IMG/VR virus record: IMGVR_UViG_3300042876_000892
Location: 1-50,665 of that record
Length of the DNA stretch: 50,665 nt
Reading direction: 5' to 3' (one strand)
Source: a virus
Under the pieces are notes generated by a model that had not been told where the DNA came from, made no database searches, and saw only the letters and a program-made list of their open reading frames with translations. This document shows positions 1-50,665 of this stretch, one piece after another. The translations under genes and the position numbers were made by a program. Position 1 is the first letter of the stretch. Each line of letters starts with the position of its first letter.

Positions 1-3000
1 GAGCTCAACGACATCTTCACCAAGGCCGGCGAGGAGCTCGTGCAGCAGGGCGTGCTCGACCCCAAGCGGCGCGACGCGCTGCTTGACGCCTACCTGCCGC
101 GCCACTACGTGAAGATGGTGTACGGCGCGATGGGCAAGCCGCTGCTCTCGCGCAACCTCGAGCGGACGCTCGACGCCTCGCAGGTCGGCGGGTTCGAGCA
201 CGTGCGCGAGCGCGCGGCCGACAGCGAGCACGTGCGGCGCATGTACGACATCGCCTACGTGCTGCCGAAGTGGGCGAGCCAGGTCTCCCAGGTCATGCGC
301 GTCAACGCGACCCTGAACCGGATGCTCGAGCTCAACGTGCACGTGAGCAGGTACGAGTACCTGAACATGCCCGACTCGGAGCGCTGGCAGTACGTGCGCC
401 TGGCCGTGCCCGGCCGGATCGCCGACGACCCCGGCCCCTCGCCCGCGCTCACGCCGGAGGAGCACGAGGCCCTGAGTCCGATTCAGCCCGTGCTCAACGA
501 CGAGGGCGCGGCGATCCAGCGCATCAACGCCGAGCTCGCCAAGCTGCGCGCGCTCGAGCTGAAGGAGCGCAAGGAGGCCACGCTCGAGCAGATCATCGTC
601 CACGAGTACGTCAAGAAGGTGCGCGCCTTCCACGACGGCCCCAAGGCGCCGAAGCTCACCGAGCGGATGGCGAAGCAACTCGACACGCTCGAGCGCTGCT
701 ACGTGCCGATCAACGTCGCCGTCGAGGTCGGGATCCTGATCGACCAGACGGACCTGGGCCCGTCCGTGAACGACAGCGCATCGTTCAAGTTCGCCTCGAA
801 CGTGTCGCTCGCCTGGCGGCGGATGCGCACCGTCTACAACCCGGGGCACTGGTTCATGCAGGTCGCCTCGAACTGGCTGACCAACGCGGCCACCGGCAAG
901 GTGCCGCTGCACGACATCCTCAACCCGCGCGGATCGTACTGGCGCTCGGCCAAGACGCTCGGCCGCTGGCAGGAGATGATCGCGAAGGGTGAGGACCCTG
1001 CGATGTCGAGCGACGAGGAGGTGCGGCACGCGCACCGCTTCATGCTGCGCGGCGGGGTGAACACGTTCGCGGCCCAGTTCAACGACCCGGTCAACGGCAA
1101 CGACATCGCCGCCGGCTTCATCGGTCGCATCCAGCGGCAGTGGATCCAGTCGGGCCAGACGATGGGCGACACGCTGACCACGACGCTCATGGAGCAGGCC
1201 GCCGGCTCGGGCCGCGCGCTCGCGGATGCGCGCACGTGGGTCGATGCGATGGCGAACGGCACGTCGCCCGAGTCGCGCGCCGAGGCGCTGCGCGCGCTGC
1301 ACGGGATGTACGGCTTCCTCGACCTGGTCCCCAAGTACGCCGCCCAGATCGAGGGCGAGAAGATGGGCTGGGACGAGGAGGCGGCCTACCACTGGGGCAC
1401 CGAAGGCACCGGCGACTTCGCCGACGTGAACCCCAGAATCCGTCAACTAACTACTAACTTCTCTCTATCGCACGGGCCGCTGTACGGACGTGCGCGCGTG
1501 GGCCTGGGCCTGGGTGAGCGGGTCGGCACGGCGCGTCCGGGAGCCAGCGCGGCCGAGAGCGCATGGCGCTGGACCGAGTCGATCCGCCACTCCGGGCTGG
1601 CCGGCCCCTTCTGGATGTACCGCTTCGCGATGAACCCGACGCTCGGGCGCGCGATGGTCAACATGCCGATGAAGGCTGCCGTCACGGCCGCGCTGTTCAC
1701 GTTCGGCATCCGCGTGCTTTCCGCTGTGATGGCCGACGACGAGGACGACCAGAAGCTCCTGATCGCGAGCCACGCCGGGCGCGACTCGTTCCTCCATGCG
1801 AACTTCGACGAGGCCACCTTCGACGCCTACGCGCGCAACTACGGACGCGCGCCGGCGTGGGGCATGGGCGTGTGGACTGTGGCCGTGAACGACTGGGTGC
1901 ACTTCACGAAGGCGTACCTGCGCAACTTCATCCGCGACGATCCCGAGGCGGCGATGCTCTTCCGCGCGCGCGGCCCGACGATCGGCGGGCAAGAGAGCGT
2001 GCTCGACTTCGAGAGCTACTTCCCGGGGCTCTCGACCGGCATGTGGCTCGCCGACAAGCTGCAGGGCATCGACGACCCGAAGCCCTTCGCGCAGCCGGAG
2101 GGCATGGGCGTGGCGCACCTGCCGGCGGCGATGGCGTCGGTCGCGATCGCCGTGGCCGAGGGGCTCTTCGGCGTCGAGGGCAAGTCGAAGGAGCGCGTGC
2201 GGTACGAGCACCTGGCCGAGCTCGCGGCCGAGTGGTCGACCCCGATGGCCGGCCTGCCGTGGATCTTCTCGCGCGAGGGCCAGCGCATCATCGGCGCCGT
2301 GGCGTGGAACGGGCGCTCGGTCGGCGAGATGGTCGACCGGCTCCCGCAGATTCGGCCCCAGCAGAACCCGCTCGTCGAGCTCGGGCTGATCGCCGCCGAC
2401 ACGGTACTGCCCATGCGCAAGCTCAGCTCGCGTAGCGCGATTCCCAGCGAGGGCGGGATGATCGACACGTTCGAGGACCTGCTCGGCACGCGCCTGCGCA
2501 CGCGCGACATGCCGCGCGGGGACACCGAGGAGCGGGAAGCCGCACGCCGGGCGGCGCTCTCCAAGGAGGCCGTCCTGCGCAGCCTGGGGTGGGCGTACAG
2601 GCAGGCCCGCGAGAACGGCGCGCCGCTCGCCATGTGGAACGGCGAGGCCCTCGACCTCGAGCGCGACCTGGTCATCACCGATCGGGACGCGCGCCAGGTC
2701 TACGACGTGAACGACAAGCCGCAGACCCAGCTCGGGAAGTTCATCCGCAACGCCGCCCGCACGGACGATGAGCGCCAGCTCCTCACGGCCGACGTGGTCG
2801 CACACCTGATCCGCCACCGGGACGACATCGTCGCCTTCGCCGAAGACCCGCGCGGCCTGGCGAACCGCGTCGGCCTGCCGCCGGTGCTGTACGAGCGGAT
2901 GCTCGCCGGCGTGTGGGACAAGGAGACCAACGCCCCCGAGCTCCTGAAGCTGATCCACCAAGAGCTCACGGACAAGGGCGCCAGGAAGCAAAGCGGCGGG

Positions 3001-3261
3001 CAGTACGACGACGTGATCGCGCGCCTGTGGCACCAAGCCGACATGCCGCGGCTCACCAAGGGCTACCGCTCCGGCGCCAACCTGGACCGTGTGCTCGCGG
3101 TCGAGCGGGCCCTGGGGGCCCTGCGCGCCGCGCACCCGGACACCGACTTCTCGAAACCCGTGGAAGCCAGCGAGCTCCGCGGCATGATGAAGGCGACGGC
3201 CGTGGACATGCTGCCGTCGCTCGTCAACCGTCGCCCCGACTACACCTTCTTCAAGGACTGA
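1..3261 (+). CDS. Giant polyvalent virion protein, C-terminal part (5' end outside window)
   Basis: This frame is open from the first base, with no stop before it, so 1,086 residues of a longer protein are visible. Around bases 820-900 lies a segment containing RTVYNPGHWFMQVASNWLTN. It resembles the conserved 'NPxxHxRNxxSN' block that I associate with large polyvalent phage proteins (LPD38-like), which is recalled rather than searched. A hydrophobic segment near 1675-1730 could cross a membrane. The rest is helical and charged, with no catalytic motif I recognise. The gene is followed by two lipoprotein genes. It probably continues from the frame at 45438-50665, making an internal or ejected virion protein of about 2,830 residues. 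The function is inferred only from size and neighbours. Confidence 0.7.
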   Translation, partial: ELNDIFTKAGEELVQQGVLDPKRRDALLDAYLPRHYVKMVYGAMGKPLLSRNLERTLDASQVGGFEHVRERAADSEHVRRMYDIAYVLPKWASQVSQVMRVNATLNRMLELNVHVSRYEYLNMPDSERWQYVRLAVPGRIADDPGPSPALTPEEHEALSPIQPVLNDEGAAIQRINAELAKLRALELKERKEATLEQIIVHEYVKKVRAFHDGPKAPKLTERMAKQLDTLERCYVPINVAVEVGILIDQTDLGPSVNDSASFKFASNVSLAWRRMRTVYNPGHWFMQVASNWLTNAATGKVPLHDILNPRGSYWRSAKTLGRWQEMIAKGEDPAMSSDEEVRHAHRFMLRGGVNTFAAQFNDPVNGNDIAAGFIGRIQRQWIQSGQTMGDTLTTTLMEQAAGSGRALADARTWVDAMANGTSPESRAEALRALHGMYGFLDLVPKYAAQIEGEKMGWDEEAAYHWGTEGTGDFADVNPRIRQLTTNFSLSHGPLYGRARVGLGLGERVGTARPGASAAESAWRWTESIRHSGLAGPFWMYRFAMNPTLGRAMVNMPMKAAVTAALFTFGIRVLSAVMADDEDDQKLLIASHAGRDSFLHANFDEATFDAYARNYGRAPAWGMGVWTVAVNDWVHFTKAYLRNFIRDDPEAAMLFRARGPTIGGQESVLDFESYFPGLSTGMWLADKLQGIDDPKPFAQPEGMGVAHLPAAMASVAIAVAEGLFGVEGKSKERVRYEHLAELAAEWSTPMAGLPWIFSREGQRIIGAVAWNGRSVGEMVDRLPQIRPQQNPLVELGLIAADTVLPMRKLSSRSAIPSEGGMIDTFEDLLGTRLRTRDMPRGDTEEREAARRAALSKEAVLRSLGWAYRQARENGAPLAMWNGEALDLERDLVITDRDARQVYDVNDKPQTQLGKFIRNAARTDDERQLLTADVVAHLIRHRDDIVAFAEDPRGLANRVGLPPVLYERMLAGVWDKETNAPELLKLIHQELTDKGARKQSGGQYDDVIARLWHQADMPRLTKGYRSGANLDRVLAVERALGALRAAHPDTDFSKPVEASELRGMMKATAVDMLPSLVNRRPDYTFFKD

Positions 3262-3263
3262 CC

Positions 3264-3728
3264 ATGCGCTGCTGCCAACTCGATCGAGACATCCACGTCG
3301 GCCGGAAGCCCTGGCTGGCGATGCTCTTCACCATCCTGGTCCTGCTCGCACTCACGAGCTGCAAGTCCAGCGCGAGCTTCGACAGCTCGCCTGTGCTGAT
3401 CGACGCGCGCTTCGGCGTGCAGGATCCGCCGCCGCCGTTCGCCTGGGTGCGAACCGACGGCAACATCCTGGTCGCGCGCACGAGCGCCGACGGATTCGTG
3501 CGCCTGGTCGACAAGCAGACCTGGATGCCGCTGCCGCTCAGCGTCACGTTTCAAGGCGGCAAGATCCTCGTGGTCAATCGCAAGCTCGACATCAGCTCGA
3601 GCTACGACCTCGACGCTGCGATCCCCTCGTGGTGCGGCGAGGTGTTCTCGCCGGCTGAGAAGGTCGTCGCCGGCGGCAAGGTGACCGTGCCCGAGCTCGG
3701 CATCGCGTTTGAAGTGGGGCTGCCGTAA
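3264..3728 (+). CDS. Small predicted lipoprotein
   Basis: This 154-residue protein begins two bases after the giant gene stops. It has a basic N-terminus, a hydrophobic stretch (LAMLFTILVLLALTSC) and a lipobox LTSC at about residues 31-34. Signal peptidase II processing and lipid anchoring are therefore likely. The mature part is a short, probably beta-rich domain with no motif I recognise. Its stop overlaps the start of the next gene (TAATG), so the two are translationally coupled. Phage lipoproteins can act in superinfection exclusion or as outer-membrane spanins. This one is longer than a usual spanin and the sequence does not decide between these roles. Confidence 0.75.
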   Translation: MRCCQLDRDIHVGRKPWLAMLFTILVLLALTSCKSSASFDSSPVLIDARFGVQDPPPPFAWVRTDGNILVARTSADGFVRLVDKQTWMPLPLSVTFQGGKILVVNRKLDISSSYDLDAAIPSWCGEVFSPAEKVVAGGKVTVPELGIAFEVGLP

Positions 3729-4759
3729 TGCGCAGCCTCTCGAAGTACCTCGCGGCCGTCCTCGGCCTGCTCGCGCTGACGTTCGCCTGCGTCTCCAGCC
3801 AGGGCGGCGCCGGCGTCGATCGCGACATCGTGCTCGACACCTCGAGCCCGGACGAGCCGGTGCTCAGCTTCGCGCCCGACATGGCGCCGGCCGCCGTCGG
3901 CACCTACTCGAACTTCCTGCGCGCGACCGACTCGAACCAGGTGCTCGCGGGCCGCACGTATCGCGGCACGTCGTACACCGGCCCGATCGTGGTGAGCTCC
4001 GGCAAGGAGACGCTCACCAACATCGAGTACCGGCGCTGGAACGTGGTCAACGACATCGCGGCCGGCGGCCAGGCGAAGTGGGGCATCCTGCTCTACAACG
4101 AGGTCAACTGCCGGTACGTGAACGTCAACGTGCTGGGCATCAAGGCCGAGCACGGGATCTATCAGCACTCGCCGCGCGGCGACGTTCTCCTGTCCTTCGT
4201 CGTGGTCTACGACGTGGGTGCGCAGGGCTTCCAGCAGACCTGGCGCGGCGCCGAGACGACTGACCCGCTTGGTTGGCAGAAGACTGGAACGCACCGGCTC
4301 GAACACTGCGTGTTCCGCAAGTGCGGGCAGCCTCGAGGCTACGGCCGCGCGTCGTACGCCGTGTCGATGTTCGGCTGGCAGTCGGGCGGCGGCTCGACGC
4401 CTCGCCAGTTCTGGGACTGCCCGGTCGAGCTCGTCGACGTGTCGATCGAACACGACAGCCAGGGGCAGTACGAGCTGCGCGGCGCGCTGCTCGTCGAGTG
4501 GCGGCCGTCGCTTACTGTGATCGGCGGGCGCACCGAGTACATCGGACAGAGCGACCGCGACCTGTGGCACATCCACGAGGTGGACGTGGTCTACGTCGAG
4601 AACTCGTTCATCAGCGGCCCCGCCGGCAAGTTCGTGGACTTCGACGGCTGCGACGAAGTCACGTTCACGTCGCCGAACTTCGACGGTGGCGACGCCGTCG
4701 TGCGCATCGACGGCCAGATCATGGGCACGACGGACGACGAGATCGTCTGGAAGCGCTGA
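3728..4759 (+). CDS. Predicted lipoprotein with beta-helix-like repeats
   Basis: The 343-residue product starts with a signal peptide and a lipobox (LALTFAC, Cys near residue 21). After it come repeated short beta-strand segments with regularly spaced Asn, Val and Gly (for example CRYVNVNVLGIKAEHGIY and VELVDVSIEHDS), typical of right-handed beta-helix proteins such as tailspikes and pectate-lyase-like proteins. It is coupled to the preceding lipoprotein gene and is the last gene before the convergent terminator. A lipid-anchored beta-helix is unusual for a phage. It might be a surface protein displayed during infection, such as a receptor mask or a polysaccharide-binding protein. No catalytic residues were identified. 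Confidence 0.7.
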   Translation: MRSLSKYLAAVLGLLALTFACVSSQGGAGVDRDIVLDTSSPDEPVLSFAPDMAPAAVGTYSNFLRATDSNQVLAGRTYRGTSYTGPIVVSSGKETLTNIEYRRWNVVNDIAAGGQAKWGILLYNEVNCRYVNVNVLGIKAEHGIYQHSPRGDVLLSFVVVYDVGAQGFQQTWRGAETTDPLGWQKTGTHRLEHCVFRKCGQPRGYGRASYAVSMFGWQSGGGSTPRQFWDCPVELVDVSIEHDSQGQYELRGALLVEWRPSLTVIGGRTEYIGQSDRDLWHIHEVDVVYVENSFISGPAGKFVDFDGCDEVTFTSPNFDGGDAVVRIDGQIMGTTDDEIVWKR

Positions 4760-4799
4760 CCGAACCGCTCGCGCTGTTCCTTCTTCCGGCGCGCGCGCA

Positions 4800-4829
4800 G
4801 AGGCCCGACCTGCTCCTGGGTCGGGCCTC
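4800..4829. terminator. Convergent hairpin terminator
   Basis: An 11-bp perfect stem (4800-4810 with 4819-4829) has an 8-base loop and is followed on the + strand by GCCTTTTC. It lies between the last rightward gene (ends 4759) and the last leftward gene (ends 4836). This is the only place in the inferred circular map where the two transcription blocks face each other. It most likely ends the rightward block. The minus-strand side lacks a good U tract. Confidence 0.75.
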
Positions 4830-4835
4830 GCCTTT

Positions 4836-6146
4836 TCAGGCCAGGTCGAGCAGCACCACGTTGCGCAGCCAGTCGGCGATCAGTGCCGGCCAGTCGGTGC
4901 CGACCGAGTAGTTCCCGTTCGGATTGTTGAAGCACCACACACCGCCGCCGGCGTACACGCCGTTGCTCACCGAGCCGTCGAGGCTGAAGTGCGTCGAGTC
5001 GATCCGCGTCGCCGTGCGCACGCCGTTCGCCGCCGTGTTGCCCAGCGCCTGCCCGACCTTCACGGTGTTGCCGGTCTTCACGCCATGCTCGATGGCCGTG
5101 GTCAGAATGATCGGGGTGCCCGCGGCGGCAGTGATCGCCTGCGCCGTGCCGTACGTCGCCGTCGTCGCCGCGTCGTCGCCCCAGTAGGTGCGGAAGTTGA
5201 AGCCGCCCTTGATGTTAAGCCGCTGCTCGAGGTGGTACACGTCGGCCGCGTCGTCGGCGCCGTAGTAGTGCGAGACCTCGTCGGTCAGCGAGTCGCCGAG
5301 GTCGACCTGCACCGAGGGGTTGCCGTTCGTGGCGACCCAGAGCGGGATGCTGCGCGCGATCGCCAGGTCGGAGGCCGACATCTGCTCGAGCATGAGGAAG
5401 GCGCTCATCGCCTCACGATGCCCCTGCGGCAGCGCGCGCCAGCCGTACGGGTCGCCGCCGACTCCCAGGTAGCGCCAGGGGTTCACGAGCGCGCGGATCA
5501 CGGGGCTGTAGCCCAGCGAGCCGCCAAGGTTCCGGGTCGGATCCATCTGCGCCAGGCTCAGCGGCGGGGCCGTGAGGATCAGCGCGCGCAGGAGCTGCGA
5601 GCTCCGGTACTGGCCGGGCCCCAGCGAGAGCTGCTTGCCCGGCGTGCGCGGGAACACGCCCCATGCGTCCGGAACCCACTGCGACATGAGCGGCGTCAGC
5701 GAGCCAGCGGAGGAGCCCCAGAGCACGAGCGAGGCCGGGTCGAGCTTGTTGTAGAACCGGCCGTACGGGGCGCACTGGTCCTTGAGCCACTGGTTCAGCC
5801 GGCCGCGCAGGATCCAGGTCTCAGGGAAGTGCGTCGCGTTCGGGCCCATCTCCGAGGTCACGGTCAGTCCCGAGCCGAGCGGGTACTCGACGAGGATCAC
5901 CGCGCCGCCGCCGTCGCGAAACTGGTCGGCGATGTCCGTGCGGCCGAGCCGGTTGCGATCCGGGTATCGCTCGTTCGATCGGTCGTAGTCGTCCTGGACC
6001 CAGCCGCCACCGTGGTCGACCAAGAGGCCGGGCACCGGGTGCCCGGGCCAACCGCCAGTCGGCGGGTAAACGTACACGTAGCAGTGCGGGTGCTCGGCGT
6101 ACTCGTGGCGAGACTCGGCCGAGTTGCGGGAGTAGACGTAGGCCAT
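4836..6146 (-). CDS. Alpha/beta-hydrolase esterase with inserted FCCH-like domain
   Basis: The 436-residue protein has an oxyanion-hole motif HGGGW at residues 45-49 and a nucleophile elbow GSSAG at 144-148 (Ser146), as in carboxylesterases and sugar deacetylases. The acid and His partners are not certain; candidates are Asp282 or Asp285 and His305. Residues about 335-404 (AITAAAGTPIILTTAIEHGV through THFSLDG) look like the small beta domain often labelled 'ubiquitin-activating E1 FCCH-like' in phage structural proteins. It sits just before the C-terminal helix, so it appears inserted in the fold. Two structural-type genes lie directly upstream with 1-base overlaps. A receptor-modifying virion esterase that removes acyl groups from surface glycans is a reasonable inference. 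Confidence 0.75.
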   Translation of the reverse strand: MAYVYSRNSAESRHEYAEHPHCYVYVYPPTGGWPGHPVPGLLVDHGGGWVQDDYDRSNERYPDRNRLGRTDIADQFRDGGGAVILVEYPLGSGLTVTSEMGPNATHFPETWILRGRLNQWLKDQCAPYGRFYNKLDPASLVLWGSSAGSLTPLMSQWVPDAWGVFPRTPGKQLSLGPGQYRSSQLLRALILTAPPLSLAQMDPTRNLGGSLGYSPVIRALVNPWRYLGVGGDPYGWRALPQGHREAMSAFLMLEQMSASDLAIARSIPLWVATNGNPSVQVDLGDSLTDEVSHYYGADDAADVYHLEQRLNIKGGFNFRTYWGDDAATTATYGTAQAITAAAGTPIILTTAIEHGVKTGNTVKVGQALGNTAANGVRTATRIDSTHFSLDGSVSNGVYAGGGVWCFNNPNGNYSVGTDWPALIADWLRNVVLLDLA

Positions 6147-7648
6147 CAGCGCTTCGCGTGGGTGAGTCGGACCAGGTAGGCGTGGATCTTCACGTAGAAC
6201 TCGACGCCCGGCAGGCCCGTGTTGAACTCAGGGGAGACGGCGAGCCAGACGCCGACGTTGCGCGCGCAGCGCTTGTTGACCGGGTCGTCGCCGTCCTCGA
6301 GCTCGAAGCCGGGGAAGTCGGCAGGCAACACGAGCTTGTCGCTGCCGCGCTGCCGGAGCGTGCGCCAGGCGCCGGCGCCGCCGTACACGGCCGAGTCCAT
6401 TTCGCCGAGGAACATCGCGATCTGGCCCTGCGTGAAGTCGGACTTGCGCGAGGTCTGCACGCGGAAGGTCCCGAAGAACGGCGACTCGGCGGCGATCGTC
6501 GGCAGCACGGGAGACTCGAAGCGCATCCAGTTCGGGCGCTCCACGTCGAGCTCGGCCTCGCGAAAGATGGACGAGCCGATGGCGAGCGTGGCGTGAAGCC
6601 GCGGGTTGTCGCCGGCGGGGATGTCGTTCTTCAGCACGCCGGCGATCAGCACCTCGAGCACGGCGCCCTCGGCGAATCGCTCGGGCGGAATGACGAAGGT
6701 GAGGTCGTAGTTCTCGGGAGCCAGGGGGAACAGCGAGCCGTTGGCCGTGTTCTGCTTGGAGCCGATGCAGTTGTAGATCCCGGCCGGTGCGGGCGCGCGC
6801 GGCGCGAAGACGCCCTCGGTGACCGTGGCCTGGTATCCGGTGATGGCGCCAGAAAACGTGCCGACACTTACCCCGGTCCACTTGTCGCCGGGGAATCCAG
6901 AGACGAACAACTCGTTGGCTCCACCGTCGAGGGCCGTGCCGTTGTAGAGCGAGAGCACGGCCGTGCCGCCGCCGACAGAGACGACGCGCGCGCGCCATCC
7001 GAGCGAGTGCTCGACGATCTGGTTGGCGACGGGCGGAACGCCGCCGCTGCCGCTGAACGTGATGTTCACGCGCGTGCGGTAGAGCGCGTCGAGCAGCTCG
7101 GGGCTCGTGGTCGGCGCGCCGGTGTTGCTCTGCACCTTCCACAGGCCGAAGCCCTGGGCGAGCACGTGCGTGCGCCCGGGCAGGTCCACGTACGGCAGCA
7201 CGCCAAGCGGGCCGCACGAGCGCACGAGGGGGTAGAGAGCGAAGGCCGGTTGAGCTGCGAGCTCGGCTGAGTGCTGATCGTCGTCGGTGCTGCGCTTGAG
7301 TGTCCAGCTCCCCTGAATCACGCGCCACCGATCGGTGCCGTCCGTCACCTCGACGACGAAGACCCCGACTCGGTGCGTGATCGCGTCCGTGATCGACTCG
7401 TCCAGGTCCAGCGTGACGTTGTTGCCGGCGATGAAGACGCTGCCGGCTGCGACGGCGCGGAAGAACTCGTCGCCACGCAGGCCGAACGACAGCGTGAAGC
7501 TGGCCGACGTAGCCCAGGCCCCGATGTCGTTGATCCCGTAGTACGACAGGTCGCAGGCAATGGTGCGCCGAAAGGTGGCCCCTTGGTCGATCTCGAGCTG
7601 CGCGTCGACGATCGAGGTCTCGAACTGCGGCGGCGGCAGGTACGGCAT
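6146..7648 (-). CDS. Structural-type protein, possible tail fibre or adaptor
   Basis: This 500-residue, beta-rich protein has an N-terminal domain of about 110 residues (AQLEIDQGATFRRTIACDLS onward, then a WRVIQGSWTLKRS strand). That domain is clearly related to the whole of the next upstream protein (7648-7995). The remaining 390 residues are rich in Gly, Val and Thr and include jelly-roll-like stretches. No enzyme motif is visible. Because it sits between its small paralogue and the esterase with one-base overlaps, I infer that the three form a host-contact complex, with this protein as the fibre or linker. I cannot name a family. Confidence 0.6.
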   Translation of the reverse strand: MPYLPPPQFETSIVDAQLEIDQGATFRRTIACDLSYYGINDIGAWATSASFTLSFGLRGDEFFRAVAAGSVFIAGNNVTLDLDESITDAITHRVGVFVVEVTDGTDRWRVIQGSWTLKRSTDDDQHSAELAAQPAFALYPLVRSCGPLGVLPYVDLPGRTHVLAQGFGLWKVQSNTGAPTTSPELLDALYRTRVNITFSGSGGVPPVANQIVEHSLGWRARVVSVGGGTAVLSLYNGTALDGGANELFVSGFPGDKWTGVSVGTFSGAITGYQATVTEGVFAPRAPAPAGIYNCIGSKQNTANGSLFPLAPENYDLTFVIPPERFAEGAVLEVLIAGVLKNDIPAGDNPRLHATLAIGSSIFREAELDVERPNWMRFESPVLPTIAAESPFFGTFRVQTSRKSDFTQGQIAMFLGEMDSAVYGGAGAWRTLRQRGSDKLVLPADFPGFELEDGDDPVNKRCARNVGVWLAVSPEFNTGLPGVEFYVKIHAYLVRLTHAKR

Positions 7649-7995
7649 CAGGCCGTGTCCCTGCGCAAGTACCAGCTCCCGTCTGCGATGCGGAAGCGAT
7701 CGACGCCGTTGGTCGCCTCGACCACCCAGCGGCCGTTGAGGTCGGTGATCGTGGCAGTCACGGCCTCGTCGAGCTCGAGGCGCGCGACGTTGCCGGTGAT
7801 GGTGACGGCCCCGGAGGCGACGACCTTGAAGTTGGAGTCGCCGCGCAGGCCCACCGAGAGCGAGAGCGTCGCGCCCCCGGTGGCCCAGGCTTGCAGGTTC
7901 GCGATGCTGTACGGGGTCTCCGACAGGTCGCAGGTCACGTCCTGCTTGAGGGTTGCCCCTTGCACGACGACGAGTTGGGCGTTGGCGATCGGCAT
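7648..7995 (-). CDS. Small paralogue of the N-terminal domain of the neighbouring structural protein
   Basis: The 115-residue product matches the first part of the 500-residue protein downstream. Shared blocks are AQL--QGAT----CDLS, L-FGLRGD/L-VGLRGD, and a final D-W/FR-GSW-L-R pattern. It consists of that domain alone. The pattern looks like gene duplication followed by extension of one copy. It may form a collar or attachment module with its paralogue. The function is unknown. Its start codon lies 10 bases from the stop of the RusA-like gene, so it is in the same transcript. Confidence 0.6.
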   Translation of the reverse strand: MPIANAQLVVVQGATLKQDVTCDLSETPYSIANLQAWATGGATLSLSVGLRGDSNFKVVASGAVTITGNVARLELDEAVTATITDLNGRWVVEATNGVDRFRIADGSWYLRRDTA

Positions 7996-8005
7996 TGGCC
8001 GAAGT

Positions 8006-8470
8006 CTACGATCCGGAGGGCGTCGCCAGGAAGATCCAGAGGTGGGTGACTGGGTCCTTGGTGGCGCGCGGGTACTGAGAGGCGTTGAGCTCCACGTGCT
8101 CAGGGCTGTCGTCTTCGATGATTCCCAGCCGCACGAGCACGTCCTGCAGCGGCTTGATGCTGGCCGTGAGGTTGTCGGGGTCCATCGGGCGGGTGAAGTA
8201 GCTGCGCTGGTACTCGATCCGCACCTTGCCCTTGAAGCGGATCGGGCGCGACTCGCTCGAGTTGATCGCAGCGCGCAGCACGAGCTCGAGGTCGTCCTTC
8301 TGCCGCTTGCGGCGCGCCCAGTGCTGTCGCAGGAAGCCGCCTGGTCCGTTGGGGCCGGGCGGCTCGCATCCGAACAGGATCAGGTGCAGGCCGTCGTGCG
8401 TTCCGCAGGGCGCCATGAAGCGTGCGACGCGCACGTTGCGCGGCACGAGTCCAGCCTTCGCGCGAGCCAT
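8006..8470 (-). CDS. RusA-like Holliday junction resolvase
   Basis: The 154-residue protein contains DPDNL at residues 97-101, an Asp at 110 in LQDVL, and the pair Asp120-Asp121 in GIIEDDSPEHV. This is the spacing of metal-binding acidic residues in RusA-family endodeoxyribonucleases (DxDN...D...DD). These enzymes cut four-way junctions made during recombination or replication, and phages use them to resolve branched DNA before packaging. I chose the ATG at 8470 rather than an upstream in-frame start because it sits just downstream of the previous stop (8472) and the extra N-terminus is low-complexity. The Cas4-like nuclease and Rad52-like protein genes lie upstream in the same block. Confidence 0.85.
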   Translation of the reverse strand: MARAKAGLVPRNVRVARFMAPCGTHDGLHLILFGCEPPGPNGPGGFLRQHWARRKRQKDDLELVLRAAINSSESRPIRFKGKVRIEYQRSYFTRPMDPDNLTASIKPLQDVLVRLGIIEDDSPEHVELNASQYPRATKDPVTHLWIFLATPSGS

Positions 8471-8471
8471 G

Positions 8472-8750
8472 CTACTCCCCCTCCTGCTTCGCGAGGATGC
8501 GGATCTTGGCGGCCAGGTCGTCGAGGATCTCACTGCGGGCCTGCCCAAGCTCGTATTTGTACTCGGCTACCAGCACCGCGCACCGCTCGCACGCCTTTGC
8601 GCGCACGGCACGGAGCAAGACCGGGAGCACGTCACGGATGAAGTCCTCGCGGTCGTGCCACGAGTGAGTGTGCCGCTGGCTGTCGTTGAAGCTCCAGTGC
8701 GCGCGCAGCACCTCGACGACCACCAGCTCGATGGACTTGCCGGCCGTCAT
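8472..8750 (-). CDS. Hypothetical protein, 92 residues
   Basis: The start ATG at 8750 overlaps the stop of the tiny upstream gene (ATGA). The protein is mostly helical, with a CERC pair (ACERCAVLVAEYKYELGQ) and a His-rich segment (HTHSWH) that could bind metal. I recognise no family. It lies between a 41-residue membrane protein and the RusA-like resolvase. Confidence 0.6.
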   Translation of the reverse strand: MTAGKSIELVVVEVLRAHWSFNDSQRHTHSWHDREDFIRDVLPVLLRAVRAKACERCAVLVAEYKYELGQARSEILDDLAAKIRILAKQEGE

Positions 8751-8872
8751 GGAGTCACCGCGCAGGCCACCACCCACAGTGCGAACGGAAGCGCGGCGAG
8801 CAGCACGTCCACCCACGTCGTGGTCCGGTCGTCGTACTCGTACTCGTGGTCCCAGTCGTCGTACTCGCTCAT
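8747..8872 (-). CDS. Tiny single-pass membrane protein, 41 residues
   Basis: The protein begins with a very acidic and aromatic segment (MSEYDDWDHEYEYDD) and ends with one hydrophobic helix (WVDVLLAALPFALWVVACAV). A GGAGG lies 11 bases before the ATG, and its stop overlaps the next start. The layout is an acidic cytoplasmic tail plus one membrane anchor. The role is unknown. It is the first gene after the interrupted gene on the transcript. Confidence 0.55.
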   Translation of the reverse strand: MSEYDDWDHEYEYDDRTTTWVDVLLAALPFALWVVACAVTP

Positions 8873-8875
8873 TGG

Positions 8876-9100
8876 TCAGGAGTCCTCCGGCTGTGGGTAC
8901 AGAACGTCACGCATCTGCTCGAAGCCCCAAGGGGCCGGAGCTGAGTCCTTCTCGCAGGCGTTCACGAGCTCGAAGCTCGCATCGGCGAGCTTCAGGAGCT
9001 TGTTCGCGTGCTGCTTCAGGCGCCCGTAGAAACGGTCGCGAGCTCGGAGTCTCGACGCCTCGCCGAGGTCGCACTCGTCGAGGATCTTGGCCTCGTACTT
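8876..9100 (-). pseudogene. C-terminal fragment of a gene split by the IS element
   Basis: These bases encode 74 residues beginning KYEAKILDECDLGEASRLRA and ending at the stop at 8876. There is no start codon of its own next to a ribosome site. It is the 3' part of the gene whose 5' part is at 11137-11208. Joining the two across one copy of the 8-base target gives an uninterrupted reading frame of 98 residues, with AHRDWK meeting KYEAKIL exactly in phase. The intact protein would be a small, helical, charged protein of unknown function. Confidence 0.85.
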
Positions 9101-9108
9101 CTTCCAAT
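9101..9108. repeat. Target site duplication, left copy
   Basis: CTTCCAAT, identical to 11137-11144, directly abuts the left inverted repeat. Eight base pairs is the usual duplication length for IS1595-family elements. Confidence 0.9.
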
Positions 9109-9132
9109 GGCAGAAACTTACTTGACGCACCA
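9109..9132. repeat. Left terminal inverted repeat of the IS element
   Basis: Twenty-four bases match the reverse complement of 11113-11136 at 18 positions. The best-matching parts are the outer GGCAG and the inner CGCACCA. Confidence 0.85.
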
Positions 9133-9157
9133 AGGCGGTGAGGTTAGTATCTAGGCC

Positions 9158-10117
9158 ATGGACACCCCGACAACACTGCTCGAAGCCTCGCGCTACTTCG
9201 CCGACCTGGACCGCTGCGAGGCGTACATGGCCGAGATCCGCTGGCCCGAGGGCAAGCCCTACTGCCTGTCCTGCGGCTCGGATCGCGTCGGCCGCATCGA
9301 GACGCGCCGCCTGCTCCGCTGCAAGGACTGCCGTCGCCAGTTCTCCCACAAGGTCGGCACGATCTTCGAGGACTCGCCGCTCGGGCTCGATAAGTGGTTC
9401 GTCGCGGTCTGGGCCATCGCCAACTGCAAGAACGGGATCAGCTCGCACGAGCTGGGCCGGGCCATCGGCGTGACCCAGAAAACGGCGTGGTTCATGCTCC
9501 ACCGCATCCGCAAGGCGATGGAGACCAAGGACTTCTCCAAGTTCGACGGTCCGGCTGAGGCCGACACGACCTACGTCGGCGGCAAGGCCGACAACATGCA
9601 CGCTGCGCGCCGCGAGAAGCTCATCCAGGGACGCGGCGCGGTCGGCAAGACTGCGGTCCACGGCGTGCTCCAGCGCACGACTGACGAGCAGCCGAGCCAG
9701 GTGCGAGCCCTTGTGCTCGCAGGCCAGGATCTTAGCGCCGAGCGCGGCCAGATCGCCCGCACCGTCAAGCCGGGCGCTGAAGTCTTCACAGACGATGCCC
9801 GGATCTACGACCCGCTCGGCGAGACGTTCCGGCACGATGCCGTGGACCACTCGCGCGAGTACGTTCGCGGCCACGTCCACACGAACGGCATCGAGAACTT
9901 CTGGTCGCTCTTCAAGCGAACGCTCAAGGGCACTTACATCCACGTCGCGCCCTTCCACCTCGGCCGTTACGCGACCGAGCAGGTGTTCCGATTCAACGCC
10001 CGCAAGGGCACGGACGCGACTCGATTTCGTGACGCGCTTGCCGGAGTGTTCGGCCGCCGCTTGACCTACCGACTCCTGGCCGGGATCGACGGCGCAGGTT
10101 TCATGTCCCTGACCTGA
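9158..10117 (+). CDS. IS1595 (ISXO2-like) family transposase
   Basis: The 319-residue protein has an N-terminal zinc ribbon (Cys36, Cys39, Cys55, Cys58), a helix-turn-helix-like stretch (SSHELGRAIGVTQKTAWFML), and the DDE/N catalytic domain. The catalytic signatures are Asp136 in EADTTYVGGK, Asp212 or Asp213 in VFTDDARIY, and the HTNGIENFWSLFKR block at about 241-254, which carries the family's Asn and Glu. The length fits the family, and the gene lies 49 bases inside the left end of a bounded element. It should catalyse cut-and-paste or copy-type movement of the element, including its passengers. Confidence 0.93.
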   Translation: MDTPTTLLEASRYFADLDRCEAYMAEIRWPEGKPYCLSCGSDRVGRIETRRLLRCKDCRRQFSHKVGTIFEDSPLGLDKWFVAVWAIANCKNGISSHELGRAIGVTQKTAWFMLHRIRKAMETKDFSKFDGPAEADTTYVGGKADNMHAARREKLIQGRGAVGKTAVHGVLQRTTDEQPSQVRALVLAGQDLSAERGQIARTVKPGAEVFTDDARIYDPLGETFRHDAVDHSREYVRGHVHTNGIENFWSLFKRTLKGTYIHVAPFHLGRYATEQVFRFNARKGTDATRFRDALAGVFGRRLTYRLLAGIDGAGFMSLT

Positions 10118-10127
10118 GAGGATCATC

Positions 10128-10268
10128 GTGGCCACAGAACGAAAGCCCAAGGGCTGGTCTGCATTCGACGTGCTCGCGCGCAAGCTGGCGGCCGTGCCGA
10201 AGGAGGCCGTGGACAAGGCGATTGCCAAGACACCGAAGCGGAAGCGCGCTCCAAAGGGCAAGCCGTGA
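10128..10268 (+). CDS. Small basic protein inside the IS element, 46 residues
   Basis: It starts with GTG preceded by AGGA at a good distance, ten bases after the transposase stop. The sequence (ATERKPKGWSAFDVLARKLA, then AVPKEAVDKAIA, then a basic tail) resembles short ORFs I have seen downstream of IS1595-type transposases; this is memory, not a search. It could be an accessory factor. Its stop overlaps the GTG start of the next gene (GTGA). Confidence 0.6.
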   Translation: MATERKPKGWSAFDVLARKLAAVPKEAVDKAIAKTPKRKRAPKGKP

Positions 10269-10657
10269 ATCCGACGACAGTCGTTGTCCGCACGTCGCCA
10301 GCGCCACTCCGGCCGCGTCGGGGGCTTGTGTTCGATGTGCATCATTTTCCTGGCTACGGCGGCCCGGAGCAGTGGGCGCTCAGAGTCACGTACGCGAATC
10401 GCCTTCTGTCTGAGCGCCTGTATTTCAACGAACGGTCGCTCGGGCTTGGCGAGGGCGCGGCACGCCATCGCTGGAGCAAGAAGAGCAAGGCCGAACTTGC
10501 GGGCATTGCTGCTCGGAAGAAACTGGCATCGGATTGGTGCTACCACTGCGGGCGCGACACCATCGGGTGGGTGTCATCACTGGCCGACTGGCACTTCTGC
10601 CGTGAGTGTTCCCCTTTGGTGGTCGAGGCGTACCGGGCCACTTTGGAGAAGCCATGA
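10265..10657 (+). CDS. IS passenger gene: Cys-rich protein
   Basis: The 130-residue protein starts with GTG after an AAAGGG ribosome site and overlaps both neighbours (GTGA and ATGA). The C-terminal half has CYHCGRD and FCRECS, a four-Cys zinc-ribbon-like pattern. The N-terminal half is beta-rich and has no known motif. It is inside the inverted repeats and should move with the element. The function is unknown. Confidence 0.6.
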   Translation: MNPTTVVVRTSPAPLRPRRGLVFDVHHFPGYGGPEQWALRVTYANRLLSERLYFNERSLGLGEGAARHRWSKKSKAELAGIAARKKLASDWCYHCGRDTIGWVSSLADWHFCRECSPLVVEAYRATLEKP

Positions 10658-11100
10658 AGCCCGCTCAACCGGAGGTCGGATCTAGCGGGAATCCGCTTCG
10701 GCTCGGCAGCCCAAGGCCGATCATGTGGTACGAGCAGCATCTGCGTGAGCTGGCAGGCGGGTGTGTGTGCGTCCGGTGCAACACGCCTAGAATTCACGTG
10801 CTCACGCCGGACGCATTTCGCGACCGGCTGATTGAACTGATGACCAAGGAACCAGCAATGCACTACCGAAACGGGCGTGAAGCAAAGAATGGCGACAGGA
10901 TCGTGCAACTGAGCGAAGGTCGGATCACCAGCGTTGGCGTGCTGTACGACGCGAAACCTGGGGACGACTACTGCAACGGCTACATCGCACCGATCCAAAG
11001 CCCGATGCAGTCGGCGTGTCTCTGCGACTGCCTGCACGCTGACGACGTGGCCGCGATGCTCAAGGAAAAGGGGCTCGACAAGCGCCCGAGCGGGAAATAG
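10654..11100 (+). CDS. IS passenger gene: phage-type accessory protein
   Basis: The full frame gives 148 residues, with a strong GGAG ribosome site before the ATG at 10654. The N-terminal part has a CVCVRCN motif. A second in-frame ATG at 10858, also preceded by a GGA-type site, begins MHYRNGREAKNGDRIVQL. This opening is typical, from memory, of a small accessory protein found in many phages. The gene may therefore be a fusion, or it may produce two products. It ends 36 bases before the right end of the element. It looks like phage DNA captured by the IS. Confidence 0.6.
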   Translation: MKPAQPEVGSSGNPLRLGSPRPIMWYEQHLRELAGGCVCVRCNTPRIHVLTPDAFRDRLIELMTKEPAMHYRNGREAKNGDRIVQLSEGRITSVGVLYDAKPGDDYCNGYIAPIQSPMQSACLCDCLHADDVAAMLKEKGLDKRPSGK

Positions 11101-11112
11101 CCTGCGCCTCTC

Positions 11113-11136
11113 TGGTGCGCGACGTATATTACTGCC
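11113..11136. repeat. Right terminal inverted repeat of the IS element
   Basis: Read on the minus strand it begins GGCAGTAATATACG and pairs with 9109-9132 at 18 of 24 positions. It directly abuts the right copy of the 8-bp target duplication. Confidence 0.85.
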
Positions 11137-11144
11137 CTTCCAAT
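11137..11144. repeat. Target site duplication, right copy
   Basis: CTTCCAAT, identical to 9101-9108. On the minus strand this copy completes the codons for Asp-Trp-Lys of the interrupted gene. Confidence 0.9.
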
Positions 11145-11208
11145 CCCGGTGCGCCCGCTCGAGGTCGAGCAGCCACTTGGGTTTCACAAGGTCGGGCTCC
11201 TCGCTCAC
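11137..11208 (-). pseudogene. N-terminal fragment of a gene split by the IS element
   Basis: These 24 codons start with GTG at 11208 and read SEEPDLVKPKWLLDLERAHR then DWK. GGAGG lies just upstream, and the GTG overlaps the stop of the preceding gene (GTGA), as is usual in this operon. Beyond 11137 the frame runs into the IS end and reads unrelated residues. Together with 8876-9100 it makes a 98-residue protein. Confidence 0.85.
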
Positions 11209-11531
11209 TTGATCCTCCACACGGTTGCGGCGCATCCGCGCCTGGTCTTCCTCTTCACGCCGGCGTCGACGATCACGCCGTCCTTGAGCAGCTCGCACCG
11301 TCTCGGGCGGGCCGTGTTCGGGCCCAGCCCGCTCGCGCGCTCGAGCTCGTCGTCGGTGAGCCCGTGCTCGCCGGCTGCCTCGAACGCTTCGCGCGCACGC
11401 TGTCGGGCGTGCTGCGCCGCCGGCGGGTTGCGATCGCCGGGCACGATCATTCCGCCGGTTCGGCGTCGGTGCTCGCGCACGACGGTGAACTTGGGCTCGG
11501 GCCCGTTGTCGGCGAAGACGTGCTGCTTCAT
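11205..11531 (-). CDS. Small winged-helix-like DNA-binding protein
   Basis: This protein has 108 residues from the ATG at 11531, which overlaps the previous stop (ATGA). The C-terminal 65 residues (AREAFEAAGEHGLTDDELER, then ASGLGPNTARPRRCELLKDG, then a beta hairpin) fit a winged helix-turn-helix that recognises DNA. It lies just downstream of the recombination genes and just upstream of the split gene. A role as a transcription or replication accessory factor is inferred. No family name is assigned. Confidence 0.65.
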   Translation of the reverse strand: MKQHVFADNGPEPKFTVVREHRRRTGGMIVPGDRNPPAAQHARQRAREAFEAAGEHGLTDDELERASGLGPNTARPRRCELLKDGVIVDAGVKRKTRRGCAATVWRIK

Positions 11532-11746
11532 GGCGCCTTCCGGTGTTGGTCGGCCTGCGGACACGTCGCGAAGTGCGACAGGTACGTGCGCGTGCCGTCC
11601 TCCTCGAGGCGCGCGCTGCGGATGTCGAGCGGCATCTTCTTGTCGGCCTTGGTGACCATCCAGAAGATCGGCGCCCCGCACGAGCGGCAGACTGACTGCC
11701 TGAGCGGGGCGCCCTTCGGCATGGAGAATCGAACCTCCTTGCTCAC
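11528..11746 (-). CDS. Small Cys-pair protein, 72 residues
   Basis: I chose the GTG at 11746 because GGAGAG lies just upstream and the GTG overlaps the Rad52-like stop (GTGA). An ATG at residue 9, also preceded by GGAGG, is an alternative. CRSCGAPIFW near the N-terminus and HFATC near the C-terminus suggest a zinc-binding fold. Short proteins of this kind are common in phage early operons, but the role is unknown. Confidence 0.65.
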   Translation of the reverse strand: MSKEVRFSMPKGAPLRQSVCRSCGAPIFWMVTKADKKMPLDIRSARLEEDGTRTYLSHFATCPQADQHRKAP

Positions 11747-12882
11747 GGAATCTCTCCTTGGCTGCCGTAGTCGGGCATGTCCTCCATCGGGTCGAGCACC
11801 GGCGGGTTGCGCTTGAGCTCGACCTTCTCGGCCCACTGGCTGATCAACAGGCAGCGCTTGTAGAGCGGCCCGCTGATCCAGTCGCGCCACTTGAGGCCCT
11901 GCTCGCGATCGGTCGCGCGGTCCTTCAGGTCCTTCCGCTCGAGCACCCACTCCATCGACGAGTAGGTGCCGCTCTCCTTCCGGTCGGGCCGGATCGCAGC
12001 CTCGGCCAGGTGGGCGTACGTGAGGCCCTTCTCGGCGAGCTTCTTCCAGTCGACCGGCTGCAGCAGGATGCTGCGCACGGCCTCGGGCTTCCACGGCACG
12101 AGCTTCATCGCCGCCTCGAGCCGCTTCATGCACTCGAGCGCCTCGCCCGTCGGCACGCCCATCTCCTTGACGACGGCGCCCACGGGCTGGGGCTGGCCGG
12201 GCGGCTCGGGCTGCGTGATGGGCTTCGGATCGTCGGGCGGCTCGTCGTGGTCGACGATGTGCGCCGGCGCAGTGTCGGTCGCCGCACGCCCGCCGCCCTT
12301 CGCCGGCCGGCAGTCGGGCGGAATCTTCGAGATGTCGGGCTTCCAGCCGCGCGGCACGAAGCCGCGATCGCCGCTGCCCTCGAGCGTGCACCACTGCTTG
12401 GGCATCTCGTACAGGTACGCTCCGACGCCGAGGCGCACGGCAGCGCGCACGAGCGACTTGCTGAAGCCGCCCTTGAGCGCCGACACGTCCGTCTCTTCGG
12501 AGCTGTCCTCGTGGGTGATCCACTTGTCGCCGATGCGAGCGGACAGCCGGCACACCCAGCCCTCTTCGCGCTCGACGACCTCCACGTCCTCGGGCACTTC
12601 CTTCCGGTTGCTGCCCCAGCCTTCGGTGTGCGAGCTCTTGAACCTGCGCGTGGTGATCGTCCCACCAAGGACCTGCCGGTGCTTCGTGCTCCAGCCGCCG
12701 AGTCCGAGGGCGTCGGTCAGACGCTCGAACACGGCACGGGCTCGCACGTAGGCGAGCATCAGCACCTTGTCGCCCGGCGCGCTCTTGCCCTTGCCGGTGG
12801 ACTGCATCCGCCACTCGAGGTCCTCGAGCGGGAACGGTGCGGCGAGACGCTTGTAGATCGCTGCTTCTTCTTGCTGGTTCAC
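11743..12882 (-). CDS. Rad52/22-like single-strand annealing protein
   Basis: The 379-residue protein starts at a GTG with GGGAGG close upstream, overlapping the nuclease stop. Residues 10-150 (LAAPFPLEDLEWRMQ, then VRARAVFERLTDALGLGGWS, KGGFSKSLVRAAVRLGVGAY) fit the N-terminal annealing domain of Rad52-type recombinases found in phages. A Pro-rich linker follows, then a C-terminal helical part. It should anneal complementary single strands. The gene directly upstream encodes a Cas4-like exonuclease, so the pair is probably a two-component recombination system like the exonuclease-plus-annealase pairs of other phages. Confidence 0.85.
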   Translation of the reverse strand: MNQQEEAAIYKRLAAPFPLEDLEWRMQSTGKGKSAPGDKVLMLAYVRARAVFERLTDALGLGGWSTKHRQVLGGTITTRRFKSSHTEGWGSNRKEVPEDVEVVEREEGWVCRLSARIGDKWITHEDSSEETDVSALKGGFSKSLVRAAVRLGVGAYLYEMPKQWCTLEGSGDRGFVPRGWKPDISKIPPDCRPAKGGGRAATDTAPAHIVDHDEPPDDPKPITQPEPPGQPQPVGAVVKEMGVPTGEALECMKRLEAAMKLVPWKPEAVRSILLQPVDWKKLAEKGLTYAHLAEAAIRPDRKESGTYSSMEWVLERKDLKDRATDREQGLKWRDWISGPLYKRCLLISQWAEKVELKRNPPVLDPMEDMPDYGSQGEIP

Positions 12883-13751
12883 ACGGCCTCCCAGGCGGGC
12901 ATCAGTGCGCCCGGCTTGCGACGGTCGATCAGGGTCTTGGAGAGACAACAGTTGCCGACGAGCGGGCCCACGCTGCAGTAGTTGCACTGCCAGGGGAGCT
13001 TGCCGCCGCCGGCGGGGATGTGGATCGGCGTGCCCTCGTCGCCCGTGAATCCGGGCTTCGAGTAGGCGTTGAGGATCGAGGCGGCGTGCGCGAGCGCCGA
13101 CTTCACCGAGGCGTGCACGAAGCCGGCGCCGCCGATCGGCTTCCACTCCTGCGTGTCCTTCGACTCGAACAGCCAGTGGATCGAGTCGACGACCAGGCCC
13201 TCCTCCTCGAGGCCGCGCACTTGGAAGGCGCCCTGCGTCTCGTACTCGACGCCGATGCCCTCCTCCTCCAGCTTCTTGAAGCCGAAGCCGTTCTTGCCCT
13301 TGACCTCGATCACGTCGCAGTGCCGGTCGGGATAGGCGATCACGATGTCGCAGCGCGAGCGCACCTGGAGCTGGCCCAGGTGCACGCGCAGCGACGGGCC
13401 CTCGAAGTCCTCGTCGCTGCTCCAGCTCTGGGCCAGGGTGACGAGCACCTCGGGGTACTGAATCCCGGGGATGGTGGTCCACACGGCGTGCTCGAGGAGC
13501 ACCTTGCCCGGGCCACGGTAGGACTCGGCGAACGCCCGGCCGATCGACACGCCGCGATCGTGCCCGTCCTCGAACACGCGGCCGGCCTTGTAGGTCAGCG
13601 GCACCGTCCTGCGCTTCGCGAGCAGGCTCGACAGCCGGCGCGGGCAGGAGCCCATCGCGCTCCCGCGGATGGGGAACGAGCGCTCCTCCGAGTTGGCTTC
13701 GCGCTTGTAGTGAGTCTCGAGGATCCCGGTGATGTCGGACGCGGTCAGCAT
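12879..13751 (-). CDS. Cas4/AddB-like PD-(D/E)XK exonuclease with Fe-S cluster cysteines
   Basis: The 290-residue protein starts at the ATG at 13751, with AAGGAG eight bases upstream. The nuclease core is visible as Asp135 (RCDIVIA), Glu149-x-Lys151 (VIEVKGK) and Gln173 in YETQGAFQ. Cys36 near the N-terminus (GSCPRRL) and Cys256, Cys259 and Cys268/269 near the C-terminus (CNYCSVGPLVGNCC) match the one-plus-three pattern that holds a 4Fe-4S cluster in Cas4 and AddB nucleases. It probably resects DNA ends for the downstream Rad52-like protein. No CRISPR genes are nearby. Confidence 0.85.
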   Translation of the reverse strand: MLTASDITGILETHYKREANSEERSFPIRGSAMGSCPRRLSSLLAKRRTVPLTYKAGRVFEDGHDRGVSIGRAFAESYRGPGKVLLEHAVWTTIPGIQYPEVLVTLAQSWSSDEDFEGPSLRVHLGQLQVRSRCDIVIAYPDRHCDVIEVKGKNGFGFKKLEEEGIGVEYETQGAFQVRGLEEEGLVVDSIHWLFESKDTQEWKPIGGAGFVHASVKSALAHAASILNAYSKPGFTGDEGTPIHIPAGGGKLPWQCNYCSVGPLVGNCCLSKTLIDRRKPGALMPAWEAV

Positions 13752-13753
13752 GG

Positions 13754-13843
13754 TCAGCTCCTTGAAAAGGCCAGATAGAACAGGGTGAAGACGATCAGGT
13801 ACGACAGGAAGATGTGAAGCCGGTCGCGCCACTTGGCGCTCAC
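13754..13843 (-). CDS. Tiny membrane protein, 29 residues
   Basis: The GTG start overlaps the previous stop (GTGA). A basic N-terminus (SAKWRDR) is followed by one hydrophobic helix (IFLSYLIVFTLFYLAF). It is only 29 codons long but fits the operon spacing on both sides. It could be a small inner-membrane effector. The function is unknown. Confidence 0.5.
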   Translation of the reverse strand: MSAKWRDRLHIFLSYLIVFTLFYLAFSRS

Positions 13844-14106
13844 GGCTTCGCTCCAGGCACGACGAGCTCGTGCGTCAGCAACGAGCCTCGCAGGTGCACG
13901 GTGAGGTGCGCCACTCGTCCGGAGCCTGGGTCGTGCCAGCCGGTCGAGAGCGCCTTGGCTCCCATCAGGTGCAGCACAGGCCCGCTCTGCTGCTCGGCGA
14001 GCGCGAAGGACACGCCGTACCGCGCGAGCAGATGCTCGTTCACCACGGCCACGGCCCGATGCAGGGCGGCTTCTTCCTGCGCTGCCGCGAGCTCGTCCTT
14101 GGTCAT
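13840..14106 (-). CDS. Hypothetical protein, 88 residues
   Basis: The ATG at 14106 overlaps the stop of the coiled-coil gene (ATGA). The N-terminal half is helical (KDELAAAQEEAALHRAVAVV) and the C-terminal half has beta strands ending THELVVPGAKP. No family is recognised. It sits between the coiled-coil protein and the recombination genes. Confidence 0.6.
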   Translation of the reverse strand: MTKDELAAAQEEAALHRAVAVVNEHLLARYGVSFALAEQQSGPVLHLMGAKALSTGWHDPGSGRVAHLTVHLRGSLLTHELVVPGAKP

Positions 14107-15215
14107 TGGGCAAGCTCCCTGAGCGCGTCGGCGCAGCGCTCGACCAGGTCGACGGCCCTGTCGAGGAACGGCTCGGGGATGACGCCGGCGCTGCGCTCGG
14201 CCGTGAGCCAGTCGTCCAGCCGACCTGCGAAGTTGACGAGCCGATCGCAGTGCGGCCGAAGCTCCTCGCGCCGGCGCACGGCCTCGCGCACCTGCCCGCA
14301 AAAGCCCTCGAACTCGGCGTCGGACAGGTACTTGACGTGCACGTACTGAACCGGCTCACCGAGAGCGGCGAGCTGCGCGCAGCGCTTCGCGTACCGAGCA
14401 TCGAGGCGCTGCCGCTCGGCCTCGGCCTCGGCCAGGCGGGCGGCTTCCTGCCGCGCCTCAAGCTCGCGGCGCTCGGCCTCGAGCTTCGCGCGCTGCTCGG
14501 CCATCGCTGCCTGCTCGGCCTCACGCTCGGCCTGCCGCTTGCGGTCGTACTCCTGGCGCTCGGCCTGCAGCTTGCGGTCGAGCTCCTGCTGCTCGGCGCG
14601 CTTGCGGTCGAGCTCCTCGCGCTCGGCCTTCAGGCGCTTCGCCTCGTCGGCGCGCACCTGCTCGGCGAGTGCCTCGGCCTCGGCCCGCTCCATCGCTTCG
14701 CGCTCCTCGCGCTCGCGCCGCTCGGCGGCGATGCGCCGCTGCAAGACGAGCAGCGCCTCGAAGTCCTCGTCGCTGAGTGCCTCGACGTGCGACGGCAGGG
14801 CCGGAGCGCCGATCTCCTGGAGCAGGCGCGTCCGCTCGTCGAGCTTCGCCTTGCGCTCGGCCTCCTTGCGCGCGGCGGCCTCGGCTTCCTGCTTGGCGAT
14901 GAAGTCGTCGCGCACGGCGCGCTGCGCCCGCAGGTGCGCCTCGACCGGCGCCATCAGGGCGAGCAGCTCCTTCGCTTCCTCGTTCACGCTCTCGATGTAC
15001 TGGCGCAGCGACTTGGTGCGCTCGAGCCGGTTCTTGTCGAGCCCGGTGCGCAGCTTCACCATCGTCTGCAGGGCCCGGTGGGCCTTGCCGTAGTTCTCGT
15101 GGTCCTCGGGTCCGGTGACCACGATCGCCATGAATTCCTCGCGCAGCTCGGCGATCTTCGCCCGCGGCGGGTCGAAGGGTTGCAGCGCGGTCTCGTCCAT
15201 CTTCTGTTCGGTCAT
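14103..15215 (-). CDS. Long coiled-coil protein, 370 residues
   Basis: The ATG at 15215 is preceded by GAGGAAG. Residues about 120-280 are almost continuous Glu, Arg, Ala, Lys and Gln heptads (for example AEREELDRKRAEQQELDR), a long coiled coil. The ends are mixed helical. Phages often encode such a protein next to annealing recombinases, and proposed roles include DNA scaffolding or nuclease control. No catalytic motif is visible. Confidence 0.65.
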   Translation of the reverse strand: MTEQKMDETALQPFDPPRAKIAELREEFMAIVVTGPEDHENYGKAHRALQTMVKLRTGLDKNRLERTKSLRQYIESVNEEAKELLALMAPVEAHLRAQRAVRDDFIAKQEAEAAARKEAERKAKLDERTRLLQEIGAPALPSHVEALSDEDFEALLVLQRRIAAERREREEREAMERAEAEALAEQVRADEAKRLKAEREELDRKRAEQQELDRKLQAERQEYDRKRQAEREAEQAAMAEQRAKLEAERRELEARQEAARLAEAEAERQRLDARYAKRCAQLAALGEPVQYVHVKYLSDAEFEGFCGQVREAVRRREELRPHCDRLVNFAGRLDDWLTAERSAGVIPEPFLDRAVDLVERCADALRELAQ

Positions 15216-15327
15216 GTGCTTCCTCGGGTTCGGGTTGGGAAAGACCAGGGCGTGCGCTCTGTTCAAGGAGCGGACTGCTGGGCCGGCTCCGGAGCTCTCC
15301 TCCGGCTGCTACGCGCGCGCGCCCTGG
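15216..15327 (-). promoter_or_regulatory. Intergenic structured leader of the coiled-coil gene
   Basis: This 112-base gap has an outer 7-bp stem (15245-15251 with 15321-15327, CCAGGGC/GCCCTGG) closing directly on the upstream stop. A shorter CCGGAG/CTCCGG hairpin lies inside. On the minus strand the outer stem is followed by TCTTTCC. It could be an attenuator, a terminator or an RNA-processing hairpin. Confidence 0.4.
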
Positions 15328-15669
15328 TCAGTTCACGGTCGGATCGGTCTGGCTCGCGCCTTCGATCACGCTGCACTCTTCGCAGGTCACGAAGAGCACG
15401 ATGTCGCCGTCCTCGTCGACGAGCACCACCACCTGGCGGTACTTGCGGATCGGCCAGTCTTCCGACTCGCGCATGAGCTGGTCGCACTCGGCGCGCGTCA
15501 GCGTCGTGCGCGTCCAGCCGACTGGGATGCCGTGTTGCCCGTTGCCCGGGTGACGGCCGACGCCGAAGCGCTCGCAGCCGGCGCAGAACGTGCCGAACTT
15601 GGAGAAGCTCTTCGCGTTGCGCTCAAGCAGCGTCTGACTGTCGACGGTGTCCTTGGAGTTGTCTTCCAT
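15328..15669 (-). CDS. Hypothetical Cys-rich protein, 113 residues
   Basis: The ATG at 15669 overlaps the previous stop (TGATG). FCAGCERFGVGRHPGN near residue 30 and TCEECSV near residue 100 could form a zinc site. The middle reads like a small alpha/beta domain (RKYRQVVVLVDEDGDIVLFV). No family is recognised. Confidence 0.6.
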   Translation of the reverse strand: MEDNSKDTVDSQTLLERNAKSFSKFGTFCAGCERFGVGRHPGNGQHGIPVGWTRTTLTRAECDQLMRESEDWPIRKYRQVVVLVDEDGDIVLFVTCEECSVIEGASQTDPTVN

Positions 15670-16157
15670 CACTCGCCCCGCTTCCACACCTTGGTCTTCG
15701 ACTGGCGCTGCAGGTAGAGCTGGCCGGTGTGCATCGAGAAGTAGTGCGCGGCGTAGTCGAACAGGTCGATCGTGTCGGTGAAGTTGAGTCGCTTCGCTCC
15801 GGACTTCTCGCCGTGCAGGCACTGCACCACGTCCATCAGCGCGAGCGCCGTGCGCTCGGTGATGAGCGCGTGCCGGTCGTCGCCTCGTTGCTTCGGCAGG
15901 TCGTCGCTGTCCTCGATCGCCTTGCGCATCGACGGCACCGTGCGCTTCAGCGGGCGCAGGTAGTCGCGGTCGGCGTCGCCGAACTCCTGCAAGTAGCGCG
16001 TCTTCGCGTCGAGGATCCGACGCGAGCACACGCTGTTGAACGCCATGTCCAGCTCGCAGTCGGCCAGGTACTCGCACTTGAGTGCGTGCTCCACGGCTAG
16101 GCGTCCGACCTTCTCGCTGCCGTCGACCTGCTCGGTCGTCGGTTTGTCCTTCTTCAC
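15669..16157 (-). CDS. Hypothetical protein, 162 residues
   Basis: The GTG start at 16157 has AAGGAG upstream and overlaps the previous stop (GTGA). The protein is helical and charged, with three scattered Cys in the first 50 residues (KCEYLADCEL, VCSRR). No recognisable motif is present. Both ends are coupled to neighbours in the leftward operon. Confidence 0.6.
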   Translation of the reverse strand: MKKDKPTTEQVDGSEKVGRLAVEHALKCEYLADCELDMAFNSVCSRRILDAKTRYLQEFGDADRDYLRPLKRTVPSMRKAIEDSDDLPKQRGDDRHALITERTALALMDVVQCLHGEKSGAKRLNFTDTIDLFDYAAHYFSMHTGQLYLQRQSKTKVWKRGE

Positions 16158-16501
16158 GGGCAGAGCTCCTTGGATGCGGCCTGCAGGCGCTCCGTGAGGG
16201 TGGCGACCTGCTCGGCCAGGTTGTTGAGCCGAGTCTGCATCGCGCAGGTGTCGGCGTCCAGTTGCTCCAGCGTCCTCGTGAGCGGGCTGGGCTCGGCGGC
16301 CGTGGGGAGCTCCGGAGGGTTGTCGCGCACCGAGCACAGGAAGACGGCCTCCAGGTCGCACTCGGTCGAGTTGAGCGCTACGTCGAACCGCCTGTGGCCG
16401 TACGCGGGGATGGTGCACGTGAAGGCGAGCTGCAGGTCGATGAGTCGACACGCGAAGTCGCGCGCCACATTCGGGCTGGCAATGGTGAAGCTGGTCTTCA
16501 T
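16154..16501 (-). CDS. Hypothetical protein, 115 residues
   Basis: The ATG at 16501 overlaps the previous stop (ATGA). A beta-rich N-terminal half is followed by a C-terminal coiled-coil segment (TRLNNLAEQVATLTERLQAA). No family is recognised. Confidence 0.6.
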   Translation of the reverse strand: MKTSFTIASPNVARDFACRLIDLQLAFTCTIPAYGHRRFDVALNSTECDLEAVFLCSVRDNPPELPTAAEPSPLTRTLEQLDADTCAMQTRLNNLAEQVATLTERLQAASKELCP

Positions 16502-17013
16502 TTGAATCTCGCTTTGTCGATGGGGTCGGTGGGTTCGACCGGGAGCTGACTCTCCCGGTGGGGCTTGAGCTTGTCCACGACGACGATGTCGCAGGTGCGG
16601 TCGCACTCGGGGCACCAGATGTCGTCGCTCGGCGGCTCGCAGCCGAGGACCTCGCTGCCGTTGTACGTGACCCAGGCCGTGCACTCGATGTCGGTGCACT
16701 GGCAGGTGGAGCAGCCGAAGAGCAGCTTGCCGTGCGTGGAGCACGGCCCGTCCTCGGGGTGGCGCTCGGCGCGCTTGCACTCGTCGCACTCGGCCGCGGC
16801 GTCGGACAGGTCGCCGAGCGGGACCACGTCGGTCTGCGTCGTCCCGTCGCGCACGGTGCCGCCGGCGGCGCGGATCGCGGCGGCGATCATGTCGCCGTCG
16901 TGCACCGTGTTGATCTGCTCGACGGTGACCAGCGAGCGGTCTGACCAGACGGCGCGCTTGCCGTCGTCGAGCCACAGCTCGTACTCGGGCAGCGGGACTC
17001 TCGTGAACGTCAT
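16498..17013 (-). CDS. Cys-rich hypothetical protein, 171 residues
   Basis: The ATG at 17013 has a strong GGAGG site. Residues about 80-160 hold at least ten Cys in pairs (ECDECKR, GCSTCQC, WCPECDRTC), which suggests two or more zinc ribbons. The N-terminal half is an ordinary alpha/beta stretch. The function is unknown; it could bind nucleic acid or the host transcription machinery. Confidence 0.6.
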   Translation of the reverse strand: MTFTRVPLPEYELWLDDGKRAVWSDRSLVTVEQINTVHDGDMIAAAIRAAGGTVRDGTTQTDVVPLGDLSDAAAECDECKRAERHPEDGPCSTHGKLLFGCSTCQCTDIECTAWVTYNGSEVLGCEPPSDDIWCPECDRTCDIVVVDKLKPHRESQLPVEPTDPIDKARFK

Positions 17014-17021
17014 TGTTCCTC

Positions 17022-17462
17022 CTATGCGTAGGTGCGGGGTGGTTGCAGTTGGCCGGGGAACCGTTTCGCGATGATCCGGTTCAGCTCGTCGATGTGCTTC
17101 TGGCTGGGCAGGCGCACGTGCAGGTTGCGGTTCTTGAAGCCCTTCACCTCCATGAGCGCCATGCCGTTGCCGGCGCGGACTGAGACCCACTTCCCGAACG
17201 GCGCGCTCTTCAGCGCGTTGATGCCCACGTCGTGCGTGGGCGGCGGCGCGCCGGCGATGATGCAGAGCACACGCTCGAGGTCTCGCAGCGGCGAGCTGTA
17301 CGTCGGCGCCCAGGTCGGCGAGCTCCAGCTCCGCTCCAGCGCGAACGTGAGGATGACCTTGCCGGCGAACTGGCACGGCAGGCTCGTCTTGTGGTCCCAC
17401 GAGAGCTTGCGAAACACGGCCTCAACGGCGCCCTCGAAGAACTCCAGGCGCTTCTCGTGCAC
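17022..17462 (-). CDS. DUF4942-like protein
   Basis: The frame gives 146 residues from a GTG at 17462. The opening (RLEFFEGAVEAVFRKLSWDH) and the closing part (VKGFKNRNLHVRLPSQ, then ELNRIIAKRFPG) resemble the DUF4942 family, as I remember it. That family is found alone in phages or fused to methyltransferases. No clear ribosome site precedes the GTG, and the frame stays open upstream to 17577, so the true start is uncertain. The function is unknown. Confidence 0.6.
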   Translation of the reverse strand: MHEKRLEFFEGAVEAVFRKLSWDHKTSLPCQFAGKVILTFALERSWSSPTWAPTYSSPLRDLERVLCIIAGAPPPTHDVGINALKSAPFGKWVSVRAGNGMALMEVKGFKNRNLHVRLPSQKHIDELNRIIAKRFPGQLQPPRTYA

Positions 17463-17534
17463 GTTGGCGAAGGTCGAGAACGGACTGGGTTGTTGGTGCA
17501 GCGAAGTGCTGCTCGGCGGCAGGGTGTATTGGGT

Positions 17535-17557
17535 GCGCCCCGGGCGTGCCGGGGCGC
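17535..17557 (-). terminator. GC-rich hairpin after the clamp-like gene
   Basis: A 9-bp perfect stem (GCGCCCCGG/CCGGGGCGC) has a 5-base loop. It starts 20 bases after the stop of the 17577-18437 gene and lies inside a 114-base gap. No U tract follows on the minus strand, so it may be an RNA-processing or stability hairpin rather than a terminator. Confidence 0.4.
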
Positions 17558-17576
17558 AGGGGCAGTCCTCAGACGG

Positions 17577-18437
17577 TCAGACGGGCGGCGCCTCCACGGT
17601 CACGGGCATGATCACGCCCTTCGCCTCGGGGAGGTCGAGGCGGGTCACGAGGATCGGCGTGTTGATCGACGGGCGCTCGGGGTACGGGCGCAGCGCGGTC
17701 ACGCAGCGCACGAGCTTCGCCGCGCCGGCCTTCAGCTCGAGGCCGTGCGACTCGATGGCCGCCGCGGTCGCGGTGTCGAAGGCGACGCGGTCGATGCGGC
17801 AGCGCTCGGCGTACGCCTCGTCGGACTCTTCCTGCTCGACGTGGCGATCCGGGGCCGCGTACGGCTCCGGGGTCCACGCGATGAGCTGGTCGAGCTCGTC
17901 CGAGGCGCGCTTCGCCATCGCCACCAACTGGGGCGTCTCCTGGTCGGGATCGTTGACGGTCACGATCACGGTGGGGTCGTCCTTGTTGGCGCCGATGGCG
18001 TCGCACACGCTGGCGAACAGCAGCGAGTTGATGCCGAACTTGATGGCTCCGGGCCGGATCTCAGGGATCACGGCTTCGTAGCGGGGGAAGTCGCCGTCGG
18101 CGGAGGGGCGCTCGAACTTGATCGCCTCTCCGTCCTTGCCGACGATCTCCACCGTGCCGTTGGCTCTGAGCTCGGGGCCCATGCAGCCCTTCTTGTTCGG
18201 CTTCAGCTTCGCGGCCGTGGCCCACGCCTCTTGCGAGACGCGGCCGGGCATGTCGACGCCGAATTCGTAGCTGAGGTCGACGACCGCGAGGATCCGACCG
18301 TCCGTTGCGGCGCACCGCATCTTGGGTCCGGTCTCCGTGGTCACATGCCGCATGTCGATCTGGGACAGGCGGCCCTCTTCGATCGCCGCGGCCTTGTGCA
18401 GTTGCACGACGCCACGGCCTTGCAGATTCAATTGCAT
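17577..18437 (-). CDS. Putative DNA sliding clamp-like protein (beta-clamp type)
   Basis: The 286-residue protein has features reminiscent of DnaN-type clamps: MRCAATDGRILAVVDL, then GDGDFPRYEAVIPEIRPGA in the form 'DGxFPxYxxVIP', followed by IKFGINSLLFASVCDAI. The alternating strand pattern also fits. A clamp encircles DNA and tethers a polymerase. No phage polymerase is visible, so it might work with, or compete for, the host polymerase. The start ATG has AAGGAGAG upstream and a structured leader. The call rests on motif resemblance only. Confidence 0.55.
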   Translation of the reverse strand: MQLNLQGRGVVQLHKAAAIEEGRLSQIDMRHVTTETGPKMRCAATDGRILAVVDLSYEFGVDMPGRVSQEAWATAAKLKPNKKGCMGPELRANGTVEIVGKDGEAIKFERPSADGDFPRYEAVIPEIRPGAIKFGINSLLFASVCDAIGANKDDPTVIVTVNDPDQETPQLVAMAKRASDELDQLIAWTPEPYAAPDRHVEQEESDEAYAERCRIDRVAFDTATAAAIESHGLELKAGAAKLVRCVTALRPYPERPSINTPILVTRLDLPEAKGVIMPVTVEAPPV

Positions 18438-18494
18438 AGCAGCTCTCCTTGGGGTAGCAGGTCCGATCCTGCTCTCACGACGAGGGCAGGCGTT
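18438..18494 (-). promoter_or_regulatory. Structured leader with GGAGA ribosome site
   Basis: On the minus strand, GGAGAGCTGCT directly precedes the ATG at 18437. The segment CCTGC at 18468-18472 can pair with GCAGG at 18457-18461 or with GCAGG at 18486-18490. These are mutually exclusive hairpins. It is one of six leaders of this style in 18438-20985. Confidence 0.5.
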
Positions 18495-18962
18495 CTAGCG
18501 TGGGCGCGTCAGCACGCCGAGGCCGCGCAGGCTCGTGTAGCCGCGCTGCGCGATCACGATGTGGTCGAGCAGGGGGATCCCGACGAGCTCGCAGGCGTCC
18601 ATGATCCTTTCGGTCACGGCTTGGTCTTCCGCGCTCGGGCTCGGATCGCCCGACGGGTGGTTGTGCACGAGCACGATGGCGCACGCGCCGAGGCGTAGCG
18701 CCGGCCCGATCGCTTCGCGCGGGTGAATCAGCGACGTTGTCGCCGTGCCGGTGCTCACGTGGTGCAGGGCCGTCAGTGCGTAGCGGCTGTCCAGCAGCGC
18801 GACCCAGACCTCTTCACGTGGGCTCGACTCCAGGAAGGAGAAGAGCTTGGCGAAGTCACTGGGCTGTCGCATGGTGGCCGTGTCGAACTGCTCGGGCACT
18901 TCGCAGACGAAGTCTCGAAGCTCCGAGTGGACCCTGCGCACGTTGATCTGCTTGGTCAACAT
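18495..18962 (-). CDS. RadC-like JAB-domain protein
   Basis: The start at 18962 is chosen because a GGAGA ribosome site of the same style as the neighbours precedes it. The product has 155 residues. The JAMM metal motif is intact: His100-x-His102 in HNHPSGDPSPSAED with Ser110 and Asp113. The preceding ATTSLIHPREAIGPALRLGA matches the RadC family. The N-terminal HhH region of full RadC is absent, as is common for short plasmid and phage copies. The biochemical role of RadC proteins is unsettled. The position next to clamp-like and recombination genes suggests DNA metabolism or counter-defence. Confidence 0.85.
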   Translation of the reverse strand: MLTKQINVRRVHSELRDFVCEVPEQFDTATMRQPSDFAKLFSFLESSPREEVWVALLDSRYALTALHHVSTGTATTSLIHPREAIGPALRLGACAIVLVHNHPSGDPSPSAEDQAVTERIMDACELVGIPLLDHIVIAQRGYTSLRGLGVLTRPR

Positions 18963-19055
18963 GGGCAGTTTCTCCAGGGGTAGCATCACGAGCACTCGCT
19001 CGTGGTGTGCGGGTTGCGCGCCCGGCGCATTGAGCAGCCTGGGCGCGCAGGGGTT
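18963..19055 (-). promoter_or_regulatory. Double-hairpin leader of the RadC-like gene
   Basis: A 9-bp stem (19015-19023 with 19041-19049, TGCGCGCCC/GGGCGCGCA) comes first, then a perfect 7-bp stem with a 4-base loop (18987-19004, CACGAGC/GCTCGTG). GGAGAAACTGCCC precedes the ATG. The order of long hairpin, short hairpin and GGAGA site recurs before neighbouring genes. Confidence 0.55.
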
Positions 19056-19283
19056 TCAGAGCTTGTCGGACGCCGCGAGCTTGTCGCGGCAGGGGCGGCA
19101 CACACTCACGTGGTACTTCGTGCCCTGGCAGCCCAGCGGCACGAATCGCACGCGAGCGAGCGCGCGCTGGCACTCGGGGCACCAACGCTCGCCGCACTCG
19201 CACTTGCGCAGGTTCCACCGCTCAGTGGCATCGGTGGGCACCGGCTGCACGTGGTTGCACTCAGGGCACGTGCGCGTCTCCAC
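19056..19283 (-). CDS. Zinc-ribbon-like small protein, 75 residues
   Basis: GTG at 19283 lies one base beyond the preceding stop, so translation is probably coupled. Four Cys pairs or near pairs (CPECNHV, CECGERWCPECQR, CRPCRDK) point to two zinc knuckles. It may bind nucleic acid or a host protein. No specific family is recognised. Confidence 0.6.
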   Translation of the reverse strand: METRTCPECNHVQPVPTDATERWNLRKCECGERWCPECQRALARVRFVPLGCQGTKYHVSVCRPCRDKLAASDKL

Positions 19284-19284
19284 G

Positions 19285-19686
19285 TCAGTCGTCCTCGGGC
19301 GCGGCCGTGATCAGCTCGACCGATTGGTCGAGCAGTTGCAGGACGTGCTCGTGCTGGCGGTCCAGCCTGTCGTTCCAGTCCTCGACGCTGCCCGAGGAGT
19401 AGCCCCAACGATCTTGGAGCAAGCCCACGAGCGACTCCTCGACCGCGAGGCGTTCCGTGTCGAACTCCTCGACATCCTGGCTCGTCTCCTTGGCGAGCTT
19501 GGCAGCTCCCACGTGTAGCGCTCCGATGAGGCAGCACTTGTCGACTTGGTCCAGGTACGTCGTGCCGACCTGTTGGCCGTTGGCGTTGATCGCGTACGAT
19601 CCCTTGGTCCAGTGCTTCGGGTCCGCGATCGTCTCGCGGGCCTTGGCGAGGAGCTTCAGGGCGTTCGTCTTCAGTGTCTTTCGCAT
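19285..19686 (-). CDS. DUF6197-like protein
   Basis: The 133-residue protein has the pattern I recall for DUF6197. It begins with a helix KLLAKARETIADPKHWTKGS, then a Gly-rich turn, then CCLIGALHVGA and a long C-terminal helical part. This family is common in actinobacterial and phage genomes and has no known function. The ATG is preceded by GGAGACTACTGCCCC in a leader of the repeated style. Confidence 0.6.
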   Translation of the reverse strand: MRKTLKTNALKLLAKARETIADPKHWTKGSYAINANGQQVGTTYLDQVDKCCLIGALHVGAAKLAKETSQDVEEFDTERLAVEESLVGLLQDRWGYSSGSVEDWNDRLDRQHEHVLQLLDQSVELITAAPEDD

Positions 19687-19780
19687 GGGGCAGTAGTCTC
19701 CGAATCACGTGGGGACCATTCCCCACGGTGTGCGAGGTGGCGAGCGCGGCGCATGTAGCAGCACGCGCTCGCCGTGGTGG
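19687..19780 (-). promoter_or_regulatory. Double-hairpin leader of the DUF6197-like gene
   Basis: A 10-bp stem (19739-19748 with 19764-19773) is followed on the minus strand by a 7-bp stem with a 4-base loop (19709-19715 with 19720-19726, GTGGGGA/TCCCCAC). The box GATTCGGAGACTACTGC then precedes the ATG. Confidence 0.55.
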
Positions 19781-20005
19781 TCACTGCATCCCGGGGCCGC
19801 GATAGCCCTTCACGTAGCAGTTGACGCCGATGGTGAGGGGACAGCCCTCGACCTTGATGCCCGTGTCCCCGCTCTTCAGCGTGGCGTTCGCCACGTTGTG
19901 GGTTTTCCCCGAGCTGGACAGCGTCGGCGCGTGGAGCGGGACGCGAATCACGAGCACGTCGCCTTCGAGCTTGGCTGAGGCGACTTTCACGAGTTGGTCG
20001 GTCAT
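19781..20005 (-). CDS. Hypothetical protein, 74 residues
   Basis: A small beta-rich protein (LEGDVLVIRVPLH, GDTGIKVEGCPLTIGVNCYV) with two Cys near the C-terminus. It has its own structured leader and a near-consensus box GAATTCGGAGACCTACTGCC before the ATG. No family is recognised. Confidence 0.6.
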   Translation of the reverse strand: MTDQLVKVASAKLEGDVLVIRVPLHAPTLSSSGKTHNVANATLKSGDTGIKVEGCPLTIGVNCYVKGYRGPGMQ

Positions 20006-20080
20006 GGCAGTAGGTCTCCGAATTCCTGCCCACCCAAATGAAGCCTCACGCCGTGGTGGGCAACGGCGTGAGGTGGACAG
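20006..20080 (-). promoter_or_regulatory. Leader with pseudoknot-capable hairpin
   Basis: An 11-bp perfect stem (20044-20054 with 20063-20073) has an 8-base loop at 20055-20062. The loop is exactly complementary to 20027-20034 (TGCCCACC/GGTGGGCA). The loop can therefore form an H-type pseudoknot with sequence just upstream of the GGAGACC ribosome site of the gene starting at 20005. Confidence 0.55.
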
Positions 20081-20317
20081 TCACACGATCCGAGGCGCGG
20101 ACGCCTGGAGCATGTCGAGCGCGGCGATCAGGGCCGAGGCGAGCGCGGCTTCCGTCGGGTCCAAGTCTTCGACCGAACGGCCGATCTTGGACACCAACTC
20201 TCCGACCTTGGCAGCGTGCGCTTCGCTCTCCGCACAGGGCGGAAGGTCCAGCACGCGCAGCATCTCACCGTCCCCGAAGTCGAGGACGCGCGGCTCGCAG
20301 TGTTCGCAGTGGCACAT
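20081..20317 (-). CDS. Hypothetical protein, 78 residues
   Basis: The ATG at 20317 is preceded by GGGAGACCTACTAC. The N-terminus CHCEHCEPRVLDFGDG has a three-Cys cluster. The rest is helical (AAKVGELVSKIGRSVEDL). No family is recognised. It is part of the run of short genes that each have their own leader. Confidence 0.6.
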   Translation of the reverse strand: MCHCEHCEPRVLDFGDGEMLRVLDLPPCAESEAHAAKVGELVSKIGRSVEDLDPTEAALASALIAALDMLQASAPRIV

Positions 20318-20409
20318 GTAGTAGGTCTCCCGAATCTCGGCCCGGACAATCCCGAGCCGAGTGTAAGGGCGGCCCCGGGGAGCGCGCGGCGCTCGACCCG
20401 GGGCAGCGT
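20318..20409 (-). promoter_or_regulatory. Double-hairpin leader
   Basis: An 8-bp stem (20372-20379 with 20397-20404, GCCCCGGG/CCCGGGGC) with an inner AGCGC/GCGCT helix comes first. A 10-bp stem follows (20336-20345 with 20352-20361, one G-U pair on the minus RNA). GATTCGGGAGACCTACT then leads to the ATG at 20317. Confidence 0.5.
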
Positions 20410-20844
20410 TCAGCGCATGTCCGCAGTCGTGTTGATTTCGGGCGCCTCGATCGGCAGCTCGCGCTGCACGACACCGTGCCCGGTGAGGCACGCGCGGCGG
20501 ATCGCCTCTTGCGCCTCGCGGCGCTCGTCTTCGGCGCTCTTCCGCACGCGAGCCCGTTGCCACGCTGCAACCTCTTCCGCGACCGCCGAAGACACCTTGG
20601 GCGCGCCCTTTCGCGTCACGCGCACCTTGTGGGAGCGCATGGGCGAACGGGTCACGCCGAGGATGTCGTCGGCCAGCCGTTCGAGAGCCCGCTCCTCTGC
20701 GATCTCGCGGCGCAGCGCTGCCTGCCTCTCGGCGGACAGCGGCGCACGCTCGCGGATCGGTCCACTGCCTTGAACCCGGCTCATTCCACGCGCCTTGTGG
20801 GCCGAGAGGTGAATCGTGTTCGAGGCAGGACGGTAGATACCCAT
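20410..20844 (-). CDS. First gene of the leftward block, basic helical protein of 144 residues
   Basis: The ATG at 20844 follows GGAGACTGACTGCA. The frame is open further upstream, but that extension lies in the hairpin-rich non-coding stretch and reads as low-complexity residues, so I exclude it. The protein is basic and helical (LSAERQAALRREIAEERALE, then MRSHKVRVTRKGAPKVSSAV). It might bind nucleic acid. As the promoter-proximal leftward gene it is a candidate early regulator or host-takeover factor. No family is recognised. Confidence 0.6.
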   Translation of the reverse strand: MGIYRPASNTIHLSAHKARGMSRVQGSGPIRERAPLSAERQAALRREIAEERALERLADDILGVTRSPMRSHKVRVTRKGAPKVSSAVAEEVAAWQRARVRKSAEDERREAQEAIRRACLTGHGVVQRELPIEAPEINTTADMR

Positions 20845-21664
20845 TGCAGTCAGTCTCCAGTCAGCCCCGGGGCCGCTCACGCGAAGTGCGCAAGCGAATC
20901 GCCCCAGGGAATAGGGGCCGGGAGACAGCTTGTAATCGCGCTCCCGGCCTTCGGTCAGGGGGCATCTCTGCCCCCTTCCTACTACCCCTGCTTTGTTGGG
21001 ACTGAGGCCGCGGCCTCTATTCTGCGCGGAGTACGTTCCACCGTTCGCCCACCGTTCCACCCTCGCTCCCCAAGTCACACTTGGGCCCGTTCGAATGGAG
21101 ACGGCGGAAGGGCCCCAAGGGCCAGCCCGCGCGCCGACAAGTCTTCGCTTGTCTACCCTGACTTCTGCCTCGCGCGTCCAAGCCTCCTCGGGCCCGTATG
21201 GTCTCTCGCCCTTTCGCGTCCGCACCGTTGCATTGCCTGCGGCTTCCTGGGTGTTGAGCCTTCCGCTCGCGCCTCGCTTCCGTCCCGTCCCGCCCGGTCC
21301 CGCTCGCGCGGGCTTGGAGCTTCCTGCGGACTGTCTCTTCCGCTTCGGACACTGGGGGACGACGGCGACACGACGCGACCAGCACGGACTGACCCGACCC
21401 TCCCGCCCCCCTACGGGGGGTGCCCAGGGGGGTGCACGAGCGCCCGCGCGGGGGGAAGACTCAGTCACCGGCTATGGGTCCCATCTTCGGGACTCATATT
21501 CGAGCAGGGTGGTGGGCACCCGACCGGCCGGTTGGTCTCGCTCCCGGCGGCAGTTCCTGGGGTTCGGCGCTCGCTTCGCTCGCCGGAGCCGGTTCGCAAG
21601 TGTAGCCCTGCGGGCAGGATCACCCATGCCCCTCCGTTGGTTCCCAACGTACCCCTAGATGGAT

Positions 21665-21717
21665 CCACCTACGCAAGCAGAAAGTGCTTTGCGGGGAAAA
21701 GTAGGGGCCGTAGGTGG
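21665..21717. other. Branched hairpin element
   Basis: A 9-bp outer stem CCACCTACG/CGTAGGTGG (21665-21673 with 21709-21717) encloses an inner hairpin GCAAGCA/TGCTTTGC (21673-21679 with 21685-21692, one bulged base, sharing G21673 with the outer stem). It lies 117 bases before the first rightward gene. It may be a transcribed leader structure. Confidence 0.45.
21682..21700. repeat. 19-base direct repeat, copy 1
   Basis: AGTGCTTTGCGGGGAAAAG matches copy 2 at 21772-21790 (AGTGCTTTGCAGGGCAAAG) at 17 of 19 positions. It lies upstream of the rightward block and could be an operator or a repeated hairpin. Confidence 0.55.
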
Positions 21718-21771
21718 GAATAGGGCGTCCGGGTGGGCCTTTCGTGGCCCGTTTGATACTCGGTTCCACTG

Positions 21772-21790
21772 AGTGCTTTGCAGGGCAAAG
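21772..21790. repeat. 19-base direct repeat, copy 2
   Basis: AGTGCTTTGCAGGGCAAAG contains a perfect 6-bp stem CTTTGC/GCAAAG with a 3-base loop. It is spaced 90 bases from copy 1 and 44 bases before the first rightward start codon. Confidence 0.55.
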
Positions 21791-21833
21791 GACGTACCTG
21801 GACGATCGCGAATCTGGCGTGTAGGATCACGCC

Positions 21834-22178
21834 GTGGTCCATCTTCTGCGCATCCCGGCCTCTCGTGGATGCCCTCTGTGCGGTTCGCCGCGCGCGGGCA
21901 CCGAGGCGCTCGTGCACTGTTCGCACGAGGGGTGCGCGCTGAATCGGGTCGACATCCCGGCGCCGCAGTGGGAAGAGCGGGCGTTCGAGGAGGACCTGAT
22001 CTGTGAGGTCGACCGGCTGCGCGACGCGCTCGCTCGAGCGAATGCGGGGCTCGTCGACGTGAGCTCGAAGCTGCGACTGATGAAGGACGCGGAAGCGGCG
22101 CGCCTGATGGCCTGGCGCGCCGAGCGAGGACTTCCCTCGCACCGAATTGGAAAGGCCAGCCAACACCGGATTGTCTGA
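21834..22178 (+). CDS. First gene of the rightward block, zinc-finger-like protein of 114 residues
   Basis: A GTG start follows TAGGATCAC at ribosome-site distance. The N-terminus has CPLCGSPRAG and a CSHEGC motif, a four-Cys or Cys-His zinc site. The C-terminal part is a helical coiled segment (EEDLICEVDRLRDALARANA). It may be an early regulator. No family is recognised. Confidence 0.65.
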   Translation: MVHLLRIPASRGCPLCGSPRAGTEALVHCSHEGCALNRVDIPAPQWEERAFEEDLICEVDRLRDALARANAGLVDVSSKLRLMKDAEAARLMAWRAERGLPSHRIGKASQHRIV

Positions 22179-22188
22179 AAGGACCAGC

Positions 22189-22656
22189 ATGTCGACGAAG
22201 AAGAAGGCGGCGACCAATTCAATCGCGAACCTCAAGAAGCAGGAGGCCGCGAAGACCGCCAAGGAACAGAAGCCGAAGAAGGCCCCGCGGCCCTCGAGGC
22301 TCGCGGAGATCCGCAAGCAGGCCGAATTCGTGAAGCGGCTTCGCTACGCGGCCGAGGACGCGAAGGGGCGCGCGAAGTACGCGCGCGAGCAGTACCAGGT
22401 CGCGCAGGGGGACCTGCAGCAGCTCTGCAACACGCCGGAGTCGGTCGACCTGTTCAGCGGCACGCTGAAGACGAACAAGGACGGCGACTACAAGTACACG
22501 CCGATCGAGCGCGAAGCGGAGAAGGTCGAAGCGAAGAAGGACGCGCCGGCCGTGACCGCGCCGCCGCCGTCGACGCCGCCCAAGTTCCCCGAGAACGTGT
22601 TCGGGAAGTCCAACGCCGAGAAGAAGGCCGACGCGGCTGAGAAGGTGGCGCTCTGA
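22189..22656 (+). CDS. Lys-rich helical protein, 155 residues
   Basis: The ATG follows GAAAGGACC. The N-terminal 60 residues are dense in Lys and Ala (KEQKPKKAPRPSRLAE), then a helical middle and a Pro-rich linker, and a C-terminal KSNAEKKADAAEK tail. This is typical of a DNA-binding or scaffold-like disordered protein. Its stop overlaps the next start (TGATG). Confidence 0.6.
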   Translation: MSTKKKAATNSIANLKKQEAAKTAKEQKPKKAPRPSRLAEIRKQAEFVKRLRYAAEDAKGRAKYAREQYQVAQGDLQQLCNTPESVDLFSGTLKTNKDGDYKYTPIEREAEKVEAKKDAPAVTAPPPSTPPKFPENVFGKSNAEKKADAAEKVAL

Positions 22657-23240
22657 TGAAGCGCTACGTGATCGAATTCCTCCACGACAGCGGCGTCGAG
22701 CAGTACCTTGCGTGCAGCGCCACTGGCACTGGCGCCGCATGGCTGGTGGCCTCTTCGGCCAACCGGGCGATCAGATTCGAGCGCCGCGAGGACGCCGAAG
22801 CCATTCGCCTCGAGCTGCCGCAGCGGTGTGCGTACTCCTGGGGCAAGTCATTGGTCGTCGAGCGCGAGTTCCCCGACCCCGCGCCGCCGAGCCTCACCGA
22901 AATCATCCACGACGAGGCGAGCTGGATCAGTCGCCTGCAGGCCGAGCTGCAGGAAGCGCGCTTCGGTTGCGAGCAGCTCCGCAAGGCGAACGAGAAGCTC
23001 AAGGCCGACCTGGACGAGAGCAGTCGCCTGCGCGCGGCCGAGCGCTGTCTTCGCAGCGATGTGGTGACGAAGGAGTACCACGAGACCGCGCTGAAGACTG
23101 CGGCCGACACGGCGTTCCGCTGGAACGAGCGGTACATCCAGCAGCGCAAGGAGAACGAGCGCCTGCTCAAGGAGCTCGCCGAGTCGAAGGACAAGTTGAA
23201 GCTCGTGTTCGAGGCAATGCTTAGGATGCGCGGGATCTGA
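22656..23240 (+). CDS. Hypothetical coiled-coil protein, 194 residues
   Basis: The ATG overlaps the previous stop. The first 70 residues form a small alpha/beta domain; the remainder is a coiled coil (ISRLQAELQEARFGCEQLRK, then NERLLKELAESKDKL). The gene ends four bases before the tRNA. No family is recognised. Confidence 0.6.
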   Translation: MKRYVIEFLHDSGVEQYLACSATGTGAAWLVASSANRAIRFERREDAEAIRLELPQRCAYSWGKSLVVEREFPDPAPPSLTEIIHDEASWISRLQAELQEARFGCEQLRKANEKLKADLDESSRLRAAERCLRSDVVTKEYHETALKTAADTAFRWNERYIQQRKENERLLKELAESKDKLKLVFEAMLRMRGI

Positions 23241-23244
23241 GTGT

Positions 23245-23319
23245 CGCGGGGTAGTTCAGTGGAAGAACGCCTGGTTCATTCCCAGGATGTCGCGGGTTCG
23301 ATTCCCGCCCCCGCTACCA
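23245..23319 (+). tRNA. tRNA with CAU anticodon (Met-like or Ile2-like)
   Basis: A 75-base cloverleaf has the acceptor 23245-23251 with 23309-23315 (six pairs and a C-U mismatch at 1-72), D stem GTTC/GAAC, anticodon stem CCTGG/CCAGG with loop TTCATTC, a 5-base variable region, T stem GCGGG/CCCGC with loop TTCGATT, discriminator A and an encoded CCA. The anticodon is at 23277-23279. The base at position 37 is U, which is unusual. The unpaired first base recalls initiator tRNA, but the D stem has the elongator-type U11-A24 pair. The amino acid is therefore uncertain. Confidence 0.85.
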
Positions 23320-23351
23320 CTCCAGCGAGCCGGCCATACAAGGCGCGCGCC

Positions 23352-24173
23352 GTGTTCGACGGCGTGCGCCGCTGGAAGAACGGGAAGATCGCGCACCCGC
23401 AACCTGGTCGCCACGATCGCAAGCGCAAACTGCCCGTGCGCGCCGGCGGCAAGGTGCGCATCGACCTGCGCCGGAAGGAGTTCTGGCACCTGCGCGGCGT
23501 CGCCAAGCGCGACTGGGCCGGCCGGCTCGTCCTGCCCGACGGCACACGCACCGAGCCGACCAAGGCCGGGCAGAAGAAGCTCGACAAGCGCAAGTGGAAG
23601 AAGCTCGGGCCCGACGGTCGACCGAAGATGCCGACGCAGTCGCGAGCGCACCTGCAGGCGAACGGCGTGTACGTGAAGAGCGGCAAGCCGATCGGCCGGC
23701 GCACGACGGGCCGCAACGTCGGCCGCGTGTGCGTGACGATGAAGGTCCGCACGGCCGTGCACTACGACCTCGCGGTGCACGCGCGCTCCCTGGGCGTCAC
23801 CCAGCAGCGCCTGGTCGAGCTCGCGGTCGAGGCGTTCACGGCCGCGCTGGCCTCCAATCCGGTCGCGCGACGGGCGCTCGCGGCCAGCGAGGCGCGCTCC
23901 GGCTTGACCGGAGGGCTCGCGAGCGGCAGGCTTCAGGGGTCGTCTGGCGCTCAACTCTCCCGCGGAGGCCCAATGAATCAGCACCCGAACTACCCGACCC
24001 CGAACCAGCCCACCACCGTTCCCGCGTCCACCGGCACGCAGAACCCGGGCGCGGCCAGCGAGGTCGGCTACACCGACAACCGCGGCAACGCGCCGTCGAA
24101 GGCCGGCCTCAACTACGCCGGCAGTCCCGGCACGGGCGTCGACACGCCGAAGAATCAGCCGAAGGCTCCCTGA
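23352..24173 (+). CDS. Basic protein with possible nested second product
   Basis: The frame is open from before the tRNA, but codons within the tRNA cannot be part of the gene, so the first plausible start is GTG at 23352 with AAGG eight bases upstream. This gives 273 residues. Residues 1-135 are very basic (RRWKNGKIAHPQPGRHDRKR), and residues about 130-175 (MKVRTAVHYDLAVHARSLGV, then TQQRLVELAVEAF) resemble a ribbon-helix-helix DNA-binding unit. The last 66 residues are Asn, Pro and Thr-rich and have their own start at 23973. Function unknown; a terminase small subunit or regulator is possible given the terminase nearby. Confidence 0.5.
   Translation: MFDGVRRWKNGKIAHPQPGRHDRKRKLPVRAGGKVRIDLRRKEFWHLRGVAKRDWAGRLVLPDGTRTEPTKAGQKKLDKRKWKKLGPDGRPKMPTQSRAHLQANGVYVKSGKPIGRRTTGRNVGRVCVTMKVRTAVHYDLAVHARSLGVTQQRLVELAVEAFTAALASNPVARRALAASEARSGLTGGLASGRLQGSSGAQLSRGGPMNQHPNYPTPNQPTTVPASTGTQNPGAASEVGYTDNRGNAPSKAGLNYAGSPGTGVDTPKNQPKAP
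23973..24173 (+). CDS. Nested in-frame small protein, 66 residues
   Basis: ATG at 23973 has a near-ideal GGAGG five bases upstream. It reads MNQHPNYPTPNQPTT and continues as a Pro, Asn, Thr and Gly-rich, probably disordered chain. It shares frame and stop with the larger frame from 23352, so it is either a separate gene whose upstream partner lacks its own stop, or a second product of one gene, as in nested phage head genes. Confidence 0.5.
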   Translation: MNQHPNYPTPNQPTTVPASTGTQNPGAASEVGYTDNRGNAPSKAGLNYAGSPGTGVDTPKNQPKAP

Positions 24174-24176
24174 GCC

Positions 24177-24749
24177 ATGATCGTCGACATCGTCACGAAC
24201 GCGACGCGGATGCCGACGGACGGGTTCGGCGCGTCAGCGGCCGAGCGCGAGAACGGCAACCTCACCGCGGCAACGCAGTTCAGCGCGAGCTGCTCCGCCG
24301 GCGCCGCGGGCGCCGTCGCCGGCGACCTGATCCTCACCGGCAACGGCGCCAACTCGGCGTTCTGGGCCGAGGTCACCGGGCCGGCCGTCGCCGGCGTGCT
24401 GCCGGTCAAGAACTGGAAGAAGTGGGGCCAGCGTCCGGTCTACACGAACACCGGCCAGGTCGACCCCGTGCCCGCGATCGTCGGCGCGCCGACCTACCGC
24501 ATCTTCCCCGCGAGCTGCCTGCAGTATTCGGATCGCGGATGGCGCATCAAGCGCGCCAACCTGATCGGCGTCGCCGCGTCGACGCTCACGATCAACGGGC
24601 CGACCGGCTCGGTCGACCTCACCATCCCCTCGACCGTCGCGTCACCGATGTCGCACGAGTTCAACGAGCACGTGAAGGGGCCCTTCACCGTGGTGTGCTC
24701 GAACCACGCGATCGTCGGTTCCATCGAATTCGAACCCGAAGGACCCTGA
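24177..24749 (+). CDS. Hypothetical beta-rich protein, 190 residues, head module
   Basis: The ATG overlaps the end of the preceding gene region by three bases of spacing. The sequence is Ala, Gly, Thr and Val-rich with regular strands (AGDLILTGNGANSAFWAEV, VDLTIPSTVASP). That is consistent with a small virion decoration or tail component. No family is recognised. It precedes the terminase gene by two small genes. Confidence 0.55.
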   Translation: MIVDIVTNATRMPTDGFGASAAERENGNLTAATQFSASCSAGAAGAVAGDLILTGNGANSAFWAEVTGPAVAGVLPVKNWKKWGQRPVYTNTGQVDPVPAIVGAPTYRIFPASCLQYSDRGWRIKRANLIGVAASTLTINGPTGSVDLTIPSTVASPMSHEFNEHVKGPFTVVCSNHAIVGSIEFEPEGP

Positions 24750-24751
24750 TC

Positions 24752-24973
24752 ATGGCAGAGCAAGAGAACGTGCCGAAGGCCGAGCACATCGCGGACGAGA
24801 AGAAGACGATCGCGGCGACCGTGGACGCGCTCGGCATCAAGGGCGACCACGGCGGGCGAAGCCTCAAGCAGCCCCCGCCGAAGCCGCGCGCCGCGCCGGT
24901 TCCGACGCCGGAGCCTCCGGTGCTGACCAAGGCCGAGCAGGATCGCAAGTTTCGCCACGGCTCGCCGCGATGA
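24752..24973 (+). CDS. Hypothetical small protein, 73 residues
   Basis: It starts two bases after the previous stop, and its own stop overlaps the next start (ATGA). It is charged, with a Pro-rich linker (KQPPPKPRAAPVPTPEPP). No family is recognised. Confidence 0.55.
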   Translation: MAEQENVPKAEHIADEKKTIAATVDALGIKGDHGGRSLKQPPPKPRAAPVPTPEPPVLTKAEQDRKFRHGSPR

Positions 24974-25203
24974 ACCTGCGGCTCGACGGCAGGCACCTGT
25001 TCGTCCCCGGTGACGCTGTCGAACTGCGGCACGATCCCAACGTCACCGGGAAGCGCCAGGCCATCGTCATCGCCGTGCGCGTGAGCGGCCGCTCGCGCGT
25101 GCTCTACGAGCTCGCGCTGTACGACGATCGAAACGTGCGCGTCGAGTTCGAGGTTGACGAGTTCGAGGTCCAGCAGGTCGATGCCGCGGTCCCAGCGCAG
25201 TGA
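24970..25203 (+). CDS. Hypothetical small protein, 77 residues
   Basis: The start overlaps the previous stop. It forms a compact beta-rich domain (HLFVPGDAVELRHDP, VIAVRVSGRSRVLYELALYD) and has an acidic C-terminus. It overlaps the terminase start by 23 bases. It may be a small SH3-like protein. No function is assigned. Confidence 0.55.
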   Translation: MNLRLDGRHLFVPGDAVELRHDPNVTGKRQAIVIAVRVSGRSRVLYELALYDDRNVRVEFEVDEFEVQQVDAAVPAQ

Positions 25204-26986
25204 CGCGCGCGCCTACCTGGCGGCGCTCGAGGTCGAAGCCGGCACGAGCTCGTCGGTCAAGGCGTGGCTCAAATTCAACGAGCTGTACGGCCGCACCGCG
25301 CTCTCGCGCCGCAAGTTCCTCGAGGAGCTCCAGGTCCAGCACAAGCGCACCGGCGCGTGGGGCCGCTGGCAGCTCAACGGGCCCCAGCGAGCGATCGAGG
25401 CGCTGCGCCTGCGCACCGTGCGCGCCGGCCTGCCCGAGCGCTACGCGATCCTGAAGGCGCGCAAGCTCGGCGTCTCCGTGTACTGGATCGGCGCGCTCCT
25501 CGCCGAGGTCACGCGGACCAAGAGCTTGCGCGCCGCCATCGTCGGACAGCACGACGACGCGGCGAAGAAGCTCCTGCGCCAGGCCAAGCAGGTGCGCGAC
25601 CACGCGCCGTGGAAGCTCGTCAAGCGCTTCGACAACCAGAAGCAGCTCTACTTCGACTCGCCGCTCGACAGCTCGATCGACCTGGCCTCGGCGAAGTCTG
25701 ACGACCCGCTGCGCGGCGACACGCTGCGCTTCGTGCACTGCACCGAACCGCAGATGTGGGTCGGCGACCCCGCGGCGAAGCGCATCGCGATCGAGGGTTG
25801 CGTCGTCGACGAACCGGACACGCTCATCTCGTACGAGGGCACGGGTTTCGGCATCAACTGGTGGCACGAGTTCTGGTGGAAGGCGTTCGAGGGCCGCGAA
25901 GAGAACGGCTTCCAGGCGATCTTCCTCTCGTGGCTGCTCGACGCACACTTCGACTACTGCGTCGACGTGACGCCCGAGCAGATCGAAGCGATGGCCGGCA
26001 CGCTCACGCCCAACGAGGAGGAGCTGCGACGGCACGGCGCCAACTGGGGACAGATCGCCTGGCGCCGCCAGAAGCTCGCGACGATGTTCGCGGGCGACGA
26101 GCGACTCTTCGCGCAGGAGTTCCCGTCGACGCCGCAGGAAGCCTTCCTCTCCGACGGCCGGCCGGCGTTCCTGTTCGAGGCGGTCGATCGCTCGCGCAAG
26201 CGCTGCGTCGATCCGCGCTGGACCTGCGACCTGTTGCTCGGCGAGCGCCGCCACGGCGAGTGGGGCATCGACTTCAAGCTGATCGACGATCCGCGCGGCG
26301 CGCTGTCCATCTGGGAGCACCCCGAGCCCGAAGGCGACTACGCGATCGGATGCGACACCGGCTACGGCATGGGCCTCGACAACTCGGTGATTCACGTCAT
26401 CAACAACAACACGCGCCGGCAGGTCGCGAAGTTCGTGTCGAACCGAATCGAGCCGCACCGCTTCGGGCACTACCTGTGCGCGCTCGGCGAGTATTACCAC
26501 CGCGCGTACACGTTGGTGGAGATCGAGGGCGCCGGCCGCGGCGTGATCGAAGCGCTGAAGGACCTCGAGTACCCGATGATCGGGATGCGCTCGACCTACG
26601 ACGAGCACGGCAAGGTGGTCGGCCGCAAGCTCGGCTTCTCGACCAACATCCACACGCGCGAGCTCGTCTTCAACGCGATCCGCGAGAACCTGGCCGAGCC
26701 GAAGGGCGTCGAGCTGTGCGACGTGCAGACCTGCCAGGAGATGCTTCCGATGTTCCGCGACCTCGACGGCAAGGTGAAGACGCCGACGGGGAAGAAGGAC
26801 GACCACGTGCTCGGCTGGGGCATGGCGCTGATGGCGCACAAGGACTCCAGGAACCCCGTCGAGCCGGCCGTCAAGCACGAGCTCCCGCCCGGCTCGCTGG
26901 AAGATCGGCACTGGAGGGAGTATGAAAGGCAGGTCGCCGAGCCCGAGGAAGCATCACCCGAGGAGTGGGGAGTCGAATGGCCGTAG
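25181..26986 (+). CDS. Terminase large subunit
   Basis: The start at 25181 gives 601 residues. The ATPase part shows a Walker A-like KARKLGVS at 92-99, a variant seen in some phage terminases, and a Walker B segment LRFVHCTE at 182-189 ending in the catalytic acid. The C-terminal RNase H-like nuclease shows Asp392 in IGCDTGYGMGLDNS, Glu447/449 in LVEIEGAGRG, and Asp540/541 in KKDDHVLGWGMA. It cuts concatemeric DNA and drives packaging. A small membrane gene overlaps its end, and the portal gene follows. Confidence 0.92.
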   Translation: MPRSQRSDARAYLAALEVEAGTSSSVKAWLKFNELYGRTALSRRKFLEELQVQHKRTGAWGRWQLNGPQRAIEALRLRTVRAGLPERYAILKARKLGVSVYWIGALLAEVTRTKSLRAAIVGQHDDAAKKLLRQAKQVRDHAPWKLVKRFDNQKQLYFDSPLDSSIDLASAKSDDPLRGDTLRFVHCTEPQMWVGDPAAKRIAIEGCVVDEPDTLISYEGTGFGINWWHEFWWKAFEGREENGFQAIFLSWLLDAHFDYCVDVTPEQIEAMAGTLTPNEEELRRHGANWGQIAWRRQKLATMFAGDERLFAQEFPSTPQEAFLSDGRPAFLFEAVDRSRKRCVDPRWTCDLLLGERRHGEWGIDFKLIDDPRGALSIWEHPEPEGDYAIGCDTGYGMGLDNSVIHVINNNTRRQVAKFVSNRIEPHRFGHYLCALGEYYHRAYTLVEIEGAGRGVIEALKDLEYPMIGMRSTYDEHGKVVGRKLGFSTNIHTRELVFNAIRENLAEPKGVELCDVQTCQEMLPMFRDLDGKVKTPTGKKDDHVLGWGMALMAHKDSRNPVEPAVKHELPPGSLEDRHWREYERQVAEPEEASPEEWGVEWP

Positions 26987-27255
26987 AAGCAAACGTCGTC
27001 GCGATCATCCAAGCCATCACCATGCTGCTCGCCTTCGTGGCCTGGGCCGTGCTCGCCTGGCGACTGCAGCGCGAGCTGCTCACCGCGCACCGCGAGCTCC
27101 TGGGGATGCTCGGCACCCTGAAGCTCGCCCAGGCCGGCCTCAGCGGGGCCCAGTCCTTCCCGCCGCAGCCCCCTACTGGTAGCGTTGCAGGCCAAGCCGG
27201 GCACTACGGGCGGACCCAGGACATCGACCTCGGGCTGCAAGAGACGGTCGGCTGA
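26977..27255 (+). CDS. Small single-pass membrane protein, 92 residues
   Basis: ATG at 26977 overlaps the terminase stop by ten bases. One hydrophobic helix near the N-terminus (AIIQAITMLLAFVAWAVLAW) is followed by a short helix with heptads and a Gly/Pro tail. The position between terminase and portal is odd for a holin but possible. It could be a lysis or inner-membrane component. Confidence 0.6.
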   Translation: MAVEANVVAIIQAITMLLAFVAWAVLAWRLQRELLTAHRELLGMLGTLKLAQAGLSGAQSFPPQPPTGSVAGQAGHYGRTQDIDLGLQETVG

Positions 27256-27260
27256 GCTGA

Positions 27261-29255
27261 ATGCAGTCGGTCTACTCACCCAGGAAACAGTCGGGCCTCG
27301 ACTTCGTTCGCGAGCGCGTCGACCCCGATGGGGAGAGCGCTGAGCGCAAGGCGTTCGAGCAGCAGTGGCTCGCGAACCTCGGCCTGTACGCCGGCATCAA
27401 ATTCGTCGCCGACGGCGGCGTGATCCGACCGATTCGCGACCCCCAGCTCAATCGCGAGGCGTACAACGCGCCGCTGATCCTGCCCAAGGTCCTGCGTTTC
27501 CTGGCGAAGAAGGCCGCGGTCAACCCGCGCGTGACCGTGCTGCCGCGCTCCGACCAGTGGGAGGACATGCAGGCGTCGAAGCTCGCGACGATGGCGCACC
27601 AACACGGCGTCGACGTGTCGCGCTTCAAGCAGGCGCACCAACGCGCCGAGCGCTGGGCCGCGATCTGCGGCTCGGGCTTCGTCAAGGTCTGCTGGGATCC
27701 CGACGCCGGCGAGCCCGACCGGATCTACCACGAGAACGGGCGCGTGAACGTGCTCGCGATGTACGACCCGGCGATGCGCGCGGAGTTCGAGCGCCGCTCG
27801 CTCTTCAGCGACGTGTACCCCGGCGAGCTCGCCGCGCACCTGGTCGAGCCCTGGCAACTGTGGCCCGACCCGAACGCGCGCGACGGCGGCATCGACGATT
27901 GCGAGTGGGTCTGCATCCGCACTGCGCGCTCGGTGGAAAGCGTCTACCGAGAGACTGGAAAGCGGCTCGCGCCCGACGCGACCGCGATGCGCGGCGCCGA
28001 GCAGTACCGGGAGATCATCGCCTTCATGGCCGGCGGCCAGGCCGGGGTCAACCCGACCGTGCACCGCTCGCGCATGGCCGAGTGCGTCTTCCAAGACGAG
28101 ATGTTCGTGCGCCCCAACCGCGACTACCCCAAGGGCCGCTACATCCGCATCGCCGGCACCGAGGTGCTCGACGATCGCGACAACCCCTACGTCGCCGCCG
28201 GCTGCCCGATCCCGATCGCCAAGGTCGACTGCATCCCCTGCCCCGGTCGCTTCTGGGGCATCTCGCTCGTCGACGCGCTGCGCAATCCTCAGCGCGCGTA
28301 CAACGCCTCGCGCGGGCACTCCATGAACCTGCAGGCCACGGCCGGCCACGCGCCGCTGCTCCTCGACAAGGGAAGCGGCATCCAGCCGAGGAGCTTCAAG
28401 GGCGTGCCCGGCCTCGTGCTCGAGCTCAACGCGAACACGCGCCCGCCCATGTGGGGCCAGCCGCCGCAACTGCCGCCGTACATCGGACAGAACGCCGAGG
28501 TCGCGCTGCGCGAGATGGCGATGATTTCGGCCGAGACCGATCCCGCGAGCTCCAAGCTCCCGGGCCAGCTCCGCTCGGGCGACGCGATCCGCGCCGTGCA
28601 AGCCGACCAGAACCTCATCCTCTCCGCGTCCGTCGAGTCGACCTTCGACTTCATCGAGAAGACGGGCACGATGATGCTGCAACTGATCGGGCTGTACTAC
28701 GACTCGCCGCGCCTGATGAACGTGCTCGGACCGGGCAACGAGATTGACCCGCGCTACTTGCAGGGCGCCGACCTGCGCCGGCACTACCGGCTCAAGGTGC
28801 TCGCGCAACCTGGCGACCTCGACAGCGCCGAGAGCCGCGACGCGAAGATCATGGACGCCGCGCAGCTCCTGATCCTCAACCCGCAGAATCCCGAGGACCG
28901 GCTCCTCATGCTCAAGGGCCTGCGCTTCCACACGTCCGACGACTACGTGAACGCGCTGCTCTCCCAGGAGAATTCCGAGGAGCGCGCGATCGCGTCCATC
29001 GTCGAGTCGGGCGGCCAAGTCGTGCCGCAGGTCGAGCTGTGGTTCGACCTCGAGCTGCGCGCCAAGCTGCTCGAGCGCAAGCTGAACAGCCGCGCCTTCG
29101 AGCTCTACCACCCGGCCGTGCAGGAACAACTCCGCGCGCGCTGGATGCAGTTCACGATGCTCCGGCAGCAACAGATCGCCGCGGCCATGCAGGCCGCGCA
29201 GCTCCAGAACGGCGCCCCACGTCAACCGGGCGTCGCCTCGCAACCCGCAAGGTGA
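27261..29255 (+). CDS. Portal protein
   Basis: The 664-residue protein follows the terminase, as expected. The length, the Trp/Tyr-rich N-terminal domain, the central wing and stem (RNPQRAYNASRGHSMNLQ), and the C-terminal helical barrel (LLERKLNSRAFELYHPAVQE, then MLRQQQIAAAMQAAQLQ) fit podovirus-type portals. The SAESRDAKIMDAAQLLILN block is a feature I associate with that class. It forms the dodecameric DNA channel at one vertex and docks the terminase. Confidence 0.85.
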   Translation: MQSVYSPRKQSGLDFVRERVDPDGESAERKAFEQQWLANLGLYAGIKFVADGGVIRPIRDPQLNREAYNAPLILPKVLRFLAKKAAVNPRVTVLPRSDQWEDMQASKLATMAHQHGVDVSRFKQAHQRAERWAAICGSGFVKVCWDPDAGEPDRIYHENGRVNVLAMYDPAMRAEFERRSLFSDVYPGELAAHLVEPWQLWPDPNARDGGIDDCEWVCIRTARSVESVYRETGKRLAPDATAMRGAEQYREIIAFMAGGQAGVNPTVHRSRMAECVFQDEMFVRPNRDYPKGRYIRIAGTEVLDDRDNPYVAAGCPIPIAKVDCIPCPGRFWGISLVDALRNPQRAYNASRGHSMNLQATAGHAPLLLDKGSGIQPRSFKGVPGLVLELNANTRPPMWGQPPQLPPYIGQNAEVALREMAMISAETDPASSKLPGQLRSGDAIRAVQADQNLILSASVESTFDFIEKTGTMMLQLIGLYYDSPRLMNVLGPGNEIDPRYLQGADLRRHYRLKVLAQPGDLDSAESRDAKIMDAAQLLILNPQNPEDRLLMLKGLRFHTSDDYVNALLSQENSEERAIASIVESGGQVVPQVELWFDLELRAKLLERKLNSRAFELYHPAVQEQLRARWMQFTMLRQQQIAAAMQAAQLQNGAPRQPGVASQPAR

Positions 29256-29258
29256 CCT

Positions 29259-29969
29259 ATGGCAAAGCGTCAGCACATCAACATCGACCAGGAAGCGAAC
29301 TTCGACCTGCGGCCGTCGCCGGAGGCCGAGCTCGCCATCCAGGAGGCGATCGAGACCGTCAAGCTCTCGATGCCCAAGAGCGACGAGCTCGAGCAGAACC
29401 CGGTCGAGGACCTCCCGATCCCCGAGAACAAGACCGGCGACCCGCGCGTCGCGGCCATCATGGGCGACGGCGACGAGCACACGAAGATGCGCATCTCGCG
29501 CCTGCACATCCCGCCGCCGCTCGCGCCGCAGCCCGGCTCGACCGACCTGCCGCTCAACGCCGCGATGAAGGTGGCCGAGCGTCGGCAGAAGGAGCGCGCC
29601 AAGCAGATGCGCAGCAACCCCGCGGCGTGGAAGGACCAGGTGCACTACATCGAGTGCCAGGACTCCGACTGCCTGGGGCCGGGCATCTGGTTCGAGGGCG
29701 CCCCGGACGGCGAGCTGAAGAGCGATCGGTGGTGGTCCTCCTACCACGTCAAGGGCTCGTACTGGATCCCGAACAACCCGCCGCACTGCCAGGTCTGCGA
29801 GGCGAACCTGAAGATCCGCCGGCCGCTGAAGGTCGCCTTCATCAGCCGCGGCGCGCCCGGCCCGGACCAGCGCCGCGTCGGCATCACGCTCAACCCGCGC
29901 CACGTGCGCACGATCACCCGCGAGGAGTACGACTCCATCTACAAGAACCCCGCCGAGCAATCCGCTTGA
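29259..29969 (+). CDS. Hypothetical head-module protein, 236 residues
   Basis: It sits between portal and scaffold genes, four bases after the portal stop. ECQDSDCLGPG and HCQVCEANL give a four-Cys zinc-binding pattern around residues 130-185. The N-terminal part is charged and probably disordered. No family is recognised. A minor head or accessory protein is inferred from the position only. Confidence 0.55.
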   Translation: MAKRQHINIDQEANFDLRPSPEAELAIQEAIETVKLSMPKSDELEQNPVEDLPIPENKTGDPRVAAIMGDGDEHTKMRISRLHIPPPLAPQPGSTDLPLNAAMKVAERRQKERAKQMRSNPAAWKDQVHYIECQDSDCLGPGIWFEGAPDGELKSDRWWSSYHVKGSYWIPNNPPHCQVCEANLKIRRPLKVAFISRGAPGPDQRRVGITLNPRHVRTITREEYDSIYKNPAEQSA

Positions 29970-29995
29970 CGGCCGCCCACCACAGGACCTAGAAC

Positions 29996-30859
29996 ATGAC
30001 CAACGAAGCGACCCCCGCCGGCGGCCAAACCAGCCAGACCGGCGAGCAAGGCAACGCGACGACCGGACAGCAAGGCGCACAGACGCCTGCCACCAACCAA
30101 GCTCCCCAGGAGCTCGTCATCCGGCACAACGGGAAGGACGTTCGCATCCCGATCGACCGAGCCAAAGAGCTCGTCCAGAAGGGGTACAACTACGACTCGC
30201 GGATGGCGGAAGTGAACCAGCGCGCGAAGCATCTCGACAGCTACGAGCGGTTCATGTCGGACATGGACAAGTCGCCGACCCTCAAGGAGGCGGTCTTCCG
30301 TGCCACGCAGAACCCCGACCTCGTGCTCCGAGCTCTGAACGGTGCAGCCGCTCCCACGCCGCCGGCGGGGGACGAAGGCGCCGCCCAGGGCGAGGGGCAG
30401 CCGGCACAGAATCGGCAGCCCGATCCGCTCGCGTCGCAGCTTCAGCAGCTCACTGGGATCGTGGAGGAAGTGCGAGGTCACATCGCGCAGCGGGAGGTCA
30501 ACGAGGCCCTCGAGCGCGAAATCTCCAAGCACCCCTGGGTGGCGGGAAGCCCGAGCGCACAGAAGTTCGTCCGAGACCACGTGCGCACGCAGATCGAAGC
30601 CGACCCCCGAAACGCCTCGTCAGTCGACAGGCTCGTGTTCGAGGCGGCCTCGAACGTGCGCGACGTGGTCGCAGAGCAGAACGAGCGACGGCTCGCGGAA
30701 GCCCAGGATCGTCAGAACCTGCGCACGACCAACCCAGGTCGCGGCCAGTCGACGCTCACGCCCGCGCCGAAGCTCACCTCGAAATCCCTCGACGACGGCA
30801 CCGTCCTCCAGGCGGCGCTCAAGCGGGGCAGGGAGATCTTCGGCGACATGTTCAAGTGA
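29996..30859 (+). CDS. Scaffold-like head assembly protein
   Basis: The 287-residue protein is directly upstream of the major capsid gene. It has a Gln, Thr and Gly-rich disordered N-terminus, a central helical part (LQQLTGIVEEVRGHIAQREV, ERRLAEAQDRQNL) and a basic C-terminal tail (LKRGREIFGDMFK) of the type that binds coat protein. This arrangement is typical of scaffolding proteins. The DGxEV-like early segment LVIRHNGKDVRIPIDRAKEL is also common in them. Confidence 0.75.
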   Translation: MTNEATPAGGQTSQTGEQGNATTGQQGAQTPATNQAPQELVIRHNGKDVRIPIDRAKELVQKGYNYDSRMAEVNQRAKHLDSYERFMSDMDKSPTLKEAVFRATQNPDLVLRALNGAAAPTPPAGDEGAAQGEGQPAQNRQPDPLASQLQQLTGIVEEVRGHIAQREVNEALEREISKHPWVAGSPSAQKFVRDHVRTQIEADPRNASSVDRLVFEAASNVRDVVAEQNERRLAEAQDRQNLRTTNPGRGQSTLTPAPKLTSKSLDDGTVLQAALKRGREIFGDMFK

Positions 30860-30898
30860 CGCCGGCGGGTTTCCTGTCCCGACCAACAGGAAACCCCA

Positions 30899-32245
30899 AT
30901 GGCGATCACCGACAACAACGGCGTGGTCTTCGGAGACACGGCCGCCTCCTCGTACTACACCAACATCCTGCAGGACTTCTTCCTGCCGGCGATGGCCGAC
31001 GCGGTCATCTACCCGAACACGCTCCTGAAGCGTCTGCCGCGTACCACGCGCAACGTCGAGGGCAAGCTGATCCGCTACCCCGTGCACTACGACGACGCGA
31101 CCGGCGCCGTCGCGATCGCCGCGGGCGGCTTGCTCCCCGACCCGGACACCGAGAAGTTCGCGCAGTACGCCTTCGGCATCAAGCACATGTACGTGCGCCT
31201 GAAGTTCGACGGCATCACCAAGGACGCCGCGAAGACCAACAAGGCGTCCTGGCTGCAGGTCATCGTCTACGAGGCCAAGGCGAAGACGAAGATCATGGCG
31301 CGCGCGCGCCAGCGGATCTACCACAACGACGGCTCGGGCCGCCTCGCCGAGGTGGTCTCGCACTCCGGCGGCGCCGTGCAGTACAGCGTGGCGGGCACGC
31401 TCACGCTGCGCATCAACCAGGGAATCGAGTCGCCGTCGACCTGCGACACGGCTCCGACGCGCTGGCTGAAGCCCGGGATGCTCGTGGCCTTCGTCACCTC
31501 GACGGGCACGGGCGCGCTGGACGGAACGGTGCAGGCCGTCGGGCGCATCGCCACGGTTCCGTCGACGACCACGGTGACGCTCTCGGGCGTCGTCAACGTC
31601 GGCGGCGCGAACGTCGCGGCGGGCGACTACGTCGTGACCGTGTCGCAGCTCGTCGCCACGGCGGCGCTGAAGGACACGGGCTTCCGCAACGAGATGATGG
31701 GCCTCGCCGGCATCCTCTCCGACGCGGACCCGGCCGACGGCACGAGCGGCGGCTTCCAGGGCATCGACTCGGACTCGGCCACCAACGCCTGGTTGCGCGC
31801 CACGATCCAGGGCAACTCGGGCGTGAAGCGGCCGGTCACGATGGACGTGCTCGACTACGGCTGGACGACCGCGATCGAAATCGGCGACGGCGTGCCGACG
31901 GCGATCCTCGGGACCTTCGCGCAGGTGCGCGCGGTCGCCAAGGCGCTGATCGTCGACCGTCGGTTCGTGGGCACGAAGCGCTTCGACGGCGGCTACGAGG
32001 CGATCGTCTACAACGACGCCCCGCTGATCTCCGACCGCGACATGTACGACAACCGCCTCGCGCTGCTCGACGAGACGGACCTCGAGATGAACGTGCTCGC
32101 GGACCCGCAGTGGATGGACGCCGACGGCTCGGTGTACTCGCGCCTCCAGGAGAAGGACGAGTACCAGGCCACGATGTTCCTCCGCGAGAACCTGTCCTCG
32201 ACGATGCGCAAGAAGCACGTCCTGATCACCGACCTGGTCCAGTAG
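30899..32245 (+). CDS. Major capsid protein (HK97-like fold inferred)
   Basis: The 448-residue protein follows the scaffold-like gene. KHMYVRLKFDGITKDAAKTN, then IMARARQRIYHNDGSGRLAE resemble the N-terminal arm and helix region of phage coat proteins. A beta-rich insertion domain at about residues 160-250 (TVTLSGVVNVGGANVAAGDY) interrupts the core. The C-terminal part (YDNRLALLDETDLEMNVLAD) ends with a charged tail. It builds the icosahedral shell. An A-AAACCC gap and a good ribosome site precede the ATG. Confidence 0.85.
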   Translation: MAITDNNGVVFGDTAASSYYTNILQDFFLPAMADAVIYPNTLLKRLPRTTRNVEGKLIRYPVHYDDATGAVAIAAGGLLPDPDTEKFAQYAFGIKHMYVRLKFDGITKDAAKTNKASWLQVIVYEAKAKTKIMARARQRIYHNDGSGRLAEVVSHSGGAVQYSVAGTLTLRINQGIESPSTCDTAPTRWLKPGMLVAFVTSTGTGALDGTVQAVGRIATVPSTTTVTLSGVVNVGGANVAAGDYVVTVSQLVATAALKDTGFRNEMMGLAGILSDADPADGTSGGFQGIDSDSATNAWLRATIQGNSGVKRPVTMDVLDYGWTTAIEIGDGVPTAILGTFAQVRAVAKALIVDRRFVGTKRFDGGYEAIVYNDAPLISDRDMYDNRLALLDETDLEMNVLADPQWMDADGSVYSRLQEKDEYQATMFLRENLSSTMRKKHVLITDLVQ

Positions 32246-32255
32246 CCGAAGCCCT
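32241..32255. repeat. Short direct repeat spanning the capsid stop codon, copy 1
   Basis: AGTAGCCGAAGCCCT includes the capsid TAG stop and matches 32297-32311 at 14 of 15 positions. The second copy lies 56 bases on, before the next gene. Confidence 0.5.
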
Positions 32256-32296
32256 CTCCACCTGATCGTCAGTCCGCGATCGGCCGCGGGATACCA

Positions 32297-32311
32297 AGTA
32301 GCCGAAACCCT
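32297..32311. repeat. Short direct repeat, copy 2
   Basis: AGTAGCCGAAACCCT, five bases before the start codon at 32316. The 70-base gap between the genes holds nothing else I recognise. Confidence 0.5.
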
Positions 32312-32315
32312 TCAG

Positions 32316-32993
32316 ATGACGACCCAACCCAAGCACCTCGACCCGAACGGACTCCTGCGCCGCAGCGTGCGCAAGCAGGACCTCTACACCGTCGAGGACA
32401 ACGACATGTACCGCGGCGCCGGCGGCATCGGCACGGACATGGGAGCGATCGCCGTCGGCTCGGTGATTCCGATCAACGGCGGCGCGACGGCCTTCCCCGT
32501 CTACGGCGACCAGTCGCTGCTCTTCACGGGCGACAACTGGGCGAACGGCGGCGTGGGCACAGTCACGATCGTGTTCACGATCGTTGGCTACGACCAGGAC
32601 GGCAACCTGATCACCGAAGACGCGACGCTCGCGACCGTCGTCGCGACCCCGATTTCCTCGGTCACGGCCAACGTCTTCGCGTACGTCAGCTCGATCACGG
32701 TGAAGAGCATCACCCTGGGCGGCGGCGCGACGCTCGACGCGGCACCGCTGCTCGCGATCGGGCACGGCGTCTCGACGGCGGCCGGCAACACGGGGCGCAC
32801 GCGCTTCCCCATCTCGGCGAAGGTGAAGTCCGCCGGCGAGATCCTGGCGCTGATCGACCCCAACGGCGTCGCGGTCGCGTACACGTCCGACTACACGCGG
32901 CACGTGCTCGTGAACGCCAGCGGCACGACCTTCGTGGCCGGCCGGTACCGAGTGCTCTACAAGCAGGAGCTCGGATACGGGGACCACGTGTGA
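32316..32993 (+). CDS. Probable capsid decoration or minor head protein
   Basis: The 225-residue beta-rich protein follows the coat gene. Repeated strands (VTIVFTIVGYDQDGNLITED, TVVATPISSVTANVFAYVSS) and a Gly/Thr composition suggest a beta-sandwich. The position next to the coat gene suggests a decoration protein that cements the shell. No family is assigned. Its stop overlaps the next GTG start. Confidence 0.6.
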   Translation: MTTQPKHLDPNGLLRRSVRKQDLYTVEDNDMYRGAGGIGTDMGAIAVGSVIPINGGATAFPVYGDQSLLFTGDNWANGGVGTVTIVFTIVGYDQDGNLITEDATLATVVATPISSVTANVFAYVSSITVKSITLGGGATLDAAPLLAIGHGVSTAAGNTGRTRFPISAKVKSAGEILALIDPNGVAVAYTSDYTRHVLVNASGTTFVAGRYRVLYKQELGYGDHV

Positions 32994-33433
32994 GCTGGAC
33001 CCCGGAGGAAATCGAAGCGAAGCTCAGGCGCATCACGAACACCTCGACGCTCGAGGTGCGTCGGGATCGCGCCTGGGCCTTGCGCAACAGGCACCACCCG
33101 GAGGCGCTCCAGGTGTGGGACCGGGGCGTGCGCACGGGCAAGCCCTACTTCGTCGCCGTGCTCGAGCGGCGCGGCGTGCCGTGCGAACCCGACGAGCGTT
33201 GGTTCCACGCGATGTGGGCCATGCACGCCGACCAGGTGCACCGCGGGCGCCCGGGCTGGGCCGACAAGATCGGCTTCGACGCCAGGGACTATGAGGACGC
33301 CAAGGAGGCTGAGACCTGGCGCCGATTCGACGAACGCATGGAGGCCGCGAAGGACCCGATCATGCACATGCTCGGGGAAGGTCGAACCCACAAGCTGGAC
33401 CGGACGATGCTCGTTCGGAGGACAAAGCGATGA
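32990..33433 (+). CDS. Hypothetical protein, 147 residues
   Basis: The GTG start overlaps the previous stop (GTGA). It is a charged helical protein rich in Trp, Arg and Glu (SWTPEEIEAKLRRITNTSTL, RWFHAMWAMHADQVHRG). It may be a connector or accessory protein. No family is recognised. It is coupled to the membrane protein that follows. Confidence 0.55.
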   Translation: MSWTPEEIEAKLRRITNTSTLEVRRDRAWALRNRHHPEALQVWDRGVRTGKPYFVAVLERRGVPCEPDERWFHAMWAMHADQVHRGRPGWADKIGFDARDYEDAKEAETWRRFDERMEAAKDPIMHMLGEGRTHKLDRTMLVRRTKR

Positions 33434-33756
33434 GACCCGACACGCAAGTGCCCGTTCCTTCGGACTTGACGGGCTGGCCCTCGTGGCTGGAGCGCACCGG
33501 AATCGCACTCGGACTCCTGATCGTGACTGCCTGGGCACTCGCCAAGCTGGCCGGATGGGCCAAGCCGCGAGCCGAGCTGCTCATCGACGGTGCGCTCGAG
33601 GCGGCCCGCCAGCTCCCGCACGTCCTCGAGGAGAACCGCAAGCTCAACGAGGCCGTCATGCTCGCGCTGCAGCACCAACGCGAGCGCGACCTGGAGATCG
33701 CCGACCGGCTCGCCAAGCTCGAGGAACTGCTCGAGCGCGTGAACAAGGAGCTGTGA
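33430..33756 (+). CDS. Membrane protein with coiled coil, possible lysis gene
   Basis: The 108-residue protein has one transmembrane helix at residues about 23-45 (GIALGLLIVTAWALAKLAGW), then a long amphipathic coiled coil to the C-terminus (NRKLNEAVMLALQHQRERDL). One membrane helix plus a coiled coil matches inner-membrane spanins and some holins. It is the best lysis candidate in the window, but there is no lysin beside it. GGAGG is placed well before the ATG. Confidence 0.5.
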   Translation: MRPDTQVPVPSDLTGWPSWLERTGIALGLLIVTAWALAKLAGWAKPRAELLIDGALEAARQLPHVLEENRKLNEAVMLALQHQRERDLEIADRLAKLEELLERVNKEL

Positions 33757-33757
33757 C

Positions 33758-34711
33758 GTGCGCCTGTCCGAGCTGATCACCCACTGCCGCCAGCGCATCT
33801 CGGATGCGGACAAGGTCTTCTTCAAGGACGTGGCGATCGCGCGCGAGCTCAACCTCACCGCGCGCTCGCTGTTCCGCCAGAAGGCCGCGGCGTCGTACAG
33901 CTACGGCCAGGTCGTCGTCGACCTCTCGACGACCGACAACGCGACGCAGCTTCGCCAGGTCGACCGCGACGAGTGGGTGTGGATGCTCCCCTCGTGGGTC
34001 TACCGCGTGAACGAAGTTCGCACGCGCTCGGGGCGCGAGAGCCTCGGCGACATTCCTCGGCAGACCGGCGACCAACGCACCGGCTGGAGCATGACCTCCA
34101 ACCGCGGCCTGCTGATCAAGGGCAACACGAGTGCGCAGGACCTTCGGCTCAAGGTGCAGAAGATCCCGGCGCTCGTGTTCCGTGGCACGATCAGCGTCCA
34201 GTCGCCAGACCTGGGCGTTCTCGTCGTGCCGTCGATCCCGTCGACGGAGCCGACCGAGAGCGAGCCGTTCCCCACTGACCATGAGGACGGCTCGCTGATC
34301 GGCTCGCAGATCGAGATCACGAGCTCGAGCGCGACCACGGATCCGCGCGGGACGATCGCCACGGTCTACTCGCAGACGCGCGAGTACCACGTGGGCACGG
34401 CGCAGTACCAGAACTACCTCGAGGTCGCGCCGCGCTACAAGGACCACGTGAAGGTCGGCGACACGTTCGAGTCGCACCCGGAGATCGACGAGGCCGACGT
34501 GACGCTCCTGATCCTGCAGACCTGCGAGGGGCTCTTCCAGAAGGACCACAACCTGAGCGGGCAGAACGTGATGCGGGCCCAGCTCGAGCGCGAGCTCGTG
34601 CGGTTCACCAACTCGCTTGCGCCGCGCGAGGGGCACCAGCCACACTACATCGAGACCGCGGACGACACTTTCGTCTCCCGCGACCCCGAGAGAGATCCAT
34701 CCTTCGGCTGA
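33758..34711 (+). CDS. Head-tail connector-like protein
   Basis: The 317-residue protein starts with GTG one base after the previous stop. The opening MRLSELITHCRQRISDADKV, then FKDVAIARELNLTARSL is a pattern seen in connector or adaptor proteins between portal and tail. The rest is mixed alpha/beta. Its position between head and hub genes supports this role, though the assignment is not motif-proven. Confidence 0.55.
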   Translation: MRLSELITHCRQRISDADKVFFKDVAIARELNLTARSLFRQKAAASYSYGQVVVDLSTTDNATQLRQVDRDEWVWMLPSWVYRVNEVRTRSGRESLGDIPRQTGDQRTGWSMTSNRGLLIKGNTSAQDLRLKVQKIPALVFRGTISVQSPDLGVLVVPSIPSTEPTESEPFPTDHEDGSLIGSQIEITSSSATTDPRGTIATVYSQTREYHVGTAQYQNYLEVAPRYKDHVKVGDTFESHPEIDEADVTLLILQTCEGLFQKDHNLSGQNVMRAQLERELVRFTNSLAPREGHQPHYIETADDTFVSRDPERDPSFG

Positions 34712-34719
34712 GAGGTCCC

Positions 34720-34989
34720 ATGACGCTGCCCGAATCGCTGCCCGTGAACGAGGCCACCCCCGAGCGCACCTACACGCCGCCGCCCGTGCGCGGCTATCGC
34801 GAGCTGACGCAGGCGGAGGTCGACTCGATGAACGAGTGCAAGAAGGCCGCGGAGTGGGTCGGCGAGCTCGTCGAGCGCGTCCGAGCGATTCCCGGCATCG
34901 ACCACCGCTGGGCTTCGATCGCGCAGACCGACCTGCAGAAGGGCTTCATGTCCCTGATCCGCGCGATCGCCAAGCCGACCACGTTCTGA
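34720..34989 (+). CDS. acb2: Acb2-like anti-CBASS cyclic nucleotide sponge
   Basis: The 89-residue protein ends with RWASIAQTDLQKGFMSLIRA followed by IAKPTTF, the hallmark C-terminal block of the Acb2 family (DUF7681-like). YRELTQAEVDSMNECKKAAE precedes it. In the Acb2 first studied, a Tyr and a Lys 15 residues apart contact the ligand. Here Tyr26 and Lys41 have the same spacing. Acb2 binds cyclic di- and trinucleotides made by CBASS and related systems, so effectors are not activated. AGAGG precedes the ATG by five bases. It sits in the late structural block, a position reported for this family. Confidence 0.85.
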   Translation: MTLPESLPVNEATPERTYTPPPVRGYRELTQAEVDSMNECKKAAEWVGELVERVRAIPGIDHRWASIAQTDLQKGFMSLIRAIAKPTTF

Positions 34990-34999
34990 GAGGAGCCCA

Positions 35000-37900
35000 A
35001 TGGGCGAGCAGTTCCGCAGAGTCCCGGTGCGCCCGATCGCCTCGGGCCGCAACACCGCGCAGAATTCGGTCCTGCTCGCCGACGGCGAGAGCCCCGAGCT
35101 CGTGAACGTCGACCTCGACCGCGACTCGATCGCGATGTCGGGCGGCGCCTCGCGCTTCAACAATCAGACCGCTCCACGTCCTGGCCTGCTCGTGGGCACG
35201 CGGGCGAACGGCGCCGCGCTCCAGGTGCTGCCGGGCAAGTCGGTGCCTGTGCGCGGGGCGCTGTTCATCCCGTACTCCGAGAGCCAGGACGTGGTCTGCG
35301 CCGACTACACCGTGGACGAGACCGCGGCGCCGGCGCCGACCAACCGCTCGTTCGCGCGCCAGCGCGGCAAGGACTTCGAGCTCCAGCAGTCCTTCCGCAT
35401 CCCCGCGAGCGAGAAGCTCTTCACGGCCCCGACGCGCGGCGCGCTGAACGCTCCGCTCGGCGACCTGTCGGTCAACGACTTCACCACCAAGTTCGGCGCC
35501 GACGAGGCGCTCGACGAGTTCTTCGCGATCCGCCAGAAGGGCGGCGATCGCATGGCGCCGATGAGCTGGGCGCTCGGCGTGGTCAACACCGGCGCGCTCT
35601 TCGACATCGACGTGGGCGGCGGGCTCAACATCTTCGGCCTGTCGACGGCGACGCACGCGAAGCGCATCTCGAACTACGCGCTCTGCTTCATGTGGCTCGA
35701 CATCCCGGCCTACGGCGTCGACCGGCCGAGGTGCGCGAAGTACCGGCTCAACGCCGGCTCGGTGTGGTTCGACGAGGTCGTCGGCGATCGCGGCTCGTAT
35801 CCGACCTTCGCGTACCGCGCGATGATCGTGCCGTTCTTCGTCGAGCCCGGCGTCGACTACCACGTGGCGCTGCGTCTGACGCGCGACACGGGCAGCTCGG
35901 GCACGACGTGGAACCCCGGCACCGGCGAGCTCTCTGGCGTCGCGTGGAACGGGAACGGCGTGATCGAGTGGAAGGTCGCCGAGAGCTACGGTGCCGTGCA
36001 GACCTTCAGCTCTGCCAACGGCGCTGGTACGCAGGTGCTGCGCTACAAGGGCCCGACCGACTCGCTCGAGTACCTGTGCAAGTACGGCGTGCGCTACCAC
36101 GGGCGCGACGCGGAGCACATCGGTCTCGGCTTCCGCTTCTCGCCGTGGCAGTCGGGCGGCTTCGTCCCGTTCGGCATCGACTCCTGCCCGGTCGAGTACG
36201 GCGGCTTCCAGATCAACGACCACTCGGTGCACGGCCCCGCCATCTCGACCACGCTGTACGGTGAGATCCAGGCGATCGAGCAGGAGCCGACGGGCGCGGG
36301 TTACGACATCTGGGGCCTGCGCATCGAGTACGACCCCGCGGTCGACGCCGGCGGGACGACCTTCGGCGTGAACCGCGCCGGCCTGGTCGAGTCGCTCGGC
36401 CTCGGCGGGCACATCTGGGGCAACGAGACGACGGCCTGGGCGAACATCGACCCGGTCTTCGGCAAGCAGCCGTGGGGCCCGAAGGATGCGCCGTGGGCCG
36501 GCCTGGGCGGGCGCACGGCCGTCGGCTTCAACCCCGAGGCGCTGCGCAGCTACCGGCTCGTGTTCTTGCGCGACAGCGGCGGCTTCGAGACCGCGAACGC
36601 CTGCGGCGGCCTGATGTCGATCGCGACCTACGTGCCGGCCGTCTTCGGCGCGTACACGTTCGGACAGCACATGACGATGGAGGGCGGCGACCAGTTCGCC
36701 GCGACGCCGACGAACCCGACGCTCGCGCCGCTGTTCCTGCGCTGGCTCGTCGGCGTGCGCGCGTTCCGCTGGAACCAGCGCCCGGTGGTGGTCTCCGACG
36801 TGCGCTCGTACTCCAAGCCGCGCACGTGGAGCGTGGTCTGCGACTTCTCGCTGACGCACGAGCTCGACCTAACGCGCGCCGGCGAGCCCGGGCTCGAGAG
36901 CCTGCGCGGGCACTGGGCGCTGACGGATGGCGGCGGATACGAAGCGGCCGAGTCGATCCTCGGCAACTCCGGCTTCCTCACGCCGCTCGCGGGGCAGCGA
37001 CTCAAGGACGGCGGGATCTTCCTCTCGGGCGAGGGCGAGGCGCTGTACCTGAACCTTGCGGAGAATCCCGACTTCCGCGCGCAGCTCCGCGCGGCGCAGA
37101 CCGACGGCCTCGGCGCGTGCGCGATCCAGCTCACGATGCGGATGCCGGAAGCGAGCTACGCGCTCGCGCAGCGCGTGAACGATCCGCTGGGCACGGGCGG
37201 CGCGTCGAGCCAGTACCGCGGCAAGTTCGCGCCCGTGCTCGCGGCGCTCGACGTGGAGGTGCCCGACCGCGCGAGCGACTTGCTCGCGGCCGAAGGCGTC
37301 GCGATCGGCGCCAACCAGATCGACCACGTGCAAGGCGCGTACGCGCCACTCCAGCCACTGCTCGAGTTCGGCCACAACGTGTTCGTCGAGAACGGGATCG
37401 GCGTCGAGCCATTCGCGTACCCGATGGGCTTCTCACTGCGCGCGCCCGTGAACACCGCCGCCGACTTCCGCGTGACCACGGCCGACGTGCCGGGCACCGG
37501 CGTCAACGGACTGCACGCCTGGCACCGCCCCGCCGGCACGAACGTGTCGCGCTGGGACAAGCTCGCCGGCTGGGCCGGCAAGGACATCGTCGTGCAGTTC
37601 GGCTTCCAGCCGACGGGCACGGCCGACGAGTTCATCGCGTACATCGCGGCCTGGCCGAAGGAATTCCTCAACCCCGCGAGCAACGATCCGGCCGGAGCTG
37701 AGTTCGCGTACTTCACCAACGCGATCACCATGACGCGCCGCCAGGTCGAGCGCGCCGTCGTCGTGATCGGCGGCTCGTGGAACCCGCGCCTGTCGACCAC
37801 GCGGCGCGCGGGCCCGCCCGCGTACTGGGCCACGATCGGGCGTGCGGCGCACGAGTGCTCGGCGCGCATGATCGTCAAGGACGTGCGCGTGTTCGGCGCC

Positions 37901-40900
37901 GCGGCGCCTGGCGCACTGCCGAGCGCGAGCGGCTCCGCGGTCGCCGCCGGCACCGGCAAGATCATCGGCGACAACGCGCTGCCGCTGCGCGCGCTTACTG
38001 CGAGCGAGCTGCTCTACCCGGTCGCGCGCGACGACTCCGCGGTCAACTTCACGGCCGGCAGTCGCACGGTCTCCTCGAGCGGCACGGCGTTCCTCTCCGA
38101 GGCGCTGCCCGAGAGCTCGAAGCTCGCGATCGTGCGCTCGTTCCTTACGGTGCTCGGCGACAGCCTGAGCGTGCCGCGCGAGAACACGGACAGCCTGTAC
38201 TGGCCGCGCACCTACTTCGTCTCGGCCGTGCCCACCTCGAGCTCGCTGACGCTCAACCGCCCGGTGCTCGGCGCGAGCCGGCGCGCGAGCGGCGCGAAGT
38301 GCTTCCGCCTGCTCGGGTACACCGCGTTCGAGGACGAGGTGACCGTCCCGCTGACGGTCGGCAAGGGCCGGGGGTACGACACGACTTCGGTGACGACAAG
38401 GCACGCCCAGGTCACCGACAAGGCGTTCGCGAACCTCTCCCCGATCGGGGTGGACTGGCGCTGGCGGGTCTACTCGAGCATCCCCTCCGGCTCCTCCCTG
38501 GGGCTGCTCCCGACCTGGACGCGGGGGGTGAAATGTTCCACGTGGAACAAAATCCGCGGCCTGCACGCCGTGGCCGACGTGCTCTACGTGGGCGCCCAGG
38601 CGTCCCTGTTCGAGGCTGACGATCGCTGGCGGCCGTACGGGCCCACGGATGCCCTGGCGAAGAGCTTCGCCGTGCGGGCCCTGGAGGGCCGCCCGCTGCA
38701 GGGCGACCGCGTCGTGTTCCAGGACTCCAGCCTGCTCGACATCAGCGACGCCTGGGCCGTCTCCGGCGGCGTGGGCTACCTCGCCGTGCTCGACGCCTGG
38801 CTGCGCCCGGCGAGCCTGCGCGGGATCCAGACCGTGCTGTGGTGCGGGCGCCTGGACACCAACCCGGCGCTGGCCGCGGGCGCGCACGGCATCCAGTTCT
38901 GGTCCCGCATCAACGACGGATACCCGGAGCTCGTCGTCGGCTCGAGCGCTGCCGGGCCGAGCCTCGGGCTGTTCGTCGCGCGCGGCTCGCGCCGCCTGCG
39001 CGCGGGTGAGTGGAAACACGTACGGTGGGGCGTGCTCGGCGTCCCGGGCGGGGCCCCTTCGCTCGACGAACCCGTGCTCTGGGTCGGAGGCAAGCGCGTC
39101 GCGGTCACCGTCAACGCGACCGACGCGGCGGCGGCGGCCGGCACCTGGCTCGCCCAGGCGGGCGTGCAGTACGAGGCGAGCTACCAGGTCGCGCTCGGCG
39201 CCGCGCGCGGGGTGCTGCTCGAGCCCGTCGTCACGCGCAAGTTCACCGCGTCGACGGACGCCTCGCGCGCGCCGATCCTCCCGAGCGAGAGCCACGGCTG
39301 GCTGTTTGCGTTCGACGGCGAGCTCGCCGGCGTCGTGTGCGCTCGCGAGCCGAACGGCTCGGCCGGCTTCAACACGGCGCTCGACTTCGACCCGAGCTCG
39401 ATCGCGTACACCACGCGGCGCTTCGCCGCGCTCGAGACGACGCAGTCGGCGTACGGCGTCGGACACCGGATGCTCGACGCCGCGCTGCCGCAGTTCGGCA
39501 CGATCTACTCGCACCCACTCCTCTCGATCACGCACGCGATGGGCGGCGCCGACGAGAGCTGGAGCTTCTCGAACTACGAGAGCGACGTGTTCTGCGCCAA
39601 CGGCGGGCGCGTCGGCGTCATCGACTCGAAGACCAACGAGTTCCGCTTCGCCGGGATCCAGGGCCCGCGCTCACTGCCGAAGGTTGAGATCGTGCGCCGG
39701 CCGCTGTGGAAGACGAACAAGTTCGTGCTGGCCGGCGACCCGGACAATGACCCGATCTTCAACGTCAACCAGGACAACCTCGCGCCGACGCCGACGCCGA
39801 AGACGCCCGCGGTGACCGCGCTGGTCTACCACTACAACAACCCCGGCACGAAGGTGCTGATCCAGGAGGGCGAGGCCACCATGACCTGGGTGCGCGACTC
39901 GTTCATCGCGTTCAAGTGCTACCTGCGCATGAACAGCGTGACCGGGCGCATCCAGCTCTTCGGCCGACGCGACTCGCTGCAGAGCGGGTACTTCCTCGAG
40001 ATTCGCGACGGGCACCTGGTCGCCGGGTGGTGGGACACGGTGCTCAAGAAGGAGTGCTCAATCCGCACGTCGATCCCGGTCATCGAGCCCGGGTACGTGT
40101 ACTACGTCTACTACCGCAAGTGGTTCCCGCGCGGCGGGCTCGCGAGCACGCCTGCGCCGTACAACGCGCAGATGACGAAGGCCGACTCGAACTGGGCCAA
40201 CTCGCTGCACTGCATCGGAACGGCCGGCTCGTTCAACGCGCAGGCGTGCTACGACTCGTTGATCTTCCGGCGCTTCGCGCGCGGCGCGCAGTCGGGCTTC
40301 TTCGACTTCACCGGCTGGGACGCCAAGACGTACGACAAGGACACCGACCTCGCGGCGGGCTACGGCGGCGCGAACAACTACGACCACACGGCGAACGGCT
40401 CGAGCGCGCGCATGTGCGTCTCGGCCACGAGCGCCGACGCCGAGTTCGGGTACGACCCCTACGCGACCGGCCAGTCGCCGACGGGCATGGTGATGCTCTC
40501 GACCGCGCTCAACGGCGCGACGACGGGCGACGCGGCCGGGCGCGTGCAAATCGCCGTGGGCGGATCGCAGCGCTTCCTCGCCGACCACGTCGGGATGCTG
40601 CTGCAGGTGAGCGGCGGGCTGCTCGACAAGCAGGTGTACCGGATCGTCGAGTTCATCTCGGCCACCTCGGTGAAGTGCGTCACGCAAACCGGGGCCGCGG
40701 CGCCGTTCAACCTGCTCGTCGCGGCGACGGACACGATCGCCGTCTACATGGGCGTGTCGCTCGTGAAGTCGGACGACTTCGACAAGTCGACCGCGCCCGA
40801 CGCGGCCGTGTACCCGATCGAGGTCGCCGGCTCGAGCCTGCAGTCGAACCCGCTCAACGGGATGGCGCCCTTCGACGGCGAGCTGTGGTCATGCGCCTGG

Positions 40901-42949
40901 GACATGGTCGCCGGCGATTCGGCCGACGACGGCGGCAACATGGTGATGCTGCCCAACGTCTTCGAGCTCGCCGACGCCGTCGTCTGCCCGCTCGTGCTCG
41001 CGGCCGGCACGACGATGTCGTGCGCGGTCGAGGTGGGCACGGACGTGTGCGGCCTGCAGGGCACCGGCAACACGCGCGCCGGCGTCATGCCGTGGGCCGG
41101 CCAGCCGGCGGGCGAGCTCGCTGTCGATCTGACCTACGCGCACACCGCGATCGACACGTGCCAGACGATCGACCGCACGGTGACGGGCGGCTACACGCTG
41201 ACGGCCACCGCGCCCTCGAGCACGCAGCCCAACTCGACCGGCGCGGCGGCACTCGACGCCGCATCGCGCACGGCGAAGATCCCGGTCTGGACCGAGCTCA
41301 ACCCGGTCACGCCCGGGCCGCGCGTCGCGCGCCTGTTCTTCTTCGACCCCGAGCGTAACGTGCTGTCGGGCCCCGGCGCGCAGTTCAAGATCAACGTGCC
41401 CGAGGAGGACGTGAACAACCCGAGCGCGTCGGTCGAGCTGATCCTCTCGCTGCTCCCGGCCTGCCCCGACGGGCCTGGCTTCTCGACGCGCATCTACCTG
41501 TCGGCGCCGAATTCGACGATCCCGCTCCTGCGCACGCAGATCGACGACGACCAACCCGACTCGGTCTCGATCGCGATCGACGAGGTGAACGAGTCGTTCC
41601 TCGAGTCCGTCGACGTGACCCTCACCGGCGCGCCGCCCGAGGCGCGCTTCGTCGCCGCGAGCCAGGGGCGCATGTGCTTCGCGAACCTGCCGGGCCAAGC
41701 CGACGGCGTGATGTTCTCGCTGCCCTACTTCCCTGAGATCGTCCCGATCGGGAACATCTTCCCGGCCAACACCGGGCGCAGCGCGATCACCGCGCTCCTC
41801 GACTTCAAGGGTGCGCTCGTCGTGTTCAAGCGCGACGCGATCATCCCCATCCAGTTCGACACCACCTCGGGCCTGCCGCTGTTCGGGCCATCCGGCGGCA
41901 GCGACGGCTGCGTCTCGGCGAGCTCGCTCGCCAAGCTCGAGGACCGGGCCTACTACGTCAGCGACCGCGGGCCGCAGGTCCTGCTCGAGGGCTGGCAGCC
42001 GTTCTTCATCGGCCGCCAGATGCGCGACTACTTCAAGTCGGGCATCGACACCTCGGAGATCGAGCGCGTCCACGGCACGTTCAATCGCCGGCGCAGTCAG
42101 TACGTCTTCACCGCGAAGTCGCGCACGCGCTCGCGGATGGACGAGCGCTGGTCGATCGAGTTCTCGCACCCGACCGCCGGCGAGGACGTGGAGCGCGCCG
42201 AGATGCCGGCCGGCCACCGCGCGAGCTTCTACCAGGGGCCCAACTGCACCGCGGTCGGCATGGTCGAGCCGCGCGGCGGCGGCGCTGCGCTGATGGTCGG
42301 CGGCACCGATCACGGCTTCGTGGTCTGGCTCGATCGCGACGACCACCGCACGACGACCGGGGCGCTGATCCTCGCCGGCGCGACGCCGATGTTCGGCAGC
42401 CGCACGCTGACGAAGGGCGCCGCCTCGGTGACCGGGACCTTCGACCGCACGCTCGAGGGAGCGCTCGGCCAGGTGCTGCGCGTCTACCAGGGCGGCGAGC
42501 AGGAGGCGTACGTGCTCTTCAGCGCGAACGACGGCACCGACCGGCTCTACCTCGAGGGCCCGCTGCAGGAGGCGATGACCTGGCTCACCGGGCTGGGCGT
42601 CGCGCAGGGCACCGTGCTGTCGCTCGGCGCGCTCCTGTGGGTCTACTCGACCAAGGACTTCGACTGCGGCACGGTCGACCTCAACAAGCAGTTCTACTAC
42701 CTGGACCTCACGCGCCGGCTGACGGTGGGCACGGCCAAGCTCGACATGCTGCGCAACCAGGAGGCGACCCCGACCGCGCCGAGCAAGGACGTGGACCTGG
42801 CGCAGACGTATACTGCCATCGGGGTGCACGACGCCCTGCAGCGCGCGCGCGTCGCCCGCTTCCGCCTGCGCACGCAAACGCCGGCGATCGACGTGGACGT
42901 GGAGATCATGGACCTGGTCATCCGCCTGGCCGAGGCGGACCCGAGATGA
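35000..42949 (+). CDS. Giant tail hub/stabilisation protein, 2,649 residues
   Basis: Residues 1-60 (NTAQNSVLLADGESPELVNV) and the last 430 residues (QGRMCFANLPGQADGVMFSL through ALLDFKGALVVFKRDAIIP and YYVSDRGPQVLLEGWQPFF) look like the two ends of podovirus hub or DNA-stabilising proteins with a propeller-like fold. Between them lie about 2,000 residues with LamG-like jelly-roll segments, for example near residue 1297 (GIQFWSRINDGYPELVVGSS) and again near 1630. I infer a hub with large carbohydrate-binding or fibre-like insertions. It overlaps no neighbour and contains the parS-like palindrome near residue 1178. Confidence 0.7.
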   Translation: MGEQFRRVPVRPIASGRNTAQNSVLLADGESPELVNVDLDRDSIAMSGGASRFNNQTAPRPGLLVGTRANGAALQVLPGKSVPVRGALFIPYSESQDVVCADYTVDETAAPAPTNRSFARQRGKDFELQQSFRIPASEKLFTAPTRGALNAPLGDLSVNDFTTKFGADEALDEFFAIRQKGGDRMAPMSWALGVVNTGALFDIDVGGGLNIFGLSTATHAKRISNYALCFMWLDIPAYGVDRPRCAKYRLNAGSVWFDEVVGDRGSYPTFAYRAMIVPFFVEPGVDYHVALRLTRDTGSSGTTWNPGTGELSGVAWNGNGVIEWKVAESYGAVQTFSSANGAGTQVLRYKGPTDSLEYLCKYGVRYHGRDAEHIGLGFRFSPWQSGGFVPFGIDSCPVEYGGFQINDHSVHGPAISTTLYGEIQAIEQEPTGAGYDIWGLRIEYDPAVDAGGTTFGVNRAGLVESLGLGGHIWGNETTAWANIDPVFGKQPWGPKDAPWAGLGGRTAVGFNPEALRSYRLVFLRDSGGFETANACGGLMSIATYVPAVFGAYTFGQHMTMEGGDQFAATPTNPTLAPLFLRWLVGVRAFRWNQRPVVVSDVRSYSKPRTWSVVCDFSLTHELDLTRAGEPGLESLRGHWALTDGGGYEAAESILGNSGFLTPLAGQRLKDGGIFLSGEGEALYLNLAENPDFRAQLRAAQTDGLGACAIQLTMRMPEASYALAQRVNDPLGTGGASSQYRGKFAPVLAALDVEVPDRASDLLAAEGVAIGANQIDHVQGAYAPLQPLLEFGHNVFVENGIGVEPFAYPMGFSLRAPVNTAADFRVTTADVPGTGVNGLHAWHRPAGTNVSRWDKLAGWAGKDIVVQFGFQPTGTADEFIAYIAAWPKEFLNPASNDPAGAEFAYFTNAITMTRRQVERAVVVIGGSWNPRLSTTRRAGPPAYWATIGRAAHECSARMIVKDVRVFGAAAPGALPSASGSAVAAGTGKIIGDNALPLRALTASELLYPVARDDSAVNFTAGSRTVSSSGTAFLSEALPESSKLAIVRSFLTVLGDSLSVPRENTDSLYWPRTYFVSAVPTSSSLTLNRPVLGASRRASGAKCFRLLGYTAFEDEVTVPLTVGKGRGYDTTSVTTRHAQVTDKAFANLSPIGVDWRWRVYSSIPSGSSLGLLPTWTRGVKCSTWNKIRGLHAVADVLYVGAQASLFEADDRWRPYGPTDALAKSFAVRALEGRPLQGDRVVFQDSSLLDISDAWAVSGGVGYLAVLDAWLRPASLRGIQTVLWCGRLDTNPALAAGAHGIQFWSRINDGYPELVVGSSAAGPSLGLFVARGSRRLRAGEWKHVRWGVLGVPGGAPSLDEPVLWVGGKRVAVTVNATDAAAAAGTWLAQAGVQYEASYQVALGAARGVLLEPVVTRKFTASTDASRAPILPSESHGWLFAFDGELAGVVCAREPNGSAGFNTALDFDPSSIAYTTRRFAALETTQSAYGVGHRMLDAALPQFGTIYSHPLLSITHAMGGADESWSFSNYESDVFCANGGRVGVIDSKTNEFRFAGIQGPRSLPKVEIVRRPLWKTNKFVLAGDPDNDPIFNVNQDNLAPTPTPKTPAVTALVYHYNNPGTKVLIQEGEATMTWVRDSFIAFKCYLRMNSVTGRIQLFGRRDSLQSGYFLEIRDGHLVAGWWDTVLKKECSIRTSIPVIEPGYVYYVYYRKWFPRGGLASTPAPYNAQMTKADSNWANSLHCIGTAGSFNAQACYDSLIFRRFARGAQSGFFDFTGWDAKTYDKDTDLAAGYGGANNYDHTANGSSARMCVSATSADAEFGYDPYATGQSPTGMVMLSTALNGATTGDAAGRVQIAVGGSQRFLADHVGMLLQVSGGLLDKQVYRIVEFISATSVKCVTQTGAAAPFNLLVAATDTIAVYMGVSLVKSDDFDKSTAPDAAVYPIEVAGSSLQSNPLNGMAPFDGELWSCAWDMVAGDSADDGGNMVMLPNVFELADAVVCPLVLAAGTTMSCAVEVGTDVCGLQGTGNTRAGVMPWAGQPAGELAVDLTYAHTAIDTCQTIDRTVTGGYTLTATAPSSTQPNSTGAAALDAASRTAKIPVWTELNPVTPGPRVARLFFFDPERNVLSGPGAQFKINVPEEDVNNPSASVELILSLLPACPDGPGFSTRIYLSAPNSTIPLLRTQIDDDQPDSVSIAIDEVNESFLESVDVTLTGAPPEARFVAASQGRMCFANLPGQADGVMFSLPYFPEIVPIGNIFPANTGRSAITALLDFKGALVVFKRDAIIPIQFDTTSGLPLFGPSGGSDGCVSASSLAKLEDRAYYVSDRGPQVLLEGWQPFFIGRQMRDYFKSGIDTSEIERVHGTFNRRRSQYVFTAKSRTRSRMDERWSIEFSHPTAGEDVERAEMPAGHRASFYQGPNCTAVGMVEPRGGGAALMVGGTDHGFVVWLDRDDHRTTTGALILAGATPMFGSRTLTKGAASVTGTFDRTLEGALGQVLRVYQGGEQEAYVLFSANDGTDRLYLEGPLQEAMTWLTGLGVAQGTVLSLGALLWVYSTKDFDCGTVDLNKQFYYLDLTRRLTVGTAKLDMLRNQEATPTAPSKDVDLAQTYTAIGVHDALQRARVARFRLRTQTPAIDVDVEIMDLVIRLAEADPR
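38534..38549. promoter_or_regulatory. parS: Perfect parS-like palindrome (ParB/Spo0J site)
   Basis: TGTTCCACGTGGAACA is a 16-bp perfect inverted repeat. It fits the bacterial parS consensus TGTTNCACGTGNAACA, and I recall this exact form from chromosomal parS sites of some GC-rich bacteria. It lies inside the hub gene, where it is read as part of codons AAA TGT TCC ACG TGG AAC AAA. AAA and TGT are not the preferred codons here. No parA or parB is visible, so host ParB would have to act on it. Confidence 0.7.
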
Positions 42950-42957
42950 GGTGACGA

Positions 42958-43857
42958 ATGGGATTCTTCGACCGCAACATCGGTGGCTTCTGGAAGGGCG
43001 TCGGCAGCGGCTTCAGCGCTCTGTTCGGCGGGCCGAGCCCGACCGACCCGCACAAGAAGAAGAAGGCGCACGCGCCGTGGGACCAGTCCCAGCAGGGCCA
43101 GGGCGCCGGCCTGCTCTCCTCGCTCGACCTCGCGAGCGGGATCAAGGGCGCGGGGCTCATGGGCGGCGGGCGCTTCACCGACCGCGGGCCCGAGCTCTAC
43201 CGCGCGTTCCTGCTCGGCGAGATGGGGCCCGGCGGCTACCTGTCCAAGGGCCAGACCTCGCTCGAGACGGCCGGCCGGATCAACGACATCAACACCGCCG
43301 GCCGCGGCGCCTACCAGTCGACGCTCTCCGGCCTGGGTGCGTCGGGCCTGTCGCGCCGCTACGCCGCTCCGATCGCGCAGGACCAGCAACAGCAGATCGG
43401 CTTCCAGGCGAACGAGGCGCTGACCGCGAGCATGGGCGAGGCCAACTCGCGCCGCTTCGGGGCGATGCTCGCCTACGTCAACGCCGCGTCGCAGTCCGCG
43501 CTGTGGGGCAAGGCCGGCAAGACGAACCTCACGATCGCGAAGGAGGGCGCGGCGATGTCGCAGCAGGGCGGCCAGATGGGCGCCGCTGGCAACATCGTGG
43601 GCGGGATCATCGGGGCCGCCGCCTCGGCCAGCGACCGGCGCGTGAAGAAGAACATCGTCCCGGTCGGACGCGAGGGCGGGCAGAACGTGTACGAGTTCGA
43701 GTACACGGGCCGCTTCGCGAAGCAGAGCCCCGGTCGCTACCGCGGCGTGATGGCCGACGAGGTCGAGCGCGACATGCCGCACGCCGTCGTCGTGAAGGGC
43801 GGCGTCAAGCACGTCGACTACAGCTTCCTCGGCACCAAGATGCGTCGGGTCGCCTGA
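42958..43857 (+). CDS. Virion protein with C-terminal S74 intramolecular chaperone domain
   Basis: The 299-residue protein ends with SDRRVKKNIVPVG at residues 225-237, then YEFEYTG and GVMADEVERDMPHAVVV, the signature of peptidase S74 auto-processing chaperone domains. In that family cleavage occurs before the Ser of SD, after trimerisation; Ser225 would be that site. The N-terminal 220 residues are Gly, Ala and Gln-rich with helical stretches. S74 domains usually sit on long fibres or spikes; here the carrier is short, so it may be a needle or small fibre. Its stop overlaps the next ATG. Confidence 0.8.
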   Translation: MGFFDRNIGGFWKGVGSGFSALFGGPSPTDPHKKKKAHAPWDQSQQGQGAGLLSSLDLASGIKGAGLMGGGRFTDRGPELYRAFLLGEMGPGGYLSKGQTSLETAGRINDINTAGRGAYQSTLSGLGASGLSRRYAAPIAQDQQQQIGFQANEALTASMGEANSRRFGAMLAYVNAASQSALWGKAGKTNLTIAKEGAAMSQQGGQMGAAGNIVGGIIGAAASASDRRVKKNIVPVGREGGQNVYEFEYTGRFAKQSPGRYRGVMADEVERDMPHAVVVKGGVKHVDYSFLGTKMRRVA

Positions 43858-45413
43858 TGCCCAACTCCCAGTCGTACGAGTTCTTCGCCCCGACCGTGCC
43901 CACGCTGGACACGTCGGGGATCACCGTCGGCGGCCAGGTCTCGGCCTCGGGCATGATCGCCGGCGGCCAGGCGATCGCGGCCGGCATCGCCAAGATGGGC
44001 GAGGAGTTCAAGCAGCAGCAGGGCGAGGAGTCCGTCGTCAAAGCGATGGAGGAGGTCGGCAAGGAGTCGAACTGGGAGACCCAGAACATCGACCCGTCGG
44101 CCGACGACCCCACGCTCGTCGGACCCAACGGCGAGCCGCTCGACCAGATCGGCCGGCGCGCGCTGATCGCCGACCGGATGAAGGCGATGGGCTACCCCGA
44201 CGCGATCGCGATGCAGAAGGCCGTGCAGGCCACGACGCCGATCCCCACGCGCATCCTCAAGCGCGAGGCTCTCGACAAGGTGCGCGGGCTGAAGGCGCGC
44301 GCGATCGCGCTCGGCGGGCGCGCCGGCATGGGGACCGAGGACGTGAAGAAGGCGCTCGACCTCGCCACGGTGCAGGGCTACGACACGCCCGGTGATGCGC
44401 AGCGCGCGATGCGCGAGCAGTACATCGGCATCGTGTCGCCGCCGGCGGCCGAGCTCACCGCTCTTCAGGCGACGCTCTCGGGTCGCGAGCGCGCGCTGGA
44501 CCGCGACGCGACGGTGCGCATGAAACTGATGGACGCCGCCCAGATGCGCGAGGAGCTGCGCACGCGCGCCGGCCTCGGCCGCGAGGACGCGAAGATCCAG
44601 AACGACTACGCGAAGGAGCGGATGCAGCTCGATGCCGATCTTCGCGAGGCGCAGCGCGAAGGCGACTGGGCGCGCGAGGCCCGCCTGCTCAACCTGCAGG
44701 ACCACTACGCGACGCGCCGGATCCAGCTCGAGGCGCAGCTCGACAAGGAGACGCGCCTCGAGGTCGAGCGCACGCGCGGCGACCTGGCGCAGGAGCTCGC
44801 CGAGATCAAGGGCGCCGGCGGCAACTTCACGGCCGCGGAACAGCAGGCCGCCGAGGAGTTCTCGCTCAACGTCGAGGGCAGCGCGCTCGAGAAGGGCGCC
44901 GCGTTCATGCCCGTGCCGCTGCGCGCCGTGGCGCCGCTCGTGGGCGCCGGCGGCCTGGGGGATTACGTCAAGTCGGTGGGCGCCGACATCAAGCCGGGCG
45001 ACCGCCTGATTCAGCTCGGCGCCGATCCGGGCGCCAACCTGTCGAGTCTGTCCGTGCGCATCGGCGCGGACGGCGAGCCGCAGATCATCGACGCCGGCGG
45101 CAAGACCGGGCTGACGGCCCTCCAGCTCCGGCAGCTCGAGCTGAGCATGTTCGGCTCGCCGTCCGCGCGCGCCGCGGTCGTCGTGCAGCAGGTCTACCGC
45201 TCGAGCATGAAGCGCGAGAACGACGTGTCGACGCTGCTTTCGATCAACGAGCGCGCTCGCGCGCTGGGCGGGATCGGCATCGTCGACCGGGCGCGCATGA
45301 TGCTCCAACAGGTCGCTGCCAGCGGCGGCCCGAAGTCGGGCTCTGGGGCTGGTCCGGCGCCGGTTGGATCGCTGGACAACGTGCCGTTCGAGACCCTGCC
45401 GGAGAAACGCTGA
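43857..45413 (+). CDS. Coiled-coil internal virion-type protein, 518 residues
   Basis: ATG at 43857 overlaps the previous stop (TGATG). Residues about 200-330 are strongly coiled coil (ALQATLSGRERALDRDATVR, then KERMQLDADLREAQREGDWA and ARRIQLEAQLDKETRLEVER-like heptads). A Gly/Ala segment (MPVPLRAVAPLVGAGGLGDY) could be membrane-active. It lies between the S74 protein and the giant protein, the usual place for internal or ejection proteins. The function is inferred from position. Confidence 0.6.
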   Translation: MPNSQSYEFFAPTVPTLDTSGITVGGQVSASGMIAGGQAIAAGIAKMGEEFKQQQGEESVVKAMEEVGKESNWETQNIDPSADDPTLVGPNGEPLDQIGRRALIADRMKAMGYPDAIAMQKAVQATTPIPTRILKREALDKVRGLKARAIALGGRAGMGTEDVKKALDLATVQGYDTPGDAQRAMREQYIGIVSPPAAELTALQATLSGRERALDRDATVRMKLMDAAQMREELRTRAGLGREDAKIQNDYAKERMQLDADLREAQREGDWAREARLLNLQDHYATRRIQLEAQLDKETRLEVERTRGDLAQELAEIKGAGGNFTAAEQQAAEEFSLNVEGSALEKGAAFMPVPLRAVAPLVGAGGLGDYVKSVGADIKPGDRLIQLGADPGANLSSLSVRIGADGEPQIIDAGGKTGLTALQLRQLELSMFGSPSARAAVVVQQVYRSSMKRENDVSTLLSINERARALGGIGIVDRARMMLQQVAASGGPKSGSGAGPAPVGSLDNVPFETLPEKR

Positions 45414-45437
45414 TCGGCCGGGTGTAGAGTCGGGTCA

Positions 45438-48400
45438 ATGCAGGACCCCGCCAAGCCGGAACCGACCGTCGAACAGGCGCTCGCGTCCACGCTCGAGTAC
45501 CTCCGCGCGAAGTACGACGACACGCTCACTCCCGAGCAGCGAGCAGAGGCCGCCAAGCAGTACGACGCCCACAAGGCGCTCGTGACCTCGTTCACCGGAG
45601 ACCGCGACCTCTTCGACGTGGGGCGCCGCTCGATCGCTGCGATCGAGTTCGCCGAGAACCGGCTGAAGCGCGCGCGCATCCTGAAGGCCAGGCCGCAGGA
45701 CGGCGAGAAGCTGATCGAGCAGCAGTTCCCCAGGCTCGCCCAGCACAACGAGGCGTGGCGCGCCTTCGAGGCGTCGGGCGCCGGCGACGCGCTGCGCGGC
45801 ACGACTCCCGATCGGCCCGTGGTGCCGATCCCGCCGAGGCCCGACGGTGAGACGCTGCGCGAGGCGTTCCTCGCCGGCGATCCCGTCGCGCTCGCCTGGT
45901 CGGACATCCCCAACCTGGTCAGCGACGACGGCCGCGTGACCGGCGGCGTGAAGCGCGAGTCGTTCCTGCGCGACATGGGCGACCTGGTCGGCCTCGCCGA
46001 TCCGGCGATCGAGATTGACGACGAGCTCGCCGATCGGCCCTCGAGCTGGTTCGACGTGGAGAAGATGACCGCGCGGTACAACACCGCGCAGATCCTGCAC
46101 GCCCCGCTGCAGACGCGCGACGACGGCACGCGCTTCGTCACGGTGAAGGCGCTCGACGGGACCGAGCGCACGATCGACATCCCCGACCTGGGCACGTTGC
46201 GGGACATGACGGTGACCTCGGCCGACGGCCAGGTGCACAAGGTGCGCGTCGACGACGAGATGATTCGCGACATCACGCAGTCGCGCGAGGGCGGCTTCTT
46301 CGCCGGCACGATCGGCAACTTCCTGGCGAAGAACTTCGTCGAGGAGGACGTGACCTTCTACGGGAAGATGCACCGCCCGCGGATCACCGGCAACGACCTG
46401 GTCGACGGCGAGCTGATGCGGAACCCGGTGTGGCAGCGCGCGGTCATGGACGCGCCGCGCGCGAAGGGCACCGCCATGTGGTGGTGGGATGCGGGCCGCC
46501 AGCTCTACAGCTCGATCGAGTTCGCCGGCCTGATGCTCGCGACCGAAGGCGTCGGCGGCGTCGTGGCGAAGACCGCGGGCACGGCCTTGAAGGGCACGGC
46601 GGCCTACCGCTCGATCGCGCCGTACACCTCGCTCGCCGGCGCCGCGGCGAAGTCGATGACGAAGGGCTTCCTCGGCGGCTCGCGCGCGCCGCGCTCGGCC
46701 GTGCGGGTGCCGGGCTTCTACTACGACGCGCGGCAGATCGCCGAGGAGGTCTGGTACAACGCCGCGGCCGGCATGGTGAACGGCGAGTGGGAGCCGGGCG
46801 ACTGGGTCCAGCAGGGGGTTGCGGAAGGGGTCGGCGAGTGGGCCCTGGGCGGCGCGGCGCGCGCGATGCGGCACGGCACGTCGAAGCTGCTCAAGGCCGG
46901 CTGGATGCAGGACACGCGCTTCGGGCAGTGGACGAACAAGTTCGACGCCGACACCGAGGCCGCGTTCGAGGGTGTGCGCAAGCGCGTGCTCGAGCGCGTC
47001 GATCGCGCGAAGCAGTCCGTCGTGGCCGACGCCTTCAAGAAGGGCCTGCTCGACGAGCAGCGGCTGCCGGTCGCCGGCGAGCTGATCGGCGCCGCGTTCG
47101 ATACCGTGGTGGTCGGCACCGGCTTCGGCGCCTACATCCAGGCGCACCGCAACGCCGCCGAGGAAGGCCGCTCGGACATCGGCGTGTCGGACTTCATCGA
47201 CGCGCTGGGCGACCCGGGCACCTGGTCGAACACCGTCGGCATGATGCTCGGCCACGGGATGAGCGTCGGCGGCTCGGCCGTGTGGAATCGCAACAGCCCC
47301 GACGCCGTGCCGCTGGTCCCGGGCCTCTTCGGCATCGAGCTCGGGCCGAAGCAGAAGAAGGCGCTCAACGACTTCGCCGCCTACCAGGCGTGGGTCGCGC
47401 ACGACATCCTCACGGACCCCGAGGTCGCCGGGCTCACGCTCGCGGGCATCGACGTGGCGCGCGACTCCGACCTCGACGTGGCGCTGAAGATCCAGGAGGG
47501 ACTGAAGCAGCGCCGGCCCGAGGACGCCGTCCCCGATCCCATCTCCGGCTCGCCGCTGGGTGCGCTGGTCCAGGCGCAGCGCGGCGACCCGCACGAGCTC
47601 GAGAAGACCCTGCGGTTCGAGGAGACGCGCGGGCTCGAGCGCATGTATACGACCCTGTCGAACGCGCGCCCGGGCGAGTACCCGGCCGACTGGAACGCGG
47701 ACATCCGCGACCTGAAGGACGTGCTGATCGACCACATGGAGCGCAACGAGGCCGGCGAGGCGCACGGCCAGGCGCTGACCGGGATCCCCGCCGGCTACCG
47801 CGAGAACGTGGCGCTGCAGCAGTACCGCGAGGGCAAGCGCAAGGAGGCCGAGGAGCGGCGCGCGCGCAAGATCATCCGCCGGCAGATCGTTCGCACGCTC
47901 GGCCAGGTCGCCAAGGTCAAGAAGGGCGAGGCCGAGTTCGACGAGTCGGTCGCCCTGGTCGAAAGCCGCTGGGAGGACGAGCAGGCGATCCTGCGCCGGC
48001 TCGACGAGCGCGAGGTCGAGCGCAAGCGGCTGCTCGACAGCCGGGCGTCATGGCGTGAGCTGCGCGTCTCGGAGATCCTCGACCGGGCCCGGAAGCAGAA
48101 GAACGCCGAGGCGAAGAAGGCCCTCGAGGCGCTCGCCAAGGAGCAGAAGCGTCTGAACAAGGCCCAGGAGATCAACGACCGGAACGCCGCCAAGCGCGGG
48201 CGCGCGGCCGACGGGCGCTCGCGGGCCCAGGCGAAGAAGCGCGCCGCGGCCTACGGCGAGACCGGCCAGCTCCCCCTGCCCACGGCCGAGCAGGCCCAGG
48301 CCGACGCGCGGGCGATCGCGAAGAACCTGGAGACGACCGTGGAGCACGCCCACCTCCAGGGCGACCCGGCCGCCATCGTCGACGCGGCCACCGAGGGCCT

Positions 48401-50665
48401 GGACCCTGGCGACCTCGCCGGGCTCGCTGGGGTGGCCCAGGACGCGCGCGCCCGCAAGGCGGAGAAGAAGGCGCGCACGCCGCGCGGGCGCAGGCTGCGC
48501 GAGGGGGAGCAGTCCGTGGCCTTCCCCCAGCCCGAGCTCGGAGAGCTGGCTCGGCTGATCGACAAGGACATGGTCGGCCACGTGAACACGGGGGCCGAGG
48601 TCTTCCACCCGGCCGAGGCCGGCAAGCACCTGGACGCCATGCGGAACGCCGCGAACGCCGGGGCCGAGTCGGCCCTGTGGGCCGCTTTCGGGGCGACCGA
48701 CGAGGTGCGGGCCACCGGGCGCGCGCGCCAGCAGTCGATCGCGATGGGGATGCTCCTCGCCTCGACGATGAACCCCCGGGTCGACGGCCTGATCATCGCG
48801 CTGACCCAGCTCCCGGCTGCCGATGTGGCGGCGCTGCGCAAGCAGCTCGAGCAGCGCTACGCCGGGCAGGACGAGGCGATCGCCGACGCGCTCGCGAACT
48901 GGCAGGTGAAGCTCGGCAAGGCCGTGCTCGCGCCCGCGCAGCTCCGCGCCAAGGAAACCCAGCGGCTCCTGCGCCTGATCGCTCTGGGGGCGACGGTGAA
49001 GACGGGGCAGGGCATGGCCGGGATCCTCGCCGGCGGCAAGCGGCGCGACATCCCCGACGACGTGCGCGGCACCGTGGTGAAGTCGCTCGTCGAGCGCGTC
49101 GGCGGGATGCCGCTCATCTCGCGCGGGACCGACATCACCCAGGCGGCGCTCGCCCTGGCCGCGGCCCAGCACCAACAGCTCGGGGACGCGATCGCGGCGC
49201 TGCCGCGCACCGGCCTGCGCACCGAGGGCCTGTGGCTCGTGCTGAAGAAGAAGGTCGCCTACCAGCACACGGGCAAGCGCACGGCCGACGACACGATCGA
49301 GGGGACCAACCTCACGGTGCGCGAGGTCACGGACGGGCTGATCGCCGAGCTGTCGAAGGGTGCGGTCGGGCGCGAGGCGATCGCGCGCGAGAGCGTCGAC
49401 GCGACTTCGGAGGCCGCGGCCGGCGGCGGCGAGGGCGAGCTGCACGGCTCCCAGGAGTACGCCGCCGAGGAGGACCGTCGGAAGCCCACGTACACCGACC
49501 TCGAGCTCGCGCAGCGCGTGATCGAGATCCAGGCTTCTGCCGCCGCGCTCTCGCGCGCCGTCTCGGTGCGAGGGCTTGCGAACGAGGCGGGCAAGGCGAT
49601 CGTCAACCCGAAGGCGCCGCCGCACGAGGTGCGCCGGATCGAGAACGAGGTCTACCGCGGCTTGCTCGACGGCGACGCCGCGACGGTCGAGCTCCTGCTG
49701 CGCAACGAGTGGAGCGAGCAGGACATCATCGCCGCGGCCGTGATGGCGAAGGAGCTGCGCGCCGAGGCCCAGGACCTGATGCGCTACTTCGTCGCCCTGC
49801 GCGGGATGCCGAAGTCCAAGCTCACCGGGGACGCCGCGCAGCGCGAGCTCGAGCACCTGTTCCGCGCGCTCGAGCTGAAGGCGAAGGGGAAGGAAGAGGG
49901 CCTGTACCCGATCATCGTCGACGGCGAGGCGCGGGCGATGCTCGACGCCGGCGGCTGGCTCAACCCGGACGGGACCGTGCGCCGCGACGCCGCCGGCGAG
50001 CTGCTCGACCTGGCGCGCGAGACGATCTTCGACGGGCTCGAGGCGGCCGAGCGCGCCGCGGCCGACGGCATCGGCGGGATCATGGGCATCGTCGAGGCGC
50101 GCGAAGGGCTGACGCTCAACGCGAGCGTCGAGCCGTTCTACGCCGGCATTTCGAAGGACCGGCTCTTCGGTTTGCTGCACCTGTTCGCCGACTGGTCGAC
50201 GGGCTTCTACGACCGCCGCCTGGACAAGCCCTTCCGGCACAAGTACGAGACGATTTCGATTCCGGGGCTCACCGGCGGCAAGGTGCAGATTTCGGCCTCG
50301 GCCTGGGTCGACCGGCTCGGCAAGCAGAAGAAGCTCGGCGCGTTCCACAACACGGTCACGAAGTTCTTCCTGCGTGCCTGGGTGAAGAGCGTCTCGGGCA
50401 AGGTGCGCGGCGTGCAGTCGACGGGCGTGCGCGCGCGCAACTACGAGTTCTGGCGCGCCGACACGGACGGGCGCGCGAAGATGCACCGCTTCCTCTCGAT
50501 CGTCGAGGCGGCGATGCAGCGCATCGTCGACCTGGGGCTGACGACGGAAGAGCGCCTGCTCCTCTCGCGCCTGCTCGCGGCCGGCGCCAAGCGCGACATC
50601 AGGAGCCGCGAGGCGTGGGTCGCCGTCTTCGGCGCGCCGTACGAGCGCCTGTACCCGGTGTTCCT
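45438..50665 (+). CDS. Giant polyvalent virion protein, N-terminal part (3' end outside window)
   Basis: From ATG 45438 the frame is open to the right edge: 1,742 residues, with only CT left of the next codon. A hydrophobic Gly/Ala stretch near 46515-46700 (FAGLMLATEGVGGVVAKTAG) may associate with membranes. A coiled coil and Lys/Arg/Ala-rich segment lies near 47800-48270. The rest is helical with no recognised enzyme motif. It probably continues at base 1 (ELNDIFTKAGEELVQQGVLD) after one missing base. By size and position it is an ejected internal protein. I looked for a virion RNA polymerase signature and did not see one. Confidence 0.7.
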   Translation, partial: MQDPAKPEPTVEQALASTLEYLRAKYDDTLTPEQRAEAAKQYDAHKALVTSFTGDRDLFDVGRRSIAAIEFAENRLKRARILKARPQDGEKLIEQQFPRLAQHNEAWRAFEASGAGDALRGTTPDRPVVPIPPRPDGETLREAFLAGDPVALAWSDIPNLVSDDGRVTGGVKRESFLRDMGDLVGLADPAIEIDDELADRPSSWFDVEKMTARYNTAQILHAPLQTRDDGTRFVTVKALDGTERTIDIPDLGTLRDMTVTSADGQVHKVRVDDEMIRDITQSREGGFFAGTIGNFLAKNFVEEDVTFYGKMHRPRITGNDLVDGELMRNPVWQRAVMDAPRAKGTAMWWWDAGRQLYSSIEFAGLMLATEGVGGVVAKTAGTALKGTAAYRSIAPYTSLAGAAAKSMTKGFLGGSRAPRSAVRVPGFYYDARQIAEEVWYNAAAGMVNGEWEPGDWVQQGVAEGVGEWALGGAARAMRHGTSKLLKAGWMQDTRFGQWTNKFDADTEAAFEGVRKRVLERVDRAKQSVVADAFKKGLLDEQRLPVAGELIGAAFDTVVVGTGFGAYIQAHRNAAEEGRSDIGVSDFIDALGDPGTWSNTVGMMLGHGMSVGGSAVWNRNSPDAVPLVPGLFGIELGPKQKKALNDFAAYQAWVAHDILTDPEVAGLTLAGIDVARDSDLDVALKIQEGLKQRRPEDAVPDPISGSPLGALVQAQRGDPHELEKTLRFEETRGLERMYTTLSNARPGEYPADWNADIRDLKDVLIDHMERNEAGEAHGQALTGIPAGYRENVALQQYREGKRKEAEERRARKIIRRQIVRTLGQVAKVKKGEAEFDESVALVESRWEDEQAILRRLDEREVERKRLLDSRASWRELRVSEILDRARKQKNAEAKKALEALAKEQKRLNKAQEINDRNAAKRGRAADGRSRAQAKKRAAAYGETGQLPLPTAEQAQADARAIAKNLETTVEHAHLQGDPAAIVDAATEGLDPGDLAGLAGVAQDARARKAEKKARTPRGRRLREGEQSVAFPQPELGELARLIDKDMVGHVNTGAEVFHPAEAGKHLDAMRNAANAGAESALWAAFGATDEVRATGRARQQSIAMGMLLASTMNPRVDGLIIALTQLPAADVAALRKQLEQRYAGQDEAIADALANWQVKLGKAVLAPAQLRAKETQRLLRLIALGATVKTGQGMAGILAGGKRRDIPDDVRGTVVKSLVERVGGMPLISRGTDITQAALALAAAQHQQLGDAIAALPRTGLRTEGLWLVLKKKVAYQHTGKRTADDTIEGTNLTVREVTDGLIAELSKGAVGREAIARESVDATSEAAAGGGEGELHGSQEYAAEEDRRKPTYTDLELAQRVIEIQASAAALSRAVSVRGLANEAGKAIVNPKAPPHEVRRIENEVYRGLLDGDAATVELLLRNEWSEQDIIAAAVMAKELRAEAQDLMRYFVALRGMPKSKLTGDAAQRELEHLFRALELKAKGKEEGLYPIIVDGEARAMLDAGGWLNPDGTVRRDAAGELLDLARETIFDGLEAAERAAADGIGGIMGIVEAREGLTLNASVEPFYAGISKDRLFGLLHLFADWSTGFYDRRLDKPFRHKYETISIPGLTGGKVQISASAWVDRLGKQKKLGAFHNTVTKFFLRAWVKSVSGKVRGVQSTGVRARNYEFWRADTDGRAKMHRFLSIVEAAMQRIVDLGLTTEERLLLSRLLAAGAKRDIRSREAWVAVFGAPYERLYPVF

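Follow-up and report, generated by a model that had tools for sequence, protein, structure and literature searches.

Structure of the element and its insertion site

The window analysed in this work, by which we mean the whole stretch of 50,665 bp from IMG/VR virus record IMGVR_UViG_3300042876_000892, contains phage genes for terminase, portal, major head and ejection proteins as well as Erf-like, RusA-like and exonuclease genes. Between positions 9109 and 11136 it carries an element of 2,028 bp flanked by two exact copies of an octamer that does not occur a third time on either strand of the window. The terminal inverted repeats agree at 18 of 24 positions and begin with GG (Table 1). All of these values reproduce what had been predicted originally, i.e. 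perfect 8-bp direct repeats around 2,028 bp with 18/24-matching inverted repeats. A total of 80 elements, 26 of them viral and 54 bacterial, had ends of the same type together with 8/8 target repeats. The target duplications of these 80 elements display a palindromic preference, roughly C-W-W-N-N-W-W-G, in viral and bacterial cases alike.

The transposase matched the models DDE_Tnp_IS1595 (PF12762; 1.5e-34), zinc ribbon (PF12760; 1.9e-10) and transpos_IS1595 (NF033547; 2.6e-51), in each case above the cut-off, and the residues of its catalytic region are invariant across an alignment of ten sequences. It thus combines an ISXO2-like DDE domain with an N-terminal zinc ribbon, and these Pfam and NCBIfam matches, along with the GG-starting repeats and the 8-bp target duplication, agree with the earlier assignment to the IS1595 family. 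A few bases ahead of the transposase ATG lies the hexamer TAGTAT, separated by 17 bp from a TTGACG located in the left repeat. The same layout was present in 46 of 56 related elements in which the transposase comes first, versus 3% of control positions. Because this arrangement recurs in relatives, the left repeat probably doubles as the -35 region of the transposase promoter, and the transposase message of the window element may be leaderless.

Three tightly spaced ORFs of 46, 130 and 148 codons (10128-11100), absent from the original prediction, are located 3' of the transposase gene. The element had been regarded as a plain insertion sequence; while its IS1595 character and clean insertion stood, a bare insertion sequence was rejected in view of the accessory gene and the two cargo ORFs that also lie between the ends. 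As in transporter ISs, passenger ORFs are found inside the ends (10265-11100, with the accessory ORF at 10128-10268 not counted as cargo). That the element is a cargo-carrying IS1595 transposon is near certain. With an HMM of the basic 46-aa protein, hits were obtained beside the related transposases in all 22 elements of the phage clade described below and in 56 of the 66 bacterial elements whose ends were mapped; no match was found among Pfam, PHROG and NCBIfam models. The protein is a putative accessory factor of the transposase.

Flanks joined in a script to recreate the empty site yielded a continuous reading frame on the minus strand, 98 codons long and closed by a stop, as expected from the proposed fusion of 24 with 74 codons. 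It starts with a GTG at 11208 that is preceded by GGAGG and overlaps the stop codon of the upstream gene (GTGA), and it ends at 8876 with the start of the next gene close behind. A codon score trained on large genes of the same phage reached +7.6 for the N-terminal 24 codons and +23.3 for the C-terminal 74 codons in the shared frame (about +0.31 per codon) and was negative in all other frames of both halves; GC3 was 0.88 and 0.84, respectively. The scores bear out the claim that neither half has decayed. Since the two halves have positive coding scores in a common frame and are accompanied by the above start and ribosome site features, it is well supported that the ORF represents a real gene, without visible decay, which was cut by the element. 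Searches of IMG/VR and of 50,697 GenBank phage records brought up no homologue of the 98-residue protein, so that the case for a split gene is built from the sequence itself.

Table 1. Features of the window element and its flanks, and transposase-less cassettes in other records.
Record	Feature	Position	Strand	Evidence or remarks
Window	3' part of split 98-codon gene (74 codons, stop and target copy)	8876-9108	-	open across joined flanks; codon score
Window	left 8-bp target duplication CTTCCAAT	9101-9108	.	exact; two copies in window; fits C-W-W-N-N-W-W-G preference
Window	left terminal inverted repeat GGCAGAAACTTACTTGACGCACCA	9109-9132	+	18/24 versus right repeat; fits related-element consensus GGCAATAATATACTTGACTCACCA
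Window	predicted transposase promoter TTGACG-17-TAGTAT, -35 within left repeat	9122-9150	+	consensus scan
Window	IS1595-family transposase, 319 aa	9158-10117	+	Pfam/NCBIfam; invariant catalytic-region residues; dN/dS about 0.14
Window	putative accessory protein, 46 aa, basic (FDxLARKLxxVPKxxVDK...KRKRR type)	10128-10268	+	HMM hits beside related transposases
Window	cargo ORF 1, 130 aa, two CxxC-type pairs	10265-10657	+	start overlaps preceding stop; codon usage unlike phage
Window	cargo ORF 2, 148 aa; domain at about residues 63-148 (from 10840 or 10858)	10654-11100	+	domain stand-alone in other phages
Window	right terminal inverted repeat, inward reading GGCAGTAATATACGTCGCGCACCA	11113-11136	-	18/24 versus left repeat
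Window	right 8-bp target duplication CTTCCAAT	11137-11144	.	exact copy
Window	5' part of split gene (24 codons, GTG, GGAGG)	11137-11208	-	joined ORF; codon score
L042	cassette, 361 bp, one 100-aa ORF	5875-6235		8/8 target repeats; within transposase gene of another element
L184	cassette, 441 bp, one 122-aa ORF	17804-18244		8/8 target repeats
L198	cassette, 508 bp, Dam-like methyltransferase just under Pfam cut-off	6120-6627		8/8 target repeats
L196	cassette, 1,483 bp, N6/N4 methyltransferase	7030-8512		8/8 target repeats
L050	cassette, 1,528 bp, series of small ORFs	512-2039		8/8 target repeats
L040	cassette, DUF3800 protein	2229-4838		8/8 target repeats

Relatives of the transposase and their carriers

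A scan of IMG/VR yielded 57 relatives of the transposase, the best of which were 87, 79 and 67% identical over the full length. In 84,980 bacterial and archaeal species 175 relatives were found; among the best 80 of these 175, the top-ranked one showed 57% identity and none exceeded 58%. Each bacterial species is represented in this collection by a single genome, so there may be chromosomal relatives closer than these. In a tree of 120 transposases the window sequence fell into a set of 22 rows that were all viral (SH-aLRT 93), adjoined by five bacterial elements of which four belong to Planctomycetota and one has no assigned taxon. A second and more carefully built tree, with 47 transposases, united 18 phage rows in one group (bootstrap 88, SH-aLRT 94, present in 84% of bootstrap trees). 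Support for the phage clade is moderate. Viral contigs elsewhere in the larger tree were mixed among bacterial rows (12 label changes; L029, for instance, groups with L124), which indicates that exchange between phage and host happens.

The phage harbouring the 87% identical transposase (L001) was compared with the window gene by gene using tblastn, and a single other match was obtained (63 aa at 39%). With a dN/dS of about 0.14 between the two transposases, the enzyme is under purifying selection and presumably works. The clade, the near-absence of genes shared with L001 and the dN/dS value together argue that the element moves between unrelated phages and that its transposase is constrained. 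The window portal had no match in 25 element-bearing records, in a search run without a positive control. The insertion had originally been described as one that the phage must tolerate; the lineage recurs in environmental phage contigs, and tolerance is therefore a property of the whole family and not one odd event.

In the linear record of the window, neither integrase nor repressor was seen among the 44 called genes. A lytic lifestyle of this phage is plausible, the absent integrase being the one ground for it. Relatives of the window phage were sought in IMG/VR via its Erf-like protein and its major head protein, and none were found; portal relatives, from Arthrobacter, Cellulosimicrobium and uncultured phages, were identical at only 20-23%. 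Among the long ORFs of 18 element-bearing contigs, with hits pooled over contigs, terminases, portals and further structural proteins were numerous. A tyrosine integrase was matched in nine of 32 viral records at E up to 0.001, and in eight of these the match exceeded the curated cut-off. Hence the carriers include temperate phages, and some of the moves could occur in prophages.

Cargo genes and transposase-less cassettes

Codon usage of both cargo ORFs differs from that of the phage. No relatives of ORF 1 were detected in viral contigs. The domain formed by the last 85 or so residues of ORF 2 is encoded by a gene of its own in 13 other phage contigs of IMG/VR (57-70% identity), and it found no match in GenBank phages. 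In one of the 13 contigs (L142), a homologue of this domain alone is located between IS1595-type ends, forming a mini-element of 307 bp. Its target repeat is imperfect (5/8), which makes it weaker as a cassette; as a clean insertion it was rejected.

The remaining clade members whose ends were mapped have their cargo wholly or partly upstream of the transposase gene; the window element, with its entire cargo behind the 46-aa gene, is an exception. Clade cargo varies from element to element and is mostly phage-type or orphan: besides the numerous orphans, it comprises genes for a DNA methyltransferase, a PAPS reductase and an HNH endonuclease as well as putative regulators. Bacterial cousins, by contrast, often carry DUF3800 (11 of 61), AIPR, GmrSD, RloB, AbiU, AbiLi, PD-Lambda-5 or methyltransferase genes. 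Their cargo tends to be of the anti-phage-defence type; as the PADLOC models include candidates, this is a tendency and no proof of defence. Defence-type genes between the same kind of ends were observed at bacterial loci L082, L077, L081, L103, L122 and others.

Pairs of inverted ends without an enclosed transposase were sought in 2.3 Mb of sequence, with reversed sequences as control; several were obtained, among them those of L042, L050, L184 and L040, whereas the control gave zero end pairs. A pattern scan of IMG/VR yielded further transposase-less cassettes beyond this search, including those of L196 and L198. Six cassettes (Table 1) hold one or more genes and no transposase between IS-type ends with a target duplication, and thereby correspond to mobile insertion cassettes. 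They are likely to be mobilised by transposases of the lineage described here.

Nested arrangements were seen at two loci. At L202, an IS1595-type element (5419-8947) encloses a cassette (6936-8463) with exact 8-bp repeats, as is the case for the cassette of L042. This nesting suggests that cassettes move, and the mobilising transposase is not indicated by it. Elements may also acquire their cargo through nested insertion.

Origin of the insertion and comparison with known systems

An ordinary bacterial IS1595 element might have jumped from the host chromosome during infection, with no phage-specific lineage involved. Related elements are common in bacteria, and the viral contigs outside the clade that group with bacterial elements would be in keeping with such a jump. 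We nevertheless consider it unlikely: the identity of the closest bacterial relative (57%, among the best 80 of 175) is lower than that of the three best phage relatives, both trees show the clade to consist of viral members only, and its cargo is phage-type whereas that of the bacterial cousins is often defence-type. It is improbable, too, that the contig represents a prophage, intact or defective, in which the element landed during chromosomal integration, since the 44 genes include those for terminase, portal, head and ejection proteins and lack integrase and repressor. What speaks for such an origin are the integrases in some sister records and a phage survey (PMC8136500) that regards insertion sequences as rare in phages, reports an enrichment of transposases in temperate phages and great rarity among virulent ones, and suggests acquisition in the integrated state.

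That the 98-codon gene is unreal, or that its halves are independent genes and the insertion is intergenic, would fit the missing homologue in IMG/VR and GenBank phages. It is very unlikely given the single shared coding frame, the negative scores of all other frames, and the start, ribosome site and operon spacing of the joined ORF. The contig is metagenomic, and phage and element reads could in principle have been assembled into a chimera; with an exact 8-bp duplication at the predicted ends that fits the target preference of 80 elements, this can be regarded as extremely improbable. By our assessment it is quite probable that the locus records a recent insertion of a phage-adapted transporter IS, whose lineage, together with non-autonomous cassettes, moves phage genes between unrelated phages. 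A lineage passed from phage to phage is considered likely.

Under this recent-insertion model, the left inverted repeat would complete the promoter of the transposase, and the enzyme, if active, would mobilise anything located between two IS1595-type ends, with the small basic protein as likely co-factor or regulator. Insertion would take place into short palindromic, AT-leaning targets of which 8 bp are duplicated, here within a probably dispensable phage gene. As the ends would be sufficient, phage genes enclosed by them would travel as well, either in an autonomous element or in a transposase-less cassette, and might benefit the phage that receives them. The lineage would persist by movement among unrelated phages that meet in one cell.

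How unrelated phages swap single genes is a long-standing question, for which this lineage would offer a concrete route: it is a transposon lineage apparently resident in phages, and its transposases are 87% identical between phages with almost no other genes in common. The sequence GGYANTNAYATACTTGRCKCACC and its inverse provide a searchable signature for recently mobile phage genes, and transposase and ends constitute a directly testable system. The contrast between phage and bacterial cargo points to one vehicle for both attack and defence. We lean slightly towards a wider interpretation, in which the phage-restricted IS1595 lineage and the cassettes sharing its ends would form a gene-exchange system of environmental phages that carries methyltransferases, regulators and small proteins of no assigned function between unrelated phages; with bacterial sisters carrying genes of the anti-phage-defence type, one family would then arm both sides.

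Small accessory genes among phage genes and gene flow between unrelated phages are likewise features of phage morons and mosaic exchange. The mobility of morons is usually ascribed to illegitimate recombination. In the present case, by contrast, genes are carried by a defined DDE transposon, complete with its ends and its target duplications.

Transporter ISs, i.e. IS copies with passenger genes, are known in bacteria; the reference for IS1595 is the work of Siguier, Gagnevin and Chandler (2009), compared here through a citing paper (PMC3129680). Transposase domains, zinc ribbon, GG-starting repeats, 8-bp duplication and passengers unrelated to transposition are shared with the IS1595 transporter ISs as outlined there. 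The window lineage differs from that outline in that it was found here only in phage contigs, carries phage-type cargo mostly upstream of the transposase gene, and possesses a conserved small accessory ORF in constant direction. Mobile insertion cassettes (MICs) are also known in bacteria, an example mentioned in the same paper being IS231-MIC231 of Bacillus cereus (PMC3129680). Like these, the cassettes of phage contigs consist of one or more genes, without a transposase, enclosed by the inverted repeats that a related IS possesses and flanked by a target duplication; unlike MIC231 as presented in that source, they have IS1595-type ends, reside in phage contigs and hold phage-type genes, for example for DNA methyltransferases and small orphan proteins. 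Integron gene cassettes of phages (PMC9892861) resemble them in being mobile units of a single gene that occur in temperate as well as virulent phages. Integrons depend on a tyrosine integrase and attC sites in place of the inverted repeats and 8-bp target duplications seen here. A phage-restricted IS1595 lineage, its phage cargo or phage cassettes were not found described in the open literature searched, the 2009 IS1595 paper being outside its scope.

One contig, IMGVR_UViG_3300012171_000004, harbours two different elements of the phage clade (L012 and L053) and, in addition, a gene-less mini-element of 176 bp with identical 24-bp ends. In the window, a tRNA-Met gene (anticodon CAT) is located at 23245-23319 near the beginning of the structural genes, and a single gene of 2,649 codons (35000-42949) lies amid them, with more large genes following up to the end of the record.
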